From: Mycobacterium sp. UM_CSW
GTDB lineage: Bacteria; Actinomycetota; Actinomycetes; Mycobacteriales; Mycobacteriaceae
Assembly: GCF_000455205.1 (NCBI RefSeq)
Contig: NZ_AUWQ01000030.1
Location: forward strand, 1 to 42,269
Reading direction: 5' to 3'
Length of the DNA: 42,269 nucleotides
Under the pieces are notes generated by a model. That model was given only the letters and a program-made list of their open reading frames with translations, was not told the DNA's origin and made no database searches. This document shows, one piece after another, positions 1 to 42,269 of this stretch (its first letter is position 1; each line of letters opens with the position of its first letter). The position numbers were made by a program, and so were the translations under genes.

Positions 1-684
1 GGGGTGCCGGTGCGGCACGTCCTGCTGGAGCCCCCGTTCCGCCTGGACGGTGCGTTGGTGCCCGACGACGCGGACCTCGTCGTGGTGGGCAACCCGACGA
101 ACCCCACCTCGGTGCTGCACACCCGCGCGCAACTGCTCGCACTGCGCCGGCCCGGCCGGATCCTGGTGGTCGACGAGGCGTTCGCCGATTCGGTTCCCGG
201 TGAGCCCGAGTCGCTGGCCGGCGACGCGCTGCCCGACGTGCTGGTGCTGCGCAGCCTGACCAAGACGTGGGCGCTGGCCGGGTTGCGGGTGGGCTACGCG
301 CTGGGCGCGCCGGAGCTGTTGGCGCGGCTGACCGCGCAGCGCGCGCACTGGCCGGTGGGGACCCTGCAGCTGACGGCCATCGCGGCCTGCTGTGAGCCGC
401 GGGCCGTCGCCGATGCCGCGGCCGGTGCGCTGCGGTTGGCGGAGTTACGCGCCGAGATGGTGACCGGCCTGGCGTCGGTGGGCGCCGACGTGGTCGACGG
501 CCGGGGCCCGTTCGTGCTGTTCCGCCTGCCCGACGGCGACCGGATACGAACCGACTTGGAGCGCAAGGGCATTGCCATTCGCCGGTGTGACACCTTCGTC
601 GGCCTGGACGGCCGGTACCTGCGGGCGGCGGTGCGACGGGACTGGCCGCTGCTGATCCAGGCCATCGCGGAGGCGCTGCGGTGA
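1..684 (+). CDS. cobC: CobC-like PLP-dependent aminotransferase / threonine-phosphate decarboxylase (5' partial)
   Basis: This is the C-terminal part of a fold-type I PLP enzyme; the reading frame is open to the window edge, so the N-terminus is missing. Visible family features are an NPTNPT stretch (cofactor/substrate contact), the VVDEAF strand whose Asp pairs with the pyridine nitrogen, and [15 protein letters not shown], whose Lys is the expected Schiff-base lysine. In cobamide synthesis such proteins decarboxylate threonine phosphate to aminopropanol phosphate; the M. tuberculosis homologue (Rv2231c, from memory) is annotated cobC but is close to histidinol-phosphate aminotransferases, so the true substrate is uncertain. 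The stop codon overlaps the next gene's GTG start by 4 bases (GTGA), which implies translational coupling. Confidence 0.85.
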
Positions 685-1850
685 GCGTCCGGCTGGCCGA
701 CGTGATCGAGGTGCTCGACGAGGCATACCCGCCGGATCTCGCGCAATCGTGGGATTCGGTCGGGCTGGTGTGCGGCGACCCCGATGACGCGCTGGGCTCA
801 GTGACCGTCGCTGTCGACGCGACGCCGGCCGTCGTCGACGAAGTTCCCGACGGCGGACTGCTGCTGGCGCATCACCCGTTGCTGTTGCGCGGGGTCGACA
901 CCGTGGCGGCCAGCACGCCGAAGGGCGCGCTCGTGCACCGCCTGATCCGCAGCGGGCGATCGCTGTTCACCGCGCACACCAACGCCGACTCCGCCTCGCC
1001 CGGGGTGTCCGACGCGCTCGCCGAGGCCCTCGGGCTCACCGTCGAGGCCGTGCTCGAACCGCTCGCGGCCGCGGGCAATCTGGACAAGTGGGTCGTGTAC
1101 GTGCCGACGGAGAACGCGGAGGCGGTGCGCGAGGCCGTGTTCGAGGCCGGCGCCGGCCACATCGGCGACTATTCGCACTGCAGTTGGAGCGTGAGCGGCA
1201 TCGGACAGTTCCTGCCGCACGAGGGGGCCTCGCCGGCGATCGGCAGCGTCGGCCCCGTCGAGCGGGTGCCCGAGGAGCGGTTCGAGGTGGTCGCACCGGC
1301 GCGGGCCCGGGCAGCGGTCTTGGCGGCGATGCGCGGCGCCCATCCGTACGAGGAGCCCGCGTTCGACATCTTCGCTCTGGTGCCCCCGCCCAGCGACGCG
1401 GGGCTGGGCCGGATCGGCACGCTGGCACGACCGGAATCCTTGCGCAGCTTCGTCTCCCGTGTCGGCGCCGCGCTGCCGCGGACCTCGTGGGGCGTGCGTG
1501 CGTCCGGGGACCCCGATGCTCAGGTGTCGCGGGTCGCCGTGTGCGGCGGCGCCGGGGATTCGCTGCTGGCCGCCGCGGCCCGCGCGGACGTGCAGGCTTA
1601 TGTGACCGCCGATCTGCGCCACCATCCCGCCGACGAGCATCGCCGGGCCTCGGACGTGGCCCTGGTCGACGTGGCACACTGGGCCAGCGAATTCCCCTGG
1701 TGCGAGCAGGCCGCCGGCATACTGCGGTCCCGCTTCGGGGAGGCGCTACCCGTTCGGGTGTGCACCATCCGCACCGACCCTTGGACGCTGGGGCAGGTGG
1801 CCGAGACGGGAGAGACGGGGAAAGACGGGGAGAACAGCCATGAAAGCTGA
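681..1850 (+). CDS. Nif3-like dinuclear metal centre protein
   Basis: A 389-residue protein of the NIF3/YbgI family, conserved proteins that form hexameric toroids and bind two metal ions; the biochemical role is still unclear (GTP cyclohydrolase I-like and hydrolase roles have been proposed). Seen here: the [10 protein letters not shown]-terminal motif, the LLAHHPLL motif with metal-binding His64/His65, AHTNAD around residue 100, and the C-terminal histidine/acidic region [10 protein letters not shown]. The middle (about residues 130-230) is the PII-like insertion domain found in the longer bacterial members. The GTG start at 681 sits inside the cobC stop and fits the family N-terminus. The gene overlaps the following zinc-ribbon gene by 11 bases. 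Confidence 0.9.
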
Positions 1851-2577
1851 GGTCGCACAGCAACTTTCGCTACTCGAGTTGTCGAAACTGGACGCCGAGC
1901 TGTCCCGCATCGCACACCAGGCCAGCCATCTGCCCGAGCAGGAGGCCGTGGAGCGGATCCGGGCCGACCACACCGCCGCCGCCGATCGGCTGGGTGCGCT
2001 GCGAATTGCGCTGGAAGACTTGGACGCCCAGGTGTCGCGGTTCGAGTCGGAGATCGAGGCGGTGCGGCAACGCGAGGACCGGGATCGCTCGATGCTCAAA
2101 TCCGGTGCCACGGACGCCAAGCAATTGTCGGATCTGCAGCACGAGCTCGAGACCCTGCTTCGGCGTCAAACCAGTCTCGAGGACTCGCTGCTGGAGGTAA
2201 TGGAACGCCGCGAGGAGTTGCAGGCCCAGCTGGACGGCGAGCAGCGCGCGGTCGAGGCTCTGCAGTCCGAACTGGCCAGCGCCCAAGAGGCGCTCGACGC
2301 CGCGATTGCCGAGATCGACGAGGCCCGCCAGGCTCGTTCGTCGCGACGCGACACCCTGTCCGCGGAACTGGATCCCGCGCTGTCCGCCATGTACGAGCGG
2401 CAGCGCGCCAGGGGAGGGCCGGGCGCCGGGCCGTTGCTCGGGCATCGGTGCGGCGCCTGCCGGATCGAGATCGGCCGCGGCGAACTGTCCCGCATCTCGG
2501 CCGCCCCGGAGGACGAGCTGGTGCGCTGCCCGGAGTGCGGCGCGATCCTGTTGCGGGTCAAGGGGTTCGACCAGTGA
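1840..2577 (+). CDS. Coiled-coil zinc-ribbon protein (C4-type, Rv2229c-like)
   Basis: A 245-residue protein. Residues about 1-180 are strongly heptad-like, rich in Leu/Glu/Arg/Gln, and form a long antiparallel coiled coil. The C-terminus has two CxxC pairs (HRCGACRIE and VRCPECGAI) that make a zinc ribbon. This is the family usually labelled 'C4-type zinc ribbon domain protein', related in architecture to chlamydial CT398 and Helicobacter HP0958-type scaffold/adaptor proteins; its actinobacterial function is not established. It lies in an operon with Nif3 and RNase H and overlaps the latter by 4 bases (GTGA). The ATG at 1840 is the first start and overlaps the Nif3 end. Confidence 0.88.
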
Positions 2578-3689
2578 AGGTCGTCGTCGAAGCCGACGGC
2601 GGGTCGCGCGGCAACCCCGGACCCGCCGGGTACGGCGCGGTGGTGCGCACCGCGGACCGCTCGACCGTGCTGGCCGAGACGAAGCAGGCCATCGGCGTCG
2701 CGACCAACAACGTCGCCGAATATCGAGGCCTGATAGCCGGTTTGGACGACGCCCTGCAAATGGGGGCCACCGAGGTCGAGGCCTTCTTGGACTCCAAGCT
2801 GGTGGTCGAGCAGATGTCCGGGCGGTGGAAGGTCAAGCATCCCGACCTGATCGAGCTGCACGCGCAGGCGCGAAAGCTGGCGTCGCGGTTCGACCGGGTC
2901 TCCTACGCCTGGGTGCCCCGGGCCCAGAACTCGCACGCCGACCGGTTGGCCAACGAGGCGATGGACGCCGCGGCGGGCATCGACGAAGACCTGACCGAAC
3001 CCGAGCCGCCGGTTGCCGAGCCGACGAAAAGCGTTGCGGCCGAGGCCAGGACGTCGCCCGGCTGGACCGGGGCGCGGGGCACGCCGACCCGACTGCTGTT
3101 GCTGCGGCACGGGCAGACCGAACTGTCGGTGGAGCGCCGCTACTCGGGGCGCGGCAACCCGGCGCTGACGGAGGTGGGGCGCCAGCAGGCCGGGGCCGCG
3201 GCGCGCTACATGGCGGAGCGTGGCGGGATCGCCGCGGTGATCTCCTCGCCGCTGCAACGGGCCTACGAGACCGCGGCGGCGGCCGCCAAGGCGCTCGGGC
3301 TGGACGTCGCGGTCGATGACGACCTGATCGAAACGGATTTCGGGGCGTGGGAGGGCCTGACGTTCGCCGAAGCGGCCGAACGCGATCCGGAACTGCACCG
3401 GCGGTGGCTGCGCGACACCGGCACGACACCGCCGGGCGGGGAAAGCTTCGACGCGGTGCTCGACCGCGTGCTGCGGGTGCGCGACCGGGTCATCGAAGCA
3501 CACCAGGGTGCGACGGTGCTGGTGGTGTCCCACGTGACGCCGATCAAGATGCTGCTGCGGCTGGCGCTGGACGCGGGGCCGGGGATCCTTTACCGGCTGC
3601 ATCTTGACCTGGCCTCGCTGAGCATCGCAGAGTTCTATTCGGATGGGGCTTCGTCGGTGCGGCTGGTGAACCAGACCGCCTACTTGTAG
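2574..3689 (+). CDS. Bifunctional RNase HI / histidine (acid) phosphatase
   Basis: A 371-residue fusion. Residues 1-130 are an RNase HI domain with DGGSRGNPG at the N-terminus, the NVAEYRGL Glu, a DSK strand and the HADRLAN Asp, that is the DEDD catalytic set for cleaving RNA in RNA/DNA hybrids. After a linker rich in Pro/Glu/Ala (about residues 135-165) comes a histidine-phosphatase (CobC/PhoE-like) domain with the RHGQT motif, where His179 is the expected phospho-acceptor, and a later VSHVTPI motif with the second histidine. The M. tuberculosis homologue Rv2228c is reported to have RNase H and acid phosphatase activity and has been linked to alpha-ribazole phosphatase function, which would fit the neighbouring cobC. 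The GTG at 2574 was chosen because it overlaps the upstream stop and begins exactly with the RNase H fold; the frame is open further upstream, but that stretch is a shadow of the previous gene. Confidence 0.92.
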   Translation: MKVVVEADGGSRGNPGPAGYGAVVRTADRSTVLAETKQAIGVATNNVAEYRGLIAGLDDALQMGATEVEAFLDSKLVVEQMSGRWKVKHPDLIELHAQARKLASRFDRVSYAWVPRAQNSHADRLANEAMDAAAGIDEDLTEPEPPVAEPTKSVAAEARTSPGWTGARGTPTRLLLLRHGQTELSVERRYSGRGNPALTEVGRQQAGAAARYMAERGGIAAVISSPLQRAYETAAAAAKALGLDVAVDDDLIETDFGAWEGLTFAEAAERDPELHRRWLRDTGTTPPGGESFDAVLDRVLRVRDRVIEAHQGATVLVVSHVTPIKMLLRLALDAGPGILYRLHLDLASLSIAEFYSDGASSVRLVNQTAYL

Positions 3690-3698
3690 GGGGCGAGG

Positions 3699-4283
3699 AT
3701 GCAGCCGTCTCAGCCACTCGATGAGCCCGTTCCCGCCGATGTCCGGGCGCGGGTGATGCCGGCGGCGCTCGATGAGCTTGTCCGCTGGGGTGTGGAGCGG
3801 TTCAGCATCGAGGCGATGGCGGAGCGCCATCACCTCGATCCCGCGATGGTCTACCGCTACTGGGGCAGCCGGCAGCGACTCATCGTCGATGCGGCCCTCG
3901 CCGACGCCGAGGCCTTCAGTGCGGTACCGGACACCGGTTCGTTGCGTTCAGACCTGCTGGCGTTCGCGCGCAGAGCGATCGCGCGGCTCAACTCCGAGGA
4001 GGGCCGCGCCTTCACGCGGGCGCTCGTCATGGAACGTCCCGGCCATCACGACGAAGAAACCCGAATGCTGGTGTGGCAGGCACGCTTTAACGCCTTGCGC
4101 GCGGTCATCGACCGGGCGAGGGAACGCGGCGAACTGCGTGCCGGGGTGAACACCCTGGCGGCTGTGCAAATCATGCTGGCGCCGCTGAACGTTCGCGTCC
4201 TTTACTCCGATTTGCCTATCGACGATCGCTACTGCGACGCGATCGCCGACATGGCCTGGCACGCGCTGGTCAAGCGGGAGTGA
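3699..4283 (+). CDS. TetR-family transcriptional regulator
   Basis: A 194-residue regulator. Residues about 15-65 form the helix-turn-helix: GVERFSIEAMAERHHLDPAMVYRY matches the TetR pattern in which Tyr-x-Tyr/Trp ends the recognition helix (MVYRYWGSR). The rest is an all-helical ligand-binding/dimerisation domain of unknown ligand. The start lies 9 bases after the RNase H stop with a GGGGGCGAGG purine stretch as ribosome site, so it may be read as the last gene of the core operon. Its 3' end overlaps the convergent P450 gene by 14 bases. By position it is the best candidate regulator of the P450/amidohydrolase operon, but that is inference. Confidence 0.88.
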   Translation: MQPSQPLDEPVPADVRARVMPAALDELVRWGVERFSIEAMAERHHLDPAMVYRYWGSRQRLIVDAALADAEAFSAVPDTGSLRSDLLAFARRAIARLNSEEGRAFTRALVMERPGHHDEETRMLVWQARFNALRAVIDRARERGELRAGVNTLAAVQIMLAPLNVRVLYSDLPIDDRYCDAIADMAWHALVKRE

Positions 4284-5478
4284 ACTCGACCGGCAGCGCG
4301 GCCGGCGAGCGAAACGCGACGCCCACGACGTGCGGTGCCGGGGCGGTCGGGTCCAACCCCAGGTCTCCCAGTCGGTCGAGCAGCGCGCCGATGGCCACCG
4401 TCCCCTCCATCCGCGCCAGGTGCATGCCCAGGCACAGGTGCGGTCCGCCCCCGAACGTCAGGTGGGCGATGTTCTTGCGGGTGGGGTCGAAGCGGTCCGG
4501 GTCCGGGTAGCGTGCCGGGTCGCGGTTGGCGGCGGCGACGCTGACGCTGACGGTCGCCCCCGCCGGGATCGCGATCCCGCCGAGCTCGCAGTCCCGGACC
4601 GCCCGTCGTACCACCGTGGTGATCGGTGGCTCCCAGCGCAGCGCCTCCTCGAAGGCGCCGCGCAGCATGCCGCGATCGGCCCGCAGCTCCGCCAGCAGGT
4701 CCGGCTCCGTGAGCAGCGCCACCAGCAGGTTGCCCGAGGCGCGGTAGGTCGTCTCGACGCCGGCGGGCAGGATCAGCAGCAGGAACGCGAAGATCTCGTC
4801 GTCGGTCAGACGGGCGCCGTCGATCTCGGACTCCGCCAGCGTGCTGATCAGGTCGTCCTGCGGGCGGCGCCGCCGTTCGGCGAGGATCTCCGCGAGGTAG
4901 GCCTTCAGCTCCGCCGACGCGGCGAGCCCGCGTTCCCAGTCGTAGACCACGTTGAGCAACTCGATCGACAGCCGCTGGAAGCGCGGGTAGTCCTGCCGCG
5001 GCAGGCCCATGATCCGGGCGATGACTTGGACCGGAAACGCGAAGGTGAACTCGCGGGCCAGCTCGGCCCGCCCGCGCGGCGCGAACCGGTCGATGAGCTC
5101 GTGGACGACCACCTCCACGAGCTCGGTGCGCCAGCGTTCCAGCAGCGCCGTGCGGAACGACGGCGATACAAGCGCCCGGCTGGCCCGGTGCTCGGCGCCC
5201 TCGAGTTCGAGCAGCGTGACGCCCATGACCGGGCCCATGATCTGGTCGTAGATCGACGACGAGAAGGTGTCGGGGTGGGTGAGCACCGTCTGGCACTCCT
5301 CGTACCCCAGCACCGTCACCCCGAGGTCGCCGACCTGTACGGAGCTGATCTCGGCGAAGGGGTTGCCGATCATCACCCGGTGCCGTTCGCGGGCGTCGCG
5401 CAGCCGCTCGTGCACGTTCTCGACCTGCAGGAGCAGCCCGCCCTGCAGCTCGACGGGGTCGAAACCCTGGGTCGTCAC
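4270..5478 (-). CDS. Cytochrome P450 (A)
   Basis: A 402-residue bacterial class I P450. Seen: I-helix oxygen-activation motif AGVETT, K-helix ExxR motif (EEALRWEPP), and haem-ligand loop FGGGPHLCLG with Cys349. No fused reductase is present, so it needs a ferredoxin and ferredoxin reductase in trans; a ferredoxin exists elsewhere in the window (30938-31132). The GTG start at 5478 overlaps the stop of the upstream amidohydrolase by 4 bases (GTGA). The frame is open further upstream, but that extension is only a shadow of the amidohydrolase. It is the last gene of a three-gene minus-strand operon with two amidohydrolases, suggesting oxidation followed or preceded by amide/lactone-type hydrolysis of an unidentified substrate. 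Confidence 0.93.
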   Translation of the reverse strand: MTTQGFDPVELQGGLLLQVENVHERLRDARERHRVMIGNPFAEISSVQVGDLGVTVLGYEECQTVLTHPDTFSSSIYDQIMGPVMGVTLLELEGAEHRASRALVSPSFRTALLERWRTELVEVVVHELIDRFAPRGRAELAREFTFAFPVQVIARIMGLPRQDYPRFQRLSIELLNVVYDWERGLAASAELKAYLAEILAERRRRPQDDLISTLAESEIDGARLTDDEIFAFLLLILPAGVETTYRASGNLLVALLTEPDLLAELRADRGMLRGAFEEALRWEPPITTVVRRAVRDCELGGIAIPAGATVSVSVAAANRDPARYPDPDRFDPTRKNIAHLTFGGGPHLCLGMHLARMEGTVAIGALLDRLGDLGLDPTAPAPHVVGVAFRSPAALPVEFTPA

Positions 5479-7196
5479 GAGGCTTTGACCGTCTCGGTGT
5501 CGCGTCCGGACCGCAACACGGTGCCGGGCAGGGCGCCGGTCGCGGCGCCGTCGCGGCACACCTCGACGCCACCGACCAGCACCGAGGTGATCCCGTAGGC
5601 GTCGGCGACCAGCCGCGGCGCGCCGGCGGGCAGGTCGTAGCGGGTGCGTTCGGGCCCATGGTCGACCGTGGCCGGGTCGAACAGCACCAGGTCGGCGTGC
5701 CAGCCAGGCTCGATGCGGCCGCGTTCGGTCAGACCGTAGAACCGGGCCGGCACGTCGGTGATCAGCCGGACGGCCTCCTCGAGCGTCACGACCTGATGCT
5801 CGCGGACGCCCCGGCCCAGCAGCGACGTCGTGTAGATGGCGCCGCACATCATGTCGAGGTGGGCGCCCGCGTCCGAGCCGCCGATCACCGCGCCCGGGTG
5901 GTGCCACACTTCGGCGCGCTCCCGCCAGTCGGCCGCGTCGTCACCGGTCAGCGGCGGGGACAGGCCGGTGCGCAGCTCGTCGGCGATCACGATGTCCAGC
6001 AGCGTGTCGAAGGGCTCGCCACCCCGGTCGGCGGCGATCGCCCCGACGCTGCGGCCGGTCGCGTCGGCGTTCTCGGGGGCGAACGTCTCGACGATGACGA
6101 GTCGGTCCCATTGCGCCAGGCCGCGCAGCATGCCGGCCTCCTTGGACGCGGCGCCCTCGGCGAGGCGGCGGCGCACCTGCGGATCGGCAAGCGCAACAAG
6201 CCGTTCGGGCACCGGCAGGTGCATCGTGTCGCGCCAGCCGGGCAGCCCGTCGAGCACGAAGCCGGACAGGAACGAAAGCCGGATCTTCATGGCCTGCGGC
6301 AGGGTCAGCGCCACCACCCGGCCGCCGCGTCGGGCCGAGGCGTCGAAGGCGCGCAACTGCTTTTCGTGCCCGGTCGGGTTGGCCGCCGAGACGCCGAGCA
6401 GGTTCCAGTTCAGCGGGCGGTCCGCGGCCACCGACATGTCGGTCAGCAGCGCGATGTCGTCGTCGGTGAAGCCGGACAGGCAGCCGGGGATGATGGCCTC
6501 CAGTGTGGTGCCCGGATGGTCGCGGAGTGCGCCCGCGAGTGTCACCAGCTCGTCGCGCGAAGCGCTGCGCGACGGAACCGGTTGCCCGGCACCGTCGTTG
6601 TGGGTGGGCGACTGCGAGGTCGACAGCCCGAGCGCGCCGGCGCCCAGCGCTTCGTGCAACACCGCGACCATCTTGTCGATGTGTTCCGGTGTGGCCTCGC
6701 CGCCCACGGCGTCGGCGCCCATCGCGGCCAGCCGCAGCGCCGAATGGCCGACGAGGAAACCGGCATTGACCGCGGTGTGGCCGTCCAGGCGGGCCAGCCA
6801 GTCGCCGAACGATGCCCAGCCCCAGTCGAGGCCGGCCCGCAGCGCGTCCAGCGGCATTCCCTCGACCCGCGCCAGCATCCGGGTGAGGTAGTCGTGTTGG
6901 TCGGGTGCCGCGGGCGCCAGCGTGAAGCCGCAGTTGCCGCCGAAGACGGTCGTGACGCCGTGCTGCACCGACGGGCTTGCGGTCGGGTCCCAGAACAGCT
7001 GCGCGTCGTAGTGAGTGTGCAGGTCGACGAACCCGGGCGCGAGTGTCTGTCCTTGGGCGTCAACGGTTTTGGTGGCCATGTCGTCGACGTCACCGACGGC
7101 GACGATGCGCCCGTTGCTGACGCCGACGTCGCCGTGGCGGGCGGGCGCGCCGGTGCCGTCGACGATCTCGGCGTCGCGGATCAACAAGTCAAGCAC
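5475..7196 (-). CDS. D-aminoacylase / N-acyl-D-amino-acid deacylase-type amidohydrolase
   Basis: A 573-residue metal-dependent amidohydrolase. The N-terminus LIRDAEIVDGTG followed by GRIVAVG is the typical beta-sandwich opening, then FVDLHTHYDA gives the metal-binding HxH of the TIM barrel. HGVTTVFGGNCGF, GSDAGAH and the C-terminal RIEPGWHADLVLFD re-entry into the sandwich domain match the N-acyl-D-amino-acid deacylase group. Substrate is unknown; mycobacterial genomes carry several such genes near P450s and lipid genes. The GTG start at 7196 is preceded by a good AGGAGG site at about 8-base spacing. The gap to the upstream amidohydrolase is 11 bases and there is a 4-base overlap with the downstream P450, so one transcript is likely. 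Confidence 0.88.
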   Translation of the reverse strand: MLDLLIRDAEIVDGTGAPARHGDVGVSNGRIVAVGDVDDMATKTVDAQGQTLAPGFVDLHTHYDAQLFWDPTASPSVQHGVTTVFGGNCGFTLAPAAPDQHDYLTRMLARVEGMPLDALRAGLDWGWASFGDWLARLDGHTAVNAGFLVGHSALRLAAMGADAVGGEATPEHIDKMVAVLHEALGAGALGLSTSQSPTHNDGAGQPVPSRSASRDELVTLAGALRDHPGTTLEAIIPGCLSGFTDDDIALLTDMSVAADRPLNWNLLGVSAANPTGHEKQLRAFDASARRGGRVVALTLPQAMKIRLSFLSGFVLDGLPGWRDTMHLPVPERLVALADPQVRRRLAEGAASKEAGMLRGLAQWDRLVIVETFAPENADATGRSVGAIAADRGGEPFDTLLDIVIADELRTGLSPPLTGDDAADWRERAEVWHHPGAVIGGSDAGAHLDMMCGAIYTTSLLGRGVREHQVVTLEEAVRLITDVPARFYGLTERGRIEPGWHADLVLFDPATVDHGPERTRYDLPAGAPRLVADAYGITSVLVGGVEVCRDGAATGALPGTVLRSGRDTETVKAS

Positions 7197-7207
7197 GTGC
7201 GGGCCTC

Positions 7208-8398
7208 CTACGTTCTGGCGAGCCACCCGTCGTCGGGCAGCGGGTGGCCGAACAACTGTGCGGCGTTGCGATGGGTGATCCGGGCCGCGTCCTCCGCCGA
7301 CAGGCCGGCGACGTTGCGCGCCACCACCTCTTGGGTGTCGGGCCACGTCGAGTCGGCGTGCGGGTAGTCGCTTTCGACGAGGATGCGGTCGGCCCCGATC
7401 GCGTCGAGCGCGCCGAACGCGTGCGGGTCGTCGATCGAGCAGAACCAGAAGTTGCGCCGCAGCACCTCGCTGGGCAGCAGGTCGCTCTTCCACGCCCCGC
7501 CCTCGTGGCCCGAAGCTGAATGCGCCAGAACGTAATCGGCGCGGTCGCCGAGCATGGCCGCCCAGCCGAGACCGCCCTCGGCCAGCGTGATGTTGAGCCC
7601 CGGGAACCGCACCGGGATGCCCGACCACAGCATGTCGGCGCACGCGACCAGACCGTTCACCGGGAACAGGGTCGTGATGGTTTCAAAAGGCGTGTCCGGG
7701 GCGGGGATTGGCGCCCACTGCGCGGAGCCGGTGTGCAGGCACACCACGGTGCCGGTCTCCTCGCAGGCGGCGAAGAACGGATCCCACGCGCCGCTGTGCA
7801 GGCTTGGAATCCCGCATTGGGCCGGCAGCTCGGGGAAGCTCACGGCCTTGAAGCCGCGCGCGGCGTTACGGCGGACCTCCTCGGGCGCGAGTTGGGGGTC
7901 GGCCAGCCACGGCAGCTGCAGCGGGATGATCCGGTCGGGGTAGGCACCGGCCCACGCCTCGAGGTGCCAGTCGTTCCAGGCCCGCAGGGTGGCCAGGCCC
8001 AGCTCCAGGTCGTCGCTATTCCAGAAGACGGTGCCGGCGAACCCGGCGATCAGCGACGGGAAGTTCAGCGATGCCCAGATACCGGCGAGGTCCATATCGG
8101 CGATCCGGGCGTCGACATCCCAACAGCCGCGCCGCATTTCGTCGAACCGGGCGGCTTCCATGCTCCATTCCTCGCGGGGCCGTCCGATCACCGCGTTAAG
8201 GCCGATGTTGGGATACTCGCGGCCCTCGTAGCGCCACACCTGGCGCCCGTCGTCGGTCTCGACGACCTTCGGGGCGCGGTCGGACAGCGCCGCGGGCAGC
8301 CGGCCGATGAACAGATCGGGCGGCTCGATGACGTGGTCGTCCACCGAGATCACGACGTGCTGTCGCTGCCGGGGATCAGGGTCTGGCAGCAGCGCCAT
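7208..8398 (-). CDS. Amidohydrolase (Amidohydro_2 / ACMSD-like metal-dependent hydrolase)
   Basis: A 396-residue TIM-barrel hydrolase of the amidohydrolase-2 group (relatives include ACMSD and other decarboxylases/hydrolases). Seen: VDDHVIEPPDLF (start of the metal site), VVCLHTGS (metal His), AEGGLGW, and near the C-terminus ESDYPHADSTWPDT with the conserved Asp. Actinobacteria encode many members with unknown substrates, often in lipid or xenobiotic gene sets. It is the first gene of the operon amidohydrolase - D-aminoacylase-like - P450; the ATG at 8398 follows a candidate promoter very closely. Whether the enzyme hydrolyses or decarboxylates cannot be decided from sequence. Confidence 0.85.
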   Translation of the reverse strand: MALLPDPDPRQRQHVVISVDDHVIEPPDLFIGRLPAALSDRAPKVVETDDGRQVWRYEGREYPNIGLNAVIGRPREEWSMEAARFDEMRRGCWDVDARIADMDLAGIWASLNFPSLIAGFAGTVFWNSDDLELGLATLRAWNDWHLEAWAGAYPDRIIPLQLPWLADPQLAPEEVRRNAARGFKAVSFPELPAQCGIPSLHSGAWDPFFAACEETGTVVCLHTGSAQWAPIPAPDTPFETITTLFPVNGLVACADMLWSGIPVRFPGLNITLAEGGLGWAAMLGDRADYVLAHSASGHEGGAWKSDLLPSEVLRRNFWFCSIDDPHAFGALDAIGADRILVESDYPHADSTWPDTQEVVARNVAGLSAEDAARITHRNAAQLFGHPLPDDGWLART

Positions 8399-8406
8399 AC
8401 CTGATG

Positions 8407-8451
8407 ACTATCGTCGGTTTTCCGGCGCTGTCAATGCTATCTATGCAATGA
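8407..8451 (-). promoter_or_regulatory. Candidate promoter and operator of the amidohydrolase-P450 operon
   Basis: Reading the minus strand, a perfect TTGACA (8434-8429) is followed after 16 bases by GATAGT (8412-8407), placing the transcription start near 8400, only a few bases before the ATG at 8398. An imperfect inverted repeat, TCAATGC - 7 bases - GCAATGA (8431-8451, one mismatch), covers the -35 box and could be the site of a repressor such as the TetR protein at 3699-4283. Seen directly: the hexamers and repeat. Inferred: their use. Confidence 0.42.
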
Positions 8452-8465
8452 AAGCAAAGTTGCGG

Positions 8466-8861
8466 CTAATCGAGTCGCGTGATGCCCGGATATGCGTCGA
8501 AGCCGCGGTCGAAGCTCATCAGTTGAGCGATGTGGTTCCGGGTCATGATGGCGATGTGCAATGCATCCCTCGCCGAGAGGCCTTGATAGCGCAACAGTGT
8601 GTCCTTGGCGAGCTCGACATCGGCGTGCCCGATCGGCAGCACCTCGTCCACCACCCCGAGGATCACGTTAAAGGCCGGCTGGATCGCCTCGCGACGCTCG
8701 ATCGCCACATATCGGTGACAGATTTCCTGTAGCACTTCGGCGTCGGTGACAAGCCTGTTGCCCGCCGACAGTGCGGATTCCAGCAGACGTTGCGCATTCA
8801 GCTTGTGTGGGCGTGAGGCGCCCACCAAGTACATGGGGATGTTGGTGTCGACGAAGATCAC
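8466..8861 (-). CDS. vapC: VapC-family PIN-domain toxin (ribonuclease)
   Basis: A 131-residue PIN domain. Acidic residues expected for Mg-dependent RNA cleavage are visible: Asp5 in MIFVDTN, Glu42/Glu46 in DAEVLQE, Asp99 in SARDALH and Asp118 in SFDRGFD. VapC toxins cleave specific tRNA or rRNA and are inhibited by their cognate VapB. The GTG start overlaps the antitoxin stop by 4 bases (GTGA), the usual coupled VapBC arrangement. The target RNA cannot be predicted. The pair is divergent from the first large cyclase/ATPase gene and forms the edge between the metabolic and signalling parts of the island. Confidence 0.9.
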
Positions 8862-9121
8862 TGGTTAGCTTCAGGAGGCTCCAGGTATCCGCGTTCGGTC
8901 TCCTCGAGCATTTGCTCAATGCCAGGCGCCGGAAACTCATGACGCGCGGCGGTTCGGACGGCCCGCAACTTGGTGTCGAGATCGCCGGTTGGCTCCCGTT
9001 CCCGGGCCTCGCGCAGGGTGCGGCGCACCCATTCCGAGACAGTTGTGCGATGCCGGCGGGCGATTTTCTGCAGCTCGTCCCACTCGTCCGCGTCGAGAAG
9101 AACCTGCAGCCGCTTACTCAT
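8858..9121 (-). CDS. vapB: VapB-type ribbon-helix-helix antitoxin
   Basis: An 87-residue protein. Residues 1-44 ([15 protein letters not shown], then [16 protein letters not shown]) match the ribbon-helix-helix DNA-binding fold. The C-terminal half is acidic and flexible ([10 protein letters not shown]) and is the likely toxin-wrapping tail. It precedes vapC with a 4-base overlap. No Shine-Dalgarno sequence lies upstream of the ATG at 9121; instead a -10 box ends 6 bases before it, so the mRNA is probably leaderless. A perfect inverted repeat directly upstream is the likely autoregulatory operator. Confidence 0.85.
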
Positions 9122-9122
9122 G

Positions 9123-9145
9123 GTATGAGTATAAATGACTCATAC
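9123..9145 (-). promoter_or_regulatory. vapBC operator overlapping a leaderless promoter
   Basis: GTATGAGT (9123-9130) and ACTCATAC (9138-9145) form a perfect 8-base inverted repeat with a 7-base centre, beginning two bases before the vapB start codon. On the minus strand the repeat contains TATACT (9133-9128), a near-consensus -10 box whose end is 6 bases from the ATG at 9121, placing transcription initiation at the start codon itself. Ribbon-helix-helix antitoxins typically bind such palindromes, so VapBC binding here would block RNA polymerase directly. The repeat is seen; its function is inferred. Confidence 0.65.
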
Positions 9146-9204
9146 TGCTGGCGCCGCGTCTTCGCTGCGAGAGGCCCCTTGACCAGGGATGACACGATAT
9201 TCGG

Positions 9205-12200
9205 GTGGAGAACGACGGTCGCGGTGCCCTGACGAGGGTGGGACTGTCGTGTGGGGCGTGCGGCACCGCGCTGGCCGCGGCCGCCAAGTTCTGCTGTGAG
9301 TGCGGCGCGGCGGTGGCTCGGCCCGCGCAGTCCGCGGAGTACAAGCAGGTGACGGTCCTGTTTGCCGACGTCGTGCATTCGATGGATATCGCCGCGGCGC
9401 TGGGCGCGGAGCGCCTGCGGGAAATCATGGCGGACTTAGTCGATAGCGCGGTGACCGTGGTGCAGCGCTACGGCGGCACGGTGGACAAGTTCACCGGCGA
9501 TGGAATCATGGCCGTGTTCGGTGCGCCGATAGCGTTGGAGGACCACGCCGTTCGCGCCTGTCTGGCTGCCTTGGGTCTTCAGGAAGCGGCGCAGACGCTC
9601 GCCGTCCACATTCGTAACCGTGACGAGGTGGACCTGCGACTGAGGGTGGGCCTCAATTCCGGCCAGGTGATCGCCGGTGAGCTCGGTTCGGCACGGTTCG
9701 GATACACCGCCATTGGTGAGCAGGTCGGCATGGCCCAGCGGATGGAGTCGGTGGCACCGCCGGACGGGGTGATGCTGAGCGATTCGACGGCCAAATTGGT
9801 CGGCAGCGCCGTCGTCCTCGGCGAGCCCGAGCCAGTGCAGATCAAAGGCGGCAACACTGTGATCGCCAGGCGCTTGTTGGCCGTCGGTGAACATAAGCCG
9901 CATCGTCGTACCGAATCGAAACTGGTCGGGCGTGCCTGGGAATTCACCACCCTCAGCGGGATTTTCGAAGAGGCGATCGCCGGTACGGGCTGCATCGTCA
10001 ACATCGTGGGGCCGGCGGGCATTGGCAAGAGCAGGCTGGTGCGGGAGACAGCCGCGCTCGCGGGCCTTCGCGGTGTGCCGGTGTTCGGCACCTACTGCGA
10101 GTCGCATACCAGTGACATCTCGTTCCACGTGGTGGCCAGGATGCTGCGCTCAGCACTCGGAGTCGAAGAACTCGGCGCCGAAACCGCACGCAAGCACATT
10201 CGTGACCGGTTTCCTCAGGCGGACCCGGAAGACGTGCTCTTGATGGACGACCTGCTGGGAATCCGCGATGGAGCGATGCCGCTGCCCGATATCGCCGCCG
10301 ATGCGCGCCGCCGGCGACTGACGGCGCTGGTCAATGCCGGCGCACTGGACCGGCCCGAAGCGGCGGTGTACGTCATCGAGGATGCGCACTGGATCGACGA
10401 AATCAGCGAGTCGATGCTGGCCGACTTCCTGGCCGTGGTGCCACAGATCCCGTCGCTGGTACTGATCACCTACCGTCCGGAATATCAGGGTGCGCTCAGC
10501 CGCATCCCCGGTGCTCAATCGATTGCCTTGCGGCCGTTGAGCGATGCGCACACCCAGGCGTTAACTGCGGAGCTACTCGGCGCTGATTCGTCGACGGGCG
10601 GACTGGCCTCGCATATCGCCGGACGGGCGGCCGGAAACCCGTTCTTCGTCGAGGAGATGGTTCGCGATCTGGCCGAACGCGGCGTGCTGCAAGGCCGGCC
10701 CGGCGCCTACCAGCGGCGCGGTGACGTCGCAGACGTCGACGTACCGGCCACGCTGCAAGCCACGATTGGCGCGCGCATAGATCGCCTCGCGGCGTCAGCA
10801 AAACAGACTTTGAATGCCGCGGCGGTCATCGGGGCACGCTTCGGCACCGAGCTGCTGGCCGAACTGGTCCCCGACGTAGACGTGGTGCCGCTGATCGAGG
10901 CAGAACTTGTCACTCAGGTCAGGTTCACGCCCAATCCCGATTACGCGTTTCGCCATCCGCTGATCCGCACGGTTGCCTACGAATCCCAACTCAAATCCGT
11001 TCGCGCGCAGTCACATCGACGGCTCGCTGCATCGGTCGAAGCGCGTGGATCGGCGGACGAGAACGCGGCACTCATCGCCGAACACCTTGAGGCAGCAGGG
11101 GATTTGCATGCGGCCTTCGACTGGCACATGCGTGCCGGCACGTGGTCGGCCTTCCGTGATATGGGTGCGGCGCAGACGAGTTGGCGGCGGGCGCGCCAGG
11201 TCGCCGATCAGCTACCGCTCGACGACCGTGATCGCTTGACTATGCGTATCGCCCCCCGGACGCTGTTGTGTGCGACCGCATATCGGATCGGCGGTAGTGG
11301 TGCCGACACGGGCTTCGAGGAGCTGCGCGAGCTAAGCGAAGCCGCAGCCGATCGGCGCTCGCTAGCGATTGGGATGGCCGGGCTGCTGACGTGGCGGGTG
11401 ATGAAGGCGCAGCGTCGCGAGGCGTCGCAACTTGCCGACGAACTTGTCCAACTGCTGGAGGCAATCGACGATCCCACCTTGACGGTGGCGCTGTCCTTCA
11501 CCGCGATGATTGCCAAAAACGAAACCGCCGAAATGGCCGACGTGCTGCGGTTCGCCCAACTCGTAATCGATCTCGCCGAGGGCGATACCGGCAAAGGCAG
11601 CCTGATCTTCGAATCTCCCTTGACGAACGCGACCACCATGCGCGGCCTTGCCCGATGGTGCCTAGGCATCGCCGACTGGAAAGATGACTTCGATCAGAGC
11701 ATCGCAACGGCTCGCGCGCTCATGACTGACCCCGGGACTCATGGGGGCGTCATGTGGTTCACCTACGTGCACGCCATCCCGTACGGGGTGTTGGTAGTGG
11801 ATGCGACTGCCCTGCGCGACACCGCGGAATTCCTGTCGATGGCACAGCAATCGGGTGACGATCTCGCCCTCGACCTGGCTCGAGGAGTTCATGGCCTCGC
11901 CCTGTCGTATCAGGACGGCCCCGCGCGCGAACTTGGCTTCGAGTTGCTCGCCAAAGTGCGAGAGCGGGCCGCGAACAACCGGTTCGCCATAACCAACCTG
12001 CCGTTGATCGACGCCCACGTCGCCCGGGAAAAGGCGCGGACCGGCGATATCGACGGCGCCATCGAATTGGCCCGCGTCGTCGCCGACGATTTGTTCAACT
12101 CCGGCGGGTGCATCTGGACCGCGCTGGCCACCAGTGTCCTCGTGGAGGCGCTGCTGCAACGTGGCGGTGACGGCGATCTCGATGAGGCCGACAGCGCGAT

Positions 12201-12393
12201 TGGCAAGTTGGCGGCCGTGCCGACCGATCCCGGCTTCGTCGTGCACGAGATCACGTTGCTGCGACTTCGTGCGCTGCTGGCCCGTGCCCGCGGAAACGAG
12301 GCCGCCTACCACGACAGTCGCGACCGCTACCGCGCCATGGCAACATCGCTGGGCTTCGAGGGCCAGATGAAGTGGGCCGAGGCGATGCCGTAA
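9205..12393 (+). CDS. Zinc ribbon - class III cyclase - STAND ATPase - TPR-like protein (paralog 1)
   Basis: A 1062-residue multidomain protein. Residues 16-34 hold a CxxC...CxxC zinc ribbon. Residues about 45-225 are a class III nucleotidyl cyclase domain: metal Asp55 and Asp99, purine-selecting Lys95 and Thr168, and Arg179, but Gly175 where the catalytic Asn is expected (IGEQVGMAQRM instead of the usual IGDxVNxAxR). Residues about 238-560 are an AAA/STAND-type ATPase with Walker A GPAGIGKS and Walker B VYVIEDAHW. The remainder is helical, TPR-like. Unlike the M. tuberculosis relatives Rv0386/Rv1358/Rv2488c (from memory), there is no C-terminal LuxR helix-turn-helix; the protein ends at MKWAEAMP. 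The GTG at 9205 gives a sensible zinc-ribbon N-terminus. Likely a cytosolic signal-integrating ATPase; ligand and output unknown. Confidence 0.88.
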   Translation: MENDGRGALTRVGLSCGACGTALAAAAKFCCECGAAVARPAQSAEYKQVTVLFADVVHSMDIAAALGAERLREIMADLVDSAVTVVQRYGGTVDKFTGDGIMAVFGAPIALEDHAVRACLAALGLQEAAQTLAVHIRNRDEVDLRLRVGLNSGQVIAGELGSARFGYTAIGEQVGMAQRMESVAPPDGVMLSDSTAKLVGSAVVLGEPEPVQIKGGNTVIARRLLAVGEHKPHRRTESKLVGRAWEFTTLSGIFEEAIAGTGCIVNIVGPAGIGKSRLVRETAALAGLRGVPVFGTYCESHTSDISFHVVARMLRSALGVEELGAETARKHIRDRFPQADPEDVLLMDDLLGIRDGAMPLPDIAADARRRRLTALVNAGALDRPEAAVYVIEDAHWIDEISESMLADFLAVVPQIPSLVLITYRPEYQGALSRIPGAQSIALRPLSDAHTQALTAELLGADSSTGGLASHIAGRAAGNPFFVEEMVRDLAERGVLQGRPGAYQRRGDVADVDVPATLQATIGARIDRLAASAKQTLNAAAVIGARFGTELLAELVPDVDVVPLIEAELVTQVRFTPNPDYAFRHPLIRTVAYESQLKSVRAQSHRRLAASVEARGSADENAALIAEHLEAAGDLHAAFDWHMRAGTWSAFRDMGAAQTSWRRARQVADQLPLDDRDRLTMRIAPRTLLCATAYRIGGSGADTGFEELRELSEAAADRRSLAIGMAGLLTWRVMKAQRREASQLADELVQLLEAIDDPTLTVALSFTAMIAKNETAEMADVLRFAQLVIDLAEGDTGKGSLIFESPLTNATTMRGLARWCLGIADWKDDFDQSIATARALMTDPGTHGGVMWFTYVHAIPYGVLVVDATALRDTAEFLSMAQQSGDDLALDLARGVHGLALSYQDGPARELGFELLAKVRERAANNRFAITNLPLIDAHVAREKARTGDIDGAIELARVVADDLFNSGGCIWTALATSVLVEALLQRGGDGDLDEADSAIGKLAAVPTDPGFVVHEITLLRLRALLARARGNEAAYHDSRDRYRAMATSLGFEGQMKWAEAMP

Positions 12394-12430
12394 GCATTGA
12401 CCACAGCACCGGCAGAAAGGAATCCCTGCG

Positions 12431-12679
12431 ATGGCCAAGACACGTGCCGAAGCGGCGCAGTACGTCAAGGAAGCCGGAGGGTTGAAGCTTGTCGTTTTCG
12501 GAGCCGACGGGCACGAGGTGGCGGCGGTGTTCGTGCAAGGGTCGGTGACATACGACGAGGAAGAAGCGCGCTTTATCGCGGTTGCCGAGGACGGCCACAC
12601 GGTAGGGGAACTGTTCGTGGACGAGACGGTCGGTTACGACGAGAGCATCGACGCGTTCGTCATCCGAACCGTGCGATAG
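12431..12679 (+). CDS. Small acidic protein with an internally duplicated 28-residue motif
   Basis: An 82-residue protein that I do not recognise. After an N-terminal segment (MAKTRAEAAQYVKEAGG) it contains two similar units starting at DGHEV (residue 26) and DGHTV (residue 54). Each continues with a hydrophobic FV pair, a YDE triplet and another hydrophobic strand, giving a 28-residue period and probably a small beta structure. AAAGGA lies upstream of the ATG at suitable spacing. It starts 37 bases after the first cyclase/ATPase gene on the same strand and is probably cotranscribed with it, which makes it a candidate partner or ligand of that protein (inference). No signal peptide or membrane segment. 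Confidence 0.7.
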   Translation: MAKTRAEAAQYVKEAGGLKLVVFGADGHEVAAVFVQGSVTYDEEEARFIAVAEDGHTVGELFVDETVGYDESIDAFVIRTVR

Positions 12680-12722
12680 CGAGCGACGAAATCGATCAGA
12701 CCAAGACGAAGTCGAACGGCTC

Positions 12723-13415
12723 CTAATAGCCCGGATCCCCGAAGGTGTACCCGAATACGGTCACCGACGCGTGGGTGGGCTCCAATATTCCGCCGTTCCT
12801 TTCATCGACGGTCATCGATCCCCCGACGGGGCCAAGCGGAGTGTTGACATATCCGTTCTGCGCGAACGCGCCTTGGACGGTGTCGACGGTCGTGCCGTGG
12901 AACGACGTCACCGGCACATTGCCGAATGGAGTGTTTAGGTTGACGCTTCCGTAGTAGTCCGTTCGGGAGGTGCCGGGGGTAGCAAGAGGAATGGTTGTCG
13001 AGGTCACCGTCGTCCCGATGGGGCCCAACTCATACGTCTGGGTGGAAGGGCCAGGCAGCGGCGCGCCGGCGGGAACCGCGGCAGAATGACCGGTGGCCGG
13101 CGCATTGAACAAGCTTGTCAAAGCTTGCTGGACGTTGGCCGCCTCGGTGCTCACATATTGCGCGGCCCCGCCGCTCAACAGGTTCACAAACGCGGCATGG
13201 AAGGCTGCGGCCCGCGCATTCAAGGCTTGGAATTCCTGGGCGTGCGCGCCAAACAATGAGGTAATCGCCGCCGACACCTCATCAGCCGCGGGTGCCGCGA
13301 TCGCGGTCGTTTGGCTCGCCGCGGCCGCATTCGCGCGATTCAATTCAGCGCCCAAACTCTGCAAATTCCCACTCGCGGCCGAAATTACGTCCAGCGCGAT
13401 GCTGAGCAGCGACAT
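12723..13415 (-). CDS. PE-family protein with a non-PGRS C-terminal domain
   Basis: A 230-residue protein. Residues 1-97 are a PE domain: helical hairpin with the diagnostic ADEVSAAITSLFGAHAQEFQALNA and a YVSTE sequence fitting the ESX/type VII export signal YxxxD/E. The C-terminal 130 residues are not Gly-Ala repeats; they begin with a Pro-rich linker (PAGAPLPGPST) and continue as a Thr/Gly/Val-rich, probably beta domain ending at FGDPGY. I do not recognise that domain. PE proteins are exported by ESX systems, usually as PE-PPE pairs, but no PPE gene is adjacent. The ATG at 13415 has a GAGGGGAC ribosome site. Confidence 0.82.
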   Translation of the reverse strand: MSLLSIALDVISAASGNLQSLGAELNRANAAAASQTTAIAAPAADEVSAAITSLFGAHAQEFQALNARAAAFHAAFVNLLSGGAAQYVSTEAANVQQALTSLFNAPATGHSAAVPAGAPLPGPSTQTYELGPIGTTVTSTTIPLATPGTSRTDYYGSVNLNTPFGNVPVTSFHGTTVDTVQGAFAQNGYVNTPLGPVGGSMTVDERNGGILEPTHASVTVFGYTFGDPGY

Positions 13416-13435
13416 AATCTTGTCCCCTCTCGCAG

Positions 13436-13452
13436 GGCCGGTGACACCGGCC
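13436..13452. promoter_or_regulatory. Palindrome in the PE gene leader
   Basis: GGCCGGTG - A - CACCGGCC is a perfect 8-base inverted repeat with a single central base, lying 21-37 bases upstream of the PE start codon (minus strand). It could fold as a 7-bp stem with a GAC loop in the mRNA leader or be a protein-binding site. The GC-rich genome makes chance palindromes more likely than usual. Confidence 0.35.
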
Positions 13453-13514
13453 GCCAGCGATCAGCGAAAGTCGAATCGTAACAACGAGGCGTTATAGCCG
13501 GGACAAATTCGCAT

Positions 13515-14753
13515 TTAATGCCCGGGCTCGAATTCGATCGGCAGTGATATGGGTCCGCTCAGCCCGCTGAGGGGCTTCCATGGGGCCGGACCGGCGAGGC
13601 GGGCGTTGGGCATGCGCCGGGTCATGATCGCGAGTGCTTCGGCCAGCTCAAGTCGGGCCAGGTTGGCGCCCAGGCAGTAGTGCATGCCGGCGCCGAACGT
13701 TTGCATTGGCGGGGCGCCGTCGCGGGTGATGTCGAGGCGGTCGGGTTCGTCGTACACGGCGGGATCGCGGTTCGCGGCGGCGGTGTTGGCGATGACCAGC
13801 GTGCCGGCCGAGATCATGAATCCGGCGATTTCGACGTCCTCGCGCGCTGTGCGCAGCGTGGCGGCCGCGATCGGTGAGTGGCGCATCGTCTCTTCGACGG
13901 CCTTGTTGGCGAGCTCGGGATTCTGGGCCAGCAGCTCCCACTGGCCGGGGTGCTCGCACAACGCCTGCACCGAGGCCGCCAGCTGGTTGCGGGTGGTGTC
14001 GGTGCCGGCGATCAGCAGGCCGGCCGCCAGCATCCGTAGTTCGTCGGCGCTGAGGTGATCGCCGTCGTCCTCGGCCCGGATGAGCTCGGAGATCAGGTCG
14101 TCGGTCAGCCGGTGGCGCCGCTGGGCGACCATGTCGTCGATGTAGGCGTCGAGATCCTCCCACGCGGTCAGGATGGTCCGCTCGTGGGCGGCGACGTCCC
14201 AGCTGAAGGCCTTGAAGATGTCGTCGGTCCAGTCCGAGAAGAGCTGCCAATCCTCCGCCGGCGCGCCCAGCAGCGCGCAGATGATCGGGATCGGATATTG
14301 CCGAGCGATGTCGCCGACCACCTCGCAGCGTCCCGTAGCGGCGTAGCGGTCCACCAGTTCGGTGATCACATCGACGATCGTCGTGCGCAGCCGTGCGGTG
14401 GCGCGCGGTGTGAAGGCTTGGGAGACCAGTCGTCGCAGCCGTTGGTGTTCGGGCCCGTCGAGGCTGATCAGGCTGGCTGCCACCCGCTCCCACAACGGGC
14501 CACTGGTGATGCCTTGTGAGGCCAGGAACATGCCCTGAGGCATCCGGAATCGGGGGTCGCGCAGCACGCTTCTGACCAGTTCGTAGGTCAGCAGCTCCGG
14601 CCCGTGCGGGCTGACGGCGATCGGCGCCTGGCGTCGCGCTGCCCGGAGGATTTCGTGCGCCTCGTCCGGGCTCTGGCAGTGCTCGTAGTTGATCCTCGGG
14701 AGGCCCGCCTCGAACACGCTCGGGCAGATCGGCGCATCAACCGCGATGGTCAT
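13515..14753 (-). CDS. Cytochrome P450 (B)
   Basis: A 412-residue class I bacterial P450. Seen: I-helix AGTDTT, ExxR (EETMRHSP), the conserved NRDPAVYDEPDRLD segment, and haem loop FGAGMHYCLG with ligand Cys360. The start was placed at the ATG at 14753 (MTIAVDAPIC), preceded by GGGGAA; the frame stays open upstream but that extension has no P450 features. It is a single gene divergent from the fused cyclase-kinase gene, sharing the 171-base region 14754-14924 with it. No adjacent ferredoxin; the physiological substrate is not predictable. Confidence 0.92.
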   Translation of the reverse strand: MTIAVDAPICPSVFEAGLPRINYEHCQSPDEAHEILRAARRQAPIAVSPHGPELLTYELVRSVLRDPRFRMPQGMFLASQGITSGPLWERVAASLISLDGPEHQRLRRLVSQAFTPRATARLRTTIVDVITELVDRYAATGRCEVVGDIARQYPIPIICALLGAPAEDWQLFSDWTDDIFKAFSWDVAAHERTILTAWEDLDAYIDDMVAQRRHRLTDDLISELIRAEDDGDHLSADELRMLAAGLLIAGTDTTRNQLAASVQALCEHPGQWELLAQNPELANKAVEETMRHSPIAAATLRTAREDVEIAGFMISAGTLVIANTAAANRDPAVYDEPDRLDITRDGAPPMQTFGAGMHYCLGANLARLELAEALAIMTRRMPNARLAGPAPWKPLSGLSGPISLPIEFEPGH

Positions 14754-14924
14754 GGTGTTCCCCAGAGGTCGTCGGTGTCGTGCTTTCACCACGAAGTCTT
14801 GGGGGCGGGGGAGCGCATCACACGCGTAGTGGACTACCTCAGTTCCTCTCGCGGGTGTGTCCCAACCACCTATTCTGTGAGGACCACTGCAAACGCTGGG
14901 GGGCCCGGGACAGCGGAGGGTCGG

Positions 14925-17900
14925 ATGGCGACCGGAGCGGCATGCCGGACGTGCGGGGCCCAGCCTCTGGAGAATGCCCGGTTTTGCCATGGTTGCGGTT
15001 CACCGGTCGGCGGCACCGGGACGCAGGCGGAGTACAAGCAAGTCACGGTTCTGTTCGCCGACGTGGTCGGATCGATGCAGATCGCAGCGCGGGTGGGCGC
15101 CGAGCGTCTGCGTGAGATCATGGCCGAACTCGTTGACCGCTGTGGGGCAGTGGTGCGGCGCTACGGCGGGACCGTGGACAAGTTCACCGGCGACGGCATC
15201 ATGGCGGTGTTCGGCGCCCCAATTGCGTTGGAAGACCACGCGATTCGTGCCTGTCGCGCGGCGCTTGCCATCCAAGACGAGACCGTCCGGTTGGCCGCCG
15301 AGGTCCACTACCGCGACGGTGTGAGTCTGCAATTGCGGGTGGGCCTCAATTCCGGTCAGGTGATCGCCGGCGAAATCGGTTCCGGGCGGCTCGGTTACAC
15401 CACCATCGGCGAGCAAGTCGGCATGGCACAGCGGATGGAATCCGCCGCCTCGCCCGGTGGTGTCGTCGTCAGCGAGTCAACCGCCCGTCTGGTCAAGCAT
15501 GTTGCGATGCTCAGCGAGCGGGAGATGGTAAGCATCAAGGGCGCCGACGTTCCGGTACCCATGCGCCGTCTTGTCGGGATGACGGCACGGGGTCCCCTCG
15601 ATCGCGGACGATCGACCCTGGTGGGGCGCCAACAGCAAATCAGCGCCCTCACCGAGCTGCTCGACCGCTCGATGAGCGGTCACGGCGTGGTCGTTGGGGT
15701 GGTCGGGGACGCCGGAATCGGCAAGAGCCGCCTGGTGCGCGAGGCTGCCGCGATCGCCCGCGCCCGCGGTGTCGACGTTATCTGGACTTTCTGCGAGTCA
15801 CTCGCCAGCGAGATCCCCCTTCACGTCGTTTCGCAGCTATTGCGCGCGGCCATCGGGATAGGTGACATCGACGGCGCCGACGCCCGCGTTCAGGTGCGCG
15901 CCCGGTTTCCCGGCGCCGATGCCGAGGACTTGCTGCTGCTCGACGACCTGCTGGGCATCGCCGACCCTGACGTCGCGGCCCCTCGCATCGACCCGGATGC
16001 CCGCCGGAGGCGACTGGCGGCACTCGTGAACGGCGCCTGGCTGGCCCGCTCCACGCCGGCGGTCTTCGTCATCGAAGATGGCCAGTGGTTGGACGACGCC
16101 AGCGAGTCGATGCTGGCGGAATTCCTGTCGGTGGTATCGCAGACTTCCATCATGGTGGTGATTACTCACCGCCCGGAATACCGGGGAGCATTGACCCGCA
16201 CAGCCGACGCACGAACGATTTCCCTTGCACCCCTGAGCGATCCAGACTCCACGGCGCTGATCACTGAGCTGCTGGGCAGTGATTCATCCGTAACCGAGCT
16301 GACCACGATCGTCGCCGATCGCGCGTCGGGAAACCCGTTCTTCGCCGAGGAGATCGTTCGCGACCTGACAGAGCGCGAGGTGCTCGTCGGAGACCCGGGC
16401 GCTTATGTCTGCCGTACGGCTGTCGCGGACGTCAATGTGCCCGCGACGTTGCAGGCGACCATCGCCGCCCGCATAGACCGCTTGGACCCGGCGGCCAAGC
16501 GGTGCGTGAGCGCCGCGGCCGTGATCGGGTCGCGATTCGACAGCGACCTACTCACCGCGCTGGAGGTGCAGCCGGCCGTTGATGAGCCGGTCAAGTCCAA
16601 GCTGATCGATCAGGCGAGCGACATGCGGGGTGGGGAGTACGTGTTCCACCACCCGTTGATCCACGCCGTGGCCTACGAATCACAGCTCAAATCCGATCGC
16701 GCTGAGTTGCACCGGCGCCTGGCGCGAGTAATCGAGGCACGTGACCCGGCCTCGCTGGACCAGAACGCAGCGCTGATCGCCGAACATCTGGAGGCCGCGG
16801 GCGACGTCGCTGGGGCCTATGGGTGGCACATGCGCGCCGGGATGTGGCTGTCCCAGCGGGATGTCGTCGCGGCCGACCGGTGCTGGGCGCGGGCACGGGA
16901 CCTCGCCGACGCACTACGGACCGACGACGACCACCGCACCGCGGCGCGCATAGCGCCACGTGCGATGTTGTGCGCCAACGCCGGCCGGGTGCGTGCGCCC
17001 GATGCTGAGGCACGCTTCGAGGAACTGCAGGAGCTGTGCGAGGCGGCCGACGATAAGGGGTCTTTGGCCTTCGGTATGGCCGGCCAGCTTCCGATGCTGA
17101 TGCTGCGCGGGCGGGTGCGAGAAGCCGCGCAGCTGGCATCCGAGTACATGACCCTGGTGGAGTCGATAGGCGATCCGACGCTCACCATTCTGCTGTCCTT
17201 CGTGGCGCTCCCGACCACGCTGGAAGCCGGGCATATCGACGACGTGCTGCGTTGGTCACAGGCTGCGATCGACGCGGCCCAAAACAACCCTCTCGTCGAG
17301 CCTTTGGTGGCCGGCGCCCTGGCGGTCCGCGGCACCGCCCGCTGGGCTGAGGGCCATTCCGGGTGGCGAGACGACTTCGACCAGGCCGTCGCCATGGGAT
17401 GGGGGGCCGATCCAATGGTGTACGGCTACGTCGTGAGCGTGACATACGCCTCCGCGATAGCAATGGGGATCATGCTGGCCGACGACTCCGCGCTCGCAAA
17501 TATCGGCGAGGCGCTGCGAGTCGCCGAGCGATCCAGCGACGACATTGCGCTGGGCCTGACGCGCATGACTATGGGGATCGCACTGGCGCACCGGGATTCG
17601 CAGACGGAGCGTGAGCGGGGATCGTCGGTGCTGGCGGAGGTCCGTGAGATGTGTCTGCGGGAGCGCTTTTACATGTCCGAGCTCCCGATCCTTGAGGTGT
17701 ATGCGGCACGCGACAGGGCTGCGGGTGGAGATCGCGACGGCGCTCTGCCGCTGATGCGTAAAGCGGTGGACGACTTGTACTTCAGGGGGCAGCGCGGCTA
17801 CTTTACCTGGGCCACCAGCGTTCTGGTCGACACGCTGCTGGCCGGCGGGGCAGACGCCGACATAGACGAAGCCCGGAGCGCAATCGACCGATTGGCGACC

Positions 17901-19526
17901 GGCCCCGCGGGCGGGGGAGTGGTGCTCCGCGAGATCTGGCTGCTCAGACTGCGGGCGCTGGTGGCGCGGGCTCGCGGGGACGAAATCGGCTACCGTGACT
18001 TGGTGCAGCGCTACGGCGCCTTGGCAACGTCGCTCGGATTTGAGGGCCACATGGCAATGGCCGAAGCGATGACCTCACTTGAGGTCGATTCTCCGCCAAG
18101 AAGGTTCGCGACGCCGACCACGAGAGGCGAGATACCGCGCGGCCGAATCCGCCGAACCATGCCGCTAGCGGGATTCACTGCGCGCGCGGCGGGAGGACGG
18201 ATTGTGGCGGGGCTGCGCGAGAAGACGGGCGACGCTGGGGCCGTCGCGCGTTTCCACGAACGGACCGCCGAGGGGTACTCGCAGCTGCTTGGGCACTCCA
18301 AGGGCGTGCTGATGAAGGTCGGGCAGATTCTCTCCATGTTCGACGCGAATTCGGTCGGCGGCGCGTTTTGGCCGTACCAGGCCGCGCTGGCGCGGTTGCA
18401 GGCCGATGCGCCGCCGATGGACCCCGACCTCGCCAAAGACATCGTGTTCACCGATCTGGGCCGACGGGTAGAGGAGGTATTTTCGCGATTCACCAATGAA
18501 CCAATCGCGGCGGCATCCATCGGGCAGGTGCATCGTGCGGTGCTGCGTGACGGTCGCGAGGTGGCCGTCAAGATTCAGTATCCCGGTGCGGCAGAAGCGA
18601 TCCGTGACGATCTGGCGAACCACGAACTGTTGACAACCGTCCTGCGATTCCTCTCGTCGGCCGCGGGTGCCACGATGCCCGATCTGCGGCCTGCAACACG
18701 CGAGATCGCGACGCGCATCGCCGAAGAAGTGGACTACCGCCACGAAGCCTCAAATATCACCGCATTCAGCGAGCTCTACCGCGGTCATCCCTTCATCCGG
18801 GTACCCGAGGTCATTGGCGAGGCGTCCGGTGACCGGGTGCTCACCATGACATACCTCGACGGATTGGACTGGTCATCGGCGCGACAGGCCGACCAAGACC
18901 TGAAAAATGCCTGGGCAGAGGCCATCTCGCGATTCATGGCCGGCTCGTTCCGGCACGCGAATCTGTTTCAGGCCGATCCTCACCCAGGCAACTATCGTTT
19001 CGGCACCGACGGGCGGGTCGGATTCGTCGATTTCGGCTGCGTCAAGGTCCTGTCCGAGCGTCAGCGCCGCAGCTTCGTCGGGATGGCTCGTGCCGCGGTC
19101 GAGGGGCGGAAACACGAACTGCGCGACCTGATGATCCAAACCGGTTTCCTGGCCGGCGACTCCACACTCACGGCCGACGAGGCGTACGAGTGGTGGGCAG
19201 AGATTCTGCATGAGCTGCTAGCACCGCAGCCGGTCACGTATACCCACGACGGCTCGATGCGGGTAACCCGGGGACTGGTTGATGCTCGCTCTGCGGATCA
19301 TCCTGCTCGGCGCCTATCGATTCCCGGCGATTTCGTCTTCTTCCCGAGACTGACGTTGGGCATGAACACACTCTTCGCCGCGCTGGGGGCCACCCTCGAT
19401 GCCCGGTCAATCTATGACGACCTCGATGGCGTCGCCGAACCGGTGACGCCGCTGGGCAAGCGTCACCATGCCTGGGTACGTCAACGCGGGCTGCCGTGCG
19501 GACTGGAAGCCCATGACCACGCCTAG
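14925..19526 (+). CDS. Zinc ribbon - cyclase - STAND ATPase - TPR - ABC1/UbiB kinase fusion (paralog 2)
   Basis: One uninterrupted frame of 1533 residues. Residues 7-24: zinc ribbon CxxC...CxxC. About 37-215: class III cyclase domain with Asp46, Lys86, Asp90, Thr159 and Arg170 kept, but Gly166 at the catalytic Asn position. Walker A GDAGIGKS (261-268), Walker B VFVIEDGQW. The TPR-like helical part ends near MAEAMT (about 1050), where the other two paralogs stop. Residues about 1080-1533 are a complete ABC1/ADCK/UbiB atypical kinase: KVGQ (1131-1134), Ala-rich AAASIGQVH, VAVKIQYP with Lys1216, EEVDYRHEA around 1270, catalytic DPHPGN (1351-1356) and metal DFG (1369-1371). The ATG at 14925 follows GGAGGG; a GTG at 14877 is an alternative. 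Stand-alone ABC1 proteins support quinone/lipid metabolism; this fusion has no role I know of. The last 14 bases overlap paralog 3. Confidence 0.9.
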   Translation: MATGAACRTCGAQPLENARFCHGCGSPVGGTGTQAEYKQVTVLFADVVGSMQIAARVGAERLREIMAELVDRCGAVVRRYGGTVDKFTGDGIMAVFGAPIALEDHAIRACRAALAIQDETVRLAAEVHYRDGVSLQLRVGLNSGQVIAGEIGSGRLGYTTIGEQVGMAQRMESAASPGGVVVSESTARLVKHVAMLSEREMVSIKGADVPVPMRRLVGMTARGPLDRGRSTLVGRQQQISALTELLDRSMSGHGVVVGVVGDAGIGKSRLVREAAAIARARGVDVIWTFCESLASEIPLHVVSQLLRAAIGIGDIDGADARVQVRARFPGADAEDLLLLDDLLGIADPDVAAPRIDPDARRRRLAALVNGAWLARSTPAVFVIEDGQWLDDASESMLAEFLSVVSQTSIMVVITHRPEYRGALTRTADARTISLAPLSDPDSTALITELLGSDSSVTELTTIVADRASGNPFFAEEIVRDLTEREVLVGDPGAYVCRTAVADVNVPATLQATIAARIDRLDPAAKRCVSAAAVIGSRFDSDLLTALEVQPAVDEPVKSKLIDQASDMRGGEYVFHHPLIHAVAYESQLKSDRAELHRRLARVIEARDPASLDQNAALIAEHLEAAGDVAGAYGWHMRAGMWLSQRDVVAADRCWARARDLADALRTDDDHRTAARIAPRAMLCANAGRVRAPDAEARFEELQELCEAADDKGSLAFGMAGQLPMLMLRGRVREAAQLASEYMTLVESIGDPTLTILLSFVALPTTLEAGHIDDVLRWSQAAIDAAQNNPLVEPLVAGALAVRGTARWAEGHSGWRDDFDQAVAMGWGADPMVYGYVVSVTYASAIAMGIMLADDSALANIGEALRVAERSSDDIALGLTRMTMGIALAHRDSQTERERGSSVLAEVREMCLRERFYMSELPILEVYAARDRAAGGDRDGALPLMRKAVDDLYFRGQRGYFTWATSVLVDTLLAGGADADIDEARSAIDRLATGPAGGGVVLREIWLLRLRALVARARGDEIGYRDLVQRYGALATSLGFEGHMAMAEAMTSLEVDSPPRRFATPTTRGEIPRGRIRRTMPLAGFTARAAGGRIVAGLREKTGDAGAVARFHERTAEGYSQLLGHSKGVLMKVGQILSMFDANSVGGAFWPYQAALARLQADAPPMDPDLAKDIVFTDLGRRVEEVFSRFTNEPIAAASIGQVHRAVLRDGREVAVKIQYPGAAEAIRDDLANHELLTTVLRFLSSAAGATMPDLRPATREIATRIAEEVDYRHEASNITAFSELYRGHPFIRVPEVIGEASGDRVLTMTYLDGLDWSSARQADQDLKNAWAEAISRFMAGSFRHANLFQADPHPGNYRFGTDGRVGFVDFGCVKVLSERQRRSFVGMARAAVEGRKHELRDLMIQTGFLAGDSTLTADEAYEWWAEILHELLAPQPVTYTHDGSMRVTRGLVDARSADHPARRLSIPGDFVFFPRLTLGMNTLFAALGATLDARSIYDDLDGVAEPVTPLGKRHHAWVRQRGLPCGLEAHDHA

Positions 19527-22500
19527 TGCCGACGCGCCGCGTTTCGCGGAAGCCGCCAATGATCGGTCGCCCACCGCATCGGCGTGCCGGACATGTGGCA
19601 CCGAGCGTCTGGCGAACGCGCGGTTTTGCCATAGTTGCGGTTCACCGGTCGGCGACGCCGAGACCCGCGCCGAGTACAAGCAAGTCACCGTTCTGTTCGC
19701 CGACGTGGTCGGATCGATGCAGATCGCAGCGCGCGTGGGTACCGAGCGTCTGCGTGAGATCATGGCAGAACTCGTTGACCGCTGTGGGGTAGTGGTGCGG
19801 CGCTACGGCGGGACTGTGGACAAGTTCACCGGCGACGGCATCATGGCCGTGTTCGGAGCGCCAATTGCGTTGGAAAACCACGCTTTCCGAGCCTGCCTGG
19901 CGGGACTGGGGATCCAGGAGGCGGTTGCCGGCCTCGCCGACGACATCGGCCGCCGCGACGGCGTGAACTTGCGGATGCGCGTGGGCCTCAACTCCGGCCA
20001 GGTGATCGCGGGTGAGATCGGTTCGAGCGCAATGGGTTACACGGCGATCGGTGAGCAGGTGGGGATGGCCCAGCGGATGGAGTCGGCCGCGCCTCCCGGT
20101 GGTGTGATGCTGAGCCTGTCCACTGCCCGGCTGGTTGAGGACGCCGTGGTGCTCGCCGCGCCGGAGATGGTGCGTATCAAGGGCGCCGGCGCTTCGGTGG
20201 CCGCGTGCCGCTTGGTCGGCGTCCTCGAGCACCGGCACGGCCGGCGAAACGACCCGACGCTGGTAGGGCGAACATGGGAGCTGAGCACCATCGGTGAAAT
20301 CTTCAAGGAGTCCTTCGGCGGTGCGGGACGAGTGATCGGCGTCCTTGGCTCGCCGGGAATGGGCAAGAGCCGCATCGTCGCCGAGTCGGCCGCGTTGGCC
20401 GGCAACCTCGGTGCGGAGGTGTTCGTCACCTACTGCGAGTCCCACACCAGCGACGTGCCGTTCCACGCGGTGACGGGCCTGCTGCGGAGTCGCCTGGGAC
20501 TCAACGACATCGACAGCGCGAAGGCGCGGACGCGTGTGCGTGATCGCATTCCCACCGGCGACGCCGAAGATCTGCTGCTGTTGGACGACCTGCTAGGCAT
20601 ACGGGACCCTGAGGCAACGCTCCCGGACGTCGACCCCGACGCGCGGCGACGACGGCTGACCGCCCTACTCCGCTCGGCATGGCTGGCGCAAACCACAGCG
20701 GCGCTGTACGTCGTCGAAGACGCACACTGGATCGACCGCGTCAGCGAGTCGATGTTCGGTGAGCTCCTGAGCGTCGTTCGCCAGACGCCCTCCGCGGTGT
20801 TGATCACCTACCGCCCCGAATACATCGGACCGTTGTTCGATGCGCCTGGTGCGCAGACCATTTCACTCGCCCCGCTCAGTGGCGCAGAGACCGGCGCATT
20901 GCTGGGTCAGCTGTTGGGGCCGGATCCGTCGGTTACGGCCATCAAGGCGCTGATTTCCGAGCGTGCCGGAGGCAACCCGTTCTTCGCCCAGGAGATGGTG
21001 CGCGACCTCGCCGAACGCGGTGTCCTCGAGGGCGAGCGCGGCGGCTACCGCAGCGCCAGCGACATCGCCGACGTGACGGTTCCGGCGAGCCTGTATGCGA
21101 CGCTCGCGGCCCGCATCGACCGCCTTGATGTCAGGGCAAAACGAACCCTGAACGCCGCAGCGGTGATCGGATCGCGGCTCGACGCCGACCTGTTGGCCGG
21201 CGTTGTGGACGGACCGCAAGTCGCCCCGCTGATCGAGGCCGACCTCATGGAGCAAGTGGCTGCGGCGCCGCGCATCGAGTACGCGTTTCGCCATCCCCTC
21301 ATCCGCGCGGTGGCCTATGAATCGCAATTGAAGTCCGACCGCGCCGCGCTGCATCGCCGGTTGGCCGCGGCGATGGGAGCACACGATCCGGGATCGGCCG
21401 ACGAGAACGCCGCGTTGATAGCCGAACATCTGGAGGCCGCCGGCGATTCGCTCGGCGCCTACGCGCAGCACATGCGGGCCGGCGCGTGGTTGATGGCCAG
21501 GGATATCGTCGCTGCGCGGCGCAGCTGGGAGCGGGCCCGCACAGTCGCAGACGCGCTACCTTCGGAGCTCCCAGAGCGCGTCGCGCTGCAGATCCACCCC
21601 AGGACGATGCTGTGCTACAGCACGTGGCGGGTGGGCGGTACCGCCGAGGAGACCGGATTCGCGGACCTGCGTGAGTTGTGCACCGCATCGGGCAACCGGG
21701 TCTGGCTGGTGGCCAGCCTGTCCGGCGTGATGTTGTCGTTGACCTCCGCCAATCGCCATCACGAATCGGCCCGGCTGGCGTCGGAGCAGATCGCCCTGTT
21801 CGATTCGGCGGACGACCAGATGAACCACTTCGCGGTGATGTCCGCGGCGATGTTCGCCAAGCTCCATGTGGGCGAAGCGGCCGAGGCGCTGCGCGTGGCG
21901 CAGCGAGTGATCGAGCTGGTCGGCGAAGACGGCTCGAAGGGCAACGTATCCGGGCTGGGATCTCCGCTGGCGGTCGCGCTCATCTACCGCGCGCATGCCC
22001 GCGCGGCGCTCGGTCAGCGGTCCTGGCGCGCCGACTTCAAACGCGCCATCTCGATACAGCAAGGCCTGCGGGGGCCCTCCGGTCTCGTAATCGTGATCAC
22101 CTACGGCTACACCGTCGCCGTCACGAACGGCTTGCTGTTGCCGGATGCCGCCGCACTGGCCGAAACGGCCGACGTGCTCGGCAACGCCGAAAGGTCCGGG
22201 GAGGACGTTGCCGTCGCGCTCGCGCAGGTGGCCCACGGGCTGCTGTTGACCCACGCGGCGCCGGCGGATACGCACACCGGGTTGGACGTGCTGCGCGAAG
22301 GACGCGAGGCCCAGCTGCGACAGCGCAACCTGCTCGGTGTGGCGATGGCCGACATTCGCATCGCCGAGTTGAAGGCCGCCGCCGGCGACGTCCACGACGC
22401 TATCGCGATTGCCCGCGCGACGGTGAACGAGCTGACCGAATCCGGAGAGATGCTGGTGCGCGGCGCCGCCAGTGCCGCGCTCGTTTCCGCTCTGTTGTTG

Positions 22501-22734
22501 CGCGGCAACGACACCGACGTGGACGAGGCGCAAACAGTGATCGACCGGCTGGCGGCCACGCCGGTCGAGCCGGGCTTCGTCGTCAACGAACTCGCTTTGC
22601 TGCGCATGCGGGCGCTGGTGGCGCGCGCCCGCGGCCATGAGGGGGCATATCGCGAGTCCGTGGGTCGCTACCGCGATCTGGCGACGACGTTCGGCTTCGA
22701 CGGGCACATTGCGACGGCCGACGCTATGCGATGA
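19513..22734 (+). CDS. Zinc ribbon - class III cyclase - STAND ATPase - TPR-like protein (paralog 3)
   Basis: A 1073-residue paralog of the two preceding large proteins. Zinc-ribbon cysteines 25, 28, 39 and 42; cyclase domain about 53-235 with Asp64, Lys104, Asp108, Thr177 and Arg188, again with Gly184 instead of the catalytic Asn. Walker A is GSPGMGKS (279-286), Walker B LYVVEDAHW. The C-terminal half is helical, TPR-like, ending at ATADAMR; no DNA-binding domain. The ATG at 19513 overlaps the preceding gene by 14 bases and has a weak GGAAG site, so translation is probably coupled; an in-frame ATG at 19468 is a less likely alternative. Its first 270 bases are far closer to paralog 2 than the rest of the gene is. 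Confidence 0.88.
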   Translation: MTTPSADAPRFAEAANDRSPTASACRTCGTERLANARFCHSCGSPVGDAETRAEYKQVTVLFADVVGSMQIAARVGTERLREIMAELVDRCGVVVRRYGGTVDKFTGDGIMAVFGAPIALENHAFRACLAGLGIQEAVAGLADDIGRRDGVNLRMRVGLNSGQVIAGEIGSSAMGYTAIGEQVGMAQRMESAAPPGGVMLSLSTARLVEDAVVLAAPEMVRIKGAGASVAACRLVGVLEHRHGRRNDPTLVGRTWELSTIGEIFKESFGGAGRVIGVLGSPGMGKSRIVAESAALAGNLGAEVFVTYCESHTSDVPFHAVTGLLRSRLGLNDIDSAKARTRVRDRIPTGDAEDLLLLDDLLGIRDPEATLPDVDPDARRRRLTALLRSAWLAQTTAALYVVEDAHWIDRVSESMFGELLSVVRQTPSAVLITYRPEYIGPLFDAPGAQTISLAPLSGAETGALLGQLLGPDPSVTAIKALISERAGGNPFFAQEMVRDLAERGVLEGERGGYRSASDIADVTVPASLYATLAARIDRLDVRAKRTLNAAAVIGSRLDADLLAGVVDGPQVAPLIEADLMEQVAAAPRIEYAFRHPLIRAVAYESQLKSDRAALHRRLAAAMGAHDPGSADENAALIAEHLEAAGDSLGAYAQHMRAGAWLMARDIVAARRSWERARTVADALPSELPERVALQIHPRTMLCYSTWRVGGTAEETGFADLRELCTASGNRVWLVASLSGVMLSLTSANRHHESARLASEQIALFDSADDQMNHFAVMSAAMFAKLHVGEAAEALRVAQRVIELVGEDGSKGNVSGLGSPLAVALIYRAHARAALGQRSWRADFKRAISIQQGLRGPSGLVIVITYGYTVAVTNGLLLPDAAALAETADVLGNAERSGEDVAVALAQVAHGLLLTHAAPADTHTGLDVLREGREAQLRQRNLLGVAMADIRIAELKAAAGDVHDAIAIARATVNELTESGEMLVRGAASAALVSALLLRGNDTDVDEAQTVIDRLAATPVEPGFVVNELALLRMRALVARARGHEGAYRESVGRYRDLATTFGFDGHIATADAMR

Positions 22735-22745
22735 GTGCACCGGCG

Positions 22746-22751
22746 TAGCCT
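22746..22751 (+). promoter_or_regulatory. Candidate -10 box for a leaderless mRNA
   Basis: TAGCCT fits the mycobacterial TAnnnT -10 pattern and ends 6 bases before the ATG at 22758, so transcription would start at the start codon. No Shine-Dalgarno sequence is visible, which agrees with a leaderless transcript. Confidence 0.4.
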
Positions 22752-22757
22752 GCCCCT

Positions 22758-22958
22758 ATGCGAAGGACTTTCGTCGTTACGCTCGCGTTCGGGGTGATTG
22801 TCGCGCTGTTCGGTCTGATCTGGGCGCTGCAGGGTTTTGGCGTGCTCCTCGGTAGCCCGATGAGCAACACGACGACCTGGTCGATCATCGGGCCCATCAC
22901 GGTGCTGGTCGGCCTCGCGATCGTGGTGTTCAGCTGGCGCAAGCTTTCGGCAAAATAG
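22758..22958 (+). CDS. Small two-helix membrane protein
   Basis: A 66-residue protein of unknown function. Two hydrophobic segments are visible: residues about 5-31 (FVVTLAFGVIVALFGLIWAL and on) and about 41-59 (SIIGPITVLVGLAIVVFSW), joined by a short polar loop GSPMSNTTT, with basic residues at both ends (MRRT; WRKLSAK). This predicts a hairpin with both termini in the cytoplasm. It follows paralog 3 by 23 bases but seems to have its own leaderless promoter. It is convergent with the molybdopterin oxidoreductase, whose stop lies one base beyond its own stop. Confidence 0.72.
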   Translation: MRRTFVVTLAFGVIVALFGLIWALQGFGVLLGSPMSNTTTWSIIGPITVLVGLAIVVFSWRKLSAK

Positions 22959-22959
22959 T

Positions 22960-24495
22960 TCACGCCTGCACGACGGTGAAGTCCACCGTGTGCCAGCCGG
23001 TGGCGCCGTCCGGGACGCTACCGACCCGATCGGCCGTCTGGGTGGCGCCGGTGTTGTCGGTGGCGCGCACGGAGATGGTGTGCTTCCCAGGGCTTTTCGC
23101 CTGCCACGGAAAGCGCCACAACCGCCACGTGTCGTTGGAATAACTGGCGCCCTGCTCGGCGGCCTGCCAGACCCCGTCGTCGATGAGGACCTCGACCGCC
23201 CGCACGCCGCGATTCTGTGCCCACGCGACACCGCCGAAGACCACGGGGCCCACGGGCACCTGCTGACCATCCTTCGGCACATCGATTCGCGACTCGGTCT
23301 TGATGGGCGCGCGCGGCGCCCAGCCCTGCCGCGTCCAGTACGCCTTCGCCCTGTCGAAGCGGGTCAGCTCCACGTCGACGACCCATTTGGTCGCCGACAC
23401 GTAGCCGTAGAGCCCGGGTACCACCAGCCGGGCCGGGTAGCCGTGCTCGATCGGGAGCGGCTGACCGTTCAGGCCCACCGCCAGCAGTGCCGCGCGGCCG
23501 TCGGTGAGCGCCTGAACGGGCGTGCCCGCGGTGAACCCGTCGATCGACGTCGAGAGCACCATGTCGGCGTCCGCGTGCACCCCGGCCGCGGCAAGCAGAT
23601 CGGCCACCCGGTAGCCGGTCCAGACGCCGGTCGAAATCAGGTTTCCGCCAACGGGATTCGATACGCAGGTTAGCGTCGTCACCGTTTCGACGACGTCGAA
23701 GCGGGCCAGGTCGTCGAAACTATAGGTGGTTTCGCGGTCCACCATGCCGTGGACGCGCAGCCGCCAGTCGCCGTGGCTGAGCTGGGGAACGGTCAGTGCT
23801 GTGTCCACCCGGTAGAAGTCGGCGCTGGGCGTGATAAAGCTCGGCAGCGCAACGCCGTTCGGTTGCACGTCGGCGGGTATCGGTGGCGCCGGCGTGCGCG
23901 GGCGGGGAAGCGCAAAGCCGGTGCGGTCGGCGGCCACCGAATGCACCAACCGCGTGACGACCGCACCCGCCACGCCGCCCACCACTCCGAATCCGAGCAG
24001 CCCCAGCATGACCAGCCTGCGCCTGCCCGCGTCCGGGTCGTCGGTGGCCCCGCCGTCCGACCCCGACCGGATCCGACGGGTCAGCAAACGAAGGGTCGCC
24101 ACGCCGCAGGCGGCGCCGGCGAGCGTCGGGATCGTGTCGACGGCCGTCGCGCCCGGCCGCGACAAGACCGCGAGGCATCCGAGGACGCCCGCCGCTGCGA
24201 TCGTGACGCTCCCGATGGGGCGGCGCGCAGTCTCGAAGCTCCCCGCGATGGCGGCGATCGTGGCGATCGCCACGAGCACGACGACGGCGACGAAGGGCTT
24301 GTCCAGGGAGCCGAGGGTCTGAATCGCCCACTCTTTGACGGGCCCCGGTGTCACGTCGACGGCCACCGCGCCGATCGCGGCACGCGCGTCGGCCTGCGCG
24401 CCGAATGGGATGCCTACCAGCTGGGCCACTCCGAGCGAGACAGACGCAGCGGCGACGCCCGCGATCATCCGCTCATTCGACGGGGCGACGGCCAT
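22960..24495 (-). CDS. Membrane-anchored molybdopterin-dependent oxidoreductase (sulfite oxidase family)
   Basis: A 511-residue protein. Residues 1-about 195 contain several hydrophobic helices (AGVAAASVSLGVAQLVG; FVAVVVLVAIATIAAIAG; SVTIAAAGVLGCLAVL; LVMLGLLGFGVVGGVAGAVV) and anchor the enzyme. From about residue 230 comes a sulfite-oxidase-type Moco domain with the metal-ligand Cys277 in TLTCVSNPVGG, followed by GVWTGYRVADLL, HGYPARLVVPGLYGY and a C-terminal Mo-co dimerisation-like domain (VEVLIDDGVW, WRLWRFPW). The catalytic domain most likely faces the outside. M. tuberculosis Rv0218 (from memory) is a similar protein. The electron acceptor and substrate are unknown; sulfite, methionine sulfoxide and others are possible. 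Confidence 0.87.
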   Translation of the reverse strand: MAVAPSNERMIAGVAAASVSLGVAQLVGIPFGAQADARAAIGAVAVDVTPGPVKEWAIQTLGSLDKPFVAVVVLVAIATIAAIAGSFETARRPIGSVTIAAAGVLGCLAVLSRPGATAVDTIPTLAGAACGVATLRLLTRRIRSGSDGGATDDPDAGRRRLVMLGLLGFGVVGGVAGAVVTRLVHSVAADRTGFALPRPRTPAPPIPADVQPNGVALPSFITPSADFYRVDTALTVPQLSHGDWRLRVHGMVDRETTYSFDDLARFDVVETVTTLTCVSNPVGGNLISTGVWTGYRVADLLAAAGVHADADMVLSTSIDGFTAGTPVQALTDGRAALLAVGLNGQPLPIEHGYPARLVVPGLYGYVSATKWVVDVELTRFDRAKAYWTRQGWAPRAPIKTESRIDVPKDGQQVPVGPVVFGGVAWAQNRGVRAVEVLIDDGVWQAAEQGASYSNDTWRLWRFPWQAKSPGKHTISVRATDNTGATQTADRVGSVPDGATGWHTVDFTVVQA

Positions 24496-24708
24496 CGAGC
24501 CACTCTACCCGCGTTCACCGCCCCGATTGGGCCCCGCAAACACCTTGCCGTGCAGGAAAACCGGTGAACCGACCGCACGGGTAGTCTCGAAATCGCCGAT
24601 ACCCGCTTCGGCTTGCAGATATGAAAAAAGTGATTTAGCCTCCGACACCCTGGCCATCCGCATATCTTGGGCTTTTGTAGGCCCGGGGGACGCATGGGAG
24701 CGTAAGAC

Positions 24709-24828
24709 TTGACCGCGATCCGCCGAACGATCCGTTCGTCGATTCCGGTTGTCTTGGCGAATGCGGAGCGCGCAGCGCTGCGGGATCCGGATGCCTTCGG
24801 GCGCTTGGCGTTTGGCGACGCGGCATGA
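24709..24828 (+). CDS. Possible 39-residue coupled leader ORF of the nSTAND1-WD40 gene
   Basis: A TTG-started frame of 39 residues (begins LTAIRRTIRSSIPVV, ends LAFGDAA) follows GGGAG with 8-base spacing and an in-frame TAA two codons before. Its TGA overlaps the ATG of the large NTPase gene (ATGA), the classic coupled arrangement. Composition looks protein-like: an amphipathic helical middle (LANAERAALRDPDAF). The gap it occupies (24496-24708 plus overlap) is otherwise empty and unusually AT-rich near 24600-24670; TATCTT at 24663-24668 is a candidate -10 box. The TTG start and short length keep confidence low. It could also be a remnant N-terminus of the NTPase separated by a frameshift. Confidence 0.42.
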   Translation: MTAIRRTIRSSIPVVLANAERAALRDPDAFGRLAFGDAA

Positions 24829-27800
24829 CGCGCGCAACGGCGGCCGAACAGCTCGACAGCGAAAACCCGTGGCCGGGGCTCGAGTCGTTCGAGGAATCCG
24901 GGAGCGCGTTCTTCCACGGGCGCGGCCACGAATCGACGACGCTGCTGAGCTGCGTTCTCGACGCTCCGATCACCCTGTTGTACGGGCGGTCCGGCGTCGG
25001 CAAGACGTCGTTGTTGCGCGCGGGGCTATTCCCGTTGCTGCGCGACAACGACTTTCTGCCGGTCTATGTGCGCCTTGACGTTGCGCCGGGCGCCGCACCG
25101 CTGACTCGTCAATTGCGGCAATCGCTATTCGACTCGATTCGGGCCGAGGTGCCCGATCCGGTGCTGCCTGCGGAGGACGAATCTCTTTCGGAATATCTGC
25201 GTCGCGACGACTTCGAGCTCCGAAGCGAGCGGGGCGAGCTACTGACGCCGGTGATCGTTGTCGACCAGTTCGAGGAACTCGTTGCACCCGCTCAGCGGGT
25301 TGCCGATCTCGTTCGGGAATTCAGGGATGAGCTCGGTGAGCTGGCCGAACGGAAGGGCAGCTACAAGTTACTGCTCTGCCTGCGGGAGGAATCTGTCCCG
25401 GATCTTGACGACTGGCACCAGCTCATCCCGTCGCTAGGGCAGTCACGGATGCGCCTGTTGCCGATGGGGACGAGCGAGGCAGTCGACACGGTGTACAAGC
25501 CGGCCGAAGAGTTGATGCCCCGTCCGCTCGCGCGCCGGGTGGTGGGGATCGTCGCCGGCGAGGACCTGCACCGCGCCCGCGGCGTCCCGTTCGCCGACGT
25601 CGATCGTCCCGCCGACGACTTCGACGCCCTGGAGGTCGAACCCGCGCTGCTCAGCCTGTTCTGCCGCGAGCTCAACGAGGAGCGGAAGCGGCGCGGGCAG
25701 AGCCACTTCGACGACCGGCTGGTCCAGGACGCCAGGCGAGACATCCTGTCGAACTATTACCTGTCGTGCGTGCGCGACCTTCCCCCGCGCGTCGCGCAGT
25801 TCATCGAGTCCGAGCTCATCACCGAGAAGGGATTCCGCGACAGCTATGTCCGCGAGGAAGCGGTGCCGTCCCGGCTCACCGAGGACGAACTGTCCCGGCT
25901 GATCGGGTCGCGGCTGCTACGGCTGCAGGAACACTACGGCGCGCAGCGCATCGAACTCACGCACGATGTGCTCACCGACGCGGTCCGCGAACACCGAGAC
26001 CGGCGACGTACGGGAAAGACCAAGGCCGCCTTGGCATCCCGCGCCGACGGCCCGCAAGTCGGACTCGAAGCCGCCCAGCGGCGCGCCGCTGCCCTACGGA
26101 AACGGTTACAGATCCTCGCTGCCGCGCTGGCGGTCACCGCCGTCGTCGCCCTCGTTGCCGTGATGCTCGGTGTGCAGGCCGTCCAAGCGCGACACGAGGC
26201 GCAGAGCCAGCTGCACCAGAAGCTGCTCACCCAGCGGCAGATCCTGATCGCCGAGGCGCAGGACATGCTGGCCGGCACCCAGCCCGGCGGGGACGCGCGC
26301 GCCTTCCAGCAGATCCTCGCCGCGCGCGCCCTGCTCACTCCCGCCGACGACGGGCCGCTCTACACCGCTGTGGCCCAACGAGCCAGCACCCTCAAAATCA
26401 TCACCGGGCACACCGGCGCGGTGAACGGTGTGGCGTTCAGCGCCGACGGGCGCCGGCTTGCCAGCGTCGGCCTCGACAAGACGGTGCGGATGTGGAACGC
26501 CGAGACCGGCCAACAGGTCGGCGCGGCGATGACCGGTCATCAGGACAACGTGATCGGCGTGGCGTTCAGCCCGGACGGGCGCCGGGTGGCTTCCGCGAGC
26601 ATGGACAAGACGGTCCGAATCTGGGACGCCGAGACGGGCCACCCGGTTGGCGCACCGCTGCGCGGTCACACCGGTTCGGCGCTCGGGGTGGCGTTCAGCC
26701 CGGACGGGAACTGGCTGGCCTCCGCGAGCAGCGATCGCACCGTGCAGCTGTGGGACGTCCGGGCCGGCTACACGCCCGGTCCCCGGCTCGTCGGCCACAC
26801 GGGTTCGGTGGTCGGCGTGGCGTACAGCCCGGACGGGCAGCGGTTGGCTTCCGCGAGCGACGACCAGACCGTCCGCCTGTGGGACGCCCGGACCGGCCAA
26901 CCGATCGGCGCCCCCCTCGTCGGCCATATCGGCCCGGTGCTCAGCGTCGCGTTCAGCCCCGACGGGCACCGGCTGGCTTCCGCGAGCATGGATACGACGG
27001 TCCGGATCTGGGATGCCGACACCGGTCAACCGGTGGGCGCGCCACTCACCGGTCACACCGGGCCGGTGCAAAGCGTGGCGTTCGACCCCGCGGGACACCG
27101 GCTGGCCAGCGCGAGCGCCGACCAGACCGTGCGGCTGTGGGACGCCGACGCCGGACACGACCGCGGCCCGTTGCTCGTCGGCCACAGCGGCATCGTGAAC
27201 GGCGTGATGTTCAGCCTGGACGGGCGCCGGCTGGCCACCGCCAGCAGCGACGCCACGGTCCGGCTGTGGGACGCCGGCCAGCCGTTCGGCTCACCGCTGG
27301 TCGGCCACACCAGCAAAGTGAACAGTGTGGCCTTCAGCCCCGACGGACACCGCCTCGCCTCGGCCAGCGACGACCAGACGGTGCGGCTGTGGGACGCCGG
27401 CACCGGCCAACCGGTCGGCGCGCCGCTGCGCGGCCACACCGGCAACGTGAACAGCGTGGCGTTCAGCCCCGACGGGCGGCGCGTCGCCTCGGCGGGCGAC
27501 GACCAGACGGTGCGGCTGTGGGACACCGGGACTGGCCAACCGGTGGGCGCGCCGCTGCGCGGCCACACCGGCCCCGTGCTCAGCGTGGCGTTCAGCCCCG
27601 ACGGCCGCCAGTTGGCGTCGGCCGGCGACGACCAGACGGTGCGGCTGTGGGACGCCGCCACCGGTAAGTCGATCGCCCTCACCGGCCACACCCGCAGGGT
27701 GGACAGCGTGGCGTTCAGCCCGGACGGTCGCCGGCTGGCCTCGGCCAGTGTCGACCAGACGGTGCGGCTCTGGGATGCGGGCACCGGCCAATCGCTCGCC

Positions 27801-28295
27801 GTCCTCGCCGACCACGCCGGCCCGGTGTTCAGCGTGGCGTTCAGCCCGGACGGTCGCCGGCTGGCCACCGCGAGCGGCGACCAGACCGTGCGGCTGTGGG
27901 ACGCGGGAACCGGACAACCGGTCGGCGACCCCCTGAGAGGAACCGGCGACACCGTGAACGCCGTAGCCTTCAGTCCCAACGGACGGCGGCTGGCCACCGC
28001 GGAAAGCGAAGGCACGCTGCAACTTTGGGATGCCACCACCGGCCAGCCGTTCGGCGCCTACCTCGAGGGCCACACCGGCCCGGTGCTCAGCGTGGCGTAC
28101 AGCCCCGACGGGCAACGGCTGGCCTCCGCGGGCGCCGACACCACGGTGCGGCTATGGCCGGCGGATGCCTCGCCGGAGATGCTGTGCGCCAAGCTGACCT
28201 CGAACATGAGCCGTCAGCAGTGGCGCGACTGGGTGTCGCCGGATATGGGCTACGTCAAGCTGTGCCCGGGACTGCCGATCGCCGGTAGCGGCTAG
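24825..28295 (+). CDS. nSTAND1-type NTPase - transmembrane helix - 14 WD40 repeats
   Basis: A 1156-residue protein. The N-terminus has the nSTAND1 signature NPWPGLESFEE followed by FFHGR, Walker A GRSGVGKTS (54-62) and Walker B TPVIVVDQFEEL (141-152), then helical winged-helix-like regions to about residue 410. A single transmembrane helix follows a basic stretch (about 429-452, ILAAALAVTAVVALVAVML). From residue about 527 to 1112 there are 14 WD40 repeats, enough for two seven-bladed propellers, then a short tail ending LCPGLPIAGSG. By positive-inside reasoning the NTPase is cytosolic and the propellers are outside. Proteins of this layout are common in multicellular or complex actinobacteria and are considered signalling or conflict/programmed-response ATPases; effector and ligand are unknown. 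Its stop shares a CTAG with the convergent ALDH stop. Confidence 0.9.
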   Translation: MTRATAAEQLDSENPWPGLESFEESGSAFFHGRGHESTTLLSCVLDAPITLLYGRSGVGKTSLLRAGLFPLLRDNDFLPVYVRLDVAPGAAPLTRQLRQSLFDSIRAEVPDPVLPAEDESLSEYLRRDDFELRSERGELLTPVIVVDQFEELVAPAQRVADLVREFRDELGELAERKGSYKLLLCLREESVPDLDDWHQLIPSLGQSRMRLLPMGTSEAVDTVYKPAEELMPRPLARRVVGIVAGEDLHRARGVPFADVDRPADDFDALEVEPALLSLFCRELNEERKRRGQSHFDDRLVQDARRDILSNYYLSCVRDLPPRVAQFIESELITEKGFRDSYVREEAVPSRLTEDELSRLIGSRLLRLQEHYGAQRIELTHDVLTDAVREHRDRRRTGKTKAALASRADGPQVGLEAAQRRAAALRKRLQILAAALAVTAVVALVAVMLGVQAVQARHEAQSQLHQKLLTQRQILIAEAQDMLAGTQPGGDARAFQQILAARALLTPADDGPLYTAVAQRASTLKIITGHTGAVNGVAFSADGRRLASVGLDKTVRMWNAETGQQVGAAMTGHQDNVIGVAFSPDGRRVASASMDKTVRIWDAETGHPVGAPLRGHTGSALGVAFSPDGNWLASASSDRTVQLWDVRAGYTPGPRLVGHTGSVVGVAYSPDGQRLASASDDQTVRLWDARTGQPIGAPLVGHIGPVLSVAFSPDGHRLASASMDTTVRIWDADTGQPVGAPLTGHTGPVQSVAFDPAGHRLASASADQTVRLWDADAGHDRGPLLVGHSGIVNGVMFSLDGRRLATASSDATVRLWDAGQPFGSPLVGHTSKVNSVAFSPDGHRLASASDDQTVRLWDAGTGQPVGAPLRGHTGNVNSVAFSPDGRRVASAGDDQTVRLWDTGTGQPVGAPLRGHTGPVLSVAFSPDGRQLASAGDDQTVRLWDAATGKSIALTGHTRRVDSVAFSPDGRRLASASVDQTVRLWDAGTGQSLAVLADHAGPVFSVAFSPDGRRLATASGDQTVRLWDAGTGQPVGDPLRGTGDTVNAVAFSPNGRRLATAESEGTLQLWDATTGQPFGAYLEGHTGPVLSVAYSPDGQRLASAGADTTVRLWPADASPEMLCAKLTSNMSRQQWRDWVSPDMGYVKLCPGLPIAGSG
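26403..28160 (+). repeat. Array of 14 WD40 repeats inside the NTPase gene
   Basis: Each unit is about 40-43 codons and follows GH(T/S)xxVxSVAFSPDGRRLASASxDxTVRLWD. Units 8, 9 and 10 (roughly 27303-27655) are especially alike at DNA level, sharing long stretches around the gacgaccagacggtgcggct block, whereas units 1-3, 7 and 13 are more diverged. This pattern suggests recent unit duplication or homogenisation within the array. Confidence 0.9.
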
Positions 28296-29776
28296 CTCGG
28301 CACCGGATGCCGGACGAACGTCCGCGGCTGGGTGAACGCCCGGATCCCGTCGACACCGAGTTCCCGGCCGAGGCCTGACTGGCCGCAGCCGCCGAACGGC
28401 AGGCGCGGGTCTTGGGCGGCCAGGCCATGGCAGTTGACGCTGACCGTGCCCGCGACGAGCCGGCCCGTGATCCGGTCAGCCAGCGCGTCGTCCCCAGTCC
28501 AGACCGACGCGGTGAGGCCGAATTCGGTTGCGTTGGCGGCGGTTACGGCGTCGTCGATGTCGTCGTAACCGAAGATCGGCAGCACCGGACCGAACTGCTC
28601 CTCGGTGGCCAGCCGCGAATCGGCGGCGAGGTCGGTGACGACGGTCGGCAGCGCGAAGTAACCGCCGGAGTCGGCGTCGGCCTCGCGGATCCGACCCGCG
28701 GTGCGCACCGACGCGCCCTGGGCCTCGGCGTCGCCGACCAGGGCGGCGACCCTGTCGCGTCCGGCGGCGGTGTGCAACGGGCCGAGCGTGGTCTCGTCGG
28801 CGAGGCCATCGCCGATCACCTCGCGCTCGCAGCGCGCGAGCACCGCCTCGGCCAGCTCGCCGACCTTGCCGGCGGGCGCGTACAGCCGCTTGATCGCCAT
28901 GCAGACCTGGCCGCCGGTGGTATAGGTCGCCGTCACCAGCCGCTCCACCAGCTCGTCGGTGACCTCGATGTCCGGGGCGATGATCGCCGCGTCGTTGCCG
29001 CCCAGCTCGAGCAGCACCGGGGTGAGGCGCGCGGCGGCCGCGGCCATGACGGCGCGCCCGGTGGCGACGCCGCCGGTCAGCGAGATCAGGTCGATGCCCG
29101 GATGGGTGACCAGCGCCTGCGCGAGCTCGCTGCCCGGTCCGGACAGGACGTTCACCACGCCCGGCGGCAGCGCCGCGGCCACCGCCCCGGCGAGCTGCAG
29201 CGCCGCCAGCGGACAGCTCGGCGGCACCTTGACGACGGCGGTGTTGCCCGCCGTCAGCGCCGACGCGAGCTTCGTCATCGTCAGCGCCAGTGGCCAGTTG
29301 AACGGCAGCACCAGCGCGGCCACGCCGAACGGCTCCCGGTGCAGCCGTGGGTAAACGGAGCCGGGGTCGACCTGCTCGGGTGCCAGCGCCGCCTCGGCCA
29401 TCGAGCCGATCAGGGCGGCGAGGCCCGGCCCGGTACTGATCTCGAAGTTCGCCTCGGTGAGCACCTTGCCGTGCTCGCAGGTGTAGAGCCGCGCGCCGTC
29501 ACGGGCGGCCAGCTGTTCGGCGGCGGTGGCCGCGGCCACCGAGATGGCGGCGACCCGCTCCGCGACCCCGAGCGCGCGCCATTGCGGGGCCGCCCGCTTC
29601 GCCGCCGACACCGCGGCGTCCAGTTGGGCACGGTCGGCGGCGGGTGCGTGGCCGACGATCTCGGCCGGGCGGGCCGGGTTGTGCACCGGGTAGGTTCCCG
29701 CGGCGCCTTCCTGCGGCTGGCCGCCGATGGTCAGGACCGAATCCGTCGCCGGCGCTTTGTGGACTGTAGTTGTCAT
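28292..29776 (-). CDS. NAD(P)-dependent aldehyde dehydrogenase
   Basis: A 494-residue ALDH-superfamily enzyme. Seen: VLPFNWPLALTMTKLASAL (substrate/cofactor entry), AVVKVPPSCPL, LTGGVATGR (cofactor-binding turn), LLELGGNDA with the general-base Glu, and GGQVCMAIKR with the nucleophile Cys292. The C-terminal part has EEQFGPVLPI and LPFGGCGQSGLGRE. The ATG at 29776 has a strong AAGGGAG ribosome site; the frame is open upstream but overlaps the divergent ADH there. Divergent from the zinc alcohol dehydrogenase, it would oxidise the aldehyde made by that enzyme to an acid, completing a P450/ADH/ALDH route (inference). Confidence 0.92.
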   Translation of the reverse strand: MTTTVHKAPATDSVLTIGGQPQEGAAGTYPVHNPARPAEIVGHAPAADRAQLDAAVSAAKRAAPQWRALGVAERVAAISVAAATAAEQLAARDGARLYTCEHGKVLTEANFEISTGPGLAALIGSMAEAALAPEQVDPGSVYPRLHREPFGVAALVLPFNWPLALTMTKLASALTAGNTAVVKVPPSCPLAALQLAGAVAAALPPGVVNVLSGPGSELAQALVTHPGIDLISLTGGVATGRAVMAAAAARLTPVLLELGGNDAAIIAPDIEVTDELVERLVTATYTTGGQVCMAIKRLYAPAGKVGELAEAVLARCEREVIGDGLADETTLGPLHTAAGRDRVAALVGDAEAQGASVRTAGRIREADADSGGYFALPTVVTDLAADSRLATEEQFGPVLPIFGYDDIDDAVTAANATEFGLTASVWTGDDALADRITGRLVAGTVSVNCHGLAAQDPRLPFGGCGQSGLGRELGVDGIRAFTQPRTFVRHPVPS

Positions 29777-29851
29777 CGCCCGTCTCCCTTGACCCGGTGC
29801 GGTTGTCCCGCCATCGTAAGTCGCTATGACGCCGATCACATTTTTGGTCCG

Positions 29852-30934
29852 ATGAAAGCGGTCGTGCTGCGCGAGGTCGGACAGCCCACGGCGGTGGAGG
29901 AGCTCGCGCTGCGACCGCTGGCCGGCCACGAGGTCCGGGTGCGGCTGCACGCCAGCGGGGTGTGTCACAGCGATCTGTCGTTGCGCGACGGGGCGATACC
30001 GACGCTGTTGCCGTCGACGCTCGGGCACGAGGGGGCGGGGATCGTCGCCGAGGTGGGCGCCGACGTCACGACCGTCAGCCCGGGGGACCACGTAGTGCTG
30101 ACGTGGAACGTGCCATGCCGCTCCTGCCCGCATTGCCTGCGCGGCGAGGCCCAGCTGTGTGTGCACGGCTACGACCACGCCTACGGCGGCCCGTACGCGG
30201 AGGGCGCCGGTGCGCCGGTGTGGCCGGGAATGGGCGTCGGGTCGCTGGCCGAGGAGACGCTGCTGCCGGCCGCGGCGGTGGTGCGGGTCGACGAGTCGCT
30301 GCCGCTCGACCTCGCGGCGCTGCTGGGCTGCGGCGTCACCACCGGGGTCGGCGCAGTGATGCGCACCGCGGCCGTGCGCCTTGGGGAGAGCGTGCTCGTG
30401 ATCGGTTGCGGCGGTGTCGGTTTGGCCGCCATCCAAGGTGCGCGGCTGGCCGGTGCGGCGCCGATCATCGCCGCCGACCGGGCCGCCGGCCAGCTTCCAG
30501 CCGCGGTGGCCAACGGGGCAACCGACACCATCGACGCCAGCGAAGCCGATGTCGTTGCCGCGGTGCGCGACCTCACCGGCGGCCTCGGGGTCGACCACGG
30601 GATCGAGGTGGTGGGCAAGCCCGCCACCATGCGCCTGGCCTACGAGGCCACCCGCCGCGGCGGCAAGGTGACCCTGGTGGGTGCCGCCGGGATCGCCGAG
30701 GAGGTGACGTTTCCCGCGCTGTCGTTGATGGCCGACGGCAAGGCGGTCCAGGGCAGCGTCTACGGCGCCAGCGACCCGGCGCGCGACATCCCGGTGCTGG
30801 CCGCGCTGGCCCAACGCGGCAAGCTCGACCTCGAAGCGTTGGTGACGCGGCGGATCGGCATCGACGACGTCGAGGCGGCGTTCACCGACATGTCCGCGGG
30901 GCGCGGCGCCCGCAGCGTGGTGTGCTTCGCGTAA
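29852..30934 (+). CDS. Zinc-dependent medium-chain alcohol dehydrogenase
   Basis: A 360-residue MDR-family dehydrogenase. Catalytic zinc ligands are visible in GVCHSDLS (Cys-His) and GHEGAG (His-Glu). A structural zinc lobe with four cysteines lies in CRSCPHCLRGEAQLC. The Rossmann motif is VIGCGGVGLAAI. The MKAVVLREVGQP opening is typical for the class and fixes the ATG at 29852; the open frame upstream is antisense to the ALDH. TTGTCC - 16 bases - TATGAC (29803-29830) is a weak candidate promoter in the 75-base divergent region. It is convergent with the ferredoxin gene, 3 bases apart. Confidence 0.92.
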   Translation: MKAVVLREVGQPTAVEELALRPLAGHEVRVRLHASGVCHSDLSLRDGAIPTLLPSTLGHEGAGIVAEVGADVTTVSPGDHVVLTWNVPCRSCPHCLRGEAQLCVHGYDHAYGGPYAEGAGAPVWPGMGVGSLAEETLLPAAAVVRVDESLPLDLAALLGCGVTTGVGAVMRTAAVRLGESVLVIGCGGVGLAAIQGARLAGAAPIIAADRAAGQLPAAVANGATDTIDASEADVVAAVRDLTGGLGVDHGIEVVGKPATMRLAYEATRRGGKVTLVGAAGIAEEVTFPALSLMADGKAVQGSVYGASDPARDIPVLAALAQRGKLDLEALVTRRIGIDDVEAAFTDMSAGRGARSVVCFA

Positions 30935-30937
30935 TCC

Positions 30938-31132
30938 TCAGGGCGACAGCGTGATTGCCTGCTCCGGGCAGTTCTGCTCACCCGTTTTGGCCTGCGCCTC
31001 GAGTTCGCCCGAGACCTCCTCGACGAGCACCACGCAGTGACCCACGTCGTCGGCGTCGAAGACGTCGGGCGCCAACGTGTAGCAGCGGCCGTGTCCCGTG
31101 CAGCGGTCCGGGTCGACGGCAATGCGGGTCAT
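30938..31132 (-). CDS. [3Fe-4S] ferredoxin, P450 redox partner
   Basis: A 64-residue ferredoxin. Cys11, Cys17 and Cys55 (CTGHGRC ... NCPEQAI) are the cluster ligands, with His14 where a [4Fe-4S] protein would have a cysteine. This is the known pattern of actinobacterial P450-associated [3Fe-4S]-type ferredoxins. The start codon overlaps the upstream P450 stop by 4 bases (ATGA), so it is translated with that P450 and almost certainly donates electrons to it. It may also serve P450s A and B, which lack adjacent ferredoxins. No ferredoxin reductase is present in the window. Confidence 0.93.
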   Translation of the reverse strand: MTRIAVDPDRCTGHGRCYTLAPDVFDADDVGHCVVLVEEVSGELEAQAKTGEQNCPEQAITLSP

Positions 31133-32298
31133 GACGCCGGAAACACCAGCGGCAGCGTCTCCACCGACCGCAGCGCGGCGGTATAGGTCAGCTGCGTGCC
31201 GGGCTTGACCTCGTAATTCGGGATGCGGCGGTGGAATTCGCGCAGCGCCACTCGCAGCTCCATGCGGGCGAGGTGGGACCCCAGGCAGCGGTGCGGGCCG
31301 CCGCCAAAGGCGCGGTGCCGGTTCGGATTGCGCGTGAAGTCCACCACCTCCGGATCGGGGAACTCGGCGGGGTCGGTGTTGGCCGCGCCGAGCAGTGGGC
31401 TGATCCGTTCGCCCTTGCTGATCGGGCATCCGCCCACCTCGGTGTCCTGGACGCAGACGCGGGCCACGCCCGGCACCGGCGTCTCCCAGCGCAACAGCTC
31501 CTCGATGGCGCTCGGCAGGATGTCGGGCTGCTCGACGAGTTGGCGACGGTGCTCGGGGTGGCGGGCAAGGAACACGAAAAAGCAGTCCAGGGAGTCGGTT
31601 ACGGTGTCGAGCCCCGCGATCAGGAACAGGATGCAGATGTCGAGCAGCTCCTCGCGCGTCAGCGGTTTGCCTTCCACGTTCGCCGCGATCATGGCGGACA
31701 GCACGTCGTCGCGCGGATTGGCGATGTGGTCGTCGATGGCACGGTCGAAGTACTCGTAGATCTGTTGCGCCGTCGGAGCACCGGACTCGTGGCGGCGGTC
31801 GAAGCCCGAGTCGCCCGCTGGCCGGATGATGCCATCCTTCCACTCCAGGAACTGGTCGAGATCCTCGAGCGGCAGGCCGAGCAATTGAAGGAATACGGTG
31901 CAGGGGAGGGGAACAGCGAACTCTTCGTGGAAGTCGCATTCGCCGCGACCGGCGAAGCGGTCGATCATCTCGTTCACCAGCTCGCTGACGAGGGGTTCAC
32001 GCCGGGCCATCTCCCGCGGGGTGAACAGCGGATCCAGGACGCGGCGGTATTTCGCGTGATCGGGCGGGTCGATTTGTAGCGGGATCATCGGTCGGACGTT
32101 GCCGAGGTCGACGGCGTCCATGTTCGACGAGAACAACTCGGTGTGCTTGAGGGCCATCTCGATGTCGGCCAGACGACTGAGAACCCACGCCGTCGGCGAG
32201 CGGAACACCGGGGTGGTTTCGCGCAACGCCTTGTACATCGGCTGCGGATCGGCGAGTCCCGCGAACGCCTGATCGACATACCCTTCGGTTTCTGTCAT
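31129..32298 (-). CDS. Cytochrome P450 (C), operonic with ferredoxin
   Basis: A 389-residue P450. Seen: I-helix IAGLDTVTD (Val in place of the second Thr), ExxR (EELLRWETP), NRHRAFGGGPHRCLG with haem ligand Cys338. PLQIDPPDHAKYRRVLDPLF is the conserved C-helix segment. The start was placed at the ATG at 32298 (MTETEGYVDQ); an in-frame TTG 9 bases earlier is possible. On the minus strand TAAATA (32330-32325) could be the -10 box. It lies next to rnpB, at the border between accessory and conserved DNA. With the ferredoxin, ADH and ALDH next door it probably starts oxidation of a terpenoid- or alkyl-type substrate, but the substrate is not predictable. Confidence 0.92.
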   Translation of the reverse strand: MTETEGYVDQAFAGLADPQPMYKALRETTPVFRSPTAWVLSRLADIEMALKHTELFSSNMDAVDLGNVRPMIPLQIDPPDHAKYRRVLDPLFTPREMARREPLVSELVNEMIDRFAGRGECDFHEEFAVPLPCTVFLQLLGLPLEDLDQFLEWKDGIIRPAGDSGFDRRHESGAPTAQQIYEYFDRAIDDHIANPRDDVLSAMIAANVEGKPLTREELLDICILFLIAGLDTVTDSLDCFFVFLARHPEHRRQLVEQPDILPSAIEELLRWETPVPGVARVCVQDTEVGGCPISKGERISPLLGAANTDPAEFPDPEVVDFTRNPNRHRAFGGGPHRCLGSHLARMELRVALREFHRRIPNYEVKPGTQLTYTAALRSVETLPLVFPAS

Positions 32299-32369
32299 GA
32301 CGTTCAATGTGACACCAACTTCGCTATTTAGGCAATGATTAGGTAATTGCTGATATGCCCGAATGCCGC

Positions 32370-32398
32370 TGGTCAGCAGATTCTCCAGCGAGTACCGT
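32370..32398 (+). promoter_or_regulatory. rnpB promoter
   Basis: TGGTCA (32370-32375) and TACCGT (32393-32398) are separated by 17 bases and place the transcription start about 7 bases on, at 32405, just at the 5' strand of the RNase P RNA terminal helix. TACCGT fits the mycobacterial TAnnnT -10 pattern. Confidence 0.6.
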
Positions 32399-32404
32399 GG
32401 ACCG

Positions 32405-32815
<411 letters not shown>

Positions 32816-32825
32816 GCTTCGGCGC

Positions 32826-34328
32826 TTAGTGCACCGCCTTGGCGAGTTTGCGCAGCGCGTCGTTGAGTTGCTGGCGGCACCGTTCGGCGAGGTCGGCCTC
32901 CTGCTGGTACAGCAGCCCATAGGTGAAGGTGTCCTCGCCGGCCGTGTGCGCGGCCTCGGCCTGATGGCCCAGGTGCTCGCGGCTGACGACGCTGTCCTGG
33001 TGATCGCCCAGCAGCGTCTGGATGACCTTCGCCTGCTCGGACACCTGCGTGGCGCCGGTCGCCGCAGCGGTGTAGCGAAGTCGCTTGGCGCGCTTGCGAA
33101 TTCGATGTAGCGCCAGGTCTCGTTCGTGCTCGTCGCCGGATTCCACCTGGGCGGCGGCCTTCGCAGCCTTGCGGACCTTGCGGTAAGCCGCATCGAGGCT
33201 CACCGGCGCAGCCTCTTCGCCCGGAACCGCCGCGGGAGCTTCGGCCACCCAGGCCTCGAGGGCGTCGAGCAGCCGGAAGTATCGCTGCGAGCGCATTGCG
33301 ATCAGCGACCGCCGCAGCCCGGTCTGGTAGCGGCGGCGCGCCCCGTCGACGAGGCGTTCGCGGATGCGTCCGCGCACCAGCTCGGGTGGCAGCTTGTCCA
33401 AGGCCTGCTGGTAGCGCTCGGCCAACACCTCGGCGTCGCGGGCCGCGCCCAGCACGTTGCCCAGCTCGCGGAGCTCGTCGAGGATCCACGCGTTCTCGGA
33501 CAACCCGAACGAGTCACCGGAGTCGGCCAGCAGGCTGCGGATCTTGCGGATGGTCACCCGCATCTGGTGCACGGCGTCGTAGGCGTCGGCGCGCACCGCC
33601 CGGTCCCACACCAGCAGCTCGCCGACCTGCTCGGCCACCGCCCGGTGCACCGGGTCGGCCGGCTCGGCCGCGCCGTCGGGAGGCGTCGGCGTGCCGAGCA
33701 CGCGGGCCAGCTTGGAGGCGTGACCGGCGGGCGCGGCACCGGCGTCCAGCAGTCGGTTGCTCAACCGGCTCAGCAGCTCGGTGTCGGCCGCGCCGTTGCC
33801 CTCGGCGAGCTCGAGTTCCCACTCGCGCCACTCCTGTTCGGCGGGCTGGGCGTCGGAGTCGCCGGCCGCCCACGCGGTGACGTGGTCGTTGCTGAACTCG
33901 GCCAGCGCCGCCCCGTCCGCGCCGTAGAGCACCTGGGTTTCGCGTTCGGTGCTGATGCGGGCGACCGGTACGAGCGGGCGCTCCCGGACGATGGCCAGCA
34001 CCACATCGCGCAACTCGTCCGGCACGGTGTCGGGATCCGACGCGTCCAGCGGCGCGCGGACCTCGGTGCGCGCCTCCGGGCCGGACGGCAACTTGAGGTG
34101 CCAGCCCGCGTCGTGACCGCCGGTGCGGCGGCGCAGGGTGATCTTGTTGCGCGCCAGGTCCTGCCCCGGCGTGTCGAAGTACGTCGCGTCCAGCGATTCG
34201 ACCGGCGACTTGTCGACGTGAGCGATCGCGGCGATGCCTTCGAACGACGGCGATACCGTGGACTCCACGACGTCGAACTTGCGCTCCACCTCCAGATGAC
34301 GCGAGGTTTTCGGCGCTTTTACAGGCAT
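32826..34328 (-). CDS. CYTH and CHAD domain-containing protein (Rv2226-like)
   Basis: A 500-residue protein. The N-terminal CYTH (triphosphate tunnel) domain shows the ExExK signature in EVERKF (Glu13, Glu15, Lys17) and FDTPGQDLARNKITLRRR, with charged strands to about residue 200. The C-terminal CHAD domain (about 215-500) is all helical with conserved basic helices VHQMRVTIRKIRSLL and LHRIRKRAKRLRYTAA. CYTH enzymes act on triphosphate or polyphosphate groups, and CHAD domains bind polyphosphate, so a role in polyphosphate handling is likely, although not proven for mycobacteria. The ATG at 34328 is preceded by GGAG; an upstream in-frame ATG at 34340 is possible. It is conserved next to rnpB and panB in M. 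tuberculosis (from memory). Confidence 0.9.
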   Translation of the reverse strand: MPVKAPKTSRHLEVERKFDVVESTVSPSFEGIAAIAHVDKSPVESLDATYFDTPGQDLARNKITLRRRTGGHDAGWHLKLPSGPEARTEVRAPLDASDPDTVPDELRDVVLAIVRERPLVPVARISTERETQVLYGADGAALAEFSNDHVTAWAAGDSDAQPAEQEWREWELELAEGNGAADTELLSRLSNRLLDAGAAPAGHASKLARVLGTPTPPDGAAEPADPVHRAVAEQVGELLVWDRAVRADAYDAVHQMRVTIRKIRSLLADSGDSFGLSENAWILDELRELGNVLGAARDAEVLAERYQQALDKLPPELVRGRIRERLVDGARRRYQTGLRRSLIAMRSQRYFRLLDALEAWVAEAPAAVPGEEAAPVSLDAAYRKVRKAAKAAAQVESGDEHERDLALHRIRKRAKRLRYTAAATGATQVSEQAKVIQTLLGDHQDSVVSREHLGHQAEAAHTAGEDTFTYGLLYQQEADLAERCRQQLNDALRKLAKAVH

Positions 34329-34384
34329 TCTCGGCTCCATTGACGCGGCGTGATGGGCAACCCATAGGGTGCCATATCGCGGTG

Positions 34385-35593
34385 CTACTGATTGAGATGC
34401 ATCGCCCCGCCCGTCAGCTGACGGAACGTTTGGATTTCGCTTTCCTGGAACGGCCGCCCGTCGGGTTGCAACAGGTCGTGGAACCACACGTCGGGAATCG
34501 AGGCGTACGGGTGATCCCACGAGTCCCACGGGAAGTACGTCTGGGTCTTGCCCGCGACGAGCCCCCAATTGATCGCACCGACCTTGCGGCGCTTGGCAAT
34601 TGGCAGGATGTCCGCGACGGTGCTGCCCAACGGCCGGGCCAGGTACTCGGTGCAGACGATCGGCCGGTCCTGCGAGGCGAGCTCGTCGATGCGGTTCTCG
34701 AAGCCGGCCGGCTCGCCGTAGGAGTGGAACGTCAGGAAGTCGGAGTTGCTCAGCTGAATGGCGGCGATCGCGCTGGTGCTTCCGGCGTCGGGCCATTCGC
34801 CCTGCCACACCGCGCTCGTCAACGGCTGGACGGGATCGACCGAACGGGCCCACGCGAACACCTGCGGCAGCAAGTCCGCCACGAGCTGCTCCTTGTCCGG
34901 CCGCTCGACCGACGCGTAGTGGTGCGAGGGATTGTCGGGCTCGTTCCATAGGTCCCAACCCAAAACCCGGTCGTCGTTGCGGAATTGGGTCAGCACCCCG
35001 GTCACGTAGGCCCGCATGGTGTCGAGGTAGCCGCGGTCGCCGAGGCGTTCGGCGCCCGGGCCCTGCACCCAGCCCGAGTTGTGCACCCCGGGCGTCGGGG
35101 ACCGCTGCGGCCCGACCTTGGGGAAGGGGTCCCAGCACGAGTCGAACAAGACGAACAGCGGCTTGATGCCGCGGTCGGCGGCGATGGCGACGAACTGGGC
35201 GAGGCGAGCCTGGAAGCCGCGCTGATCCTGGGTCCACAGCTGGTCGTGCAGGAACACCCGCACGGCGTTGAATCCGGCGGAGCGGGCCCAGCCCAGCTCG
35301 ACGTGGATGCGCAGCGGGTCGAAGGTGTCGGGCTGGAACATCTCCAGCTGGTTGATCGCGTTCGACGTGACGTAGTTGGCACCGACCAGCCAGCCCTGCG
35401 CCCGGTACCAGCGGTCGGCGCGCTCGGTCGACCACCGGCTCGATTCCGGTGGGCCGGGGGCCGGTTGCGCGGCGGCGCGGGGCACTCGCGTCAGTGCGGC
35501 GCCGCCCGCCAGTACCAGCGGCAACGCCAGGACCGTTCGGCGGTGCACGAGGCCACCACGATTACTGCCGACGATTTCTTCAACCCCGCTCAC
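34385..35593 (-). CDS. Secreted GH5-like glycoside hydrolase (Tat-type signal)
   Basis: A 402-residue protein. The N-terminus has a twin-arginine signal (HRRTVLALPLVLAGGAAL, then APRAAA-like cleavage region near residue 42). The mature part is a clan GH-A TIM barrel with acid/base Glu218 in WDLWNEPDN and probable nucleophile Glu316 in IVCTEYLARP; NAVRVFLHDQLW and SYGEP also fit the cellulase/mannanase-type family. The substrate could be a plant-type or self polysaccharide. The GTG at 35593 overlaps a six-codon upstream frame; a GTG 15 codons later (just before HRRT) is an alternative start. It lies between the CYTH-CHAD gene and panB, which are adjacent in M. tuberculosis to my recollection, so it is an insertion or a loss in that lineage. 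Confidence 0.85.
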   Translation of the reverse strand: MSGVEEIVGSNRGGLVHRRTVLALPLVLAGGAALTRVPRAAAQPAPGPPESSRWSTERADRWYRAQGWLVGANYVTSNAINQLEMFQPDTFDPLRIHVELGWARSAGFNAVRVFLHDQLWTQDQRGFQARLAQFVAIAADRGIKPLFVLFDSCWDPFPKVGPQRSPTPGVHNSGWVQGPGAERLGDRGYLDTMRAYVTGVLTQFRNDDRVLGWDLWNEPDNPSHHYASVERPDKEQLVADLLPQVFAWARSVDPVQPLTSAVWQGEWPDAGSTSAIAAIQLSNSDFLTFHSYGEPAGFENRIDELASQDRPIVCTEYLARPLGSTVADILPIAKRRKVGAINWGLVAGKTQTYFPWDSWDHPYASIPDVWFHDLLQPDGRPFQESEIQTFRQLTGGAMHLNQ

Positions 35594-35623
35594 GAGCCCC
35601 GGTCGCCCATAGCAGCAACCCTA
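35590..35623 (-). promoter_or_regulatory. Candidate promoter with a leaderless six-codon uORF before the glycosidase
   Basis: On the minus strand TAGGGT (35623-35618, TAnnnT type) is followed 7 bases later by ATG (35610-35608). This opens a short frame encoding MGDRGS whose TGA (35592-35590) overlaps the GTG start of the glycosidase gene (GTGA). If transcription starts at 35610 the uORF would be translated leaderlessly and deliver ribosomes to the GTG. The sequence arrangement is seen; use is inferred. The remaining gap (35624-35726) shows nothing else I can name. Confidence 0.35.
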
Positions 35624-35726
35624 CCAGCGGTGTCACACAAGAGGTTTCAGCAATCCCCGGCATGACCGAGGCCGCCGCTTCACGCGGGGGAAAGGGCGGG
35701 TTGCGCGCCTTTCGGCTAAGCGGCCG

Positions 35727-36575
35727 TCAGAAGCAGTGCTCCTCGGCGGGGAAGGAACCCGCGGCCACCTCTTGCGCGTATTGCGTTGCGGCCTTTCGCA
35801 ATTCGGCCCCGACATCGGCGAACCGCTTGACGAACCGCGGAGGCTTGCCGGCGCTCAGGCCGGCCATGTCCTGCCAAACCAGGACCTGGGCGTCGCAGTT
35901 GGGACCGGCCCCGATCCCGATGGTCGGGATGGTGAGCTTGCCGGTGATCTGGGTGGCCAGCTCGGCCGGCACCATCTCCATCACGACGGAGAACGCGCCG
36001 GCCTCGGCGACGGCGATCGCGTCGTGCACGGTTTGCTCCGCGGCGTCACCGCGGCCCTGCACCTTGAAGCCGCCGAGGCTGTTCACGCTTTGTGGCGTGA
36101 AGCCGATGTGGGCCATCACCGGGATGCCCGCCGCGGTCAGGCAGGCGATCTGGTCGGCCACCCGCTCGCCGCCCTCGAGCTTGACGGCGTGCGCGCCGCC
36201 CTCCTTCATGAACCGGGTCGCGGCGGCCAGCGCGGCGGCCGGGCCGGCCTCGTAGCTGCCGAACGGCAGGTCGGCGACGACCATCGCCTGCTGGGCACCG
36301 CGCGCGACGCCGCGCACCAGCGGGATCAGTTCGTCGATCGAGACCGGAACCGTGGTGTCGTAGCCGTACACCACGTTGGCGGCCGAATCACCGACCAGCA
36401 GCACCGGAATGCCGGCGTCGTCGAAGATCCGGGCGGTCGAATAGTCGTAGGCCGTGAGCATGGCCCACTTGTGGCCTTCGGCCTTCATTTTTTGCAGGTG
36501 GTGGGTGCGAATCCGCATCGGCGGCTTGGCTTGCGCAGCCGGATTGGCACCATAAGGGTTTTGCTCAGACATCAT
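35727..36575 (-). CDS. panB: 3-methyl-2-oxobutanoate hydroxymethyltransferase (ketopantoate synthase)
   Basis: A 282-residue enzyme that transfers a hydroxymethyl group from methylene-tetrahydrofolate to alpha-ketoisovalerate, giving ketopantoate, the first committed step to pantothenate and CoA. Typical PanB motifs are [31 protein letters not shown] (Mg-binding Asp), [38 protein letters not shown] (catalytic Glu) and [20 protein letters not shown]. Length and N-terminal extension match mycobacterial PanB. Two ATGs in tandem (36575, 36572) can start translation; AGGGA precedes them. The gene is divergent from the WS/DGAT gene. Confidence 0.96.
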
Positions 36576-36690
36576 TGTCCCTGGTAGTGGTCGGATCGAT
36601 CCTCGTGGCCATTGCGGTCCCCGGGTTCGCTGACTCCCGCCATTCTGCCATCTCGGGTGCGCGGTTGCACCGCCCGTGTGGTGTGAGTCA

Positions 36691-36696
36691 TACCAT
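36691..36696 (+). promoter_or_regulatory. Candidate -10 box for leaderless WS/DGAT mRNA
   Basis: TACCAT (TAnnnT pattern) ends 7 bases before the ATG at 36704, so the transcript would begin at the start codon. No Shine-Dalgarno sequence precedes that ATG, which supports leaderless translation and this start choice. Confidence 0.45.
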
Positions 36697-36703
36697 TCTC
36701 CGC

Positions 36704-38086
36704 ATGCAGCGGCTCAGCGGCCTCGACGCCAGTTTCCTGTACCTCGAGACCGCCGCGCAGCCTATGCATGTTTGCTCGATCATCGAGGTGGACACGTCGA
36801 CGATGCCGGGCGGCTACACCTTCGACCGGCTGCGCGACGCGCTGACGCTGCGTCTGAAGGCGATGCCGCAGTTCCGCGAAAAGCTCGCCGACAGCGCGCT
36901 GAACCTCGATCACCCGGTGTGGGTGGAGGACGAGAGCTTCGACGTGGACCGCCACCTGCACCGCATCGGGTTGCCGCCGCCGGGCGGCCGCAGCGAGTTG
37001 TCGGAAATCTGCGGGCACATCGCGTCGCTGCCGCTGGACCGGAGCCGGCCGCTGTGGGAGATGTGGGTCATCGAAGGCGTGGCGGGCGCCGATTCCGATC
37101 GGCTGGCGGTGATGACCAAGGTGCACCACTGCGGGGTGGACGGGGTGACGGGCGCGAATCTGATGTCGCAGCTGTGCGCCACCGAGGCCGACGCGCCCGC
37201 ACCCGATCCGGTGGACGGCGTCGGCGGCGGCAGCGGATGGCAAATCGCCGCGGGCGGGTTGGTCCGGTTCGCCAGCCGGCCGCTGCGGCTGGCCAACGTG
37301 GTGCCTCAGACCGTGTCCTCGGTGGTCGCGACGGTGCGCAAGGCTGTCGAGGGCCAGGCGATGGCGCGTCCGTTCGCCGCGCCGCGGACGGCGTTCAACG
37401 CCTCCATCACCGGCCGGCGCAACATCGCGTACGCGCAGCTGGACCTCGAGGACGTCAAGACCGTCAAGAACCACTTCGGCGTCAAGGTCAACGACGTGGT
37501 GATGGCCCTGGTGTCGGGGGTACTGCGCCAGTACCTGGCCGAGCGCGACGCGTTGCCCGACACGTCGCTGGTGGCCTCCGTTCCGGTGTCGGTGCACGGA
37601 AAGTCGGATCGCCCGGGCCGCAACCAGGTTTCGGCCATGTTCTCCAGCCTGCACACCGAGATCGCCGATCCGGTCGAGCGCCTCAAGGCCATCGCCGAGG
37701 CGAATTCGCTTGCCAAGGAACATAGTTCGGCCATCGGCGCCTCACTGCTGCAGGACTGGACGCAGTTCGCCGCGCCGGCGGTCTTCGGCGTCGCGATGCG
37801 GCTGTACGCCCGGACCCGGCTGACCGAGACCATGCCGGTGCACAACCTGGTGGTCTCCAACGTCCCGGGTCCGCAGGAGCCGCTGTACTTCCTGGGCTGC
37901 GAGGTCAAGGCGATGTATCCGCTGGGTCCGATCTTCCACGGCTCGGGGCTCAACATCACCGTGATGTCGCTGAACGGGACGTTGGACGTCGGGCTGATCT
38001 CGTGCCCGGAGTTGCTGCCGGACCTGTGGGAGATGGCCGACGACTTCGCGGTGGCGATGGAAGAACTGCTCGCGGCCGTCTGTTAG
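36704..38086 (+). CDS. WS/DGAT-type wax ester synthase / diacylglycerol acyltransferase
   Basis: A 460-residue acyl-CoA acyltransferase. The opening [16 protein letters not shown] is the standard N-terminus of the family. The catalytic HHxxxDG motif is HHCGVDG (His141, His142, Asp146). Further family blocks are [32 protein letters not shown] and the C-terminal [12 protein letters not shown]. Such enzymes make storage triacylglycerol or wax esters at the membrane; mycobacteria encode a dozen or more (tgs genes). The ATG at 36704 was preferred over upstream in-frame starts because the family homology starts there and a -10 box lies 7 bases upstream. It sits between panB and caeA, which are neighbours in M. 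tuberculosis as I recall. Confidence 0.92.
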
Positions 38087-38137
38087 TTCGCCGCTGGAGG
38101 CGCTCATCAGAATCTCAGGTTGGCTCTGGCAGCATAT

Positions 38138-39700
38138 GTGGGCATGGGGTTGTCTCGCCGCGACAAGGTCGCGCGCACGCTGCTGATCTGGATGGCGCTC
38201 GCCGCCGTGGCGATGCTGCTCGGCGGCTGTCTCCGCGTTGTCGGCGGGCGCGCCGTCATGGCGGGGCCCAAGCTGGGTCAGGCGATCGAATGGACGCCGT
38301 GCCGCTCGTCCAACCCCAAGGCCAAGATCCCCAGCGGCGCGATGTGCGGCCGGCTGGCGGTGCCCGTCGACTACGACCACCTCGACGGCGACGTGGCGAC
38401 GCTGGCGATGGTTCGGTTTCCCGCGACCGGGGACAAGATCGGCTCGCTGGTGATCAATCCCGGCGGCCCCGGTGAGTCCGGCATCGACGCTGCGTTGAGC
38501 GTCGTGCAGACGTTGCCCAAGCGCATCCGCGAACGCTTCGACCTGGTCGGCTTCGACCCGCGCGGGGTCGGCTCGTCGCGGCCGGCGATCTGGTGCAATT
38601 CCGACGCCGACAACGACCGGCTGCGCACCGAGCCGAACGTCGACTACAGCCCGGCCGGCGTGGCCCACATGGAGGACGAGACCAAGCAGTTCGTCGGCCG
38701 CTGCATCGACAAGATGGGCAAGGACTTCCTGGCGAACGTGGGGACGGTCAACGTCGCCCGCGACCTGGACGCCATCCGCGCTGCGCTGGGCGACGACAAG
38801 CTGACCTACCTCGGCTACTCCTACGGCACCCGGATCGGCTCGGCCTACGCGGAGGCCTATCCCACCAAGGTGCGCGCGATGATCCTCGACGGCGCCGTCG
38901 ACCCGAACGCCGACCAGATCGAGGCGGATCTGCGTCAGGCCAAGGGATTTCAGGACGCGTTCAACGACTTCGCCACCGACTGCGCCAAGCAGCCGACCTG
39001 CCCGCTGGGCACCGACCCGGCCAAGGCGGTCACCGTGTATCACAGCCTGGTCGACCCGATGGTGGACCCGAACAACGAGATGGTCGGCCGGCCGATACCC
39101 ACCAAGGATCCGCGCGGGTTGAGTTATGCCGACGCCATCGTCGGGACCATCATGGCGCTGTACTCGCCGTCGCTGTGGCACCACCTGACCGACGGCCTGT
39201 CCGAGCTGGCCGACCATCGCGGCGACACCATGCTGGCGTTGGCCGACATGTACATGCGCCGCGACCCGCACGGCCACTACACCAACGCCACCGACGCCCG
39301 GGTCGCGATCAATTGCGTTGACCAGCCGGCGATTACGGACCGCGCCAAGGTGATCGACGAGGACCGCCGGTCACGCGAGATCGCCCCGTTCATGAGCTAC
39401 GGGCAGTTCACCGGCGACGCGCCGCTGGGCACCTGCGCGTTCTGGCCGGTGCCGCCGACGAGCAAGCCGCACGCCATCACGGCGCCCGGCCTGGCGCCGA
39501 CGGTGGTGGTGTCGACCACGCACGACCCGGCGACCCCCTACAAGGCCGGCGTCGATTTGGCGCAGGAGCTGCGCGGCTCGCTGCTGACCTTCGACGGCAC
39601 CCAGCACACGGTGGTCTTCCAGGGCGACAGCTGCATCGACGACTACGTGACGGAATACCTGATCGGCGGCGACACGCCGCCGAGCGGCGCCAAGTGCTAG
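38138..39700 (+). CDS. caeA: Carboxylesterase/protease A, Hip1 (envelope-associated serine hydrolase)
   Basis: A 520-residue lipoprotein-type alpha/beta hydrolase. The N-terminal signal (SRRDKVARTLLIWMALAAVA) ends in lipobox LGGC. The catalytic triad falls on Ser228 (LGYSYGTR), Asp463 (TTHDPATPY) and His490 (GTQHTVVF) when the GTG at 38138 is used, exactly the numbering known for M. tuberculosis Hip1/CaeA (Rv2224c), which supports that start over the ATG at 38144. INPGGPGESG is the oxyanion region. Hip1 cleaves the chaperone-like GroEL2 outside the cell and affects envelope properties and host immune responses; the same role is expected here. It is followed by a paralog of the same length class. 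Confidence 0.95.
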   Translation: MGMGLSRRDKVARTLLIWMALAAVAMLLGGCLRVVGGRAVMAGPKLGQAIEWTPCRSSNPKAKIPSGAMCGRLAVPVDYDHLDGDVATLAMVRFPATGDKIGSLVINPGGPGESGIDAALSVVQTLPKRIRERFDLVGFDPRGVGSSRPAIWCNSDADNDRLRTEPNVDYSPAGVAHMEDETKQFVGRCIDKMGKDFLANVGTVNVARDLDAIRAALGDDKLTYLGYSYGTRIGSAYAEAYPTKVRAMILDGAVDPNADQIEADLRQAKGFQDAFNDFATDCAKQPTCPLGTDPAKAVTVYHSLVDPMVDPNNEMVGRPIPTKDPRGLSYADAIVGTIMALYSPSLWHHLTDGLSELADHRGDTMLALADMYMRRDPHGHYTNATDARVAINCVDQPAITDRAKVIDEDRRSREIAPFMSYGQFTGDAPLGTCAFWPVPPTSKPHAITAPGLAPTVVVSTTHDPATPYKAGVDLAQELRGSLLTFDGTQHTVVFQGDSCIDDYVTEYLIGGDTPPSGAKC

Positions 39701-39750
39701 AGGGTTTGCGGCGCCGCACTGGGCCTTGATTGTGAGCTGGCGGTTTTCGG

Positions 39751-39798
39751 TGTGCGCCTAGGGCGGGGTTTCGGCGATTTTCCCGCCCTAGGCTCACA
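39751..39798. repeat. Long inverted repeat between caeA and its paralog
   Basis: TGTGCGCCTAGGGCGGG (39751-39767) and CCCGCCCTAGGCTCACA (39782-39798) pair over 17 positions with one mismatch around a 14-base loop. An overlapping alternative pairs TGTGAGC (39731-39737) with GCTCACA (39792-39798). No U-run follows, so it is not a standard intrinsic terminator. It may be an mRNA stabiliser/processing hairpin or a copy of a dispersed intergenic palindrome family. The rest of the 201-base gap 39701-39901 holds only the upstream region of the next gene. Confidence 0.75.
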
Positions 39799-39901
39799 TG
39801 GAACGCCCACGATTCACACCCAACGCCCGACGACGCGACCAGGCGGCGACGCGCCGAGGCGAGATCAAGCCGTGACCATTTCGCGTTCGGACGGGTATTC
39901 G

Positions 39902-41485
39902 ATGCTGCAAATATTGACAGCCATGTCGCGCCTGAGACCGTTGAGCTCGGCGCTGCTGTCGTTCGGGATTCTGGTTGCGGGACAACCGGTGCTGCCACTG
40001 CCGGTGGCCGGCGCGACCCCGGAACCGGGTGCGGGCCAGACCCCGACCCCGGCTCCGCCGGCCGCTGCGGCGCGCCCGCAGAACTGGGGCAGCTGCAGCC
40101 AATTCCTGACCGACACCAGCGACGTCCCCACCGCCCAGTGCACCACCGTGTCGGTCCCCGTCGACTACGCCAATCCGGGCGGCGCGCAAGCCAAGCTGGC
40201 GGTGATCCGCGTGCCCGCGACGGGACGACGGATGGGATCGCTGTTGATCAACCCGGGCGGCCCGGGCGCCTCCGCGGTCGACATGGTCGCCGGCATGGCA
40301 TCGGACCTGGAGAACAGCGATATCACCCGCAACTTCGACCTGGTGGGGTTCGACCCTCGAGGGGTGGGCCACTCGACCCCGCCGTTGCGCTGCCGCAGCG
40401 ACGCCGACTTCGACGCGTTCCGCCGCGAACCGATGGTCGATTACAGCCCGGCCGGCGTGGCGCACATCGAGCAGATCAACCAGCACCTGGCCCAGCAATG
40501 CGCCAGCCGGATGGGCAACGCGTTCCTGGCCAACGCCGGCACCGCATCCGTAGCGCGCGACATGGACACGGTCCGCCAGGCGCTGGGCGACGAACAGATC
40601 AACTACCTCGGCTACAGCTATGGCACCGAGCTGGGCACCGCATACCTCGAGGCGTTCGGCGATCACGTGCGGGCGATGGTGCTCGACGGCGCCATCGACC
40701 CGACCGTGGACCCGGTCACCGAGAACGTCAACCAAATGGCCGGATTTCAAACGGCTTTCAACGACTACGCCACCGACTGCGCCCGCTCGGCCGGATGCCC
40801 GCTGGGCACCGATCCTGCTCAATTCGTCAACCGCTACCACGCCCTGGTCGACCCGCTGGTCGCCAAGCCGGGCCGGACGTCGGACCCGCGCGGGCTGAGC
40901 TATGCCGACGCGACCACCGGCACCATCAACGCGCTTTACACCCCGGCGCACTGGAAGTACCTGACGAGTGGCCTGCTCGGGCTGGCGCGCGGCACCGACG
41001 CCGGCGACCTGCTGATGCTGGCCGACGATTACGAGGGCCGCGACAAGGCCGGGCACTACAGCAACGACCAGGACGCGTTCAACGCCGTGCGCTGCGTCGA
41101 CGCGCCGACACCGACGGATGCGGCGACCTGGGTCGCCGCCGATCAGAAGATGCGCCAGGTCGCCCCGTTCCTGAGCTACGGGCAGTTCACCGGAAACGCG
41201 CCGCGCGACCTGTGCGCGCTGTGGCCGGTGCCCGCCACCTCGAGGCCGCACGCCGCGGCGCCCGTCGCGCCCGGCAAGGCCGTCGTCGTCTCCACGACGC
41301 ACGACCCGGCCACGCCGTACCAGGCCGGCGTCAACCTGGCCCGGCAGCTCGGCGCGCCGCTGATCAGCTACGACGGCACCCAGCACACCGCCGTGTTCAA
41401 CGGCGACCAGTGCGTGGATACCGCGGTGGTGCGTTACTTCGTCGCGGGCGCACTGCCGCCGGCTTCATTGCGGTGCCGGCCCTGA
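39902..41485 (+). CDS. CaeA/Hip1-like secreted serine hydrolase (Rv2223c-like)
   Basis: An alpha/beta hydrolase of 527 residues from the ATG at 39902 (520 from the ATG at 39923; a GTG at 39872 is also possible, so the exact start is unsettled). A signal peptide (MSRLRPLSSALLSFGILVAG and on) is followed by a Pro/Ala-rich linker (ATPEPGAGQTPTPAPPAAAA). The triad is Ser239 (LGYSYGTE), Asp468 (TTHDPATPY) and His495 (GTQHTAVF), with the same Asp-His spacing (27) as CaeA; INPGGPGAS is also kept. Unlike CaeA it has no lipobox and is probably released or cell-wall associated. It is the tandem paralog of caeA, as in M. tuberculosis. Confidence 0.9.
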   Translation: MLQILTAMSRLRPLSSALLSFGILVAGQPVLPLPVAGATPEPGAGQTPTPAPPAAAARPQNWGSCSQFLTDTSDVPTAQCTTVSVPVDYANPGGAQAKLAVIRVPATGRRMGSLLINPGGPGASAVDMVAGMASDLENSDITRNFDLVGFDPRGVGHSTPPLRCRSDADFDAFRREPMVDYSPAGVAHIEQINQHLAQQCASRMGNAFLANAGTASVARDMDTVRQALGDEQINYLGYSYGTELGTAYLEAFGDHVRAMVLDGAIDPTVDPVTENVNQMAGFQTAFNDYATDCARSAGCPLGTDPAQFVNRYHALVDPLVAKPGRTSDPRGLSYADATTGTINALYTPAHWKYLTSGLLGLARGTDAGDLLMLADDYEGRDKAGHYSNDQDAFNAVRCVDAPTPTDAATWVAADQKMRQVAPFLSYGQFTGNAPRDLCALWPVPATSRPHAAAPVAPGKAVVVSTTHDPATPYQAGVNLARQLGAPLISYDGTQHTAVFNGDQCVDTAVVRYFVAGALPPASLRCRP

Positions 41486-41592
41486 GCCAAACCTCGGGCT
41501 TGCCCTCGGCCGTCCTGCTACGTTGCTTGCACCTGACGGATGGAGGACCGCCGGGCTAGTGACAAACGGGGCTAGCTGGTAGGTGGACCGAC

Positions 41593-42269
41593 ATGTCGTT
41601 CGTAATCGCCGCACCGGAGACGCTGGCGTCGGCCGCAGCGGATTTGGCCGGTATCGGTTCGGCGCTCGGCGCGGCCCGCGCGGCTGCCCTCTCGACGACG
41701 GGGGTGCTGCCCGCGGCGGCCGATGAGGTGTCCGCGGCCCTCGCGGCGCTGTTCTCCGCCCACGGCCAGTACTTCCAGGGACTCGGCGCGCAGGCGGCGG
41801 CGTTTCACGACCAGTTCACGCAGACCTTGCGGGGGGCGGCCTCGGGCTATGCGGCGGCCGAGGCGGCGAATGTTTCGCCGTTGCAAGCCGTTTGGCAAGA
41901 CGTGCGAGGCGCGATCAACTCGCCCACCGAGTTGTTGCTGGGGACCCCGTTGATCGGCAATGGCACCAATGGGGCGCCGGGGACCGGGCAGCCCGGCGGG
42001 CCGGGCGGGCTCTTATGGGGCAACGGGGGCAACGGCGGGTCTGGCCTGCCGGGGCAACCCGGGGGCCGAGGCGGCAACGCCGGGTTGCTCGGCAACGGCG
42101 GGGCCGGCGGTGCCGGTGGGGCCGGCGCAACCGGCGGCGTCGGAGGCGCGGGCGGCACTGGCGGCGTCCTCTTCGGCAACGGCGGTGTCGGCGGCACCGG
42201 CGGGATGGGCGGGACCGGCGGCACCGGGTTGTCGGGCACCGCCGGCTCTATCAACGGCGGCGACGGCGG
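41593..42269 (+). CDS. PE_PGRS family protein (3' partial)
   Basis: The frame runs off the window after 225 complete codons without a stop. Residues 1-about 97 are a PE domain ([45 protein letters not shown] export motif). Residues about 98-130 are the linker with [15 protein letters not shown], the conserved bridge found before PGRS domains. From there the sequence is Gly-rich with GGxGG/NGGxGG repeats. AGGTGGA lies 6 bases before the ATG. These proteins are exported by ESX-5 and exposed on the cell surface; individual functions vary. Confidence 0.95.

What the first reader, a model, noticed from the sequence alone, without database searches (positions are those of the whole stretch)
14925..19526. 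Cyclase-STAND-TPR protein fused to a complete ABC1/UbiB atypical kinase
A single frame joins a zinc ribbon, class III cyclase domain, STAND ATPase, TPR-like region and a full ABC1 kinase with all signature motifs (KxGQ, Ala-rich loop, catalytic Lys, ExD, DPHPGN, DFG). The junction lies exactly where the two neighbouring paralogs end (about residue 1050), which suggests loss of the stop codon between an ancestral cyclase/ATPase gene and an adjacent ABC1 gene. I know of no described system in which nucleotide-cyclase/STAND sensing is wired in cis to an ABC1 kinase, which normally supports quinone or lipid metabolism. The protein could couple a sensed ligand to an ATP-dependent lipid/quinone response.
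Basis: partly seen in the sequence, partly recalled or inferred. Interest (0 to 1): 0.88.

Follow-up and report, generated by a model that had tools for sequence, protein, structure and literature searches.

The report
Sensor-switch protein fused to ABC1 kinase
In a Mycobacterium genome one long protein joins a large signalling switch to an enzyme-like ABC1 kinase domain that is usually a separate protein; the join is real, shared by a second species and kept by selection, but what it does is still unknown.

Summary
Window 14925-19526 (+) is one open frame of 1,533 aa: zinc-ribbon cysteines, class III cyclase domain, STAND-type ATPase, a region Pfam does not name, and a complete ABC1/UbiB domain. 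It is not an assembly accident: a second species (G188, Mycobacterium sp. 852002-51163) has the same fusion in the same gene order, 73-79% identical. Both halves are under purifying selection, and the frame survives an indel in a fast-changing linker. Both halves trace to one fusion event. The ABC1 half belongs to a clade found in 88 of 396 genus genomes, fused in only these two. Elsewhere it is a free gene, usually in a TetR / ABC1 / P450 cassette whose P450 both fused genomes lack. Unfused cyclase-STAND relatives stop where the fusion goes on; in 9 of 38 the stop forms an ATGCCATGA overlap, so a merger of overlapping genes is the likely origin. Best guess: STAND-driven clustering controls the ABC1 ATPase in cis. 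This is unproven.

The parts
14925..19526 (+). fused gene: cyclase-STAND protein joined to ABC1 domain, 1,533 aa
14943..14996 (+). zinc-ribbon cysteines (CxxC...CxxC, residues 7-24)
   Evidence: C7, C10, C21, C24 invariant in the 50 rows
15027..15545 (+). class III cyclase homology domain (residues 35-207); metal Asp46 and Asp90, Lys86 and Arg170 kept, transition-state Asn position is Gly166
15618..16160 (+). STAND-type AAA_16 ATPase (residues 232-412), Walker A 261-268, Walker B 380-385
16725..18071 (+).
18069..18128 (+). junction and variable linker (Met1049 to residue 1068); Met1049 may be the old ABC1 start
18120..19523 (+). complete ABC1/UbiB unit (residues ~1066-1533) homologous to free-standing proteins
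18393..19118 (+). ABC1 Pfam domain with AAAS loop, Lys1216, E1268xD1270, DPHPGN and DFG; KVGQ lies just upstream at 18315
19513..22734 (+). P3, unfused cyclase-STAND paralog whose ATG overlaps the end of the fused gene by 14 bases
9205..12393 (+). P2, unfused cyclase-STAND paralog; its orthologue in G188 overlaps the fused gene by four bases
13515..14990 (-). P450 (PF00067) divergent from the fused gene; true start probably inside; 34% identical to the cassette P450 of L041, so not its orthologue
4270..8398 (-). P450 - Amidohydro_3 - Amidohydro_2 block, upstream of P2 in both fused genomes (81-91% identical)

Best explanation
The gene makes one protein in which an oligomerising STAND switch carries an ABC1 ATPase/kinase-like module on a flexible tether. 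SHOWN: the frame, the domains, intact ABC1 and Walker motifs, a second species, purifying selection, one origin, and the descent of the ABC1 half from a free-standing clade usually found in a TetR / ABC1 / P450 cassette. INFERRED: the fusion arose when an overlapping stop/start pair (a 4-base ATGA overlap, seen at some gene ends of this family) merged by a small deletion. INFERRED: a ligand or stress signal makes the STAND part load ATP and assemble. This brings ABC1 modules together through their N-terminal arms (MABP-1 is a domain-swapped dimer) and so turns on or concentrates an ATP-dependent action on a hydrophobic small molecule, perhaps for the P450/amidohydrolase genes nearby. The cyclase domain would bind nucleotide or pair in the assembly rather than be a strong cAMP source.
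For: Open frame and domains. Second species with the same fusion and gene order. dN/dS 0.24/0.23/0.27 for cyclase/STAND/C-terminal region and 0.12-0.14 for the ABC1 parts; the linker is 37% identical with a two-codon in-frame indel. Ten of ten checked ABC1 positions are invariant in 47 of 47 rows. Fused pair monophyletic, 100/100, inside the cassette clade; the cyclase halves pair too (quick tree). Cassette context. Nearest folds MSMEG_1954 and Rv3197. The linker and the conserved start of the N-terminal arm are unplaced in the monomer model, pLDDT below 50 at residues 1053-1090, as a swapped arm might be. MABP-1 is a domain-swapped dimer (PMC6208485, first part of the text read).
Against: No ligand, activity or oligomer is shown. 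Only two species, one lineage event. The whole N-terminal arm is modelled with low confidence, so the swapped-arm idea may be a modelling gap. A flexible tether also fits mere co-expression. In many STAND proteins the C-terminal position is the sensor, not the output (recalled). Two giant proteins of the same genome carry SnoaL-like domains after a cyclase-AAA core, which suits a ligand-binding role at that end. MABP-1's ATPase is slow (PMC6208485) and kinase activity was not identified for it (PMC8696161). The cyclase may still work: Ma1120 has Ala at the Asn site and is active (PMC4215837, passages). No unfused cyclase-STAND / ABC1 neighbours were found, so the merger step has no surviving intermediate here.
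Confidence: 0.4

Rival explanations
1. The ABC1 module is the sensor. It sits in the C-terminal position usual for STAND sensors, binds a hydrophobic ligand in an ATP-dependent way as MABP-1 binds macrolides, and its change of shape triggers the STAND switch, with the N-terminal zinc ribbon and cyclase domain as output.
For: MABP-1 and MSMEG_1954 are described as macrolide-binding, and MSMEG_1954 changes from closed to open with nucleotide (abstract and discussion of PMC8696161). Two giant proteins of the same genome have SnoaL-like domains after a cyclase-AAA core. Metal Asp46/Asp90 and Arg170 of the cyclase are invariant in 50 of 50 rows.
Against: The linker is variable and unplaced, poor for passing a shape change. 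The unfused members examined lack this domain. The cyclase lacks the transition-state Asn.
Confidence: 0.25
2. The fusion only ties two proteins together for equal dosage; there is no regulation between them.
For: Variable, flexible linker; overlapping gene ends occur in the family, so a merger could be neutral at first.
Against: The fusion has lasted over a synonymous divergence near 0.77 with the linker frame kept through an indel.
Confidence: 0.22
3. Two proteins are made after all, by internal initiation at Met1049 (18069) or a later ATG.
For: Met1049 lies where free ABC1 proteins start, e.g. MTG..VPRGR.
Against: By eye no strong ribosome-binding site precedes 18069 (sequence), and no stop separates the frames in either species.
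Confidence: 0.1
4. The protein signals by cAMP: STAND-regulated cyclase activity controls the ABC1 domain. (The rivals are not all mutually exclusive.)
For: Both metal Asps, the substrate Lys and the Arg are present; Ma1120 works without the Asn.
Against: Gly at the Asn position in 50 of 50 rows; no cyclic-nucleotide-binding domain was found in the fused protein.
Confidence: 0.1

Closest known systems
Mclx proteins of M. tuberculosis (Rv0386, Rv1358, Rv2488c): cyclase - AAA/NB-ARC - LuxR (PMC4452763, passages read)
   Same: N-terminal cyclase homology domain and central AAA/NB-ARC ATPase; two of the three also lack the transition-state Asn according to that paper
   Different: Mclx end in a DNA-binding LuxR domain; here the C-terminal module is an ABC1 kinase and no LuxR domain is found
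MABP-1 / Rv3197 and MSMEG_1954, mycobacterial ABC1 proteins (PMC6208485, PMC8696161)
   Same: ABC1 fold, N-terminal helical extension, ATP-site residues; best PDB match by sequence and by fold
   Different: about 28-33% identical, a separate clade, not fused; 213.9 bits against the family cut-off of 800
Free-standing ABC1 proteins of the TetR / ABC1 / P450 cassette in mycobacteria
   Same: same clade, 49-74% identical in the matches (most over the whole ABC1 unit, a few partial); tree
   Different: separate gene, usually beside a TetR and a P450 gene; neither fused genome has a close copy of that P450
Human COQ8A/ADCK3 and COQ8B, UbiB family
   Same: same kinase-like fold (COQ8A) and sequence match (COQ8A and COQ8B)
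   Different: 22-25% identical to COQ8A in the fold alignment; a quinone role is not indicated here

Membership tests
ABC1/UbiB atypical kinase (PF03109) | domain score and catalytic motifs KxGQ, A-rich loop, Lys, ExD, DxHPGN, DFG | tested here: met
   189.5 bits against cut-off 22.9; motifs present, ten checked positions invariant in 47 of 47 rows
ABC1/UbiB atypical kinase (PF03109) | UbiB/ABC1 fold | tested here: met
   top 12 PDB fold matches are Rv3197, MSMEG_1954 and COQ8A/ADCK3 entries, E 2e-20 to 3e-17
ABC1/UbiB atypical kinase (PF03109) | ATPase or kinase activity | not testable with these tools
   needs purified protein
MABP-1 (NF050082) | curated score of 800 bits | tested here: not met
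   213.9 bits
MABP-1 (NF050082) | position in the MABP-1 clade | tested here: not met
   own genome's L003 falls with other mycobacterial proteins of that kind (M. persicum row), the fused pair elsewhere; that L003 is the MABP-1 orthologue is inferred, not tested
P450-cassette ABC1 clade | sequence clade | tested here: met
   45-row clade 100/100 holds the fused pair
P450-cassette ABC1 clade | neighbouring cassette P450 | tested here: not met
   best match 38% identical in G000 and 34% in G188, against 76% in G117; the window's two P450s are 31% and 34% identical to it
P450-cassette ABC1 clade | divergent TetR gene next to it | tested here: not met
   the divergent neighbour of the fused gene is a P450; in G188 the upstream neighbour is the P2 paralog. 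The cassette TetR was not searched for elsewhere in these genomes
Class III nucleotide cyclase (PF00211) | domain, two metal Asps, substrate Lys, transition-state Arg | tested here: met
Class III nucleotide cyclase (PF00211) | transition-state Asn | tested here: not met
   Gly166, Gly in 50 of 50 rows
STAND ATPase | P-loop ATPase with Walker A and B | tested here: met
   AAA_16 82.6 bits against 32.6; K267, E384, D385 invariant in 50 of 50 rows. The nSTAND1 model itself scores 19.3, below its cut-off of 27.1
STAND ATPase | repeat-type C-terminal sensor region | tested here: inconclusive
   no Pfam match in residues ~433-1156; the structure job had not finished
Mclx (cyclase-AAA-LuxR) | C-terminal LuxR domain | tested here: not met
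   no such Pfam match
TOMM_kin_cyc (TIGR03903) | curated score 705.75 bits | tested here: not met
   253.6 bits
Pycsar cyclase PycC | cyclase with its own effector partner | tested here: inconclusive
   matches to nine PycC models, all within the cyclase domain, best 1.1e-21; no partner was searched for beyond the neighbours read

The most novel reading that the evidence does not exclude
A STAND switch directly gates an ABC1 ATPase in cis: an ABC1 protein whose activity is set by a built-in signal receptor, which would give a handle on what ABC1 proteins do and what turns them on.
Probability: 0.33. Interest if true: 0.78.

Novelty: new variant of a known kind. Interest (0 to 1): 0.52.

Why it matters
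How ABC1/UbiB proteins are regulated and what they act on is unclear even for COQ8 (abstract starts say as much for yeast Coq8). A natural fusion to a sensory switch gives a physical link that can be tested with one purified protein. It also shows that mycobacterial cyclase-STAND proteins can carry an enzyme-like module besides the DNA-binding LuxR output already described. The TetR / ABC1 / P450 cassette found along the way is a separate lead: it ties an ABC1 protein to a P450 in many mycobacteria.

Tried and rejected
Assembly or frameshift artefact: rejected, because a second assembly has the same frame and the gene lies inside its contig. Fusion as a common event: rejected. Of 88 genomes (of 396) with an ABC1 of this clade at E 1e-100, only G000 and G188 have frames over 1,500 aa; the next longest listed is 654 (four places scored per genome). 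In 298 genomes of the order no further fused frame was listed at E 1e-65 (five places per genome). Other C-terminal fusions in the family: none in 54 tblastn matches, some partial, longest tail 28 aa. One search scored only two places per genome and cut its list, so lower-ranked members were not seen. Other ABC1 fusions in the named loci: four long frames (L125, L129, L116, L081) hold no second Pfam domain. Defence system: PADLOC matches only the cyclase domain. Phmmer of the STAND and C-terminal part against PDB found nothing at E 0.01. First alignment A1 seemed to put the C-terminal-region rows onto the ABC1 columns and was not used. The second structure job had not finished.

Rows dropped before counts: the tree left out matches spanning under 250 residues, with stops, or duplicate; the tree left out matches under 850 residues or with stops, and used a quick method (SH-aLRT only). 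One search left out matches ending before query residue 1030, those ending before 1000. In one search the motif pattern was not found in 8 of 37 rows; alignment A3 then gave Gly in 50 of 50.

Literature: no paper describing this fusion was seen in the listings of searches. These showed 2 to 20 papers each, sometimes of hundreds or thousands that matched, and the library lacks most subscription journals. Seen of the papers used: PMC6208485 (first of two parts of the text), PMC8696161 (outline with abstract, discussion), PMC4452763, PMC4215837 and PMC7159879 (passages), PMC2447327 (abstract start; the passages found were two reference-list entries).

Full report
OBSERVATION. The frame at 14925-19526 (+) is open and codes for 1,533 aa. 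Pfam finds Guanylate_cyc, AAA_16 and ABC1 in that order. A longer reading from GTG 14604 exists, but the ATG at 14925 matches the start of the relatives. Zinc-ribbon cysteines, metal Asps, Walker A and B, and all ABC1 motifs are present. The region between the ATPase and ABC1 has no Pfam name, so 'TPR-like' stays unproven.

IT IS REAL AND OLD. A second genome, G188, carries the same fusion in a 1,558-aa frame. Gene order is shared: NIF3 (only its end lies in the stretch), His_Phos, P450, two amidohydrolases, P2, fusion, at 74-91% identity. The window has an extra PE gene and P450 between P2 and the fusion, and P3 after it. The PE gene has no match in the G188 stretch, this P450 only a 35% one, and P3 matches only a paralog. 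In G188 the P2 stop overlaps the fusion's ATG. Between the two fusions dS is 0.77 overall and dN/dS is 0.21. It is 0.24, 0.23 and 0.27 in the three cyclase-STAND segments and 0.12-0.14 in the three ABC1 segments. The 19-codon linker is only 37% identical and has a two-codon gap, yet stays in frame. That is what selection for a joined protein with a free tether looks like.

WHERE THE HALVES COME FROM. The cyclase-STAND half is one of ten full-length family members in the genome, of which nine are unfused. In 54 tblastn matches to unfused members the longest tail past the family end is 28 aa. Of 38 unfused gene ends read, most stop one residue after the conserved Ala-Met. Nine read ATGCCATGA, and in five of those nine (L039, L143, L145, L150, L171) a mechanical frame of 90 aa or more, or one running off the locus, starts at the ATG inside the stop. 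The fusion reads ATGACC at this spot in the window and ATGACT in G188. The free ABC1 proteins begin with short variable leaders before the conserved PRGR-like motif. The simplest account is a small deletion that merged an overlapping stop and start, so that Met1049 is both the old cyclase-STAND Met and the old ABC1 start. This is inference: no unfused neighbouring pair was found in the 60 loci, of which several are copies of one place and 28 have flanks of only about 1.5 kb.

The ABC1 half belongs to a clade present in 88 of 396 genus genomes at E 1e-100 and in a few other actinobacteria. In 28 best-scored free loci (L011-L038) a P450 gene follows ABC1 in 24; L020 ends at the contig edge, and L023, L024 and L031 show none. 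A TetR gene faces it in 25 of the 28, or 26 counting the longer copy L040 of L011. Some loci hold two or three tandem ABC1 copies. The tree puts the two fused sequences together (100/100) inside this clade; the cyclase halves also pair. Each fused genome has no other ABC1 of the clade at E 1e-100 and no close copy of the cassette P450 (best 38% and 34%).

WHAT IT MAY DO. Ten checked ABC1 residues are invariant in 47 of 47 rows. The fold model of residues 1001-1533 (mean pLDDT 78.7, pTM 0.73) is confident in the kinase core. It is below 50 at residues 1053-1090 and two short later stretches, and mostly 45-65 over the rest of the N-terminal arm. Foldseek ranks MSMEG_1954, Rv3197 and COQ8A first. 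[quoted passage not shown] an erythromycin complex is in the PDB (5yk2). MSMEG_1954 opens its pocket on nucleotide binding (PMC8696161). The conserved arm that the monomer model cannot place could be such a swapped arm. I therefore favour STAND-driven assembly that pairs ABC1 modules. The opposite direction, ABC1 as sensor, is nearly as good, because STAND sensors usually sit at the C-terminus (recalled) and because two giant proteins of this genome carry SnoaL-like domains after a cyclase-AAA core.

THE CYCLASE. The alignment with CyaB (3r5g) shows Gly where CyaB has Asn. It is Gly in 50 of 50 rows. Rv1358 and Rv2488c are said to lack this Asn too (PMC4452763). This weakens but does not exclude cyclase activity, since Ma1120 with Ala there is active, and putting Asn there cut or abolished its activity (PMC4215837).

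NOVELTY. The parts are known: cyclase-STAND proteins, ABC1 proteins, and cyclase-AAA proteins with a different C-terminal output (Mclx). Their combination was not seen in the listings of ten searches of an open-access library (named under Tried and rejected). I rate it a new variant of a known kind: rare, real, and useful for testing what ABC1 proteins do.

Noticed in passing
L215:1-15294 (G000 C28) and L216 (G000 C68): Two giant frames of 5,097 aa and at least 2,511 aa (the latter runs off the contig start) join a SARP-type DNA-binding region (Trans_reg_C, BTAD), a cyclase domain (36 bits), AAA_16, a TPR match below cut-off and several SnoaL-like domains.
   Followed up: partly
L011-L038, L040-L058, L060-L066 and others: A recurring TetR / ABC1 (1-3 copies) / P450 cassette in mycobacteria and some other actinobacteria, the P450 match often starting before the ABC1 end.
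   Followed up: partly
window 24825-28295 (+): 1,156-aa protein with 14 matched WD40 stretches at very high score.
   Followed up: no
window 12723-13415 (-): PE-family protein lying, with a P450 gene, between P2 and the fused gene; no match in the G188 stretch.
   Followed up: no
whole genome G000: 34 Guanylate_cyc matches in one genome.
   Followed up: no
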